Origin: Bolinopsis microptera | Taxonomy: Eukaryota; Ctenophora; Tentaculata; Lobata; Bolinopsidae | Length of the DNA stretch: 64,000 bases | Direction of reading: 5' to 3' | NCBI RefSeq assembly: GCF_026151205.1 | Contig: NC_087075.1 | Location: forward strand, 14,213,628-14,277,627 | The notes under the pieces: model-generated | Seen by the model: the letters and a program-made list of their open reading frames with translations, nothing else | What the model was told of the DNA's origin: nothing | Database searches by the model: none | Position numbers and translations under genes: made by a program | Part shown: positions 1 through 64,000 of the stretch, in pieces | Position numbering within the stretch: position 1 is the first letter of the stretch | How the letters are laid out: each line of letters begins with the position of its first letter

Positions 1-119
1 TAAACGATATTATTATCTTCAGGCCCCAACTTTGCATGCCAGGACCATTTCAGATCAATATAAGATCAAGATGTCTCAATATCACTAATAGTATTGGAAA
101 TATATTATTTTCAGTGGCG

Positions 120-845
120 TAACGAAGGGCCCGGCCGCCGACTCCGCTGTGTGGAGGGGGGGGGGCGGGGGCGCAATCTTAGGGGGGGGGGGAATCGTCG
201 TTTGAATGTGGGACAATTTGGAAAAAACTTAACTACGGTACTACTACTAGCAAAACTGCGTGCTTTGCTCTAGAAACACACTTTTTTTAAATTCACCGGC
301 GTATCCGCGTATCGTCTAAAATCATATAATTTGTTCAATTTTAGGGAAGGACGCCAAAAGGGGAAAGGGCGCCAACTTGTAGGTTTATAACCTACCAGGA
401 CGCGCACGACGGTCCTTTGAAACAAATATTTTACGAGTATCACCCGTTAAGCGCCAACAGGGGGGGGGGGGGCGCTTTTTCAGCGGGGGCGCCAACAGGC
501 AACGTTACGCAGTGTGTGATGTAGTTCTTTTCAAGTGAGTTTCAAAATGCCTTATCAAAATCATATTTAAGTCACTGTGAATAACGGTTTTGGTATTATT
601 AACTTTAATATGGCGCATTTTGATTTAAGTTTGAGTGCTTCATTATGGTTATCTCCGATGGTAATCTCTGATGCTTCGGGTTTGTGATTATTGTTTGGAA
701 TTGGATTGGGTAAGGGTTTATATAAAACCGTTTTTTGTTGACAACTTCTTATATTATTATATTATATTAATTTTTATTTTATTTTGACTTAAAATACCCA
801 ATCGATTTCTCGGGACAGTTAACAATCAAATGTTGTCACGTGAGT
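120..845 (-). repeat. Fragments of a dispersed element
   Basis: Positions about 205-350 match, in inverted orientation, the right arm of the element at 1520-2821 (2641-2821). Positions 690-845 match 2500-2650, again inverted. The piece between (360-690) is unrelated and holds a second repeat type, seen at 380-450, that recurs at 9160-9250. Runs of G occur at 157-190 and about 460-472. This looks like an old, interrupted copy of the same element. No gene is seen here. Confidence 0.6.
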
Positions 846-1519
846 GTAGAGTGATTAATCATCATCCCCGTGAGGCCGAAGTAAGGTAACTGTACGCGGT
901 GCCTAGTTCCGGTTTCTGTGTTAAGCTGTCTATGACTTCATCTAGAACTGCAATAATGGAGTTAACATACCTAGCAGTAATAACAAGGTCACATACAAAA
1001 GGAAACGAAACTCGATTATAGTTCATACGCTGTCTGTTTTATAGTATAAACAAACTAACAAGGAACCAATAATTGGTTTGGAGCTCTCGCGCTTTCATAT
1101 TTCGTTACTGGTTCCCTAGATAACTGCTAGCTCTTCTCGTGATTGGTGAGTGGTGACGAGTTTTTACTTTTAGCTACCAGTACCGATGAAGACACATTTT
1201 ACTCCTTGATTGATCTTCTCGCTTGTTTTTCACAGTTCGAAATAATTTTTCCCGCAAGTATTGTATCTTTATATACACAGGTTGAGAAATTCCAAAACTT
1301 CCTTTGGACCATTCAACTCATCACATACTAGGCTAAAGACAGCCTATTCGTTTCCTTTATCTGTGAATTTCGTTTTCTTTATCTGTACAATTATTTAATA
1401 TTTTCTGAGTTTCTCAACTGCCCTAAATTCTACCTTTTTTTTGTATCCAGATGAATCAATTGTTCAATTATATCTTTATGTACTTGACATGTGACAGTGT
1501 AACCCGTGCCTACAGGTAG
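846..1519. other. Intergenic, nothing recognised
   Basis: There is no convincing coding sequence. The 62-codon open frame at 1143-1331 has no recognisable domain. A short motif at 846-870, GAGTGTAGAGTGATTAATC, recurs near 9747 and, inverted, near 14940, so it belongs to a dispersed element. Confidence 0.5.
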
Positions 1520-2821
1520 CGTTACGCCACTTTACACCAACAACTTTTTTGCCGGGATTCGGAATTTGACTACTCCAACAATTTGGAAAAAACTTAACTA
1601 CGGTACTAGCAAAACTGCGTGCTTTGCTCTAGAAACACACATTTTTAGAGATTTTACCGGCGTATCGTCCAAACCAATATCATAACCACAAACCCGAAGA
1701 ATTGGAGAAAACCGAAGAGTTCACGTCAGGATGCCTCGCCCTCATTGTCTCAACTATGAGTTCAAGGAGGAAAGTAACAGTTCCTGCTTGAACCTAGCAG
1801 GGCCGGTACACTAATCAGCACTATCAGTTAGACTTTTCGTTCCGCGGAAGGAGTATTGAGAAGCCAAGAGTGTTCCGCAGAAACAATATTAAGAGCTGTG
1901 CAAGGATCTCAAAGGAACTTTTAATCGAATTCCACAATCAAAAGGTCGTATGTAATTTGCCTTGAGTCACAGCAAAGGTATGTGTTTATTACCTCAACCT
2001 GTACAATTACTATTAGGTCATACTTACCTTGGATACTTTGGAGAGATTCGTAAATTCCTCTACTGGGACCTGGGTCATCGAATAGTTCGACCGCCCTTGC
2101 AGCATCGCTGCTGCCTTATTCATACTCCACTCTCCAGTCCAGCAAAGAATTTCCATTAGTCATCTGCAGTCTCCATTAGTCATCTGCAGTCTACAGGAGT
2201 AGAACTATATCAGTATAATTATATTACAGTGTTAGTAATAGTATATGAATATCTGTATAATTGTGGGTGCGTGGCGTCGTCTGCTGACAGTGCTCAATCG
2301 GCAAGCCTAGTCCTACAGACCGGTAATTAAATTGTCCAGGTAACAAACACAAATTCCAACTGCTCTGATCTACTTGATATAAAAAACGTACTACAATTCC
2401 AACTGCTGATGATTCTTTCAAAGAAATTTCTAATAAAACTGTAAAACAGTAAACTCAGTGCCAACATTAACAATTCAAAATGAAATTAAATAAATCGCGT
2501 TACGACATTTGATTGTTAATGTTAATCGTCCGATCCCGAGAAATCGATTGGGTATTTTAAGTCAAAATAAAATAAAATTAAGAAGCTGTTAATAAAAAAA
2601 CGGTTTTACCATTTACTTTTACATAAACCCTTACCGCCCATCCCTAAAATTGAACAAATTAAATGATTTTAGACGATACGCCGGTAAAATCTCGAAAAAA
2701 GTGTGTTTCTAGAGCAAAGCACGCAGTTTTGCTAGTACCGTAGTTAAGTTTTTTCCAAATTGTTGGAGTAGTCAAATTCCGAATCCCGGCAAAAACGTTT
2801 TTGGTGTAAAGTGGCGTAACG
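1520..2821. mobile_element. Non-autonomous element with ~150-bp inverted ends
   Basis: Arms at 1520-1670 and 2671-2821 are inverted copies of each other with few differences. The outer ends read GTTACGCCACTTTACACC and its complement. The 1 kb between them contains no recognisable transposase, so it is best read as a MITE-like or deleted DNA transposon. No target duplication could be fixed with confidence. A partial inverted copy lies at about 205-845. Confidence 0.65.
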
Positions 2822-4164
2822 TTTTGGTTTTGGTTTTGGTTTATAGAGCTATAACACGCCACTTATGTCCAATGAAGGACTTCTAGGCAATGTGCTTGGT
2901 TGTGGGACACACTCAACTAGGGAAGTTGAGAGGCCTCAAATAAAGTCTCATTAAAGAGATATCAACAGAGTGTGAGCCACTGCCAGACTAACCTGTGATT
3001 AGAGTTTGCCAGGCTCTATGAGTGTGGCAGAGAGTGTCTTCTTTGTCCTATCCTTTGTCCGTGATGCTGGTAACAAACTCTTGTTGTGATTTGGTCACGA
3101 GTTAAAGTTGCCACATGTGGCAAAATAATGGAACAAAGTTGTGGATAAATAATTATCTTTGCACTGATGTACCGAGTAAATTGCACTGTTAATGATTTAA
3201 TCGTGATGAGAGTCATGAGGGTCTAAAATGGAAAACAGAGGGGTTAAATAATTAACCTTCACAGTTACTGGTGAATGGGCCATAAATTTAGAGAGAGAAG
3301 AGCTACTAATGACATAATCATCCTAGAACTAGGTGCAGAGTCAAGGTGCACAGTACTTAGCAAAGTACCATGAGGTAAATAAACTACTAGGAGATAAAAG
3401 GTGATCGTGAGTTAATAACTAGAAACCATGCCTCAAGATAGACAATATAGTGAGTATATGAGTGGAAAGAGAAACAAAATAACTCCGGAAATTAAAGATT
3501 AGGAAAATTAAGAAGATGATTATGTACGGAGCTGAATTAAAGAGGTAAGAGGAGAGAATAAATTGCAAAGACATTAAATAGGCAAAATAAACTATTAGAG
3601 GAAACCGTGTCTTCACAAAGAGGGTCTAAATGTCGAGATCTAAGTGTGGGGCTAATTAAAGGGTGCTGCAAGATAATATCAGAGATTATATAACTTAAGG
3701 AAGAGATGTGATCACGTGTGATAAGTAGTTGATGAGTGATCAAGAGCTGTCCAGCCTATATGTCCTAAAATACAGGCACACAGCCTGCGAACAAACGAAT
3801 TGCAAACGAATTGAGAAGCTACCCCACCTGGCCATACAAGTGAACGAGGAGAGGTCAAGTTCAGTCCAGCAACAACTTATGTTGGTTTTGGAAGTTAAGT
3901 CCAATAGTAGGCAGGACAAGGCACCAACACCTTAATCCTCTGAGGAGACGACCGAGTGAAGGCCAAGTTGACTGGGTTTTTATACTCTGGGTTTTTATAC
4001 TCTAGGTTTTTATTATACTCTGCTGTTATTATGCTGTACATTGCATGGGCATGTTGAATATAAACTGAGCAAAACGGTAACATGTTACCATTGCAAGGCG
4101 ACGGTATAAGAACTACGTGCGCGGGAATGTCGAATGAGTATATATCAGGTGACAGTGACACTAT
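2822..4164. other. Intergenic, nothing recognised
   Basis: Only short unsupported open frames are present. I see no domain, splice pattern or repeat structure that I can defend. Confidence 0.4.
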
Positions 4165-4425
4165 CAATTGGGCGCGAGCGTGAGTAGGAATCTCTCTCGA
4201 AAGAGTGCACAAAACATGTGTCACTAGAGTTGGGCGGAAGCGCGAGTAACAGGACTATGACAAAAGGTGCACAAAACAAGTGACACTGAGGAGAGCGCAC
4301 GCGTGATCTGAGTAACAGAACTCTGTCGAAGGAGTGCACAAAAAGTGACAATAAGGATGTGCTCGAGCGTGAGTTACAGGACTCTGAACGACTACAGTGT
4401 ACAGAGTGACAAAAATAGTGTCCAA
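4165..4425. repeat. Imperfect ~65-bp tandem repeat, about 4 copies
   Basis: Successive copies share the core GAGTGCACAAAA followed by a GTGACA-type segment and then a GCGCGAGCGTGAGTA-like segment. Copies begin near 4165, 4228, 4290 and 4353 and are diverged. The frames reported through it are by-products of the repeat. Confidence 0.65.
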
Positions 4426-4980
4426 AAACTAAAAGCTAAATTAGAAGTAGTCCCAGAGTTAGGAGAAGAAATGCAGGTTACAGCTTTAGAGAAACTACTG
4501 AGGAAAATGGAAGAGTGCGGATAAAAGTAGAGGTGAAGACAAAAGTAAGTCATAATAAAACTTCAGCACAAGTGAAATAGAAGAAGGTTCAAAAGAGTGG
4601 AACACCAAACCGTAGGCAGACTTCGTTCTCTACGAAACCTGATTTCGCTCTGTCTGTAAAAGTGAAGTTGTAGTAGGGCCATTCTGTAGTCAGCTATGCG
4701 TCCTTGCTTCTATGCTGGTTTCCATGCAAGGTATCAGGGACGGGGTATCAGGGGAGTGCAGTAATGGAAAAGAGAGCGAATAGGAAGAAAAAGTGCGCCA
4801 TTTTATTTGCTCACTCCATAATGTTGCATTAATAGTACAAAACCATCAATTAAGCCACTTACCGCCGGCCGATTTATAAAAAAATTTGCATATGGGCTTC
4901 GTCAGAGTTTTGTCGACACTATACCGAAAAAACCAGTCCTGCAACTCTTACCGTTTTTCCAATATAACCGACCGAAAATT

Positions 4981-5113
<133 letters not shown>

Positions 5114-5550
5114 TCTTGGCTTTATTAATATTGATGTGGATTGTGGAATCCATTTATCAAAGTAAGTATTTTTCATTAGTCGCCTATCGATATTCTAGTC
5201 CGTACTTAATTAGATTTTAGCCAATTTTCATCTCACATACGAATCACAAAATATGACAGAAGGTATTCAGTTTTGCTGACGCGTATTACGTTTTGTCTTT
5301 TATTGAAATAATGTGGTGCCTACCACGTTTTAATTGTATATGAGATCAATATATTTTTATGATGCACGGTTTAAGACTTTAAAGAAGTTGAATAATATTA
5401 ATCATATGCAATAAACACCGCCGAGGTTTATAATTTATAAACTCGGCCCAATTTGACAGTAATACTACTGTCGTCTCCTGCAGCCTTGTCAATGCCATCT
5501 TTGAGGTGAACATTTGCAACGAGGCCAAGTAGACGTTTCATGTATCGAGG

Positions 5551-5682
5551 CACTGTCGCGGCACTGTCACGGCACTCTCGATGCACTCTCGAGGCACTCT
5601 TGTGGCACTCTTGTGCCACTCTCAAGGCACTCTCAAGGCACTCTCGTGGCACTCTTGTGGCACTCTCAAGTCACTGTCAAAC
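5551..5682. repeat. 11-bp minisatellite, 12 copies
   Basis: Twelve consecutive 11-bp units of the form CACTCTCRAGG or CACTCTTGTGG can be lined up without gaps. The flanks 5114-5550 and 5683-6199 hold nothing recognisable apart from AT-rich sequence upstream of the next gene. Confidence 0.9.
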
Positions 5683-6199
5683 TTTAAAATGAATATTCAC
5701 TATACCTTTTGCTTAGCAATTACTAGATAGTCGCTAATTTTGAAATATCTCCGGCTGTAAAGGTCACAGAAGGATCCAGTTATAGCTAAGATTTTTATTG
5801 TTGTTTTATGTGTATTCATTTATTGCTTGTTTAATTTGTTTTTTTTTTGTGTTCAATTTATGATTATTTGTATCTGAGATTCTGTGATTAATTTATTTTG
5901 TTGATTGTAATATTGTGATATTGCATAATTTATTGTAAATATAATATATGTTTCAGAATTATGTAATGTAAAGTGATGGAAATATTTTAAACGGGCATAT
6001 CCTGTCCAAACCCAGGATGCACTACATGAAGAATTCTTGTAAATTTGTTTGAAAATCATTAATACATTGCGGATTGCCTTGTTTGTATAAGCTATTTTAG
6101 TAAATATGTAGGAGCTTTGCTTGTACATTGTCTTCCCTCATTTTACATCTTGATACTTATTCACTTAACATTAAAAACCACTACTTTATAAAGGTGATC

Positions 6200-7036
6200 A
6201 TGGATGACTTTCTCGGACACAGCCAGTTTCTAATCTACAGCAAATCCTTTAACCGAGCACGACTAGCTTCCACGAGTCCCGGGGTGGTGGGCACATATGA
6301 GCACGAATTTAGTCCATGCCAACTGTGGACCTTGGAGGCAGACCCTCAAAAACCGGGGTTTTATTACGTTGTAAACGAGAGATATCCCAAATACAGATTA
6401 GGCGTGACTAATCACACATTTGTAGTGTGGGACGGTTCTCACTTCACGGATCAGCTCTTTAAGTTTGTGAGTAACCATGACGGGTACTATTCCATCCAAA
6501 ATGCTCTCTATCCAGAGGAGTGGATTACCAAACACGGACGTGAGGATAATGATGTCTCTGTCAGAAGCTTCACAGGAGGAGACGATCAGTTGTGGCGACT
6601 TGTCCCACGCTTCCAAGCTTCCAAGTTAAACCAGGTAGTGTTTAACTACGACAACAGACAAGGTAGCAACCCCATTGGACGTGAGTTATCCGTTACCACA
6701 GGGGTCCGCCGAACCTCCACCTCCGCAATTAGTAACACGAGTACTTACAAGAAATCTATATCTGCTACTCTAGGGTTAGCTATTGAGGGGTTGGGGCTGG
6801 ATGCTAGTCACGCAACGGAGTTCGAGGAAAAACTAGAGATATCATTGTCTGAAGAGGTTGAACAGAGCTGGTCTAAGACGGAGAAAATATCATTTACTGT
6901 TCCCCCGAGAAAGAACTTTAAGGTTGTTCAGAAAGGTGTGAAGTTTGAGGGACCGATTGCGGCGGATACCTGTGTTCTGCTGACTGATATCAAGGTGTTT
7001 GAGAGCGATTCCTTACAGTTTGATGAGTCAGAATAA
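6200..7036 (+). CDS. Beta-trefoil lectin with aerolysin-type module
   Basis: A single-exon frame of 278 aa from the ATG at 6200. The longer frame back to 6128 would need a TTG start. Residues about 7-138 form a ricin-type beta-trefoil with three evenly spaced QxW-like motifs: QLW at 41, QLF at 85 and QLW at 130. Residues about 139-270 resemble the aerolysin/ETX-MTX2 fold. They include a Ser/Thr-rich amphipathic stretch (about 172-228) of the kind that forms the membrane-inserting hairpin, followed by a Pro-rich strand region. Lectin plus aerolysin modules occur in pore-forming proteins of fungi and animals, where the lectin binds surface glycans. Pore formation here is inferred from architecture only. 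There is no signal peptide at the chosen start, so export would have to be unconventional or use an upstream exon. No neighbour is obviously related. Confidence 0.82.
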   Translation: MDDFLGHSQFLIYSKSFNRARLASTSPGVVGTYEHEFSPCQLWTLEADPQKPGFYYVVNERYPKYRLGVTNHTFVVWDGSHFTDQLFKFVSNHDGYYSIQNALYPEEWITKHGREDNDVSVRSFTGGDDQLWRLVPRFQASKLNQVVFNYDNRQGSNPIGRELSVTTGVRRTSTSAISNTSTYKKSISATLGLAIEGLGLDASHATEFEEKLEISLSEEVEQSWSKTEKISFTVPPRKNFKVVQKGVKFEGPIAADTCVLLTDIKVFESDSLQFDESE

Positions 7037-8490
7037 GTATCTGACTAGATATTGCGCTCTGAATTTGACACTGACACTCGGACATTGCGGCGAACATATT
7101 AGGAATACTAACAGGAACCCGTTTAAAAGTGTAATTGAGCTGGAGTGGTTGCTAATTAGTAATTAAGAACCATAATTCACAACATTCTGTCGTCTCAAAA
7201 CTTATATAGAACTTATACTTATATTTCGTATAACTTTAATTTTTTAGGTAGTACTAGTATGAATAGTTTTTTAGTGAAGTTTATTTATTTAGAAAGAAAG
7301 TTTCAGAAATGCTTTAAAAAAGATGAAAAAAAGAAGACTTTTAAAGTTTGGGTTACAATATGATATTGTTATATATATATATTATATAATATTGTCAGTT
7401 GTGATAAGTAGAAATTTGATAATTGAGCAATTTTATCGGCTCCTCAAATATTGGTATTCTTTATTGTATTTGTATCACCCACAACAGCAACCCATATGAC
7501 AATTGACAATGGGTCGTTTACATATTATTTTTACCAATGACATGCCCAGGAAACCTAACTGCATGGCTGGGGCCTATCTCCGAAAGTAAAAGAGATATAC
7601 TTAAGGTTTCTTGAAATATGTTCGCCTTGTAAAAATAACTTTTCCTCTCCATAGGAGGAGAGCTTGAGACATTGAGACAATGTAGATTTTGAGTTATTGC
7701 GAAAAGTCTTATTTTGGACCATAGAAAAGTTTCCAAATTCATGACTCATGTCTTTTGATTTAATTGGCTGAATTTTGTCACGTGAAGCTGGAATGCGTCA
7801 CGCGTGCAATAAACTTAAGCGCGCGCGATAACAGATAAGCATCATTGATCATCATGTCATCTCGCTGCATGCAAAAACACGATCACCTCGCCTTTAGTAA
7901 CACGCCCAGTCAGTAAGATTTGCTGGGCATGTGTGATGATGTGATGTCATAAATTTTACTTTACCAAATCCTTCAGAAAGTGAATGTGTGTCAGCGCAAA
8001 CATTTGAGGCGCGGATCATGAACTCCACTTATCCCCGAATCATCAGTAACCGCGGAGACCTTTATGCTCGTTGTGGGGTACGGTGACTCCTGACTCCATT
8101 AACAGAGAGGGTTGCTAAGTTTCGCTGGAAAATGCTCGGTCATATCCTCTGAAGTGATTGTAACTCACACCCCAACTAGCATTGAGTTTTACTGTTGAGA
8201 GTATGGATAATATGAAAGGGAGAATTGCGGTAGACATCAAATCAGTATTTTCAAAACCATTTTGAGTGATTTAAATAAAAGAAATATGAATTTATGTAAT
8301 TTGACAGATTTGACAAAACTTCGACATATAGCCTCGAACAGAAACCATTGGAGAAATTTGTTTAGTTTTTGATACTTTAATTTTTTTGGGTTAAATATAT
8401 TTAAGTTTGTTTTTAGAGTTCTACACGTAGACTTATCAGATCCCTAAAATGTTTTTATATTACTACTTCGGATTTGTGTAAAGTTTGATT
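7037..8490. other. Intergenic, AT-rich
   Basis: This contains the 3' flank of the lectin gene and an (AT)n stretch near 7370-7392. I see no other gene or clear repeat. Confidence 0.5.
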
Positions 8491-9700
8491 CACGATGTCA
8501 ATGACAATTCTTCGCAGCTCGGCCTCGGGGCAAGGCACAGTGGTGCATCTCGCCAATCTACCGAAGCATTATTTGATGCTCGCGCGACCCAGTAGTGCAT
8601 CGCGCTACAATGTAAAGTTTGATAATAATAATATAATTTACTTTACTTTATTATTTATGGCCGTTGCAAGAAACATCATGCATTATTTGATGCGCAGAAA
8701 AGACACTTGACATACGTTGCATGCCACTTTTCGCGCGTGAAGCGCGCGCCGCCGAAGGCGGAAAAATGGGCATATAATGAAGGAAATCGGACTTTTTAGA
8801 GGGACGCATATTCTGCCTCCGCATATTCTGCCTCCTATTTGACCAAATATGGGAGTAATTGACTGAGATTGCGCGCGCGCCACCAAAACAGTTTGCGCGA
8901 CAGCAGCAGTTTTTTTGCGCTATAGTCCGATCCTGTGCCCTGCCTCAATTTTACACCCCATGCATGCATAGGGTTAAATAAAAAATGCTCCCCTGCACCC
9001 TGACGAGATATTGGCGAAAAACTGTCTCGATCACGTTGACACAAATTAACTTGTATCACGTTGCGACCCCCACGGTCGTTTCACTTTATCGTCCTGACGA
9101 TACAGGGGGAGCCGCGCACTTCGTGCGCGGCGGGTCATACAACGTATGACAAAAATTAACGGGTGATACTCGTAAAATATCTGTTCCATATATTGGACCG
9201 TCGACGAGTCCAACTCGGCGCGCGTCCTGGTAGGTTTTAAACCTACAATGACACAAACTGATACGTTGCATGCTACTTTTCGCACGCGCTTCCGAAGTTA
9301 GTCTAATTTCTCGTTAGGGTTTATAGGGTTTCAGCATATGCTTTTGTTTTAACGGGTGATACTCGTAAAATATCTGTTCCATATATTGGACCGTCGACGA
9401 GTCCAACTCGGCGCGCGTCCTGGTAGGTTGTAAACCTACAACTTTTGTTAAGGATTGGGTTAGGGTTAGGGTTGAGATCAGATTAGACTAATTTAGAGAG
9501 TTAGGGTTTCGAATAGTCGTTCAGGACCATCTCAACAGCTCTACACTCAACTTAATTGACGATGTCAATTCATCTCAGCTAGCTCGGCGCGGCACAGTAG
9601 CGCATCTCGCCGATCTAGAGTGCGCCTCATTGAGTGCGCGGCGCGGCACAGTAACGCATCGCGCTACAGCCTACAACACTCAACTGTCACGTGACTTTTT
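8490..9700. repeat. Cluster of CG-rich dispersed repeats
   Basis: Several short families are interleaved. One unit at 9050-9152 recurs at 9818-10022. A second unit at about 9160-9250 recurs at 9351-9441 and, inverted and shortened, at about 380-450. A third unit with the motif GCACAGTAGCGCATCTCGCC occurs at about 8500-8610 and 9560-9670. A telomere-like GGTTAGGGTTAGGG sits at 9461. None encodes a recognisable protein. Confidence 0.6.
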
Positions 9701-9817
9701 CAACCCGTTCTCTAACTGGTTAAAAAAGTTAGGTGACATGTTGAGTGTAGAGTGATTAATCAGTATATCCTCTAAAATTGAAAATGCGAAAAACAAATTT
9801 TTGAATGATGATTTATC

Positions 9818-10022
9818 TTGTATCACGTTGCGACCCCCACGGTCGTTTCACTTTATCGTTCTGACGATACAGGGGGAGCCGCGCACTTCGTGCGCGGCGG
9901 GTCATACAACGTATGACAAGATTTATCTTGTCATACGTTGTATGACCCGAGTGAGCGGCTCCCCCTGTACCGTCAGGACTATAGTGAAACGACCGTGCAT
10001 GGGGGGTCACGACGTGATACAA
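9818..10022. repeat. Inverted pair of ~100-bp palindromic elements
   Basis: A unit at 9818-9921 starts CTTGTATCACG, contains the hairpin GCCGCGCAC...GTGCGCGGC and ends CGTATGACAAG. It is followed at once by an inverted, diverged copy at 9932-10022, so the pair is a large near-palindrome. A single direct copy lies at 9050-9152. It looks like a tiny non-autonomous element. 10023-10528 shows nothing else. Confidence 0.75.
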
Positions 10023-10528
10023 GATTTATCCGACCGTGCTAAATCCTAAATCACTCTACACTCTGTCTCCTAGCTCGATACTTTTTATTACTTTACACTC
10101 GACGTGATAAATAAAAACTTGTTTTAAGTGCAAAGTGGCCCTGAATTATTATTCGAAACTTTAACCTTGTACACTGACCCCAACCCTAATCACTAATATT
10201 GAATATACAGTGGAACTGGGATGTTGGAGCGGATTCAAGTATCGACTTTATCTATAAATTAACTTTGGTTTTACAACTCAAAGTCAAGCCAACATATATT
10301 TTTTACCAATATGTAAAAGGGATTTCAAAATGTTCTCCTCTAAACTTCAAAGTACACCAATGAATAACAGTTGAATTATTTATAATAATCACGGTACGAG
10401 CTCCTTTGCAACTCAAAAACAAGATCCAATTCAAATAAATACTGCACCGCTACTATCCGGTCAAATATAAAACTGCAAGTGTTAACTCTTTAGAGACGAT
10501 TAAAACCGTTCATTATTTCATATATCAT

Positions 10529-10735
10529 GTAAACAGTGTTTTACTTATAGAATTAGATTGTAAGTTCCACACTAGCTTGATCACTTCTTGACACTTATTT
10601 CAGGTAAGCAGTGTTTTAGAGTTAGATTGTAAGTTCCACACTAGCTTGATCACTTCTTGACACTTATTTCAGGTAAGCAGTGTTTTAGAGTTAGATTGTA
10701 AGTTCCACACTTGCTTGATCACTTCTTGACACTCG
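10529..10735. repeat. Tandem duplication of the last exon tail, ~69-bp units
   Basis: Three copies, beginning near 10529, 10603 and 10672, repeat the last 3' coding segment and stop codon of the SMYD4-like gene (minus strand). The unit is 69 bp, 23 codons, so each copy keeps the frame and carries its own TGA. Only the rightmost copy (10672-10735) belongs to the predicted exon. Confidence 0.85.
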
Positions 10736-13700
10736 TTGTATAAACGAAATGGCAGCTCCGCGTGGATTTCACACAGTTTTAGGAACTGAAACAAAATGTC
10801 ATGTGTCATGATCGTATCTGTGAACACAAAGTAAAATACAGTTACTTCGAATAATCGAGTTGTCACAAAATGATGTTTGTAACGGCTTTCACCTATCGTT
10901 GAACACTAAAAAAGTACTAACCTCAAAAATAATTGACGAATTACTAGGATCACTATCAGATATGAATGTTTGGATAAATTTGCTTGCTTCAATGGCCACT
11001 CTGTCCATCTTTTGTAGCGCTTTTGAAGCATTTTTACCGCACGTGCCACAAGTCGGTCTCTTCTTTAGTAACGGAGAATTACATCTACAGCACCTGTAAG
11101 TTTAATGTCATTAACCACTTTCCCCTTGAGTTTGACTTTTCCTTTCGTTTGAACTTTCCCCGATCGATTTAAATTTTAAATTCACTCTATATTTCATATA
11201 TACCCAGGTTCGTTGGCTAAATTTACCAAATACCACCTTTTTAAAGGTTCTACTAACCTGACAGTGACACTAACCTGACAGTGACACTAATAACCTGACA
11301 GTAACACTAATAACCTGACAGTGACACTCCTCTACTAACCTGACAGTGACACTCCACTAACCTGACAGTGACACTCCTCTACTAACCTGACAGTGACACT
11401 CCACTAACCTGACAGTGACACTTCTTTGCACATCCTCGAAAGTAGGCCAGTTCTTCCTATCAGAGCACGGTCCACACCCACAGGTAAACAAGTACTGGCT
11501 CCTCAGAGCTCTCCTTCGTTCTGGGACTGCGTGTGTAGCGTAGTGGTAACCGTAGTTATCCAACAGTTCCTCTCCTGCTGCTATCTTCCGTAGTGCTCGC
11601 AGTATTGTTCCCCTCCTGAACCAATAGTTATGTTATAGGAGCTGGCGATAAAAAGCGTGGGTGACTCTATGTTAGTAAATTTGGTTATCTTAGTTATTAT
11701 TGGTTATCTATATTATATTTTAAACTTGACGAAATCCCCCCGGTAACGGGGACACAGAAAAACAAAATATGAAAATCGATCAAAAACCGACCCTCTGGCG
11801 TGGTCAATTTCAGCATGCAAATGGAATTGAAACCTCGCCATTTTTAGCAGGGTTGTAAATAAAGGATAGGAATAGGATATAGCATTCTTAGAATTTTGAA
11901 TCATGAGTATTTTATCATAATTCATACTCATAGCTTATTTAAAAATAAAAAGAAGTCACTATAAATTTACATACTAAATTTACATACAGCAATTTCTAAA
12001 CTAAAGGAAGTTGCATCGTATTGCTTTGTATGTGTAAAATATCATAGTTTGATAGCAGTTTGAAAAGTAGATAAGAAAGCCGTTACCCTACAGAGTGTCG
12101 GACGACATTAGGGTTACAGGAATGGTTCAGCAAACTCAGAAAGGGAAATGCTCCGGCTCCGATATCTGCATTTGCTGAATACCTAAAACATGTCAGATAA
12201 GAGGTTTAGAGTTATTCAAAGTTTCACTACTTTAAAATTTAGCATGAATTACCCTCTCTACCCTCAATTACCATATATCTAAATTAACCTGAATTGTTTT
12301 GTTATCTGCAGTTCTGATATCTCGTGAGCGTTGCAAGGGTAACTCTGAAGGCACTTCAGCAGAACAATCTGAGTAGTATTGTAGATACTCTCCAGTTCTA
12401 GTCTCCCTTTTACACACCCACCCATACAGATATCAACATCACCTACAGAGACACGGGAACATAACTCAGCTGCCAGGTCAGGACGGTTTATGAAGGAGTA
12501 CTTGTTGCAGGTTGAGAATACAGCGAGAGTATTGCGGAGTATGTTGGAGAGGAATAGTGCGAGGGTTGCTCGCTTGGTAATGTCTACTGGGGACCGGGAC
12601 TGGAAGTTTGTTATCAGGCTCATCAGCTGGGTGAACTCTACTGAAGTGTCCTGGAGTGGAACTTTGTTAGAAGAATTGTGGGCCATACTTATATTATTCT
12701 ACCTGGTTGTTTTGGTAATTGGTAAGAAGAAAAAGCGAGGGTGAAATTTATAGAGAAAGCGAAAGAAAAAGGGATAATAACTGATTGAGGAGCACTTCCC
12801 GGAGAAAACAACAAACCTTTTTTCGAGAATAGTGTACTATATCTCTGCGGTATTTAAGTATGGTCCTGAAGGCGAGGTATACCATTTTAGGGAGAGACTG
12901 TAGTTCAGGTAAATAACCGCACTCCATCTGTTAACAGGGGAAATTCATTGTTTCTGGGTATATTATGATGTTGCTTACATCTAATCCTATAGAAACTATG
13001 AGAGTTATAGATGTGGATACTGGTGGGGAGGTGAAACACATTTGTTTACTTTAATAGTAAGCACCTGTTCAGCGGGTTGAGGAGGTGAAACACATTTGTT
13101 TACATTTTTAGGGTAAGCACCTGTTCAGCGGGTTGAAGAGATGATACACATTTTGTATTATAGAAGGCTTGTAACACTTGTAACGCTTTCTTGTTACCCC
13201 CCTTTGAAGGCCCCGAATTATTTTCTGAACGAAAGCTCAAAAATAACCGAGAAATCGACCTTCTTATTAACTCATTTTGATGACTGTTTCTGACCTAAAA
13301 TTGCACGAAAAATCGATTTAGCTAGGTTTCAGAACCTATAAACACTTCCTTATCCCTCAAAATTGATGTTTTATAGTTGATACGAGCAACAAGCAACATA
13401 TGTTTTGATCCTTCGGTTCTACAGCTCTTGACCTAGGCAGTTAAGCTGAACCCGACAGATCGAGGCAATCCTCACCTTAACTGATCAAACTGGTACTAAC
13501 ACAATTTTCAGATATAAATGTTCTTTGCGATACGTTTATTGCAGCTTTGCAACTTGAGTGAAGACCAGAGTACGAAAACACACAGCAGGTAAGTAACTCA
13601 CTTTTGGTGACTGTTCCTCACGAACATTCTGATCCTGCAACATATGAACAGCTAGGGAGATCGTCTCCTTAACAAATCGGACAGGTACTATCACAATTTC

Positions 13701-16700
13701 CAGAGCACAGCATGATAACAAAGTCAAAAGAAACACAACGAAGGTAGGTTACCAACACCACAATATAACAATTATACTAACAACTGAATTAAATTTATTC
13801 TGACGACGGGCAGCCCTGATGTGCTCCGTCATCCTCAACGAGCGACCACTTGTAATAGAGGTGTTATGTCATGTGACACCGATCCGTCCAATCACAAACA
13901 GGACGAGTCAGCAGATCGATATCGTGTGTTTACTTTCCTTATCTTTATTTGACCCTCTGTTCACATTGTTATCTCTACCACATCTCGGCTCGGCAAGGTC
14001 CGCGTGCAATATCTGCACCGCGGTAAACACGCCATGATTACGTCATGAACTTGAAATAGTGTGATTGTTGTACTTATATAACCGTGCCCATTGCCCACGT
14101 ACAATACAAACTGTTGGGGGGGGGGGGGGGGGGTTTAAGATAAACAACCGATCTTGATAGTGTGTTGGTCGCTCCTCCAACTGACTGTGATGCTAACTGT
14201 TCAATCAGGAACGGAACATTAACATTGTTTAGTTATAGCATGTTTCGGTTTAGTTGTCCAATTGCGTATTATTAAAAACATTTACTCTAATATGAGGTCG
14301 CGATTGTGAACTGAGTGAGATCCAAATGATGAACTGTGCTTTAAGTTTACACCAACTGGAACCAAAGGAATAATGCATATACCCATGAGTGCTCCCTAAC
14401 TTAACTTGGACGGTAAGTGTTTGACAATAAAAACTAGGACACGAATTCTCTGACAAGAAATGTTAGCAGGTTTAAATAAAATATACCTGCAATTAGCAGG
14501 TTTAAATAAAATATACCTGCAATTAGCAGGTTTAAATAAAATATACCTCCAACTGACTGTGGTGCTTATCGTCCAGTCAGGAACAGAATAATAACATAAT
14601 TTTTTATTTATTCAAGTAGCCCTGGTCATTTTTAAAAAATCGTTGTCGACCTCCCTTAAAAAAACAGGGTTCAAATTGACCAGTTGGGCACACACGAATG
14701 CGATGTCGCTCAGATAAGGCAACATCTTCGCCACAACTTTGTTTCCCAAAATCTTGTACCGCTTCAGATAGCCAATCGAGCGTTCCACGTGGATGCGGGC
14801 GATGCTGACTTTCCTGCTGGCTTCTACTTCTTCCGGCGTGAACTGAGTCTTGCCCCACATCCCCGCTGGGATGTTTAGTGTAACTCCTGAAATTTAATTC
14901 GCTTTTTATTCCGCTTATTCTTAACTAACCGGACGATGATTAATCACTCTACACACAACTAGACTGTTACGTGACGTTTCAACACGTTTTCTAGCTGGCT
15001 CTGAAACCTTAACCACCCAGAATGATCCTAACCCTAACACAAACCCGATTTCTAACTTAAGCGTATGCTGAAACCTTAACGAGAAATTAGAAACCATAGG
15101 TCATAGCACGTTATCTCGCAAGAGGAGCATCATTTGGGTGATTCGCAATCAGCATACAAAATATAAATACTACGATTTAAGTTGGTTTTAACTGTTAGTG
15201 TTATAGGGGCCCGTTCAGAAAAATCTCATATTTCGAATGTAGCACGGTTGGAACTAACCTTCGGGCAAAATGTCATGAATGAGGAACCCCTTGTCAGCCA
15301 TCACGTTGTCACCAACAGTCAGCTTCTGCAGTATGTCACTATCCACTACAATTTCCTTGTCGGTTGTGCCACCAGGGTAACAGCGGCTGACATATGTGAT
15401 TACCCCACTGGGTGCAATTCCAATCAGTAACTTAGCTGTGTGCGTAGCTGGAGATGGAACAGAACGATTATGCAGGGGAAATTGTATGAGGTACGATAGC
15501 AGAAGATCTGTAATTTACGTTGCAGGTTCAGCATTATTGAAAGGTATGATCGACTGAACTTACACTTATAATGGCTGTAACATCTGGCGCCCGACTCAAT
15601 GTTGGACGGAGCTTCAATTTGGACCTGTGGATTGTAGGAATTTTCAATTGCTACAGCTGCAATAACAAAATGAAATTTTGAACATCACAATTCGCACCCC
15701 GCCGTAATTGTACTGCTGTAAGAACACCAATTCACTGGTCACGTTCAAAGCGAAATATTGCGTCAACTTATCTGCTGTGACTTTCATAATTTTTTCTGAG
15801 CTCTAAAGTTGTAGCTGCTCATTCGGTTCTGGTAATGGACTCAAATCATACCTCGGTACAGTCAATCACTATCCTAGTGTTGGGGTGGGAAGCGAAGCAT
15901 GCGGGCATGGCTTTCTGGCACTTCGCTAGTGACGGTAGATTGTCGCCAACCAGGGTCTTGAATTTGTTGACCATGATATCCAGCCAGGACCTCCATATCG
16001 ATGTTATCTGTGATCTCGATACCTGAATTTACCTGCATTTAGCTTCGTTGCAATATACTAGGAAAAAAGTTTTAAAGCCGTCCCTAGAACAGCTGCATCT
16101 ATTTCTAACTCTTTTTTGAAAATGTGAGAAGTCAAAAATCAACATTTGAAAGGTCAACTGTTGTTACCCAAACTACCGCTGTTGCTACTAAAAATCTTAC
16201 CTGAAAATCGACAGCTAAAATATCATCAGGAAGATTAACTCGCAGTTTCTTCAACGTGATGAGCAGTTGGTCCTCGTACAGGAGGGTCGAATGTTTGTTG
16301 CCAGTAACGGCGTAGGTGAGGGAGGTTTGGGTGCGATAAGACCGGAGGAACTTCAGCAAGGCAAGAAATACCTCTCCATTAGGTAATCCAGTGTATTGGT
16401 GAACCTGGGTAAATATTTCAAATGCGGTAACGATTGGGACAACTTTACCTAAGATGACGTGAGGAGTAATGATTGTGGACCAGTTGAACACTTAGTGATT
16501 TGTCGAAGTCATGACATTGATTTTAGAATAGTAATGAAATGTAGGAGTCTGGGATAGTTCTAAAATCGGGTACAACAGTTTGACTCAATTACGATGACAA
16601 AGAGCACAAACCATTCGCGCAGAATTCTTTATGGTGGCGAATCTGATTCCCTCCAGAAGAGAGTTCTTATACCGCTGTTGGTGGGTGTCGCATACTCTCG

Positions 16701-19700
16701 AGTCACTAGTAATCCATGCCCTGAAAGAGGTTACAGTTTGAGTTGTGTTCTATATAATGGTATTTATGATGATTGCAGGTGTAACTACAAGGGTCCAAGA
16801 ATGTACGAATATGAAAACTGTTATGAGCAATCAACTAACGCGGGGTATGTTAGCTTGACCGATTCAAGGGCTCTTTTTGGTATCCTTCGTCTCCCAAACG
16901 TAGTACATCCAGGAATTGAACATTTCATAATCTTGTTAATGTAAAAGTTAGTATATAAAACTTGCAACAAGTTGACGTAGAAGTGCTGCACGTGCAATGT
17001 GCATATAATTAGATCGAGGAGCAGCGGTTCTGTATCAAAGCTGTTACAATTGATATGACTGGGCAGTTCGGCAAATTTAAAAATTAGTCGGCATCTACAC
17101 TTTCCTTATTCAGCAAATGTATTCGAATAAAGTTTGAGACAAGCAATATTATATCATAATGTTATTTATATTTACAGCTACTTTCATGTCTGTTTTTTGC
17201 ATTACTGACATTAAATTCCATACCACAGTGAGTACAGGAGTACGGTTTTGCTCCTGTGTGAACTCTCATATGCACTGTGAGATTACTGTTTCTAGTAAAC
17301 CGCTTACCACACACATCACACTTGTGTGCTCTCTCTCTGGTGTGCATCAGAATATGCTCTTTAAGTGTGTCTGCCCGTACAAACCGTCTCCCACAATACC
17401 TACACTTGAACTCATCATCGCCATGTGTTAGCTTGTGTTTCTTAAGAACATCAGGTTTGTTGAAAGACATAGGACACACATCACATCTGTATTGTAGCAG
17501 TGCATGCTCTGAACTGATATGATCATACAGTTCCTGTTCAGAGGATGTCTTAACACCGCACGCATGATACTGACAATTGTGTGTCTTGTTCGTGTGGTTA
17601 TGGTAGATGTGAGTAGTGAGGGTATTTTTCTGAACAGTAGTATAGTCACAATGTGTACACTTGTACTGCTTATCCCCCGTGTGTGTTAGAATATGACGGG
17701 TGAGGTGGTGCTGATGATCAGTCCTATATTGGCAGTAAGGACAGGCGAGTCTCGCTACTTCATCGTGTACTGTTCTAATGTGTCTTGTTAGATCACTCCT
17801 CCAACCAAACATGTTCCCGCACGTGTCACACTTGTGTCCTTTCTCTTTCCCCTTTCTTGATACTCCTTGAGTCGTCCCACATTTGTGTCTCTCCAGCTCT
17901 AGCTGCGTCTTAAACAGCTTCAAACAACCGGTTGCAGTGCAATGATATTGTTGACCTGTATTTAAATAAAGTAAGGAACTATCTAGTAATATCGCACGGC
18001 CTCGTGCACAAAGGTTTAAAATTGCGATAACTATATCAATGATCTGACCATTACCGACTCCTTTTTCCTTCAATGTTACTAGACTCTAGAGATTGTTCTC
18101 ACCATGTTCTAGATCGTGGTGTACACCGCTACAAGAAGGTAAGTTGTCATCAGATTCAGGTTTTCTGACACACTCTTTGGTTTGTGGTATGTTACTTTTG
18201 TTAGTACTTTCTATGGTATTGTCGCCATCATCATCTAGAACAATAATTCTATCCCTGTCTTTGAGAACATTCTTCACCTTTTTTTTATACCTGCGAGATA
18301 AAAAATTAGCATGTTAGCAATCCTAAAAGTACAGTTAGCACCACGCGATCAACTACAATTGCGGAACATATGCTGCAAATTATCGGTTAAATGAAGCCAT
18401 TACAGTATGTTTAAAGAAAACTTTTAATACGAACTAGGACATCAAAGTATCAAAACTCACTCCTCATGCGTCATGTTATGATAGTTATCATACAACTCAA
18501 GTGCTCGATCAAGACAAGTATCTGTTTGATCCTTGTTTATTCTACCAAACTTAAACCGTTCCTCATCATCGTCAGGTACATCCTTGCTCCTGTCTGATAT
18601 AAGTTCATTGTAGAGATCAGGGGGCAGCTCAATTCTCTCGATCTCCTCATCAGAGGACTCTCCGTTCTCCCTGAAAAGTAGTACCCATTGAACATATCAT
18701 AACACATTGCTAAGTTCAAAATTTAAATAGAATTTGGACTCTGACAAATATTTATGCAAATAAGGAACACAAGTTAAAGCTCCAAAACATGATTATGGTA
18801 AAGTGTTAAGTTATCCAGTAAGATTATATAAGTAGACAGTGTTACTAACATGTCCTCCACGAATTTCTCCCAGCCACCAGGATAAGTCTCACAAGTAATT
18901 TTATAGAACTCCTCATCCGGCATAAGATAGCCTATGTCAGCCTCACATATTTCATGTGTTAACTCAGGGTTTTCTGCGATCAGTTTACACACATCTACAG
19001 GACCATCTCTGAGATGAGAGGTTAGATTCTTGTTGACAAATAGATCTTTTAATGCTGGTACAGACTCAAGTTCTGAGTGTAGGAACATCTCTAGATCTTC
19101 TACTTCAGGAGTTTCAGCTTCTTCGTTAACAGAGTACTGGTTAACTTTTTGTTCGTCTGTACATTCTGCAAAATCCGATTCACCATTTACATTCTTGTTC
19201 CTCGTTTCAGGAGCACTGTCCGTATCACTGTCAGAGGGGTATCTGGGATCAGCCTTAACAAATTCCTCCAGTTTTATTAATCCATCTTCATACCGATTCA
19301 GCAACATCTCATCTGAATTGTGAGCTAATGGTTAAGATACCTGAATAAGATTTTTAAAACCTTGCACACTTGCACTCTTTACCACTCACCGACTTCCAGA
19401 GAATATTCTTATTGGCTGCGTCAGACACACACATAAACACAAACACATTTATTGGGATTATTAGTATAGATTAGACCTACATTGTGAGTAAGCTGTGGTG
19501 TGGTCCTCCCATTCTTCAGTCCGGTAACCTTCCAGTGGTGCATCTACTGTCATCAAACCCAGTTCCACTAACTTATCTCTGTTGTCTCTTATTCTCTTGT
19601 ATCTTCTGAGACTGTGTTCACACACACCTCCACAGTACCTAGTCCCTTCAAACACCTTCCACAGTGACATATGTTCTAAATATAACAAACTTGGTTTAGT

Positions 19701-22700
19701 TGAACTTTAAAAGATCAGTTAGGAATGAAAGTTAGTTAATGCAATTTGTGTCTTTTACAATTATAGTGCTATGTGATATCCTCACCAAACGATGTGACCA
19801 GTGGCAACTGTACATATATTATATTAGAAATATCACCCTTCCTTGTATGTTTTGCGCAAAGCGATTGTGTGCACAGGTAAACTGTGGCCGGGATTACAAT
19901 ATATCAGTTAAAAAGTTGATGTCGTGCAGGCCTCGTTGAAATTAGAATGGCACTAAAAGGAATGTGCTCCTCAAGCAGTCGTCGTTTGTACGGAAATTGG
20001 TCTGACGTTTGAGACAGCTCTCTCAACCCCCCTCCCCCCACCAAATGTTCACAAATTAAAGTATTAAAGTCCGTGGCTGGTGCAGAGTCTGGTGCAAATA
20101 TTATTCGTCATCGGAGTCCGATACGCATGGCTCTGCAAGATCGTGCTCGGCTGAAAGAGGTTTCAATTAGCTGCCTGATATGGGACTAAGTGGTGGTTCA
20201 GAGAAACTCTTGTGTAATTTGCATGCACTGCCGTATGGTACGGGAACAAATTTAATGTACAGGTCAAAATTAGTGCCGCTCACCTTGCTTGAGGATGTGG
20301 GGTATGAATTCATTGAAGTAGAATGTCTGGAGTTGCACAATCTTATGAACGTAGGAGTGGTCCTTCTGGACTGTGATGTAGAAATATGGTTTTTTTGGTG
20401 TCCAGGGGAAGAAATAGCACACCTTCCTTCCTGAGGACATTGAGGGACTGTTGAGCAAATATGTGATGTTCTAAATTTTGAGATTTTGCCATGGTGACAA
20501 ATTATGCATATGGTACCGCGACAATTGACCCCTATGTAATTACACTGGGCAATTGTCGCCCACCCCAAATTATTTGCTATTCTAACTCTACAATCTGAAA
20601 ACCTGAAAATACAAACCAGTAAAATGCAGCTGTCCCTGTATCTGGTCATAGTAGGTGTGGTTGGAGTTAAATTCAACCGAATCCGGTCCAGCTCGCAGAT
20701 ACGGCATGCTGGGCACGTTCCTAACCTTCGTTGTCTGAGCCTGACACTTTCTCACCCATTCGGCCACAGACTTGTCTTTTAGAGAGAAAATACATTTAAT
20801 CTCTAATGTTCCATCCTGTCCGACTAACCCGTCAGGTGATGCACCAAGGCAGGAAGTTTCCTTATCCAGAAATATCCCTGTCTCAGTTACCTTACATTGT
20901 GCCACAGTTAGGAAAAGTTACTATGAAATAATTCATAAGGTCATATACCGGTAGAAGCCTAGTATAATATGTTATGAGATGTAGCAGTGATTGTTTGGAA
21001 AGTTCTGCATGTTTGTGGCACTGTGATAGGTATGCAGTTTCGCAAACAGTTTACAAGTTACAACCTGTTCTGACCTGCAGACCCGTTAAAGCTACAAACT
21101 CCCTTCTAGCCTCGTCCTCGTGAGTAGTGCCCCACTCTAGAGCAGAGTGACCCTCGAGACGGTCAGCAGCGTAGAACAGGTCAGTCATCCTTTCCTCTCT
21201 TGTTTTAACTGGAAATTGGTCATCATGATGTTATATCGGTTATTGGGGAAAATTGTGAAGTCGACCACTCTTCATAAGTAATGAAAAGATCCTTGAAAAC
21301 ATTTCACTTATGCACAGCATTGAGAAGATCCTTCATATTTACCCTTTTCTGACTTTTTTCCGGGTTTAGATCTACCAGACAGGAGAGTCAGCACCTGATG
21401 GAACTTTGTGCTTGTCAGCCTGAACTTTTTCACCGCACAGTACAGTATGTTTGAGAACTGGCCTGTAGTGTCCTCTGCCAGCTGTACTATGTCCCCGTCG
21501 GGAAGCTGAATCTCACGTAAAGACTCACGTGCACTGTCGACCGTTTGCCCTGCACAAATTAGAAATGTTTGGAATACAACAGAATATTCTGTTTGAAGCT
21601 GTTTCCTTAAGTGAGTAATTTTAACAATTTACAAATGTACTCGACATTACACGTTCGGTCTTACATGACTTGATGATTTCATGTATATATTAATTACATG
21701 CAGTTCAATATACAAATCACCATACCTTTCTGTAGCAGATTGTACACAAGTATACGTGCCCACTTGATCAATGGGACAGTTTCGGGCGCCGGCTCCTCTG
21801 ACAGCACAAGTTTCAATCCAAAGTTAGGGATTATGGAGTCCATGTCGTCATAGAATTGTTTACTCCCTCCGGAGAAGTCCGCTACAGCACACTGTTGATC
21901 AGAGTTATCATCATTTTCCTCCAATCTTCAACCTGCTCTTCGATGCGCACTCTGAGATGTGCGCGCAGATTGATAGACGTTTCCAAGTCCATGTTCATAT
22001 CCTGGGTGAAGACTAAATTCAGTTTTACGTGAACCTTCAGCTTAATAAACGTTCCGGGTTTAACTTACATGTGATGGAGAATGGATAGGGGAAAAACTTT
22101 TGTACAAATGTAGTCCACAGAAACGTACATCAAGGTTGTACCGTAATGTGAATCATTGCAAAACTTACATATGCACACCATACAATTTTATGCGGAGCAC
22201 GTATATTTCCGCATTACTCTCTGCCAATGTCAATTTAAAAAAATACCATACCTGCATGAGTCGCTCGGCAAACAGAAGCATGTATACACCGCAGTCCACT
22301 CTGTTTGTCTGTTGGGGGACGGGGATCTTCTGAACCTCCAGCAGTGCTGAATATGTTAACTTTTTAAAACATTTTACGCATACTGTTATTTTCTTCCAGA
22401 TACTTCACGGAATATTCACACTGCACCCATTCTACAATATTATATTTACTCCCAGTTGCAGTTACCAAAAATTAAATCATTTTAAGTCATATTCTCTTAC
22501 CATACCGGGCCCTGCTTAAAACATTAAATTTTTAATAATACAAATTTGACTTACGGCCATGTGTGAGCATGCTGAAAGCCCTCCTGAGTCTTGTGTATGA
22601 CTGCTGTCCATAAGACGTCAAACTGTCGTAAATCCTCATGGAGGAAGTGGTGATGGCTATCAGGAGCCAATGTCCGGCGTCACAGACTGGGATTAGCAGG

Positions 22701-25700
22701 GTGAGCCCACAGAGTAGTGTGTGAGCTACCCTTTGGCACCACGCGTCGTTGTTCACCTGTCAAAAACATATTACAGTACGTATTGCAGGTAAATAGCTCT
22801 GGTAGAGAACGCCACATTATTTTTTTTTATCTCAACTCTTATTTTACTTCGGACATTCCAACAGCCACATTGTTACACAAGTGTGTAACCAGCCAATTAC
22901 AGGAAGCCGAAGGATTCAATTATACATTAGGCCAGTGACGGTTAAGGTAGTGTGTACCATACTTTCTTCGCCCGAGACTTTGCTGCAATGGGCAGCTCCT
23001 CATTTAACCCTCACACCCGATTTCTCGAGTATTTGGCTGAGTGGACCGGGGGGCTGCATAGACCACTCAGGATCCTTAGCTGAGCGTCGACGACGCTCAC
23101 CCCACGGCTAGTGACAGAGTCGGGAATCGAACCTGGTACCTCAAGCAATACCAGGCCCGGATTAACCAACTGAGCCACTAAGCCGTTAAAGCCACTAAGC
23201 CGTTAAGTGTGCTAATACAGTGTTTAGTACAGTATATTAATATAGTACGGTACACCCTAGGATTGCACAAATCATTGTAAGTGAATGATCAAAATTACCT
23301 CTGTCTGCGTTAAATCCTTCATATGCAAGTAAAGGAGTGGCCCCTGCACCGGTACATGGAAGGACTCGGAAGAGTTCTCATACTGGGCGACCAGGACTTG
23401 CAGCCACCCAGAGACGATGACGTCATTGAGCAGTTGCCTCGGACCAAGCGTCAGGAGATTCCCAGACTGCAGCTCAACCCCGCCTAACAACCGCTTCTCT
23501 ATCGTAGCAACCTGGATGACATATTTGAATAATGTGATATACAGATTTCCTGAAGAAGATTACACACATACTTTAATTTAGCAAGTTTTGTGCCATCATT
23601 ACATTTTACTAAGTACTAAGTTCAGTCTTTCTGTACATATTTCTAAATTTGGATTAGAATACAATGGCGGAGTCAAACTTACGTTGCTGTCTTCGAAGTC
23701 CATATGGTCATCGACCTCTATTCGGATCCTGTCGACAGAAGAGGGCATCTCTTCTATTGTGTCAACCTGAATGTTTAAATATACCTGACAATCTTTAATT
23801 GAACAATGTTTTTTGCACTCATGAACTTAAACAAAGTACTAATAATCCCTGTGCTAAGGGATCACTGCAGCACGTAATAGAAGGAGAAACTTACCGTTTT
23901 GGGGGATCGAGGCGGAGGAGAACTGTGGACTACAATTCCGAAGTCGTACGGGTCCTGCGATTCCTGCGATGACTGCGGCCTCAACTGAAACGCCCATGTG
24001 CAGGTTAACGTCTGGTGCCTGAAACAGTATTCTTGGTGAGTTTTGCTTAGTCGGTTAGACAGTGGATTTCAATGATTAAAAATGGTTAATGATTTTATCC
24101 AAATTGTTAACATACGTACTAGGAACTCAAATTGTTTTTTAGCTCAGCCCAGTATACGTACCTCACAAGATTGTAGCTGTTGCTGAAGAGCTCCCAACAG
24201 CGAGGACACTTGACCTCTTCCACCCTCATGTGCACTTTCTGAAAATGCTGCTTCAACTGAAAAAGTTAGTGCCTATCAGGAGAAGCGTAAACCTGCACCA
24301 TTATATGAAAATCAACGGCAAAACCGTACTAGTCTTATCGGCCGTTCAACTAATAAAAATAGCTCACCAGGTACTGGTTGTCACCCTTGTACTGGCAGCC
24401 TTTGTAAGTACATGGAATAGGGTCCTGGTTGCATGGGTAGCTGTTGTGTCGCGATAATGTACTGGAACAGTTGAACGACGCTCCGCATTTTCCTGGAAAA
24501 TATATATGTTGCTGTTTTTACAAAGGAACACAACACGACATGGACAGCAATCTCCAAATTACTAAATTAAGAACTAACAGCCTCAATGAATGTGTGTACA
24601 GTAAATTTTATTAGATATGCGGCTGAATTGTAACAGGATGTCCGAATTTGAAACGTCGATTCCTGATTCACTCAGTCCGAGTTGAAAAATCACGAGATCA
24701 CTTTAAACTGTTGGGAAGGTTACAAAACTTTATAAGGTGTTTTTTCCACTGTTACCAGCATACATGTGCGGCGATAAGATGTTCACGGAAAAACAATTGT
24801 GACTATGTATTTACCCACCACAATTGAACAAGTTTTTCAATCCGTGCTTTGAAGCCATGTGGTTCTTGTAGCTTCTGTTTCTGACAAATTGTACAGGGGT
24901 CTCGCACGTTACGCACCAAAACGGCATATTCAGATTCTAAGACTAAGAGGAAATTAAATTCACGTCGATCTATGCACAGATAATTTTTAGGCACGGACAC
25001 AGTAATCATGGTAGCATGGATTCAAACAGACAAGCAGTGTTATTTGCAGTAGCACCAGTTAACGATAGAGTACGTTTTCAGTTTGCGGGCCTGAATGTAA
25101 AGGACCGTCAATGTGGCCAAAAATACGATACGAATATGTACGGTACCAGCTAAAATATCTGCCAGTTACATTCAGTACAAGTAGAATTTTCATTCCATTT
25201 AATTTTAGGGAAGGGGAAGTTAAACAAGTAAATAAAATTTACCACTATTAACGGTTGAAAATATATATTGAACACGAAGCAGCACTACATCTGCAAAAAA
25301 GGGAACGAAGGTAAATTTAAACTAGCGTCTAAGACATGGCTTTGGCTACACAAGCAGTAAAGACGAAAGCATATGCAGAATGTTAGTAACACTAGCATCA
25401 TAACACCAATAGTTAGATTTGTAGTTGCACCAAGCTCTACAGGTGATAATGTTTGCAATATATAGTAACAAAGTATCTGCATGCAGGATTTTAAATAGAA
25501 ATTTTAATAGCGTACAGAAAAGCTCTAACCCATGATCCGAAATAAAATGCAGCTGGTAAACGAACTAAAGAGGGGTCCACTGAACGAACCGGACGCGGAT
25601 CACGCACGTTACGTGCACAGTTAATTTTTAAGCACGGACACAGTAAATCATATATGGTAGCATGGATTCAAACAGACAAACAGTGTTATTTGCAGTAGCA

Positions 25701-28700
25701 CCAGTTAACGATGGAGTACGTTTTCAGTTTGCGGGTCTATATGTAAAGGACCGTCAATGTGGCCAAAAATACGATACGAATATGTACGGTACCAGCTAAA
25801 ATATCTGCCAGTTACATTCAGTACAAGTATATTTCGAATAGAAATTTTAATAGCGTACAGCAAAGCTCTAACCCATGATCCGAAACCACTGAACCATTTC
25901 AACAGCGCACCTATTACCCGTTATCTATTTTATCAATACTTGAACTTCCGTGTTATCTCATCTAAAATAAACACCCCGCACACAAAATGAATTCCATTGA
26001 CTTTGAGGGCAAGTGCTGCATTTAAAATTACACAAACTCTTATTACAATTGTGAAAAGGATTCCAAGTTTACATATTTAAAACGGCAATGACTAATTACA
26101 CAGCACAAATTGAAATTTTGAGTGTCTAACCTGGTAAAAATGAACTGCACCATGGTGAACTAGTACTTCAACTCTGTCAGGTATAACCATGCTTGTCCTC
26201 CTGTATACTGCCTCCTCCTGGAACATACAGTTCTTGTCAGTGAAGTTGTGTCCTAGATTCTGTTTTTAAACACTTACTGTCAAAGTTAAGCAAAGCAGCA
26301 CTCATGGATATATGCATTATTCCTTTGGTTCCAGTTGGTGTAAACTTAAAGCACAGTTCATCATTTGGATCTCACTCAGTTCACAATCGCGACCTCATAT
26401 TAGAGTAAATGTTTTTAATAATACGCAATTGGACAACTAAACCGAAACATGCTATAACTAAACAATGTTAATGTTCCGTTCCTGATTGAACAGTTAGCAT
26501 CACAGTCAGTTGGAGGAGCGACCAACACACTATCAAGATCGGTTGTTTATCTTAAACCCCCCCCCCCAACAGTTTGTATTGTACGTGGGCAATGGGCACG
26601 GTTATATAAGTACAACAATCACACTATTTCAAGTTCATGACGTAATCATGGCGTGTTTACCGCGGTGCAGATATTGCACGCGGACCTTGCCGAGCCGAGA
26701 TGTGGTAGAGATAACAATGTGAACAGAGGGTCAAATAAAGATAAGGAAAGTAAACACACGATATCGATCTGCTGACTCGTCCTGTTTGTGATTGGACGGA
26801 TCGGTGTCACATGACATAACACCTCTATTACAAGTGGTCGCTCGTTGAGGATGACGGAGCACATCAGGGCTGCCCGTCGTCAGAATAAATTTAATTCAGT
26901 TGTTAGTATAATTGTTATATTGTGGTGTTGGTAACCTACCTTCGTTGTGTTTCTTTTGACTTTGTTATCATGCTGTGCTCTGGAAATTGTGATAGTACCT
27001 GTCCGATTTGTTAAGGAGACGATCTCCCTAGCTGTTCATATGTTGCAGGATCAGAATGTTCGTGAGGAACAGTCACCAAAAGTGAGTTACTTACCTGCTG
27101 TGTGTTTTCGTACTCTGGTCTTCACTCAAGTTGCAAAGCTGCAATAAACGTATCGCAAAGAACATTTATATCTGAAAATTGTGTTAGTACCAGTTTGATC
27201 AGTTAAGGTGAGGATTGCCTCGATCTGTCGGGTTCAGCTTAACTGCCTAGGTCAAGAGCTGTAGAACCGAAGGATCAAAACATATGTTGCTTGTTGCTCG
27301 TATCAACTATAAAACATCAATTTTGAGGGATAAGGAAGTGTTTATAGGTTCTGAAACCTAGCTAAATCGATTTTTCGTGCAATTTTAGGTCAGAAACAGT
27401 CATCAAAATGAGTTAATAAGAAGGTCGATTTCTCGGTTATTTTTGAGCTTTCGTTCAGAAAATAATTCGGGGCCTTCAAAGGGGGGTAACAAGAAAGCGT
27501 TACAAGTGTTACAAGCCTTCTATAATACAAAATGTGTATCATCTCTTCAACCCGCTGAACAGGTGCTTACCCTAAAAATGTAAACAAATGTGTTTCACCT
27601 CCTCAACCCGCTGAACAGGTGCTTACTATTAAAGTAAACAAATGTGTTTCACCTCCCCACCAGTATCCACATCTATAATACAGGGATATATAGATTAGTT
27701 CTCTAGGAAAATATCCTGACCGCACCTGATGCACTGTATCTGTAGATAAGCAGTCAACAGAACAAAACACAACGTCCGGGCACTTTGGGCATGGCAGTGG
27801 GGCTCTGAAATATAATAATTTATATTTATATTATATCTCAAATTCTAAATCCGGTACGGCTCTGCACACATGATATCTCTCTCTGCCATGAAACATGGCT
27901 AACCTTTTAAACTATGATTTAAAACCTAAACCTAAACTAAAACTCAACTGGGCTCTCCTATGTCACCTAACTAAACCTGAAACCAATAAGTAATTTTAGA
28001 TTATTATATTTTTCTATATGATTTTACATTTACACTTTTACATTCGTTGCTAAATTGTAGCTCTCTTATCAGTAGTTCTGTGTGCGCCTTGAATTATCTC
28101 TCTGGCTTTGTAGATTTGTATACATTGTTTGTACATTTTCTGTACAACGTGTACGATGCCTTATCCGCTACAGAGTGAACATATTGAGATGGTAGATGAT
28201 GCTATGGTTGAGAATGGCCAGTTCCTTACGGAATATGTGAATCAGATACACATGGCGACGGACAGTATTTTCAAGGAGATTAGAAGTAAAATCGGAGTTG
28301 AACACAACGATGATGTGCGATTTGATAAACTGAACCAGAGAAGTGTGCCTAGAGAAAGGTTATCAGAATGGTTAGAAACAATGTGCTGGATACTGAACAA
28401 TTATTGTGGACCATTGTTACAATCCGCCTCAGAAACAGCTGGCGACAACCGAATGTTCAGGAAAGAAAAAATAGCAGATGCGACCAAAATCATAGAACTA
28501 CAAGAGAAGTTACTCACTAAGCAAGAAGAAGATATGGCAAAAATCAATGATTTGCAGGAGAAGTTAGCTTCGAAGAAGGATGACGAGATTGGAACTGTGA
28601 AAATTGCAGCTCAGAAAGAGATCAAAACCTTTTCGTCTCTGTTGAAAAACACGTGCGAAAACGCCTTTGCACCGAAGAAGATCCAAGCTGCAGTGAAAAG

Positions 28701-31205
28701 GGTTGCCCTAGAAGATGATCGAAGTAAAAGTCTGATTATCTTTGGGCTTCCAGAGACGGAGGAAAACCTGGATGCTAAGGTATCTGGTATTTTGTTGGAC
28801 CATCTCAACGAAAAACCGAAAATTTTGAGATGTAAACGAGTTGGAAAGGACACAAGTGAACGAGTCAGGCCAGTGAAATTTATTTTGTCAAGCTCAGATC
28901 AAGCTCGTACCATCTTGAGCAAGACTAAGCTACTAAGACATGTAGACGGGTTTAGTTCAGTTTACATCACTCCTGATAGATCAGCTGCAGACAGGATGGC
29001 CTACAAGAAAGTTGTCGACCAGCTACTCAATAAAAGGACAGCAGAGCCTGACAAAGTTCATGTTATCAGGAACTTTAGAGTCATTAGCTCGGAGAAGGAG
29101 CCTTTAGAGTGATATATTTTCTATAAGTACCATATTATATGTTTTAATTCATTGATTAATTAATTTTTTGCTAGGGCCCAATGTTATTGCGGGTGTGGTA
29201 TTTTTTACTGCACACTACTGTGTTTTGGTTACCCCTCTTTCAATACATAATTTGGGTTTCATACTGGGATGGTGGAATTTAGGGCTATATCGGGTTTCTC
29301 CTTGTATAACTGGGTTTATTTAGAAGCATTCAATTCTGTATAATTATGTATTGTTTGAAAAGTTTAAGATAAAATTGGGCGACATCTGTCCGACAGCGAC
29401 ATCTGTCCGACAGCCGAATTAGCGATTTCGGACAGATGTCGCTGTCGGACAGGAGTCGTTTTTGGCGACAGATGTCGTTTTTTTCTGGTACCCTGAGTCG
29501 GACAGATGTCGCTGTCGGACAGGAGTTGTGTTACCTTTCTATATTTATATAACAAGTATATTGACGTAGTGGATGGTTGAGGGGGTTTCAAGCACAGGTC
29601 ACTCTCAAATCCTAAAGATAAGCAGTGGCCTTCGGTACTTGAAACCTCTTCAAACCTCCCCTGATTTATTTATTATTGATATTGTTTGATTGTGCCGTAA
29701 AAATAAATATTTGTTTTATTTTAAAAAAATATTCGTTTTATTAATAATAATAGTTATCTGATAATATAAAATATAATAATAATATCAGATTTAGAAACTG
29801 GAACTTGTGGGGGACTAAAAATTCTTATTAAAAAACACATCTTTAATAACTAGATATTATGACAATAGAACACAGTTAACACATGTTCTACTGACACTGC
29901 ACCTGCAAATATTGAGACAGTACTGACAGTGAGAAGACCACTTTCCAGGCAGAACAGTCCACACCTGCGCCTCTTCCACTACCAGCACGTCACCTGTAAT
30001 ACTTCATCAGGTCGTTATCTTTACATACAGATCAGGTAACCTAGTAACCTTGTTGCCCTGGTAACCTGGTAACCTGGTAACCTGGTAACCTTGTTCTTAC
30101 CAATATGTAAATCCTCGTTAACCACGACGAATCTCCGTCTCTCCTCTGACGGCCCTAAACACCTGGTACCCTAGTAACCTTGTTGCCCTGGTAACCTGGT
30201 AACCTGGTAACCTTGTCCACACCTGCGCCTCTTCCACTACCAGCACGTCATCTGTAATACTTCATCAGGTCGTTATCTTTACATACAGATCAGGTAACCT
30301 AGTAACCTTGTTGCCCTGGTAACCTGGTTACCTTGTTCTTACCAATATGCAGGTCCTCTTTAGCCACGACGAATCTCCCTCTCTCCTCTGACCCTAAACA
30401 CCTGGTACCCTAGTAACCTTGTTGCCCTGGTAACCTTGTTCTTACCAATATGCAGGTCCTCTTTAGCCACGACGAATCTTCCTCTCTCCTCTGACTCCGC
30501 TATTTGTAACTTGCTGGTTACAAAGTTATATTCCTCTGATAAAACAGTTTGTGTAACCAAGTCAGGTGGTGTACACTGTCTCGGAGGGTTGTGACACTTC
30601 TCCCCAGTACTGGTATTTACTGACTTCTCCTCAGTGTTCACTGAAGTACTGGTACCTGGGGCCTGGTTCAGTACCCGGAGGATTTCCCTTTTCAGTTTAG
30701 TTAGAGGACACTGCTCTATTGGGTCAAATCTCCGTGTTATTGGACTGAAGTGGGTTTCATCGTTTGAATTTTGTTCTTCTTTAGAGTTCGAATTGAAAAT
30801 AGATTTGAAGCACCTCTTACAACAGATTGATTTTAAGAGCTTTAGATCTGCCCTCATTTCATAATTGAGGCTCAACTTTGAGAGCACGACAATCCTCACA
30901 GCAACAATCAACACAAGTGACTCAGTAGCAGCAGAGTTCTTGATAGCTTCACAAAGTTCAGATAAAGCAAGCAGATGATTCCCCTCCTCAGCTAGCACCT
31001 CCGCAAACCCTACATGTGCTCTAGCTAGCTCGTCAGATTTGTAAGACTTAGAGAGAGTGGGAGAGAAGGCTGTATCTGAGGAGTGTAAGTGAGAGGTCAC
31101 GTGGGAGAGGAGGGTTTCCTCAGAGCTCCTGTTATTCTGCACTTGTAGTCGTGTGAGGTGGTTCCGGAGGAAGTCTGAATATTGGCGCTCAAACTGCGAG
31201 TACAT
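10669..31205 (-). CDS. SMYD4-like: SMYD4-like SET/MYND lysine methyltransferase, 9 exons
   Basis: Exons on the minus strand: 31205-30446, 29993-29903, 27804-27726, 12927-12817, 12698-12289, 12182-12087, 11615-11409, 11093-10922, 10785-10669. They total 2043 nt (680 aa) with matching phases and GT-AG borders. Order of domains: a helical N-terminus, possibly TPR-like; an early SET strand (GRFVVAKEDLHIG, then GDVLVVEE); a MYND zinc finger built across exons 2-4 (CxxC, CPKC, CSVDC, HxxxC); a middle helical part with PCNAHEIS; the SET core FLSLLNHSCNPNV and NYGYHY; the post-SET CGCGPC; and a final Cys pair cluster (CCRC, CGTC). SMYD proteins transfer methyl groups from S-adenosylmethionine to lysines. 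The SMYD4 type is larger and linked to heart and muscle development in vertebrates. Intron 3 holds a 14.67 kb transposon, and several exon borders are tandemly duplicated. The extreme C-terminus is the least certain part. Confidence 0.9.
11255..11423 (-). repeat. Tandem array of 5' splice donors, 8 copies
   Basis: Eight copies of a 17-25 bp unit (AACCTGACAGTGACACT on the plus strand; starts at 11255, 11272, 11292, 11312, 11337, 11359, 11384 and 11406). On the minus strand each reads ACTGTCAG|GTTAGT or close to it, a good donor. The last exonic copy supplies the donor of exon 7 of the SMYD4-like gene (exon end 11409). Confidence 0.85.
13005..14393 (+). repeat. Left terminal inverted repeat
   Basis: Inverted partner of 26297-27678. 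The outer part (13021-13145) holds three related units built on GGTGAAACACATTTGTTTAC and GCACCTGTTCAGCGGGTTGA, a possible transposase-binding array. The two short frames reported inside it recur unchanged in the other repeat and are not supported as genes. Confidence 0.95.
14464..14553. repeat. 30-bp tandem triplication
   Basis: Three copies of a 30-bp unit containing AGCAGGTTTAAATAAAATAT lie just inside the left inverted repeat. Next to them (from 14547) is a diverged copy of a segment of the inverted repeat found at 14175. Confidence 0.85.
14612..16928 (-). CDS. DDE transposase, DDE_Tnp_4 type, probable THAP-like start
   Basis: The core exons on the minus strand are 16404-16201, 16022-15852, 15624-15564, 15447-15259 and 14886-14612, 900 nt with consistent phases. 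They hold an N-terminal helical/HTH part (VHQYTGLPNGEVF ... EDQLLITLKKLR, then VSRSQITSIWRSW). The three catalytic acids follow: D in HPNTRIVIDCTE, D in NVMADKGF and E in RIHVERSIGYLK. This is the IS5/PIF-Harbinger-type nuclease. Two upstream exons (16928-16840 and 16720-16673) give a Cys-x4-Cys (MKCSIPGC) and Cys-x2-His (SRVCDTH) with a Trp before the second pair, as in THAP DNA-binding domains. Joining them to 16404 needs an exon I did not find, so the N-terminus is tentative. The stop codon overlaps an AATAAA signal. No lesion is seen in the core. Confidence 0.92.
14925..15095. repeat. MITE fragment in a transposase intron
   Basis: GATTAATCACTCTACAC and the stretch ending AACGAGAAATTAG match, in inverted orientation, pieces near 9290-9340 and 9671-9770. 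It lies in the intron between 14886 and 15259, so it entered, or came with, the larger element without touching its exons. Confidence 0.55.
17162..19670 (-). CDS. C2H2 multi-zinc-finger protein carried by the transposon
   Basis: Five exons on the minus strand: 19670-19481, 19312-18850, 18670-18461, 18290-18103, 17955-17162, totalling 1845 nt (614 aa) with matching phases. The first three exons give an acidic, mostly non-globular part with a short Cys-containing N-terminus (TRYCGGVCEH). The last exon holds about nine C2H2-type fingers with classical linkers such as HTGDKQYKC and HTGAKPYSC, plus one atypical finger (CQYHACGVK). Tandem fingers of this kind bind DNA in a sequence-specific way. 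The gene lies between the YqaJ and transposase genes, in the same orientation, and fully inside the inverted repeats. It is therefore cargo, possibly a captured host gene or an accessory factor that recognises the element's ends. An upstream exon is possible, because an acceptor-like TTTAG lies just before the start. Confidence 0.88.
20101..21924 (-). CDS. YqaJ/lambda-exonuclease-type nuclease
   Basis: Exons on the minus strand: about 21924-21726, 21549-21343, 21208-21075, 20890-20617, 20430-20284, 20150-20101. Phases agree from the first junction to the stop. From the first in-frame ATG (21843) the product is about 309 aa. Signature segments of the YqaJ domain appear in order: KKFRLTSTKFHQVL, LEWGTTHEDEARREF, LGASPDGLVG followed by the Asp/Glu-x-Lys site (TLEIKC), YYDQIQGQLHFTGRK and FFPWTPKK. 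This is the PD-(D/E)XK nuclease fold of phage lambda exonuclease, which resects duplex ends. Its use in transposition is inferred. The first exon overlaps the last exon of the protease gene in another frame. A TGA stands directly before the open stretch at 21924, so the true start is 21843, an upstream spliced exon, or a fusion with the protease. Confidence 0.9.
21882..25009 (-). CDS. Zinc-finger/Ulp1-type (C48) cysteine protease
   Basis: Exons on the minus strand: 24492-24368, 24256-24162, 24018-23895, 23766-23683, 23511-23299, 22756-22555, 22346-22252, 22001-21882 (about 352 aa), with agreeing phases. The first part holds three zinc fingers: CGASFNCSSTLSRH, CTYKGCQYKGDNQYL continuing to HFQKVH, and CPRCWELF to HQTLTC. 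After an acidic linker comes a C48 protease domain: LLNDVIVSGWLQVL, His in AGHW, Asp in RIYDSL, and Gln plus Cys in QQTNRVDCGVYML. That is the Ulp1/SENP catalytic set. A first exon at 25009-24815 (start MITVSVPKNYLC) is likely, but its junction to 24492 is off by one base in either plausible frame, so the 5' end is unsettled. An exon at 26226-26131 may also belong. The role could be processing of element proteins or removal of SUMO; neither is shown. Confidence 0.88.
22990..23195 (-). repeat. tRNA-derived SINE in the protease gene intron
   Basis: The minus strand from about 23190 reads like a tRNA: an A box (GTGGCTCAGTTGG) and, after about 40 nt, a B box (GGTTCGATTCC), followed by an unrelated body to about 22990. 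No intact tRNA cloverleaf could be drawn, so it is a SINE head and not a tRNA gene. It lies between protease exons 23511-23299 and 22756-22555. Confidence 0.7.
24975..25830 (+). repeat. Duplicated ~215-bp segment with two 45-codon frames
   Basis: 24975-25190 and about 25610-25830 are direct copies with few differences. Each contains a small plus-strand frame, at 25016-25153 and 25662-25799, both 45 aa, beginning MDSNRQ and ending MYGTS. The first copy's ATG is 7 bp from the start of the protease exon on the other strand, so the duplicated piece may include a promoter. Coding status is unknown. Confidence 0.6.
26297..27678 (-). repeat. Right terminal inverted repeat
   Basis: Inverted partner of 13005-14393. 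Its inner end is at AGCACTCAT (26297-26305). Differences seen are the homopolymer length at about 26557-26567 and rare substitutions near the inner end. Confidence 0.95.
28156..29112 (+). CDS. LINE ORF1-like coiled-coil/RRM protein
   Basis: An uninterrupted frame of 318 aa from the ATG at 28156. The longer frame back to 28129 needs a TTG. Residues about 105-165 are Glu/Lys-rich heptads, likely a coiled coil. Residues about 195-310 read SLIIFGLPETEE ... KRVGKD ... RPVKFIL ... YITPDRSAADRM, the pattern of the RRM-like core of retrotransposon ORF1 proteins, which bind RNA. No reverse transcriptase follows, and I see no poly(A) tail or target duplication. It lies on the opposite strand within intron 2 of the SMYD4-like gene, so it is either a 5' fragment of a retroelement or a domesticated copy. 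Confidence 0.6.
   Translation: MPYPLQSEHIEMVDDAMVENGQFLTEYVNQIHMATDSIFKEIRSKIGVEHNDDVRFDKLNQRSVPRERLSEWLETMCWILNNYCGPLLQSASETAGDNRMFRKEKIADATKIIELQEKLLTKQEEDMAKINDLQEKLASKKDDEIGTVKIAAQKEIKTFSSLLKNTCENAFAPKKIQAAVKRVALEDDRSKSLIIFGLPETEENLDAKVSGILLDHLNEKPKILRCKRVGKDTSERVRPVKFILSSSDQARTILSKTKLLRHVDGFSSVYITPDRSAADRMAYKKVVDQLLNKRTAEPDKVHVIRNFRVISSEKEPLE
29376..29525. repeat. Inverted repeat cluster of a 16-bp motif
   Basis: The motif GCGACATCTGTCCGAC occurs twice in one orientation (about 29379-29415) and its complement three times (about 29428-29520). The two blocks can fold into a long hairpin. No coding function is seen. Confidence 0.8.
29995..30440 (-). repeat. Triplicated exon-end/donor block of the SMYD4-like gene
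   Basis: A block made of the 3' end of SMYD4-like exon 1, its donor (GTAAGAAC) and GGTAACC-rich intron sequence is present three times. Exonic parts lie at 30446 (real), 30393-30343 and 30154-30101. Both extra copies keep an open frame, are preceded by GTTTAG and end in the same donor. They could therefore act as in-frame cassette exons of 51 and 54 nt. Confidence 0.8.
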
Positions 31206-32029
31206 TCTTCCAGTACTACCACTATTAACACCACTATACTATCACTATTAGTATTACTAGTACTAGTAGTACTATCAGTATTACCACTATAACTACCCTA
31301 CTGTTACTACTACTAGTACTATACTAGTACTGCTACTACCGCGAGTACATTGCTCTGAAATAAAGCGTTTACATATAAACTTTTGGAAATGGTTTTATAG
31401 CAATGTTTTGATCGTTTAAACTTAAAGCCTAAAGAGTAACGACAATATTTGACATAAGGCACCATGTGAGAACAACGACTAGATATTTATTTAACTTTCG
31501 CAAATAAAATGTATAATTTCAAATTAGCTGAATAACACTAATTAATTTAACAGTTTCAAACGACATAACGTACGTGAAGGAGGAAAATATTCTGGTTCAA
31601 GTAAAAGTAAGTCAAGAGAGAAGTGTAAGTTAAAAGTGTGAGTTAGAGCCCAGAGTGCCTATTATATATAGAATATAATATAGTATATATAGAATGTGTT
31701 GCTGAGCGTGGAGGCGAGTCTGTCAACACATCAGAACACAATGTACGTGTAGTGTGTAGTGTACTTGTAGTGTATTCTAGCTCTTATTTTACATTTAACT
31801 TAAATACCATATATATATTAATATTAATAGTTACGTTTTCTTTACTTTAGAGACTTATTGAGTTTCTCAGGGTTCACTTCAGTTTAAGATTATAACGTCT
31901 TCGAGGATGCGCTATTTATCAGAAACAAAACAAAACTACAATGCACGTTTGTACTTTATTATTATCACTTCGAGATGGCCAGGCCTACTCTCATGCTGTC
32001 TATATGTGATGATTAATTCTGAAAAACTA
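31206..32029. other. Upstream region of the SMYD4-like gene
   Basis: Low-complexity TAC/ACT sequence at about 31213-31345 lies next to the start codon. The rest is AT-rich with no recognisable gene. The promoter must lie here or further right but cannot be pinpointed. Confidence 0.4.
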
Positions 32030-32108
32030 GGGACAACTGGGGAATGATCCCAGAACCTCGAGATTTCGCGTCTCTTGCTCTACCAATTGAGCTACTGACC
32101 CTGATTCT
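32030..32108 (-). repeat. tRNA-like SINE head
   Basis: The minus strand reads TAGCTCAATTGGTAGAGCA (A box) and then GGTTCTGGGATCATTCC, an imperfect B box. The anticodon arm lacks a T before the anticodon, so a working tRNA gene is unlikely. The sequence differs from the SINE at 22990-23195. From 32109 to 33085 I see nothing else; the 83-codon frame at 32605-32856 has no recognisable domain. Confidence 0.65.
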
Positions 32109-33085
32109 CAGAGCGAAATCACCACTCATATACAGCACAATTTCATGCTTTGTGTGGAATATCATTTCTACTTTACTCTCGAATATTATCATGTTTTTTA
32201 TAACCGAAAGAATTCAATTAATTCCTTGGCCCATCCCAGTAGGAATTAAATTAAACAATTCGACTACTGCTCATTACTACACGTTAGCATGGCCTTGTAA
32301 GTTTATAATTACCCGAAGGAATTATACTAAGTGGTGACTGGTATCATTGTTAATTTATTAACTCAGATTGCTTTTCTGAAAAGGTATAACACTTGCACGG
32401 TGACTCCTTATATGGGCATCACGTGACTCCCAATAAGTAGGATTTACTCCTTAAATTTGACGCTTTAGCCGCAGGTGTAAAGTTGCTTAGCATGCCCATA
32501 AAGAGTGGTTACAACTGTATTGTTGGTTCAGTATTGTTATCTTGAAGGGCCTGTCGACAGCCCCCATTGTGACTAGTCTGGTAGCATGACAGCTAAATAG
32601 GAAGGTGATGATTAGCACCAGAATCAGGCGACATGACCGGGTTTATCTAACAATTAAACTAAACAGAGATAATCAAACTGAAAGCTTTAATTACTCATCC
32701 CGTCAGATTAATAACTTGGTGGCAGTCTACAGCAATATCACGTTAATAGCAGGATCACTAACTATGCAATTAAAATGTAACCGTGAAGTATTTTATAATG
32801 AATTGCATACATTTGACCTACCGTCAGTAACACTAACAATTAAAGTGACTAACTAAATCTAAATCAGTAAGTGTAAACCTTACAGCAATGTACGTGTTAT
32901 TAAGGAACATAACATGAACGATCAGCGATCATCGGAGAAAAGCTTGCAAAATAGATGTGGATGGCGCAAGACGTAATTTGTAATTGAGGTACTGGTTAAG
33001 ATATAATTCATTCCTTAACCGTGAACAGTATTACAAATCACACTAATAAACTACAAACTACACTAATAAACTACTTAACAAGATG

Positions 33086-33089
33086 TTAA

Positions 33090-33121
<32 letters not shown>

Positions 33122-33870
33122 CACCCTGATTTTTTGTAAATTTGGCCGCCAATTTAAAAAAATTTGGCGGCCAAATTCTGAAAAATGCCTGGCAAATTTT
33201 GGAATTTGGCCGCCAAATTTTTTTAAAGGCCTAACTCAAAATTTCAATACAAGAGATAAGGTCGAAATGCGATTCTACGTTGATTCAGAAAATTTCATGT
33301 AAAAATATTGAAACCCTATTGAGTTCTATTGTTTTGAGCGAAATCAGTTTTGCAAATATCGCGAACTGAGATATGGACGATTTTGTTCATTTTTTGTGAT
33401 TATTTGAACACAGAATCCACAGTTAGGTAGATACTGAGCTGATAATCATAGAAAATGTGTAGTATAAGCTTACCTTTCATATAAACTTGGTTTCATTAAA
33501 AAATATTGATATTTGACCAATTTATGGGCCAAAATCGATCAAATTTGGTGCGTATGCCCAAATATGGTCATATGGTTTTGGCTCATAACTCAGTCATTTT
33601 TTGCCCAATCTTGATGAAAATTCATATACTTGTTCAGGGGACCACTAGCTACAAGAAGAGCACATAAAATCTGGGTTTTGTGCATGTTCAGGGTAATTGG
33701 CTAAATTGGGCCTAATTTGAACCAAATATGGGCGTGGCTGCCCCGCGGGCACCGTTTGGCGGTTGGGGTCGGGGACCCCCTCAAAAGTTCGGTCATCGGT
33801 CTTAGTTTGTTGGTCAACTGCTATCTCGAAACCAAGTTTCACAAAAAAATCAGGGTGAACCCCCCCTTAA
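33086..33870. mobile_element. TTAA-flanked non-autonomous element with poly-G end
   Basis: Both ends abut TTAA, and the inverted ends read G-run + TTCACCCTGATTTTTT at the left and the complement at the right. The G run is 30 long on the left (33090-33119), while the right end has 7 C. Inside are near-palindromic repeats of AATTTGGCCGCCAAATTT (33140-33230). A TTAA target is typical of piggyBac and Kolobok families. No transposase is present. Confidence 0.75.
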
Positions 33871-34495
33871 CTGAAACACACAGGCAGAACCAAATAAGTG
33901 CTGACTGGCACGAAACAAAAGCAAATAACTAAACACAAATACTACCATAATAGTAACACACTGAACCATGCACTAACGTGTGTATTGTAGTGATGGCCAG
34001 AGGTTGGATGAGGGGATGGTTGAAAGACGATTTCGAACATTACCATTTTTGGTCAATACAAATTACAAGTTGTAGATTTTATCTAAAATGTTTACTTAAA
34101 AATTAAACCTTTGCAGGACACGCAACCTAAGGACAAAACAAACAGTGGTATTAAGCAAATATAATGGTATCATCATTTGTCTTTTTAACAGACTTTTTAC
34201 CAACATACAACAAGTAATTGTATACATGTACAATATTGATAAATCGTCGATTTTACCAACAGATGAAGAAACATACAATACGTAAGAACTGGATGGCACT
34301 ATAGACGGAAAATGCTCGAACGTGTACCCAATTAGGATCCAATGTATTTCAGTGCATATAAAGGAAACAAACAACGGAAGAAACAATTAAACTTACCCAG
34401 TTTCACTTGAGTAACTTATAATATACTAGAGTGTACTATATAGTATATTCATGATATTGTTTTTATGTTGTACATCACCAACCTTGCTTGAAGTA
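33871..34495. other. Intergenic between element and satellite
   Basis: AT-rich sequence. The 96-codon minus-strand frame at 34096-34386 is hydrophobic but unsupported by any recognisable domain. Confidence 0.4.
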
Positions 34496-37400
34496 AGTGG
34501 GAGGAGGAGGGGAGGAAGAGATAAGTGACACTTCCCCGTACTCCTACATACAACAGTTCTCCATCAGTAGGAAGGGAGGAGGAGGGGAGGAAGAGAGAAG
34601 TGACACTTCCCCGTACTCCTGCATACAACAGTTCTCCATCAGTAGGAAGGGAGGAGGAGGGGAGGAAGAGAGAAGTGACACTTCCCCGTACTCCTACATA
34701 CAAGAGTTCTCCATCAGTAGGAAGGGAGGAGGAGGGGAGGAAGAGAGAAGTGACACTTCCCCGTACTCCTGCATACAACAGTTCTCCATCAGTAGGAAGG
34801 GAGGAGGAGGGGAGGAAGAGAGAAGTGACACTTCCCCGTACTCCTGCATACAACAGTTCTCCATCAGTAGGAAGGGAGGAGGAGGGGAGGAAGAGAGAAG
34901 TGACACTTCCCCGTACTCCTGCCTATAACAGTTCTCCATCAGTAGGAAGGGAGGAGGAGGGGAGGAAGAGAGAAGTGACACTTCTCCGTACTCCTGCATA
35001 CAACAGTTCTCCATCAGTAGGAAGGGAGGAGGAGGGGAGGAAGAGAGAAGTGACACTTCCCCGTACTTCTGCCTATAACAGTTCTCCATCAGTAGGAAGG
35101 GAGGAGGAGGGGAGGAAGAGAGAAGTGACACTTCCCCGTACTCCTGCATACAACAGTTCTCCATCAGTAGGAAGGGAGGAGGAGGGGAGGAAGAGAGAAG
35201 TGACACTTCCCCGTACTCCTGCATACAACAGTTCTCCATCAGTAGGAAGGGAGGAGGAGGGGAGGAAGAGAGAAGTGACACTTCCCCGTACTCCTGCATA
35301 CAACAGTTCTCCATCAGTAGGAAGGGAGGAGGAGGGGAGGAAGAGAGAAGTGACACTTCCCCGTACTCCTGCATACAACAGTTCTCCATCAGTAGGAAGG
35401 GAGGAGGAGGGGAGGAAGAGAGAAGTGACACTTCCCCGTACTCCTGCATACAACAGTTCTCCATCAGTAGGAAGGGAGGAGGAGGGGAGGAAGAGAGAAG
35501 TGACACTTCCCCGTACTCCTGCATACAACAGTTCTCCATCAGTAGGAAGGGAGGAGGAGGGGAGGAAGAGAGAAGTGACACTTCCCCGTACTCCTGCATA
35601 CAACAGTTCTCCATCAGTAGGAAGGGAGGAGGAGGGGAGGAAGAGAGAAGTGACACTTCCCCGTACTCCTGCATACAACAGTTCTCCATCAGTAGGAAGG
35701 GAGGAGGAGGGGAGGAAGAGAGAAGTGACACTTCCCCGTACTCCTGCATACAACAGTTCTCCATCAGTAGGAAGGGAGGAGGAGGGGAGGAAGAGAGAAG
35801 TGACACTTCCCCGTACTCCTGCATACAACAGTTCTCCATCAGTAGGAAGGGAGGAGGAGGGGAGGAAGAGAGAAGTGACACTTCCCCGTACTCCTGCATA
35901 CAACAGTTCTCCATCAGTAGGAAGGGAGGAGGAGGGGAGGAAGAGAGAAGTGACACTTCCCCGTACTCCTGCATACAACAGTTCTCCATCAGTAGGAAGG
36001 GAGGAGGAGGGGAGGAAGAGAGAAGTGACACTTCCCCGTACTCCTGCATACAACAGTTCTCCATCAGTAGGAAGGGAGGAGGAGGGGAGGAAGAGAGAAG
36101 TGACACTTCCCCGTACTCCTGCATACAACAGTTCTCCATCAGTAGGAAGGGAGGAGGAGGGGAGGAAGAGAGAAGTGACACTTCCCCGTACTCCTGCATA
36201 CAACAGTTCTCCATCAGTAGGAAGGGAGGAGGAGGGGAGGAAGAGAGAAGTGACACTTCCCCGTACTCCTGCATACAACAGTTCTCCATCAGTAGGAAGG
36301 GAGGAGGAGGGGAGGAAGAGAGAAGTGACACTTCCCCGTACTCCTGCATACAACAGTTCTCCATCAGTAGGAAGGGAGGAGGAGGGGAGGAAGAGAGAAG
36401 TGACACTTCCCCGTACTCCTGCATACAACAGTTCTCCATCAGTAGGAAGGGAGGAGGAGGGGAGGAAGAGAGAAGTGACACTTCCCCGTACTCCTGCATA
36501 CAACAGTTCTCCATCAGTAGGAAGGGAGGAGGAGGGGAGGAAGAGAGAAGTGACACTTCCCCGTACTCCTGCATACAACAGTTCTCCATCAGTAGGAAGG
36601 GAGGAGGAGGGGAGGAAGAGAGAAGTGACACTTCCCCGTACTCCTGCATACAACAGTTCTCCATCAGTAGGAAGGGAGGAGGAGGGGAGGAAGAGAGAAG
36701 TGACACTTCCCCGTACTCCTGCATACAACAGTTCTCCATCAGTAGGAAGGGAGGAGGAGGGGAGGAAGAGAGAAGTGACACTTCCCCGTACTCCTGCATA
36801 CAACAGTTCTCCATCAGTAGGAAGGGAGGAGGAGGGGAGGAAGAGAGAAGTGACACTTCCCCGTACTCCTGCATACAACAGTTCTCCATCAGTAGGAAGG
36901 GAGGAGGAGGGGAGGAAGAGAGAAGTGACACTTCCCCGTACTCCTGCATACAACAGTTCTCCATCAGTAGGAAGGGAGGAGGAGGGGAGGAAGAGAGAAG
37001 TGACACTTCCCCGTACTCCTGCATACAACAGTTCTCCATCAGTAGGAAGGGAGGAGGAGGGGAGGAAGAGAGAAGTGACACTTCCCCGTACTCCTGCATA
37101 CAACAGTTCTCCATCAGTAGGAAGGGAGGAGGAGGGGAGGAAGAGAGAAGTGACACTTCCCCGTACTCCTGCATACAACAGTTCTCCATCAGTAGGAAGG
37201 GAGGAGGAGGGGAGGAAGAGAGAAGTGACACTTCCCCGTACTCCTGCATACAACAGTTCTCCATCAGTAGGAAGGGAGGAGGAGGGGAGGAAGAGAGAAG
37301 TGACACTTCCCCGTACTCCTGCATACAACAGTTCTCCATCAGTAGGAAGGGAGGAGGAGGGGAGGAAGAGAGAAGTGACACTTCCCCGTACTCCTGCATA

Positions 37401-40400
37401 CAACAGTTCTCCATCAGTAGGAAGGGAGGAGGAGGGGAGGAAGAGAGAAGTGACACTTCCCCGTACTCCTGCATACAACAGTTCTCCATCAGTAGGAAGG
37501 GAGGAGGAGGGGAGGAAGAGAGAAGTGACACTTCCCCGTACTCCTGCATACAACAGTTCTCCATCAGTAGGAAGGGAGGAGGAGGGGAGGAAGAGAGAAG
37601 TGACACTTCCCCGTACTCCTGCATACAACAGTTCTCCATCAGTAGGAAGGGAGGAGGAGGGGAGGAAGAGAGAAGTGACACTTCCCCGTACTCCTGCATA
37701 CAACAGTTCTCCATCAGTAGGAAGGGAGGAGGAGGGGAGGAAGAGAGAAGTGACACTTCCCCGTACTCCTGCATACAACAGTTCTCCATCAGTAGGAAGG
37801 GAGGAGGAGGGGAGGAAGAGAGAAGTGACACTTCCCCGTACTCCTGCATACAACAGTTCTCCATCAGTAGGAAGGGAGGAGGAGGGGAGGAAGAGAGAAG
37901 TGACACTTCCCCGTACTCCTGCATACAACAGTTCTCCATCAGTAGGAAGGGAGGAGGAGGGGAGGAAGAGAGAAGTGACACTTCCCCGTACTCCTGCATA
38001 CAACAGTTCTCCATCAGTAGGAAGGGAGGAGGAGGGGAGGAAGAGAGAAGTGACACTTCCCCGTACTCCTGCATACAACAGTTCTCCATCAGTAGGAAGG
38101 GAGGAGGAGGGGAGGAAGAGAGAAGTGACACTTCCCCGTACTCCTGCATACAACAGTTCTCCATCAGTAGGAAGGGAGGAGGAGGGGAGGAAGAGAGAAG
38201 TGACACTTCCCCGTACTCCTGCATACAACAGTTCTCCATCAGTAGGAAGGGAGGAGGAGGGGAGGAAGAGAGAAGTGACACTTCCCCGTACTCCTGCATA
38301 CAACAGTTCTCCATCAGTAGGAAGGGAGGAGGAGGGGAGGAAGAGAGAAGTGACACTTCCCCGTACTCCTGCATACAACAGTTCTCCATCAGTAGGAAGG
38401 GAGGAGGAGGGGAGGAAGAGAGAAGTGACACTTCCCCGTACTCCTGCATACAACAGTTCTCCATCAGTAGGAAGGGAGGAGGAGGGGAGGAAGAGAGAAG
38501 TGACACTTCCCCGTACTCCTGCATACAACAGTTCTCCATCAGTAGGAAGGGAGGAGGAGGGGAGGAAGAGAGAAGTGACACTTCCCCGTACTCCTGCATA
38601 CAACAGTTCTCCATCAGTAGGAAGGGAGGAGGAGGGGAGGAAGAGAGAAGTGACACTTCCCCGTACTCCTGCATACAACAGTTCTCCATCAGTAGGAAGG
38701 GAGGAGGAGGGGAGGAAGAGAGAAGTGACACTTCCCCGTACTCCTGCATACAACAGTTCTCCATCAGTAGGAAGGGAGGAGGAGGGGAGGAAGAGAGAAG
38801 TGACACTTCCCCGTACTCCTGCATACAACAGTTCTCCATCAGTAGGAAGGGAGGAGGAGGGGAGGAAGAGAGAAGTGACACTTCCCCGTACTCCTGCATA
38901 CAACAGTTCTCCATCAGTAGGAAGGGAGGAGGAGGGGAGGAAGAGAGAAGTGACACTTCCCCGTACTCCTGCATACAACAGTTCTCCATCAGTAGGAAGG
39001 GAGGAGGAGGGGAGGAAGAGAGAAGTGACACTTCCCCGTACTCCTGCATACAACAGTTCTCCATCAGTAGGAAGGGAGGAGGAGGGGAGGAAGAGAGAAG
39101 TGACACTTCCCCGTACTCCTGCATACAACAGTTCTCCATCAGTAGGAAGGGAGGAGGAGGGGAGGAAGAGAGAAGTGACACTTCCCCGTACTCCTGCATA
39201 CAACAGTTCTCCATCAGTAGGAAGGGAGGAGGAGGGGAGGAAGAGAGAAGTGACACTTCCCCGTACTCCTGCATACAACAGTTCTCCATCAGTAGGAAGG
39301 GAGGAGGAGGGGAGGAAGAGAGAAGTGACACTTCCCCGTACTCCTGCATACAACAGTTCTCCATCAGTAGGAAGGGAGGAGGAGGGGAGGAAGAGAGAAG
39401 TGACACTTCCCCGTACTCCTGCATACAACAGTTCTCCATCAGTAGGAAGGGAGGAGGAGGGGAGGAAGAGAGAAGTGACACTTCCCCGTACTCCTGCATA
39501 CAACAGTTCTCCATCAGTAGGAAGGGAGGAGGAGGGGAGGAAGAGAGAAGTGACACTTCCCCGTACTCCTGCATACAACAGTTCTCCATCAGTAGGAAGG
39601 GAGGAGGAGGGGAGGAAGAGAGAAGTGACACTTCCCCGTACTCCTGCATACAACAGTTCTCCATCAGTAGGAAGGGAGGAGGAGGGGAGGAAGAGAGAAG
39701 TGACACTTCCCCGTACTCCTGCATACAACAGTTCTCCATCAGTAGGAAGGGAGGAGGAGGGGAGGAAGAGAGAAGTGACACTTCCCCGTACTCCTGCATA
39801 CAACAGTTCTCCATCAGTAGGAAGGGAGGAGGAGGGGAGGAAGAGAGAAGTGACACTTCCCCGTACTCCTGCATACAACAGTTCTCCATCAGTAGGAAGG
39901 GAGGAGGAGGGGAGGAAGAGAGAAGTGACACTTCCCCGTACTCCTGCATACAACAGTTCTCCATCAGTAGGAAGGGAGGAGGAGGGGAGGAAGAGAGAAG
40001 TGACACTTCCCCGTACTCCTGCATACAACAGTTCTCCATCAGTAGGAAGGGAGGAGGAGGGGAGGAAGAGAGAAGTGACACTTCCCCGTACTCCTGCATA
40101 CAACAGTTCTCCATCAGTAGGAAGGGAGGAGGAGGGGAGGAAGAGAGAAGTGACACTTCCCCGTACTCCTGCATACAACAGTTCTCCATCAGTAGGAAGG
40201 GAGGAGGAGGGGAGGAAGAGAGAAGTGACACTTCCCCGTACTCCTGCATACAACAGTTCTCCATCAGTAGGAAGGGAGGAGGAGGGGAGGAAGAGAGAAG
40301 TGACACTTCCCCGTACTCCTGCATACAACAGTTCTCCATCAGTAGGAAGGGAGGAGGAGGGGAGGAAGAGAGAAGTGACACTTCCCCGTACTCCTGCATA

Positions 40401-43400
40401 CAACAGTTCTCCATCAGTAGGAAGGGAGGAGGAGGGGAGGAAGAGAGAAGTGACACTTCCCCGTACTCCTGCATACAACAGTTCTCCATCAGTAGGAAGG
40501 GAGGAGGAGGGGAGGAAGAGAGAAGTGACACTTCCCCGTACTCCTGCATACAACAGTTCTCCATCAGTAGGAAGGGAGGAGGAGGGGAGGAAGAGAGAAG
40601 TGACACTTCCCCGTACTCCTGCATACAACAGTTCTCCATCAGTAGGAAGGGAGGAGGAGGGGAGGAAGAGAGAAGTGACACTTCCCCGTACTCCTGCATA
40701 CAACAGTTCTCCATCAGTAGGAAGGGAGGAGGAGGGGAGGAAGAGAGAAGTGACACTTCCCCGTACTCCTGCATACAACAGTTCTCCATCAGTAGGAAGG
40801 GAGGAGGAGGGGAGGAAGAGAGAAGTGACACTTCCCCGTACTCCTGCATACAACAGTTCTCCATCAGTAGGAAGGGAGGAGGAGGGGAGGAAGAGAGAAG
40901 TGACACTTCCCCGTACTCCTGCATACAACAGTTCTCCATCAGTAGGAAGGGAGGAGGAGGGGAGGAAGAGAGAAGTGACACTTCCCCGTACTCCTGCATA
41001 CAACAGTTCTCCATCAGTAGGAAGGGAGGAGGAGGGGAGGAAGAGAGAAGTGACACTTCCCCGTACTCCTGCATACAACAGTTCTCCATCAGTAGGAAGG
41101 GAGGAGGAGGGGAGGAAGAGAGAAGTGACACTTCCCCGTACTCTGCATACAACAGTTCTCCATCAGTAGGAAGGGAGGAGGAGGGGAGGAAGAGAGAAGT
41201 GACACTTCCCCGTACTCCTGCATACAACAGTTCTCCATCAGTAGGAAGGGAGGAGGAGGGGAGGAAGAGAGAAGTGACACTTCCCCGTACTCCTGCATAC
41301 AACAGTTCTCCATCAGTAGGAAGGGAGGAGGAGGGGAGGAAGAGAGAAGTGACACTTCCCCGTACTCCTGCATACAACAGTTCTCCATCAGTAGGAAGGG
41401 AGGAGGAGGGGAGGAAGAGAGAAGTGACACTTCCCCGTACTCCTGCATACAACAGTTCTCCATCAGTAGGAAGGGAGGAGGAGGGGAGGAAGAGAGAAGT
41501 GACACTTCCCCGTACTCCTGCATACAACAGTTCTCCATCAGTAGGAAGGGAGGAGGAGGGGAGGAAGAGAGAAGTGACACTTCCCCGTACTCCTGCATAC
41601 AACAGTTCTCCATCAGTAGGAAGGGAGGAGGAGGGGAGGAAGAGAGAAGTGACACTTCCCCGTACTCCTGCATACAACAGTTCTCCATCAGTAGGAAGGG
41701 AGGAGGAGGGGAGGAAGAGAGAAGTGACACTTCCCCGTACTCCTGCATACAACAGTTCTCCATCAGTAGGAAGGGAGGAGGAGGGGAGGAAGAGAGAAGT
41801 GACACTTCCCCGTACTCCTGCATACAACAGTTCTCCATCAGTAGGAAGGGAGGAGGAGGGGAGGAAGAGAGAAGTGACACTTCCCCGTACTCCTGCATAC
41901 AACAGTTCTCCATCAGTAGGAAGGGAGGAGGAGGGGAGGAAGAGAGAAGTGACACTTCCCCGTACTCCTGCATACAACAGTTCTCCATCAGTAGGAAGGG
42001 AGGAGGAGGGGAGGAAGAGAGAAGTGACACTTCCCCGTACTCCTGCATACAACAGTTCTCCATCAGTAGGAAGGGAGGAGGAGGGGAGGAAGAGAGAAGT
42101 GACACTTCCCCGTACTCCTGCATACAACAGTTCTCCATCAGTAGGAAGGGAGGAGGAGGGGAGGAAGAGAGAAGTGACACTTCCCCGTACTCCTGCATAC
42201 AACAGTTCTCCATCAGTAGGAAGGGAGGAGGAGGGGAGGAAGAGAGAAGTGACACTTCCCCGTACTCCTGCATACAACAGTTCTCCATCAGTAGGAAGGG
42301 AGGAGGAGGGGAGGAAGAGAGAAGTGACACTTCCCCGTACTCCTGCATACAACAGTTCTCCATCAGTAGGAAGGGAGGAGGAGGGGAGGAAGAGAGAAGT
42401 GACACTTCCCCGTACTCCTGCATACAACAGTTCTCCATCAGTAGGAAGGGAGGAGGAGGGGAGGAAGAGAGAAGTGACACTTCCCCGTACTCCTGCATAC
42501 AACAGTTCTCCATCAGTAGGAAGGGAGGAGGAGGGGAGGAAGAGAGAAGTGACACTTCCCCGTACTCCTGCATACAACAGTTCTCCATCAGTAGGAAGGG
42601 AGGAGGAGGGGAGGAAGAGAGAAGTGACACTTCCCCGTACTCCTGCATACAACAGTTCTCCATCAGTAGGAAGGGAGGAGGAGGGGAGGAAGAGAGAAGT
42701 GACACTTCCCCGTACTCCTGCATACAACAGTTCTCCATCAGTAGGAAGGGAGGAGGAGGGGAGGAAGAGAGAAGTGACACTTCCCCGTACTCCTGCATAC
42801 AACAGTTCTCCATCAGTAGGAAGGGAGGAGGAGGGGAGGAAGAGAGAAGTGACACTTCCCCGTACTCCTGCATACAACAGTTCTCCATCAGTAGGAAGGG
42901 AGGAGGAGGGGAGGAAGAGAGAAGTGACACTTCCCCGTACTCCTGCATACAACAGTTCTCCATCAGTAGGAAGGGAGGAGGAGGGGAGGAAGAGAGAAGT
43001 GACACTTCCCCGTACTCCTGCATACAACAGTTCTCCATCAGTAGGAAGGGAGGAGGAGGGGAGGAAGAGAGAAGTGACACTTCCCCGTACTCCTGCATAC
43101 AACAGTTCTCCATCAGTAGGAAGGGAGGAGGAGGGGAGGAAGAGAGAAGTGACACTTCCCCGTACTCCTGCATACAACAGTTCTCCATCAGTAGGAAGGG
43201 AGGAGGAGGGGAGGAAGAGAGAAGTGACACTTCCCCGTACTCCTGCATACAACAGTTCTCCATCAGTAGGAAGGGAGGAGGAGGGGAGGAAGAGAGAAGT
43301 GACACTTCCCCGTACTCCTGCATACAACAGTTCTCCATCAGTAGGAAGGGAGGAGGAGGGGAGGAAGAGAGAAGTGACACTTCCCCGTACTCCTGCATAC

Positions 43401-46400
43401 AACAGTTCTCCATCAGTAGGAAGGGAGGAGGAGGGGAGGAAGAGAGAAGTGACACTTCCCCGTACTCCTGCATACAACAGTTCTCCATCAGTAGGAAGGG
43501 AGGAGGAGGGGAGGAAGAGAGAAGTGACACTTCCCCGTACTCCTGCATACAACAGTTCTCCATCAGTAGGAAGGGAGGAGGAGGGGAGGAAGAGAGAAGT
43601 GACACTTCCCCGTACTCCTGCATACAACAGTTCTCCATCAGTAGGAAGGGAGGAGGAGGGGAGGAAGAGAGAAGTGACACTTCCCCGTACTCCTGCATAC
43701 AACAGTTCTCCATCAGTAGGAAGGGAGGAGGAGGGGAGGAAGAGAGAAGTGACACTTCCCCGTACTCCTGCATACAACAGTTCTCCATCAGTAGGAAGGG
43801 AGGAGGAGGGGAGGAAGAGAGAAGTGACACTTCCCCGTACTCCTGCATACAACAGTTCTCCATCAGTAGGAAGGGAGGAGGAGGGGAGGAAGAGAGAAGT
43901 GACACTTCCCCGTACTCCTGCATACAACAGTTCTCCATCAGTAGGAAGGGAGGAGGAGGGGAGGAAGAGAGAAGTGACACTTCCCCGTACTCCTGCATAC
44001 AACAGTTCTCCATCAGTAGGAAGGGAGGAGGAGGGGAGGAAGAGAGAAGTGACACTTCCCCGTACTCCTGCATACAACAGTTCTCCATCAGTAGGAAGGG
44101 AGGAGGAGGGGAGGAAGAGAGAAGTGACACTTCCCCGTACTCCTGCATACAACAGTTCTCCATCAGTAGGAAGGGAGGAGGAGGGGAGGAAGAGAGAAGT
44201 GACACTTCCCCGTACTCCTGCATACAACAGTTCTCCATCAGTAGGAAGGGAGGAGGAGGGGAGGAAGAGAGAAGTGACACTTCCCCGTACTCCTGCATAC
44301 AACAGTTCTCCATCAGTAGGAAGGGAGGAGGAGGGGAGGAAGAGAGAAGTGACACTTCCCCGTACTCCTGCATACAACAGTTCTCCATCAGTAGGAAGGG
44401 AGGAGGAGGGGAGGAAGAGAGAAGTGACACTTCCCCGTACTCCTGCATACAACAGTTCTCCATCAGTAGGAAGGGAGGAGGAGGGGAGGAAGAGAGAAGT
44501 GACACTTCCCCGTACTCCTGCATACAACAGTTCTCCATCAGTAGGAAGGGAGGAGAGGAAGAGAGAAGTGACACTTCCCGTACTCCTGCATACAACAGTT
44601 CTCCATCAGTAGGAAGGGAGGAGGAGGGAGGAAGAGAGAAGTGACACTTCCCCGTACTCCTGCATACAACAGTTCTCCATCAGTAGGAAGGGAGGAGGAG
44701 GGGAGGAAGAGAGAAGTGACACTTCCCCGTACTCCTGCATACAACAGTTCTCCATCAGTAGGAAGGGAGGAGGAGGGAGGAAGAGAGAAGTGACACTTCC
44801 CCGTACTCCTGCATACAACAGTTCTCCATCAGTAGGAAGGGAGGAGGAGGGGAGGAAGAGAGAAGTGACACTTCCCCGTACTCCTGCATACAACAGTTCT
44901 CCATCAGTAGGAAGGGAGGAGGAGGGGAGGAAGAGAGAAGTGACACTTCCCCGTACTCCTGCATACAACAGTTCTCCATCAGTAGGAAGGGAGGAGGAGG
45001 GGAGGAAGAGAGAAGTGACACTTCCCCGTACTCCTGCATACAACAGTTCTCCATCAGTAGGAAGGGAGGAGGAGGGGAGGAAGAGAGAAGTGACACTTCC
45101 CCGTACTCCTGCATACAACAGTTCTCCATCAGTAGGAAGGGAGGAGGAGGGGAGGAAGAGAGAAGTGACACTTCCCCGTACTCCTGCATACAACAGTTCT
45201 CCATCAGTAGGAAGGGAGGAGGAGGGGAGGAAGAGAGAAGTGACACTTCCCCGTACTCCTGCATACAACAGTTCTCCATCAGTAGGAAGGGAGGAGGAGG
45301 GGAGGAAGAGAGAAGTGACACTTCCCCGTACTCCTGCATACAACAGTTCTCCATCAGTAGGAAGGGAGGAGGAGGGGAGGAAGAGAGAAGTGACACTTCC
45401 CCGTACTCCTGCATACAACAGTTCTCCATCAGTAGGAAGGGAGGAGGAGGGGAGGAAGAGAGAAGTGACACTTCCCCGTACTCCTGCATACAACAGTTCT
45501 CCATCAGTAGGAAGGGAGGAGGAGGGGAGGAAGAGAGAAGTGACACTTCCCGTACTCCTGCATACAACAGTTCTCCATCAGTAGGAAGGGAGGAGGAGGG
45601 GAGGAAGAGAGAAGTGACACTTCCCCGTACTCCTGCATACAACAGTTCTCCATCAGTAGGAAGGGAGGAGGAGGGGAGGAAGAGAGAAGTGACACTTCCC
45701 CGTACTCCTGCATACAACAGTTCTCCATCAGTAGGAAGGGAGGAGGAGGGGAGGAAGAGAGAAGTGACACTTCCCCGTACTCCTGCATACAACAGTTCTC
45801 CATCAGTAGGAAGGGAGGAGGAGGGGAGGAAGAGAGAAGTGACACTTCCCCGTACTCCTGCATACAACAGTTCTCCATCAGTAGGAAGGGAGGAGGAGGG
45901 GAGGAAGAGAGAAGTGACACTTCCCCGTACTCCTGCATACAACAGTTCTCCATCAGTAGGAAGGGAGGAGGAGGGGAGGAAGAGAGAAGTGACACTTCCC
46001 CGTACTCCTGCATACAACAGTTCTCCATCAGTAGGAAGGGAGGAGGAGGGGAGGAAGAGAGAAGTGACACTTCCCCGTACTCCTGCATACAACAGTTCTC
46101 CATCAGTAGGAAGGGAGGAGGAGGGGAGGAAGAGAGAAGTGACACTTCCCCGTACTCCTGCATACAACAGTTCTCCATCAGTAGGAAGGGAGGAGGAGGG
46201 GAGGAAGAGAGAAGTGACACTTCCCCGTACTCCTGCATACAACAGTTCTCCATCAGTAGGAAGGGAGGAGGAGGGGAGGAAGAGAGAAGTGACACTTCCC
46301 CGTACTCCTGCATACAACAGTTCTCCATCAGTAGGAAGGGAGGAGGAGGGGAGGAAGAGAGAAGTGACACTTCCCCGTACTCCTGCATACAACAGTTCTC

Positions 46401-49400
46401 CATCAGTAGGAAGGGAGGAGGAGGGGAGGAAGAGAGAAGTGACACTTCCCCGTACTCCTGCATACAACAGTTCTCCATCAGTAGGAAGGGAGGAGGAGGG
46501 GAGGAAGAGAGAAGTGACACTTCCCCGTACTCCTGCATACAACAGTTCTCCATCAGTAGGAAGGGAGGAGGAGGGGAGGAAGAGAGAAGTGACACTTCCC
46601 CGTACTCCTGCATACAACAGTTCTCCATCAGTAGGAAGGGAGGAGGAGGGGAGGAAGAGAGAAGTGACACTTCCCCGTACTCCTGCATACAACAGTTCTC
46701 CATCAGTAGGAAGGGAGGAGGAGGGGAGGAAGAGAGAAGTGACACTTCCCCGTACTCCTGCATACAACAGTTCTCCATCAGTAGGAAGGGAGGAGGAGGG
46801 GAGGAAGAGAGAAGTGACACTTCCCCGTACTCCTGCATACAACAGTTCTCCATCAGTAGGAAGGGAGGAGGAGGGGAGGAAGAGAGAAGTGACACTTCCC
46901 CGTACTCCTGCATACAACAGTTCTCCATCAGTAGGAAGGGAGGAGGAGGGGAGGAAGAGAGAAGTGACACTTCCCCGTACTCCTGCATACAACAGTTCTC
47001 CATCAGTAGGAAGGGAGGAGGAGGGGAGGAAGAGAGAAGTGACACTTCCCCGTACTCCTGCATACAACAGTTCTCCATCAGTAGGAAGGGAGGAGGAGGG
47101 GAGGAAGAGAGAAGTGACACTTCCCCGTACTCCTGCATACAACAGTTCTCCATCAGTAGGAAGGGAGGAGGAGGGGAGGAAGAGAGAAGTGACACTTCCC
47201 CGTACTCCTGCATACAACAGTTCTCCATCAGTAGGAAGGGAGGAGGAGGGGAGGAAGAGAGAAGTGACACTTCCCCGTACTCCTGCATACAACAGTTCTC
47301 CATCAGTAGGAAGGGAGGAGGAGGGAGGAAGAGAGAAGTGACACTTCCCCGTACTCCTGCATACAACAGTTCTCCATCAGTAGGAAGGGAGGAGGAGGGG
47401 AGGAAGAGAGAAGTGACACTTCCCCGTACTCCTGCATACAACAGTTCTCCATCAGTAGGAAGGGAGGAGGAGGGGAGGAAGAGAGAAGTGACACTTCCCC
47501 GTACTCCTGCATACAACAGTTCTCCATCAGTAGGAAGGGAGGAGGAGGGGAGGAAGAGAGAAGTGACACTTCCCCGTACTCCTGCATACAACAGTTCTCC
47601 ATCAGTAGGAAGGGAGGAGGAGGGGAGGAAGAGAGAAGTGACACTTCCCCGTACTCCTGCATACAACAGTTCTCCATCAGTAGGAAGGGAGGAGGAGGGG
47701 AGGAAGAGAGAAGTGACACTTCCCCGTACTCCTGCATACAACAGTTCTCCATCAGTAGGAAGGGAGGAGGAGGGGAGGAAGAGAGAAGTGACACTTCCCC
47801 GTACTCCTGCATACAACAGTTCTCCATCAGTAGGAAGGGAGGAGGAGGGGAGGAAGAGAGAAGTGACACTTCCCCGTACTCCTGCATACAACAGTTCTCC
47901 ATCAGTAGGAAGGGAGGAGGAGGGGAGGAAGAGAGAAGTGACACTTCCCCGTACTCCTGCATACAACAGTTCTCCATCAGTAGGAAGGGAGGAGGAGGGG
48001 AGGAAGAGAGAAGTGACACTTCCCCGTACTCCTGCATACAACAGTTCTCCATCAGTAGGAAGGGAGGAGGAGGGGAGGAAGAGAGAAGTGACACTTCCCC
48101 GTACTCCTGCATACAACAGTTCTCCATCAGTAGGAAGGGAGGAGGAGGGGAGGAAGAGAGAAGTGACACTTCCCCGTACTCCTGCATACAACAGTTCTCC
48201 ATCAGTAGGAAGGGAGGAGGAGGGGAGGAAGAGAGAAGTGACACTTCCCCGTACTCCTGCATACAACAGTTCTCCATCAGTAGGAAGGGAGGAGGAGGGG
48301 AGGAAGAGAGAAGTGACACTTCCCCGTACTCCTGCATACAACAGTTCTCCATCAGTAGGAAGGGAGGAGGAGGGGAGGAAGAGAGAAGTGACACTTCCCC
48401 GTACTCCTGCATACAACAGTTCTCCATCAGTAGGAAGGGAGGAGGAGGGGAGGAAGAGAGAAGTGACACTTCCCCGTACTCCTGCATACAACAGTTCTCC
48501 ATCAGTAGGAAGGGAGGAGGAGGGGAGGAAGAGAGAAGTGACACTTCCCCGTACTCCTGCATACAACAGTTCTCCATCAGTAGGAAGGGAGGAGGAGGGG
48601 AGGAAGAGAGAAGTGACACTTCCCCGTACTCCTGCATACAACAGTTCTCCATCAGTAGGAAGGGAGGAGGAGGGGAGGAAGAGAGAAGTGACACTTCCCC
48701 GTACTCCTGCATACAACAGTTCTCCATCAGTAGGAAGGGAGGAGGAGGGGAGGAAGAGAGAAGTGACACTTCCCCGTACTCCTGCATACAACAGTTCTCC
48801 ATCAGTAGGAAGGGAGGAGGAGGGGAGGAAGAGAGAAGTGACACTTCCCCGTACTCCTGCATACAACAGTTCTCCATCAGTAGGAAGGGAGGAGGAGGGG
48901 AGGAAGAGAGAAGTGACACTTCCCCGTACTCCTGCATACAACAGTTCTCCATCAGTAGGAAGGGAGGAGGAGGGGAGGAAGAGAGAAGTGACACTTCCCC
49001 GTACTCCTGCATACAACAGTTCTCCATCAGTAGGAAGGGAGGAGGAGGGGAGGAAGAGAGAAGTGACACTTCCCCGTACTCCTGCATACAACAGTTCTCC
49101 ATCAGTAGGAAGGGAGGAGGAGGGGAGGAAGAGAGAAGTGACACTTCCCCGTACTCCTGCATACAACAGTTCTCCATCAGTAGGAAGGGAGGAGGAGGGG
49201 AGGAAGAGAGAAGTGACACTTCCCCGTACTCCTGCATACAACAGTTCTCCATCAGTAGGAAGGGAGGAGGAGGGGAGGAAGAGAGAAGTGACACTTCCCC
49301 GTACTCCTGCATACAACAGTTCTCCATCAGTAGGAAGGGAGGAGGAGGGGAGGAAGAGAGAAGTGACACTTCCCCGTACTCCTGCATACAACAGTTCTCC

Positions 49401-52400
49401 ATCAGTAGGAAGGGAGGAGGAGGGGAGGAAGAGAGAAGTGACACTTCCCCGTACTCCTGCATACAACAGTTCTCCATCAGTAGGAAGGGAGGAGGAGGGG
49501 AGGAAGAGAGAAGTGACACTTCCCCGTACTCCTGCATACAACAGTTCTCCATCAGTAGGAAGGGAGGAGGAGGGGAGGAAGAGAGAAGTGACACTTCCCC
49601 GTACTCCTGCATACAACAGTTCTCCATCAGTAGGAAGGGAGGAGGAGGGGAGGAAGAGAGAAGTGACACTTCCCCGTACTCCTGCATACAACAGTTCTCC
49701 ATCAGTAGGAAGGGAGGAGGAGGGGAGGAAGAGAGAAGTGACACTTCCCCGTACTCCTGCATACAACAGTTCTCCATCAGTAGGAAGGGAGGAGGAGGGG
49801 AGGAAGAGAGAAGTGACACTTCCCCGTACTCCTGCATACAACAGTTCTCCATCAGTAGGAAGGGAGGAGGAGGGGAGGAAGAGAGAAGTGACACTTCCCC
49901 GTACTCCTGCATACAACAGTTCTCCATCAGTAGGAAGGGAGGAGGAGGGGAGGAAGAGAGAAGTGACACTTCCCCGTACTCCTGCATACAACAGTTCTCC
50001 ATCAGTAGGAAGGGAGGAGGAGGGGAGGAAGAGAGAAGTGACACTTCCCCGTACTCCTGCATACAACAGTTCTCCATCAGTAGGAAGGGAGGAGGAGGGG
50101 AGGAAGAGAGAAGTGACACTTCCCCGTACTCCTGCATACAACAGTTCTCCATCAGTAGGAAGGGAGGAGGAGGGGAGGAAGAGAGAAGTGACACTTCCCC
50201 GTACTCCTGCATACAACAGTTCTCCATCAGTAGGAAGGGAGGAGGAGGGGAGGAAGAGAGAAGTGACACTTCCCCGTACTCCTGCATACAACAGTTCTCC
50301 ATCAGTAGGAAGGGAGGAGGAGGGGAGGAAGAGAGAAGTGACACTTCCCCGTACTCCTGCATACAACAGTTCTCCATCAGTAGGAAGGGAGGAGGAGGGG
50401 AGGAAGAGAGAAGTGACACTTCCCCGTACTCCTGCATACAACAGTTCTCCATCAGTAGGAAGGGAGGAGGAGGGGAGGAAGAGAGAAGTGACACTTCCCC
50501 GTACTCCTGCATACAACAGTTCTCCATCAGTAGGAAGGGAGGAGGAGGGGAGGAAGAGAGAAGTGACACTTCCCCGTACTCCTGCATACAACAGTTCTCC
50601 ATCAGTAGGAAGGGAGGAGGAGGGGAGGAAGAGAGAAGTGACACTTCCCCGTACTCCTGCATACAACAGTTCTCCATCAGTAGGAAGGGAGGAGGAGGGG
50701 AGGAAGAGAGAAGTGACACTTCCCCGTACTCCTGCATACAACAGTTCTCCATCAGTAGGAAGGGAGGAGGAGGGGAGGAAGAGAGAAGTGACACTTCCCC
50801 GTACTCCTGCATACAACAGTTCTCCATCAGTAGGAAGGGAGGAGGAGGGGAGGAAGAGAGAAGTGACACTTCCCCGTACTCCTGCATACAACAGTTCTCC
50901 ATCAGTAGGAAGGGAGGAGGAGGGGAGGAAGAGAGAAGTGACACTTCCCCGTACTCCTGCATACAACAGTTCTCCATCAGTAGGAAGGGAGGAGGAGGGG
51001 AGGAAGAGAGAAGTGACACTCCCCCGTACTCCTGCATACAACAGTTCTCCATCAGTAGGAAGGGAGGAGGAGGGGAGGAAGAGAGAAGTGACACTTCCCC
51101 GTACTCCTGCATACAACAGTTCTCCATCAGTAGGAAGGGAGGAGGAGGGGAGGAAGAGAGAAGTGACACTTCCCCGTACTCCTGCATACAACAGTTCTCC
51201 ATCAGTAGGAAGGGAGGAGGAGGGGAGGAAGAGAGAAGTGACACTTCCCCGTACTCCTGCATACAACAGTTCTCCATCAGTAGGAAGGGAGGAGGAGGGG
51301 AGGAAGAGAGAAGTGACACTTCCCCGTACTCCTGCATACAACAGTTCTCCATCAGTAGGAAGGGAGGAGGAGGGGAGGAAGAGAGAAGTGACACTTCCCC
51401 GTACTCCTGCATACAACAGTTCTCCATCAGTAGGAAGGGAGGAGGAGGGGAGGAAGAGAGAAGTGACACTTCCCCGTACTCCTGCATACAACAGTTCTCC
51501 ATCAGTAGGAAGGGAGGAGGAGGGGAGGAAGAGAGAAGTGACACTTCCCCGTACTCCTGCATACAACAGTTCTCCATCAGTAGGAAGGGAGGAGGAGGGG
51601 AGGAAGAGAGAAGTGACACTTCCCGTACTCCTGCATACAACAGTTCTCCATCAGTAGGAAGGGAGGAGGAGGGGAGGAAGAGAGAAGTGACACTTCCCCG
51701 TACTCCTGCATACAACAGTTCTCCATCAGTAGGAAGGGAGGAGGAGGGGAGGAAGAGAGAAGTGACACTTCCCCGTACTCCTGCATACAACAGTTCTCCA
51801 TCAGTAGGAAGGGAGGAGGAGGGGAGGAAGAGAGAAGTGACACTTCCCCGTACTCCTGCATACAACAGTTCTCCATCAGTAGGAAGGGAGGAGGAGGGGA
51901 GGAAGAGAGAAGTGACACTTCCCCCGTACTCCTGCATACAACAGTTCTCCATCAGTAGGAAGGGAGGAGGAGGGGAGGAAGAGAGAAGTGACACTTCCCC
52001 GTACTCCTGCATACAACAGTTCTCCATCAGTAGGAAGGGAGGAGGAGGGGAGGAAGAGAGAAGTGACACTTCCCCGTACTCCTGCATACAACAGTTCTCC
52101 ATCAGTAGGAAGGGAGGAGGAGGGGAGGAAGAGAGAAGTGACACTTCCCCGTACTCCTGCATACAACAGTTCTCCATCAGTAGGAAGGGAGGAGGAGGGG
52201 AGGAAGAGAGAAGTGACACTTCCCCGTACTCCTGCATACAACAGTTCTCCATCAGTAGGAAGGGAGGAGGAGGGGAGGAAGAGAGAAGTGACACTTCCCC
52301 GTACTCCTGCATACAACAGTTCTCCATCAGTAGGAAGGGAGGAGGAGGGGAGGAAGAGAGAAGTGACACTCCCCCGTACTCCTGCATACAACAGTTCTCA

Positions 52401-55400
52401 TCAGTAGGAAGGGAGGAGGAGGGGAGGAAGAGAGAAGTGACACTTCCCCGTACTCCTGCATACAACAGTTCTCCATCAGTAGGAAGGGAGGAGGAGGGGA
52501 GGAAGAGAGAAGTGACACTTCCCCGTACTCCTGCATACAACAGTTCTCCATCAGTAGGAAGGGAGGAGGAGGGGAGGAAGAGAGAAGTGACACTTCCCCG
52601 TACTCCTGCATACAACAGTTCTCCATCAGTAGGAAGGGAGGAGGAGGGGAGGAAGAGAGAAGTGACACTTTCCCGTACTCCTGCATACAACAGTTCTCCA
52701 TCAGTAGGAAGGGAGGAGGGGAGGAAGAGAGAAGTGACACTCCCCCGTACTCCTGCATACAACAGTTCTCCATCAGTAGGAAGGGAGGAGGAGGGGAGGA
52801 AGAGAGAAGTGACACTTCCCCGTACTCCTGCATACAACAGTTCTCCATCAGTAGGAAGGGAGGAGGAGGGGAGGAAGAGAGAAGTGACACTTCCCCGTAC
52901 TCCTGCATACAACAGTTCTCCATCAGTAGGAAGGGAGGAGGAGGGGAGGAAGAGAGAAGTGACACTTCCCCGTACTCCTGCATACAACAGTTCTCCATCA
53001 GTAGGAAGGGAGGAGAGGAAGAGAGAAGTGACACTTCCCCGTACTCCTGCATACAACAGTTCTCCATCAGTAGGAAGGGAGGAGGAGGGGAGGAAGAGAG
53101 AAGTGACACTTCCCCGTACTCCTGCATACAACAGTTCTCCATCAGTAGGAAGGGAGGAGGAGGGGAGGAAGAGAGAAGTGACACTTCCCCGTACTCCTGC
53201 ATACAACAGTTCTCCATCAGTAGGAAGGGAGGAGGAGGGGAGGAAGAGAGAAGTGACACTTCCCCGTACTCCTGCATACAACAGTTCTCCATCAGTAGGA
53301 AGGGAGGAGGAGGGGAGGAAGAGAGAAGTGACACTTCCCCGTACTCCTGCATACAACAGTTCTCCATCAGTAGGAAGGGAGGAGGAGGGGAGGAAGAGAG
53401 AAGTGACACTTTCCCCGTACTCCTGCCTACAACAGTTCTCCATCAGTAGGAAGGGAGGAGGAGGGGAGGAAGAGAGAAGTGACACTTCCCCGTACTCCTG
53501 CATACAACAGTTCTCCATCAGTAGGAAGGGAGGAGGAGGGGAGGAAGAGAGAAGTGACACTTCCCCGTACTCCTGCATACAACAGTTCTCCATCAGTAGG
53601 AAGGGAGGAGGAGGGGAGGAAGAGAGAAGTGACACTTCCCCGTACTCCTGCATACAACAGTTCTCCATCAGTAGGAAGGGAGGAGGAGGGGAGGAAGAGA
53701 GAAGTGACACTTCCCCGTACTCCTGCATACAACAGTTCTCCATCAGTAGGAAGGGAGGAGGAGGGGAGGAAGAGAGAAGTGACACTTCCCCGTACTCCTG
53801 CATACAACAGTTCTCCATCAGTAGGAAGGGAGGAGGAGGAGAGGAAGAGAGAAGTGACACTTCCCCGTACTCCTGCATACAACAGTTCTCCATCAGTAGG
53901 AAGGGAGGAGGAGGGGAGGAAGAGAGAAGTGACACTTCCCCGTACTCCTGCATACAACAGTTCTCCATCAGTAGGAAGGGAGGAGGAGGGGAGGAAGAGA
54001 GAAGTGACACTTCCCCGTACTCCTGCATACAACAGTTCTCCATCAGTAGGAAGGGAGGAGGAGGGGAGGAAGAGAGAAGTGACACTTCCCCGTACTCCTG
54101 CATACAACAGTTCTCCATCAGTAGGAAGGGAGGAGGAGGGGAGGAAGAGAGAAGTGACACTTCCCCGTACTCCTGCATACAACAGTTCTCCATCAGTAGG
54201 AAGGGAGGAGGAGGGGAGGAAGAGAGAAGTGACACTTCCCCGTACTCCTGCATACAACAGTTCTCCATCAGTAGGAAGGGAGGAGGAGGAGAGGAAGAGA
54301 GAAGTGACACTTCCCCGTACTCCTGCATACAACAGTTCTCCATCAGTAGGAAGGGAGGAGGAGGAGAGGAAGAGAGAAGTGACACTTCCCCGTACTCCTG
54401 CATACAACAGTTCTCCATCAGTAGGAAGGGAGGAGGAGGGGAGGAAGAGAGAAGTGACACTTCCCCGTACTCCTGCATACAACAGTTCTCCATCAGTAGG
54501 AAGGGAGGAGGAGGGGAGGAAGAGAGAAGTGACACTTCCCCGTACTCCTGCATACAACAGTTCTCCATCAGTAGGAAGGGAGGAGGAGGGGAGGAAGAGA
54601 GAAGTGACACTTCCCCGTACTCCTGCATACAACAGTTCTCCATCAGTAGGAAGGGAGGAGGAGGGGAGGAAGAGAGAAGTGACACTTCCCCGTACTCCTG
54701 CATACAACAGTTCTCCATCAGTAGGAAGGGAGGAGGAGGGGAGGAAGAGAGAAGTGACACTTCCCCGTACTCCTGCATACAACAGTTCTCCATCAGTAGG
54801 AAGGGAGGAGGAGGGGAGGAAGAGAGAAGTGACACTTCCCCGTACTCCTGCATACAACAGTTCTCCATCAGTAGGAAGGGAGGAGGAGGGGAGGAAGAGA
54901 GAAGTGACACTTCCCCGTACTCCTGCATACAACAGTTCTCCATCAGTAGGAAGGGAGGAGGAGGGGAGGAAGAGAGAAGTGACACTTCCCCGTACTCCTG
55001 CATACAACAGTTCTCCATCAGTAGAAGGGAGGAGGAGGGGAGGAAGAGAGAAGTGACACTTCCCCGTACTCCTGCATACAACAGTTCTCCATCAGTAGGA
55101 AGGGAGGAGGAGGGGAGGAAGAGAGAAGTGACACTTCCCCGTACTCCTGCATACAACAGTTCTCCATCAGTAGGAAGGGAGGAGGAGGAGAGGAAGAGAG
55201 AAGTGACACTTCCCCGTACTCCTGCATACAACAGTTCTCCATCAGTAGGAAGGGAGGAGGAGGGGAGGAAGAGAGAAGTGACACTTCCCCGTACTCCTGC
55301 ATACAACAGTTCTCCATCAGTAGGAAGGGAGGAGGAGGGGAGGAAGAGAGAAGTGACACTTCCCCGTACTCCTGCATACAACAGTTCTCCATCAGTAGGA

Positions 55401-56630
55401 AGGGAGGAGGAGGGGAGGAAGAGAGAAGTGACACTTCCCCGTACTCCTGCATACAACAGTTCTCCATCAGTAGGAAGGGAGGAGGAGGGGAGGAAGAGAG
55501 AAGTGACACTTCCCCGTACTCCTGCATACAACAGTTCTCCATCAGTAGGAAGGGAGGAGGAGGGGAGGAAGAGAGAAGTGACACTTCCCCGTACTCCTGC
55601 ATACAACAGTTCTCCATCAGTAGGAAGGGAGGAGGAGGGGAGGAAGAGAGAAGTGACACTTCCCCGTACTCCTGCATACAACAGTTCTCCATCAGTAGGA
55701 AGGGAGGAGGAGGGGAGGAAGAGAGAAGTGACACTTCCCCGTACTCCTGCATACAACAGTTCTCCATCAGTAGGAAGGGAGGAGGAGGAGAGGAAGAGAG
55801 AAGTGACACTTCCCCGTACTCCTGCATACAACAGTTCTCCATCAGTAGGAAGGGAGGAGGAGGGGAGGAAGAGAGAAGTGACACTTCCCCGTACTCCTGC
55901 ATACAACAGTTCTCCATCAGTAGGAAGGGAGGAGGAGGGGAGGAAGAGAGAAGTGACACTTCCCCGTACTCCTGCATACAACAGTTCTCCATCAGTAGGA
56001 AGGGAGGAGGAGGGGAGGAAGAGAGAAGTGACACTTCCCCGTACTCCTGCATACAACAGTTCTCCATCAGTAGGAAGGGAGGAGGAGGGGAGGAAGAGAG
56101 AAGTGACACTTCCCCGTACTCCTGCATACAACAGTTCTCCATCAGTAGGAAGGGAGGAGGAGGGGAGGAAGAGAGAAGTGACACTTCCCCGTACTCCTGC
56201 ATACAACAGTTCTCCATCAGTAGGAAGGGAGGAGGAGGGGAGGAAGAGAGAAGTGACACTTCCCCGTACTCCTGCATACAACAGTTCTCCATCAGTAGGA
56301 AGGGAGGAGGAGGGGAGGAAGAGAGAAGTGACACTTTCCCGTACTCCTGCCTACAACAGTTCTCCATCAGTAGGAAGGGAGGAGGAGGGGAGGAAGAGAG
56401 AAGTGACACTTCCCCGTACTCCTGCATACAACAGTTCTCCATCAGTAGGAAGGGAGGAGGAGGGGAGGAAGAGAGAAGTGACACTTCCCCGTACTCCTGC
56501 ATACAACAGTTCTCCATCAGTAGGAAGGGAGGAGGAGGGGAGGAAGAGAGAAGTGACACTTCCCCGTACTCCTGCATACAACAGTTCTCCATCAGTAGGA
56601 AGGGAGGAGGAGGGGAGGAAGAGAGAGAAG
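34496..56630. repeat. 22.1 kb satellite, ~295 copies of a 75-bp unit
   Basis: The unit contains a purine-rich part (GGAAGGGAGGAGGAGGGG and continuing, about 31 nt without a pyrimidine) and a mixed part (CCCCGTACTCCTGCATACAA and continuing). Copies in the core (about 35100-41140 and 41145-44540) look identical by eye. The first eight or so copies carry substitutions. Single-base or 3-6 bp indels occur at about 41143, 44554, 44577, 44625, 45551, 47325, 51623, 51923, 52399, 52707, 53015, 53410 and 55025, densest toward the right end. Because 75 is divisible by three, four of six frames stay open for thousands of codons. I do not treat these as genes. Confidence 0.99.
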
Positions 56631-56879
56631 TTTAGCGATAAACCCAGAAAATATCAAAATGAGAACAAAGAAAAAAACGATCGAATACGATAAAAAATCT
56701 TTGCGACTGGATAGGTAAAATAAATAAATTAGAATAATTTTTCAGGTGGAAAATCTAAACGGTAAATATAATATAAAAGTATGAGAAATTTGAATTATGT
56801 CGTTACCCCGTGGTTACAATTAGCCTTCCAAAATCTTTGTAATTGCAGTTATCAATAATTGATTTTGCATTGTAAAACC

Positions 56880-58352
56880 GTTACGGGTATCGGCCTTACA
56901 AAATGACACGAAAAAGGAGATGGCTCTGAAATGCACAAAAATGAGTTTTGTTCATGTTTTATTATCCAGATAGGTAGTTCAACAGGTATATTTTTCTTCC
57001 CGGGGGTTGATTTGATTGAAAAACCGTAAATTTTGCGATAAAAATTGTCATCTTTGAAATCTTCAAAAAAAACATGCCTTACAAAATGACAATTTCGTCA
57101 CGGCTGTCATTTCTTTAAAAGCAGCCTATAGCAATTTGATTTCACCTAGGACAGTTAGATAAATATAATAGATTGAAGATTGGAATAGCTTTTACAGGAA
57201 AAAGGACGATTAAAAAAAGTTGGGCAATTTCGCGTGAGATAGTGCCTTACAAAATGACAACCCAAAACGGCATCACTTCAAATCCGATTTGGGAAAAAGT
57301 TTCATTATTCTTTCACGTGTCTTACTGTTAGATATATATATGTTGTTTATATTATACCAGTTTAGTTTTTACCAGAGTATATTAAAAAAGGAACATTTTT
57401 TATACTCTGAAAAAATTTTAAAAATGTCATTTTGTGAGGCGTAAAAATCATTTTTTGTTTTCATACTTGAACACAGTATTTGGTTATATTTGATATTTTC
57501 TATGACTGGATAGATCACTTTTCAGCGTTTAGTTAACGTTTGACATGTTTTAGGAGTTTTTATTACTCTCTGCGTTCACAAAATAGAAGCTTTATTTCGT
57601 TAAGTTTTGAAATCAGAGTTTGAAATCAAAGTGTTTGAAATCAAAGTTTTGATATCAGAACTGCACTTTTGTAATGCTACTTGATTGTTAACTGTCAGAT
57701 TTTGATTATTTGTAACTCCTTCTTGTATTGACTGCTTCGGATCCATTTTAGATGATGAAAGTAATTCAATCTGAAACATTGTCATTTTGTAAGGCTTTTC
57801 GGTGTCATTTTGTGAGGCATTTTGATCAAAATTGATGATTAAACAAACACATTTAGGCTCATCATAAGCTTACTGGGTTTAAGAATACCAATAATTAGGC
57901 AAGGGGCATCCAATATAAATATGCCATCTTTGTATCATAAAATAAAACTGTCATTTTGTGAGGCATAACACTGTCATTTTGTGAGGCTAGGTCATTTTTT
58001 TGTCATTTCTTCTACCAAAGTCACTAAATCAGTTTTTTTATTTGACCAGAGTAGTCTTTGATTGACATAAGTCATGGTAGTACCTGGTTTTCTGGGGTTA
58101 AATTCTAAACTTTGGTCTCCATTCTGGGTAACAGTTAGGCGGGGCAATGACTGAACAGCAAAAACGTCCATATTTATGTAAGAAATATAGATTCTATGTC
58201 ATTATCATTCCTTGGGAAGTGTTAATTAATGCTTTTTCTTTCATACAGTAGAAGGTATAGGGTTCAATGTATAGGGAACCTAAGATACAGCATGGTCTAT
58301 GTGGGCTGTCATTTTGTGAGGCCTGTCATTTTGTAAGGCCGATACCCGTAAT
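56880..58352. mobile_element. Non-autonomous DNA element with subterminal repeats
   Basis: Inverted ends of about 28 bp read TTACGGGTATCGGCCTTACA at 56880 and the complement ending at 58352. The 15-bp motif GCCTTACAAAATGAC occurs about three times in the left half and its complement (GTCATTTTGTRAGGC) about seven times in the right half. Such oriented subterminal copies are typical transposase-binding sites. No transposase is encoded. Target duplication is unclear. Confidence 0.8.
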
Positions 58353-58697
58353 GAGTTAAAATATCAAAATAATTACTATTTTAATAAAATTATTAAGTTA
58401 AAACAATGAGCACCTTCCAGTTTATCTATAGTATTAAATTTAGCAACAGATCAGCTAATATCACACTTCAGATAAAAGTAATCTGTAAATTTGTAGTAGC
58501 ACATTTCCAGACATTCCACAGAAATATAAAATGTAGCAGTGATAAACTTTACTACAAGTTCAGTCTGACTATAATAGTAACCATAGTCTCACAACCAGTA
58601 ACCAATGTAACCATGGTAACATAACCACTACTAACCCCAGTAACCACAGTAACCACTGTAACCATGGTAACCATGGCAACACAGTTCACCCATTATC
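58353..58697 (-). other. 3' flank of the HECT gene with GTAACC repeats
   Basis: GTAACCATG/GTAACCAC-type short repeats lie at about 58565-58682, directly after the HECT stop codon. An ATTAAA near 58380 is a possible polyadenylation signal. Confidence 0.45.
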
Positions 58698-61600
58698 TTA
58701 ACCCAGTCCGTAACTAAGACACTGCAATGCTAGTGATAGTTTATCCTTTAACATTGAGTAAGAACGGTAGAGTGGTATTGAGATCCTCTGTCCACAGGTA
58801 GAAGCCATGGGCAGGGCGTTCCTAGAGTCGTGTTGTATGTCTACTGTGATACTGATCCTGTCACGTGACCGCTCAGTGTTGTGGTCCAGTGGAGGAAGAG
58901 TCGAGCTTCCTGGAGTAAATACAGGGGGTTACAGGGGGTAACATTTGGGGGGGGGGGGAGGGGGGGGAGGGGTACGTCATTTAACTATAGATCGTATATT
59001 CAGATACAATTGAGGTACTGGAAGTTTTATTCCAGTCGGAGGAAGCTTACTACAGGAAGCTTAGCTTTAATTCATATATTCCAAATTCTGTCCCACTTTC
59101 AAATGCGACAATTTCTGAACACAAATTTGACAGATTTGACGGACTTTTTGCTCAATGACCAATTAATAAGTAAACTGATGATGGTATGAAACCGAATTGA
59201 GGTACTGCAGGGAGTCTAAATTCCGAATAAAATTGCAAAATCATATTGTCCTAATCTCTGTCCCATTTCAGTTTTTGAAGATAAAATTTCCAGGACCGAA
59301 ATTTTACAGTTTTGACTGATTTTTTCACCTGCAACCAATTAGTAAGTCAACTATAGATACCAAATGACACGATTGAGGTGCTGGAAGTTCGATTCCGGTC
59401 GGAGGAAGCCCACAGCAGAAAGCTTAACAAAACGAAAAGTTGTATTTTCAAAAGTCTGTCCCATTTTCAAATATGAAATTTTCAGAACACAAATTTGACA
59501 GATTGGATGAAATTTTTGCCCAGAAACCAATTAGTCAGTTAATTGATGATGGTATGAAACCAAATTGAGGTACTGGGAGTCAAAATCCCGAATAAAATTG
59601 CAAAATTGTATTGTCCCAATCTCTGTCCCATTTTCAGTTTTTGAAGATGAAATTTCCAGGACCGAAATTTTACAGTTTTTACTGATTTTTTCACCTGCAA
59701 CCAATTAATAAGTCAACTATAGATACCAAATGACACGATTGAGGTGCTGGAAGTTTGATTTCGGTCGGAGGAAGCTTACTAGAGAAAGCGTTACAAAACG
59801 AAAATTCATATTTTTCAAAAGTCTGTCCCATTTTCAAATATGAAAATTTCTGAACACAAATTTGACAGATTTGATTTATTTTTTGTTCAGTGACCAATTA
59901 GTTAGTTAACTGAGGGTGGTATGAGTCCAAATTGAGGTACTGGAAGTCAAAATTTTGGATTTCGTAATGTCCGAAATAAGAAATTGAAATTGAAAGTGAA
60001 CTTGTACCTGTAGCGAAGTAGAGCAGTTGTTGTCTCTCGGCTTGGTTCATATCCTTTACGATCTTCCAGAACCACCTCTTGAACTGTTCAAGACGTTTCT
60101 GACTGCAGCCGATGCTGTTAACGAAGGTGATAATACTACACAGCTTCTCAAATGGGATTTCTCCACACCCCCCGGACAGGAGGAGAGTCAGATCTTCAGC
60201 TGTTAGTCCTGTGAAGAGATGTCACATTACGAGGGTATTAATTAATTAATTAATTAATTATTATTTAATTATTTAATATAGAGGATAATACTGAGGTGAT
60301 CATAACAGTTAAGTGTTGTTAGTCACTGCTCTTGCTCTAGTGTAGCATCTTGCTCTATACTAAAACAGGAAGATGAATCATGCTACTACTCACTTAGATA
60401 ACCACTAAATGGCTACTACTAATTAGTTTAATTATTTAATTTAGTTTAATTAGTTTAATTTAGTTAAATTAGTTTTCACTGAACATGAAAAGTACTGACC
60501 TGCTAGTACATGGGGAGGGATGATATCTGTAAAGCCCTGTTTTAGTGCCGCCAACTCCTCCTTTACTGAGTGCACCATGAGCTGCTCGCTGTAACCCTGA
60601 ACAATACCCTCTCTTTTACTTATATCCCTCCTTACTACCTTCAGTTCTACTAGTTACTAATTATGTAGTATTAATTATGTAGTACTGTAAAGTAATGTTA
60701 GAACTTTAGAACATTTCATACAATTACAATAGTTTGGGATCAGCTGTTTTCTAAGTGTTAAAGTGTTAAATACATAGACATGTAGGGGGGGGGGGGGGCC
60801 AATGGCATAAAATGGCATAAAATGGCTTAAAATGGAGACTTTTTCTATGGAGAAAATGTAAAAACCCATGAGTAATTCTCCATTTTCTCCATTTTATGCC
60901 ATGCATTTTGTCTTCGAAATTTCATCTTTAACACCATTTAACACCTAAATTGGACATCCTAGCATGTTTATTTACGCTTACTAGGGGCGTAACAAGCTTA
61001 TGAAAGCTCATAGTAGGCTACTAGATGCTTATACTAGGTTAGTAGAGGCACACTTCAGGCAAACTCATAATTACTCAAGCCTAGTGTAAAGTTATTTCTA
61101 CAGGCTACAGCAGGAGTGAGTAATAGGGGAGAGTAATAGGCACTGAGAAGTGAGACCTACATCCTCGACAGTCGAAACAAGCTCGCACTGCAAAGGTGTA
61201 CTAATTATGTAGTATTAATTATGTAGTACTGTAAAGTAATGTTAGAACTTTAGAACATTTCATACAATTACGATAGTTTGGGATCAGTTGTTTTCTGAGT
61301 GTTAAATACATGTACAGCGAAAGATTTCAATTTTCAATAGCTTGTGTTTTGAAGTGTGTAGTGTGTCTGTTACCTGTATGTACTCCTCTACATTCAGCTT
61401 AGTGAGAGGCAGCTGACTTCCACCAGGTTTCAGTTCACGTGATCTGCCGTTTATCTGGGGGAGAGGGGTTATTAGTAGAGGGAGAGGGGTTATTAGTAGG
61501 GGGAGAGGGGTTATTAGTAGGGGGAGAGGGGTTATTATCTGGGGGAGAGGGGTTATTAGTAGGGGGAGAGGGGTTATAAGTAGGGGGAGAGGGGTTACTA

Positions 61601-64000
61601 GTAGGGGAGAGAGGGGTTATTAGTAGGGGAGAGGGGTTACTAGTAGGGGGAGATGGGTTATAAGTAGGGGGAGAGGGGTTACTAGTAGGGGAGAGAGGGG
61701 TTACTAGTAGGGGAGAGGGGTTACTAGTAGGGGGAGAGGGGTTATTAGTAGGGGAGAGAGGGGTTATTAGTAGGGGGAGAGGGGTTATTAGTAGGGGGAG
61801 AGGGGTTATTAGTAGGGGGAGAGGGGTTACTAGTAGGGGAGAGAGGGGTTATTAGTAGGGGGAGAGAGGTTATTAGTAGGGGGAGAGGGGTTAATAGTAG
61901 GGGGAGAGGGGTTATTAGTAGGGGGAGAGGGGTTATTAGTAGGGGGAGAGAGGGGTTATTAGTAGGGGGAGAGAGGGGTTATTAGTAGGGAGAGAGGGGT
62001 TATTAGTAGGGGGAGAGAGGGGTTATTAGTAGGGGGAGAGGGGTTATTAGTAGGGGGAGAGGGGTTATTAGTAGGGGGAGAGGGGTTATTAGTAGGGGGA
62101 GAGGGGTTATTAGTAGGGGGAGAGAGGGGTTTCAATCGCGCGACGGGCGTCCTCCTCGCGCAATACAATTACACGTAAGCGCAGACCTTTAACCGGCGAT
62201 AATTTCGGATATGAAATACATTTTTCCATGGGACTAAAAGCAACTGATAGTTATCACTCCCCTCTATCAGAAACAACTGTAAAGTCAATTTCGAGAGAAT
62301 TTTCCTGAAGACCCCCCTGCCCCCTTAAAACAGCAATGCCAATCGATGCCAATTTTACCAAAAGTTGAGGAATAAATAGAGAAATAACCAATAATTGCCC
62401 CAATTAACTAATTAACTAATTACCTCGACCTCGAAAGTACAAGGATACACCTCCACAAACTCCGCCTCCGTCATCCACTTAGCATCATTCAACATAGCCC
62501 TGAGTCCCTCGTACAGGTCACTGTTATAGAACGCTAGATCAGCCCAACACAGCTCCCTCCCCAGCAAGTACTTCCACACGTGTCTGCACAGTTTAATAGG
62601 CAGGGTCTGCTTAAACCAGAGGGCCAGTCCCAGGAACCTGCCACACGCTCGGAACCCCTCTATTCTCTGCTTGTAGAGGAGAGAGTTGTTGTGGTAGAGG
62701 GAGGGGTCCCAGGGGAGGGGCGACATGTTCTCAGCTTGTTCGGGGAGTCTCCCCGGACACTGGAATAGTGGGAGAGTTTTGTCTGGGTACTTGGTCTTGT
62801 CTCTGAGGGAGGAGCACAGGACACTGAACCATCCTGAGGGAGGAGGGTAACTAGTAGTATAACTATGGTGACTAGTAGTGTAACTAAGGTAACTAGTAGT
62901 GTAACTAAGGTAACTAGTAGTGTAACTATGGATGAGGGTGCCGGTTAATGTCGCCATTATGAGGAATGTACTGTTATTTGGTTCTTTATTTTCTTAATGT
63001 AAGATAAGAAAGCAGCTTTGTGCTTTACACTATCTGTTATCTAGAACTTGAGTGTGCCATTAACTAATTAACTAATTATCTCACCTCTATTCACACCAGG
63101 ACCCCCACCCTCTTCTCCCTCGAACTTAACGCTGTAGTTAACAGGGTGGAGTTGTGTCATCTCCAACAGAGCTTTAATAGAGTCAGATAGAAGTCTGCTT
63201 CTATTAATGTAGATGTGTAGATTGTAGATACGAGGAGGCAGATCCCTCATCTCCTGCCTGTTCTGGGATTGTACCAGCAGTTTAACTTCCTTTATCTGCC
63301 TGATGAACCTAAACATGGTACTGTTAGATACGTGAAGTAGTGTACAGTGTACAGTGTACAGTGTACAGTGTACAGTGTACAGTGTACAGTGTACAGTGTA
63401 CAGTGTACAGTGCACAGTGTACAGTGTACAGTGTACAGTATACAGTGTACAGTGTACAGTGTACAGTGTACAGTGCACAGTGTACAGTGTACAGTGTACA
63501 GTGTACACTCTCCTTTACAGGTGAAGTGATAGACATTATCTTTTTATTGGTTTCCAAAATCCAGAGTGAACTGAGGTTGTAAGTTGACCTGAATTTAAAC
63601 CAGTGTTGGTAAGTTGGTTAGTATCTGAATTCTGAGAACAGTTGGCTGTGAGCCAGTGAGTTGACAAGATGATAAACTACAGTCTAATATTTCTCAGAGA
63701 AACACAACTGACCTTGCAGTTTTACCAGAGTAGCAAGCCTTGAGATTAAGAACACTATCCTTTTCAATACCAGGTCCCTCTCCCAGGTAGTACGTACTAA
63801 ATACCCGGGTTGTGGACTCAAACGAGGACAGGAACTCTGCAGGAGTGTATTTAAGGAGCTTGCTCTTTCTTTTAAGAGCCTGTTTCAGGGACTCTTTCCC
63901 TCTCCAGCAGTTAGCTGACTCCTTCTTATCAGATGTGTAGACGGTGGAGAAGAGAGTTTCTCTGGTTGCCATGGGAGTGAGGAGGTGAGGTTGTAGAGCC
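58698..64000 (-). CDS. UBR5-like: HECT E3 ubiquitin ligase, UBR5/HYD-like, C-terminal part
   Basis: Seven exons on the minus strand: 64000-63713 (continues beyond the window), 63308-63085, 62833-62424, 61454-61374, 60596-60500, 60208-60008 and 58909-58698. All junction phases agree. The HECT domain is complete: VKFEGEEGGGPGV, then FRACGRFLGLALWFKQ and KYLLGRELCWADLAF of the N-lobe, ELKPGG, a C-lobe entry FKRWFWKIV, and the catalytic Cys in LPMASTCGQRISIPLY. HECT ligases take ubiquitin on this Cys before passing it to substrates. The EGEEGxGxGV, LGRxxxWxDxAF and RFKRWFW-like segments fit UBR5/HYD best. The protein ends YGLG, with Tyr where most HECT enzymes have Phe four residues from the end. 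Upstream domains (UBA, UBR box, MLLE) lie outside the window, so the subfamily call is less sure than HECT. Confidence 0.92.
58948..58972. repeat. G-rich homopolymer tract
   Basis: Runs of G broken by single A lie 40 bp upstream of the acceptor of the last HECT exon. Confidence 0.9.
59008..59960. repeat. ~365-bp tandem repeat in a HECT intron
   Basis: Copies start near 59008, 59371 and 59738 at ATTGAGGTRCTGGAAG. Each copy consists of two related halves, seen in the second GAGGTACTG at 59193 and 59565. About 2.6 diverged copies lie in the intron between the last two exons. Confidence 0.85.
60235..60292. repeat. (TTAA)n and TTA-rich low complexity
   Basis: A TTAA tetranucleotide run followed by TATTTAATTA sequence, in the intron between HECT exons 60596-60500 and 60208-60008. 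Confidence 0.85.
60653..61316. repeat. Direct ~120-bp duplication with hairpin between
   Basis: 60653-60772 and 61198-61316 are direct copies containing TAATTATGTAGTACTGTAAA. Between them lies a G run (about 60785-60797) and a hairpin whose arms read GGCATAAAATGG (60803) and CCATTTTATGCC (60889). All lie in one HECT intron. Confidence 0.8.
61455..62130. repeat. ~23-bp G-rich minisatellite in a HECT intron
   Basis: About 28 copies of GGGGAGAGGGGTTATTAGTA with small length changes. It begins at the acceptor of exon 61454-61374, so on the minus strand the array ends in a CCCCTCTCCCCCAG acceptor. From 62131 to 62423 nothing else is seen. Confidence 0.95.
62847..62930. repeat. 22-bp tandem repeat, 4 copies
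   Basis: Units of GTAACTAGTAGTGTAACTAA type lie directly upstream of the acceptor of HECT exon 62833-62424. Confidence 0.9.
63341..63508. repeat. 7-bp repeat (TGTACAG)24
   Basis: Twenty-four units, three of them with a single substitution (GCACAG or TATACAG). The unit contains the palindrome TGTACA, so either strand can fold on itself. It lies 33 bp upstream of the acceptor of HECT exon 63308-63085. Confidence 0.97.

Follow-up and report, generated by a model that had tools for sequence, protein, structure and literature searches.

The window analysed here is a 64,000-nucleotide stretch of the Bolinopsis microptera genome, and it holds a 14,666 bp transposon copy at 13009–27674, with its genes on the minus strand. 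The copy is bounded by a left inverted-repeat arm at 13009–14463 (plus strand, on the 3′ side of the genes) and a right arm at 26227–27674 (minus strand, on the 5′ side), as located by arm alignment and copy comparison. The initial annotation had described a transposon with long, nearly identical inverted repeats at 13005–27678. The repeats are as claimed, since 13005–14126 and 26557–27678 are 100% complementary across 1,122 nt, and the complementarity extends at 95% as far as 14463 and 26227, for inverted repeats of about 1.45 kb. The transposon itself is real, but its limits are trimmed to 13009–27674 by the AT dinucleotides that border it at 13007–13008 and 27675–27676. Comparison of the ends over 17 copies shows AT flanking the left end in 17/17 and the right end in 16/17, a 2-bp AT target duplication, and AG termini. 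An A precedes the AT in 9 of the 17 copies and a T follows it in 7; the target described for ISL2EU is A-AT-T. At one locus, L024, the insertion sits in a 12-bp tandem repeat, and inspection of the flanks by eye shows that removal of the element and one AT restores the period. Near the ends, a 22-bp subterminal repeat occurs twice without mismatch on the minus strand, at 13057–13078 and 13113–13134, and is mirrored at 27549–27570 and 27605–27626; these 4 matches compare with 0 expected in 100 shuffles.

Four genes lie between the arms. Their GT-AG exons, with 23 introns altogether, join into an open frame for each gene, and all of the Pfam domains (DDE_Tnp_4, HTH_Tnp_4, YqaJ, Peptidase_C48, and C2H2 fingers) are on the minus strand, in agreement with the earlier claim of spliced genes on one strand. 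The transposase gene (14612–16928, 7 exons, 365 aa) matches DDE_Tnp_4 with E = 1.4e-39 and HTH_Tnp_4 with E = 5.5e-12. A THAP domain had also been proposed. Neither Pfam, up to E = 10, nor a PDB sequence search detects a THAP domain in the transposase, and what remains of the proposal is a THAP-like C-x4-C ... C-x2-H pattern seen by eye at the N-terminus. The next gene, at 17162–19670, has 5 exons and encodes a C2H2 multi-finger protein of 618 aa with a novel N-terminus (MSLWK...), as judged from the gene model, Pfam, and family comparison. It is followed at 20101–21843 by a YqaJ (lambda-exonuclease-like) gene, which is N-truncated and encodes 309 aa. A composite protein assembled from C12 and window exons gives a Pfam YqaJ match with E = 4.4e-16, and the PDB matches of the YqaJ protein are lambda-type exonucleases, with which the catalytic SPDG ... 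ExK residues align. The fourth gene (21882–24927, 9 exons, 388 aa) encodes zinc fingers and a Ulp1/SENP-like Peptidase_C48 domain (E = 7.4e-11), with a match to SENP7 in the PDB. The catalytic H, D, Q, and C are present as GHW, YDS, PQQ, and DCG in both the window and C1 proteins.

The window copy is not the most complete one. Alignment to C1, C12, and C5 places an internal deletion junction with 3 shared bases at 21925–21927, at which the window copy lacks 1.54 kb relative to C1, 1.67 kb relative to C12, and 2.54 kb relative to C5, the last figure being affected by extra insertions in C5. By this comparison, the window copy derives from a fuller element by deletion of at least 1.5 kb. The deletion takes the first four YqaJ exons and the beginning of the fifth, and it replaces the protease C-terminus, which is ...EEQVEEH-stop in the other copies, with a junction tail. 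The YqaJ protein is 469 aa in C5, C12, and C1, compared with 309 aa in the window, and in these three copies a SWIM-like motif is located upstream; their protease gene is intact. Thus, of the four genes that had looked intact in the window, the transposase and C2H2 genes stand, while the YqaJ gene is N-truncated and the protease tail altered. Since the N-terminal exons are missing from the YqaJ gene, there is no support for the suggestion that the window copy might still work as a complete unit; the copy would be mobile solely with proteins supplied by more complete copies. The window copy also carries, at 22826–23202 in protease intron 6, a 377-bp insert that is absent from C5, C12, and C1. 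By eye, the insert has a tRNA-SINE-like appearance; neither Rfam nor ARAGORN makes a call on it.

Do the four genes travel together? The catalytic exon of YqaJ has 7 genome matches (9/9 candidates scored), four of them at least 96% identical, and all four of these lie inside copies with the C48, C2H2, and DDE genes between common ends. These copies sit on C4, C5, C12, and C1, each with different flanks, and the full copies on C5, C12, and C1 are 15.3–16.8 kb long, have the gene order and ends of the window copy, and keep the frames of all four genes open. The unit, with its ends, AT duplication, and four genes, is therefore present in four copies. Chance nesting or an assembly artefact, with unrelated genes trapped between two repeat copies, might be entertained because the ends are numerous (at least 84 genome matches, with 40/788 candidates scored) and scrambled element fragments occur on C12. 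The agreement of the four copies in genes, order, and ends, with differing flanks, rules it out and leaves it a negligible probability. These copies bear out the proposal of a single ISL2EU-type unit with two further genes, one for a zinc-finger/C48 protease and another for a multi-finger protein. Copies with transposase exons only are also present; L012, L014, L018, and L021 are partial, and C7 has a complete transposase together with C2H2 exon 5. Those mapped appear to have arisen from the large element by deletion. The initial annotation's counter-case, repeats that elsewhere flank the transposase alone or protease and zinc-finger genes lying outside the repeats, did not materialize in the four copies with the YqaJ catalytic exon. 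A cluster of C48 matches at 12.7 Mb on C12 was considered as a host donor family; the two stretches of it that were examined give this no support, being scrambled fragments of the transposon.

Each of the four genes is under purifying selection. In the one subfamily pair compared, C5/C12 versus C1, the C5–C1 dN/dS is 0.19 for the transposase, 0.20 for YqaJ, 0.45 for the C2H2 gene, and 0.22 for the protease, of which the 5′ part is recombinant in C1; binomial p values range from 1e-6 to 2.6e-4 across genes. The finger part of the protease has dN/dS of 0.12 at dS of 1.37. These values bear on whether this is an ordinary two-gene ISL2EU element, in which the C48 and C2H2 genes, once captured, merely ride along and contribute nothing to transposition. 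ISL2EU elements are described with two genes only (PMC4482050), dN/dS is highest for the C2H2 gene, and copies without the C48 and C2H2 genes are numerous. However, both frames are open in C5, C12, and C1, constraint is evident on the C2H2 gene (p = 1.9e-4) as well as on the protease and its fingers, and the mapped smaller copies, C7 excepted, have a truncated transposase too. We regard passenger status as improbable.

ISL2EU elements are described as having an AT target duplication, a transposase with DDE and HTH domains, THAP, and a second ORF with YqaJ, in animal hosts (PMC4482050; also PMC9179366). The present element, also from an animal host, matches this type by its AT duplication, its DDE_Tnp_4 and HTH_Tnp_4 transposase, and its separate YqaJ gene. 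The range described in the text of PMC4482050 is TIRs of 6–259 bp, usually GG termini, two ORFs, and an average length of about 4.84 kb. By contrast, our element has four genes, a length of 14.7–16.8 kb, inverted repeats of about 1.45 kb, AG termini, and a transposase in which THAP is undetected by the Pfam and PDB searches. The long repeats, AG termini, size of 15–17 kb, and four genes might instead point to a separate PHIS group, either a sister lineage or one that acquired the AT duplication and YqaJ independently. We consider this quite improbable, as the AT duplication, transposase domains, and YqaJ gene together are the set described for ISL2EU. PIF/Harbinger elements, for which a TWA target duplication and a Myb/SANT partner protein are described (PMC4482050), share a related DDE_Tnp_4 transposase and a DNA-binding accessory protein. 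Our element duplicates AT rather than TWA, and its partners are YqaJ, C48, and C2H2 proteins; a Pfam scan of ORFs and assembled proteins gave no match to Myb/SANT. Ulp1-type domains are also encoded by other DNA transposons, namely Ginger1 and Mutator, and in Ginger1 the Ulp1 or OTU domain is described as the C-terminus of a Gypsy-integrase-like transposase (PMC2836005). Unlike this arrangement, the C48 domain here is encoded apart from the DDE_Tnp_4 transposase, in a gene that also supplies C2H2 fingers. Among the open-licence papers listed, none describes C48 and C2H2 genes in an ISL2EU element.

The C2H2 protein belongs to a zinc-finger family that forms tandem arrays in the same genome, as one branch of it. 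The array relatives diversify at their DNA-contact residues: at contact positions −1, 2, 3, and 6 the entropy is 1.74, compared with 0.33 elsewhere, and pN/pS is 1.42, compared with 0.29 elsewhere. Vertebrate KRAB-zinc-finger families diversify at the same kind of residue, and the array family likewise varies mainly there. Unlike those families, no KRAB and no N-terminal Pfam domain above the cut-off is found in the C2H2 protein, and one branch of the family lies inside a transposon. Another likeness, by description, is to CTEP1 and CTEP2 of Mnemiopsis, which are lineage-specific zf-C2H2 tethering proteins, in a genome with transposable-element-rich loop promoters (PMC12221973). The arrays could be domesticated descendants of the element gene rather than its source. 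The tree of 6 element sequences, which stand apart from 12 array sequences, is unrooted, and element and array still align at about 82% in the introns between exons 2–4. Since the family outside the element has more members and is more dispersed, with 19 close loci in the N-terminal exon search and tandem arrays, and no transposon end lies within the one 6.5-kb array stretch examined (L034), we think that descent from the element is the less likely direction, though a serious candidate. Between element subfamilies, changes at contact positions (7/32, compared with 25/230, p = 0.07) are not significantly enriched.

We judge it likely that these copies represent a cut-and-paste ISL2EU-type family with one unit of about 15–17 kb and four co-oriented genes, and from the sequences an autonomous element with accessory proteins is the most likely form. 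The roles given below, like the division of labour in the initial annotation, are inferred. The DDE transposase would pair the ends carrying the 22-bp repeats and insert the element with a 2-bp stagger. A lambda-type exonuclease activity of the YqaJ protein on transposon or donor ends may steer repair. A 10% subfamily difference is common to the left and right arms, and we propose that this is because of exchange between arms, which would carry subfamily changes to both. The two arms of a copy are more alike than either is to the best other copy in 6/16, tied in 4, and lower in 6, a comparison that does not demonstrate recent arm-to-arm conversion.

What might the other two proteins do? The C2H2 protein, as kin of the diversifying arrays, may bind the element ends or compete with host zinc-finger proteins. 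A crude scan of the inverted repeat with a zinc-finger recognition code, using C5-type and C1-type fingers, gives no support for end binding, with 3, 30, 10, and 2 of 40 shuffles scoring as high. The zinc-finger Ulp1 protein may strip SUMO or a related tag from the transposase or from chromatin where it is bound. Together, they could conceivably form a counter-silencing module. In it, the C2H2 protein, from a family whose DNA-contact residues diversify under selection as in transposon-silencing KRAB-ZNF arrays, would act as a decoy for silencers or compete with their binding, and the zinc-finger-guided SUMO protease would remove SUMO from repressive complexes at the element; we offer this as a speculative and rather unlikely reading. 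If true, the element would combine cut-and-paste transposition with anti-silencing tools of its own, at least part of them drawn from the host zinc-finger repertoire. The ISL2EU-type cargo is extended by two additional genes under selection, in an element whose size is about threefold the published average and whose inverted repeats exceed the published maximum more than fivefold. The C2H2 gene directly ties a transposon to a diversifying zinc-finger gene family in a ctenophore. The element thus offers one system for asking why DNA transposons repeatedly gain Ulp1-type proteases, and whether the vertebrate zinc-finger arms race has an independent counterpart in an early-branching animal in which a transposon encodes the same type of protein. 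The three copies with all frames open permit gene-by-gene tests.

A search of viral contigs with the YqaJ protein gave 2 pattern matches, neither related. In the genome, a diverged YqaJ locus on C9 (L033) consists of fragments alone, 42–80% identical, with no clear second gene set. Just outside this locus, at C9:9120864, is a weak match (46%) to the protease fingers.

The host genome that was searched comprises 264.65 Mb in 232 contigs, and thirteen contigs of 15-26 Mb each together hold about 258.1 of the 264.65 Mb. The catalytic exon of YqaJ gave seven matches (9/9 candidates scored), three of them distant and four at ≥96% identity, the latter on contigs C4 (the window), C5, C12, and C1. All four close matches sit in elements with four genes within shared ends, in agreement with the initial annotation, which had proposed a single unit. 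Besides the window copy at 13009-27674 (14,666 bp), full copies with four genes and both ends were found on C5 (16,830 bp), C12 (15,535 bp), and C1 (15,288 bp), and every one of the four frames is open in these three. The inverted repeat has at least 84 matches, a lower bound because 40 of 788 first-look candidates were scored.

The exact ends were defined by comparing 17 copies with both ends read. The conserved sequence begins AGATGTGG and terminates CCACATCT; AT lies directly 5' of the element in 17/17 copies and directly 3' in 16/17, the sole exception being the C7 copy, which adjoins another end-like sequence there. One copy, L024, sits inside a 12-bp tandem repeat, with flanks judged by eye, and removing the element plus one AT restores the repeat period, so AT is taken as a 2-bp target duplication. 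The long, near-identical inverted arms reported earlier are real: 1,122 nt at 100%, then 341 nt at 95%. A 22-bp repeat occurs in two perfect copies at each end of the window element, with none expected from 100 shuffles. At C10:1270244-1271903, the terminal repeat forms an expanded array next to one copy of the end.

In each of 16 copies (L015 was left out), the outer 480 bp of the left arm matches that of the right arm at 96.8-100% identity. The arms of the C1 and C7 copies differ by about 10% (median) from those of the other copies, on both sides. Subfamily changes common to left and right arms imply that the arms exchanged sequence at some time. Speaking against recent conversion, only six of these 16 copies have arms closer to each other than to the best match elsewhere among the copies, with four ties and six lower. 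An element-encoded resecting exonuclease could, we infer, promote such exchange.

In the window, minus-strand exons with GT-AG borders assemble into four open frames with 23 introns, transcribed in the order zinc-finger/C48 protease, YqaJ, C2H2 multi-finger protein, and DDE transposase. The earlier description of four intact-looking genes holds only for the C2H2 and transposase genes; YqaJ is cut to 309 aa, and the protease has lost its original C-terminal end. In the C5, C12, and C1 copies, YqaJ has further 5' exons and totals 469 aa, and the protease ends in ...RIEEQVEEH*. Compared with the window, these copies carry 2.54, 1.67, and 1.54 kb more, respectively, lying between the final exon of the protease and the portion of YqaJ that the window retains. 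The deletion flanks join at 21925-21927 with 3 bases in common, and the protease tail is replaced at this deletion. A 377-bp stretch within protease intron 6 is found in the window copy only, being absent from the other three. These differences mark the element in the window as a deletion derivative.

The assembled transposase gave Pfam matches to DDE_Tnp_4 (E 1.4e-39) and HTH_Tnp_4 (E 5.5e-12). The THAP domain previously assigned to it was undetected in sequence searches of Pfam and solved structures, and no solved structure compared by sequence matched the transposase. Proteins assembled from window and C12 exons matched YqaJ (E 4.4e-16) and Peptidase_C48 (E 7.4e-11) in Pfam. By sequence, the closest solved structures to the YqaJ protein are lambda-type exonucleases (best E 1.1e-9), with which its catalytic D-E-K stretch aligns; the closest to the protease is SENP7 (E 5e-5). 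Toward its N-terminus, the full-length YqaJ protein has a CxC...CxH motif that we take to be SWIM-like, uncalled by Pfam.

In the excerpted text of the PHIS survey, ISL2EU elements make an AT duplication at an A|AT|T target, encode a DDE+HTH+THAP transposase plus YqaJ, have TIRs of 6-259 bp and a length of about 4,840 bp, and comprise 25 families in 14 animal species (PMC4482050). The present element shares the AT duplication, DDE/HTH, and YqaJ, but exceeds the size and gene content described there. Because of these matches and differences, it is classed by its features, clade placement aside, as a new variant of ISL2EU type. Ulp1 domains are already known in Ginger1 and Mutator elements (PMC2836005). 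No description of an ISL2EU-type element with this gene combination was found in the open-licence literature.

Selection was measured between the C5 and C1 copies by the Nei-Gojobori method. The values of dS, dN, and their ratio are 0.096, 0.018, and 0.19 for the transposase; 0.060, 0.012, and 0.20 for YqaJ; 0.112, 0.050, and 0.45 for C2H2; and 0.270, 0.059, and 0.22 for the whole protease. Binomial tests, which take substitutions as independent, gave p = 1e-6 for departure from neutrality for the transposase, 1.6e-5 for YqaJ, 1.9e-4 for C2H2, and 2.6e-4 for the catalytic part of the protease. Deep divergence is confined to the protease finger part (dS 1.37, dN 0.16, ratio 0.12, vs 0.090, 0.018, and 0.19 outside it), which suggests that recombination with an older lineage gave C1 this end.

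The transposase very probably works by cut-and-paste with a 2-bp stagger. YqaJ would resect transposon or donor ends, a role to which we give an even chance. That the C2H2 protein would bind the element ends is a tentative proposal, and its competing with host zinc-finger proteins is rather unlikely. The protease might equally well remove SUMO from the transposase or chromatin as not; maturation of element proteins by it is improbable. Since SUMO is reported to favour chromatin silencing in yeast, plants, and animals (PMC8131101), a SENP-like protease borne by the element with its own fingers suggests an anti-silencing function.

The N-terminal C2H2 exon has 27 genome matches (29/29 candidates scored): four in elements, one in the element fragment L020, 19 elsewhere at 78-90%, many of these arranged in tandem on C10 and C13, and three at 44-51%. 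The arrays, with units of about 4.5 kb, lie at C10:349-387 kb, C10:857-894 kb, and C13:14.486-14.495 Mb; L034 and L037-L048 are single loci. L034, on C10, has the five-exon layout of the element gene; its introns can still be aligned from exon 2 to exon 4, and the 6.5-kb stretch read there contains no element end. Finger exons were read from 13 non-element genes, of which 12 were used (one short row was dropped), and at least seven further genes lie outside this sample. In an unrooted tree, the element sequences, six in all, cluster apart from the 12 others (support 100/100). Across these 12 rows, mean entropy is 1.74 bits at 32 DNA-contact positions (-1, 2, 3, and 6 of eight fingers) vs 0.33 at 234 others, an excess reached in 0/10,000 permutations, and pN/pS is 1.42 at contacts vs 0.29 elsewhere (nine C10/C13 rows). 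The element thus carries one gene of a zinc-finger family whose members outside the element diversify at the positions where DNA is read. Between the C5 and C1 elements, contacts changed at 7/32 vs 25/230 elsewhere, which is not significant (Fisher p 0.07). Hypervariable contact residues in tandem genes resemble the KRAB-ZNF pattern. The gene may have passed from host to element or from element to host.

Searching with the last exon of the transposase gave 79 matches (87/87 candidates scored). Short copies keep transposase exons 4-7 (L012, L014, and partly L018), exon 7 only (L021), or C2H2 exons 2-5 (C3, L035); the C7 copy (5,658 bp) keeps most of C2H2 exon 5 together with all seven transposase exons. 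A search with the protease yielded 38 matches (40/40 candidates scored), of which 16 fall within the four elements. The other 22 lie on C12 at 12.717-12.745 and 12.992-12.994 Mb, and the two stretches read there (L036 and L049) are scrambled pieces of the element. Diverged YqaJ fragments in two copies, 42-80% identical, occur at C9:9.112-9.121 Mb (L033), near a weak protease-finger match, and may represent an older related element. At C3:4458205-4458456, a 43% match to YqaJ falls in an open frame of 284 aa.

In Hormiphora californensis, n = 13 and trans-spliced leaders are common (PMC8527503). Searching the genome with 32 bases of that leader gave a single match, with 3 mismatches and GTAAG directly after; a reversed control gave none. 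A ctenophore host is likely on the strength of this one match and the thirteen large contigs. Elsewhere in the window, an ORF at 6104-7036 (+) has a RicinB_lectin_2 domain (E 4.3e-6), its remainder being, by eye, presumably natterin/aerolysin-like. A 332-aa open frame at 28114-29112 (+) looks by eye like a non-LTR retrotransposon ORF1 and has no Pfam match above cut-off. A tRNA-Ser(CGA) gene lies at 32028-32102 (-), and an exon at 62412-62993 (-) matches HECT ubiquitin ligases (E 1.6e-9). Positions 34499-56626 are taken up by a 22-kb satellite whose 75-bp unit recurs in about 295 copies at 99%, and units of 366, 21, and 7 bp are repeated in tandem at 59072-59953, 61457-62124, and 63339-63507, respectively.
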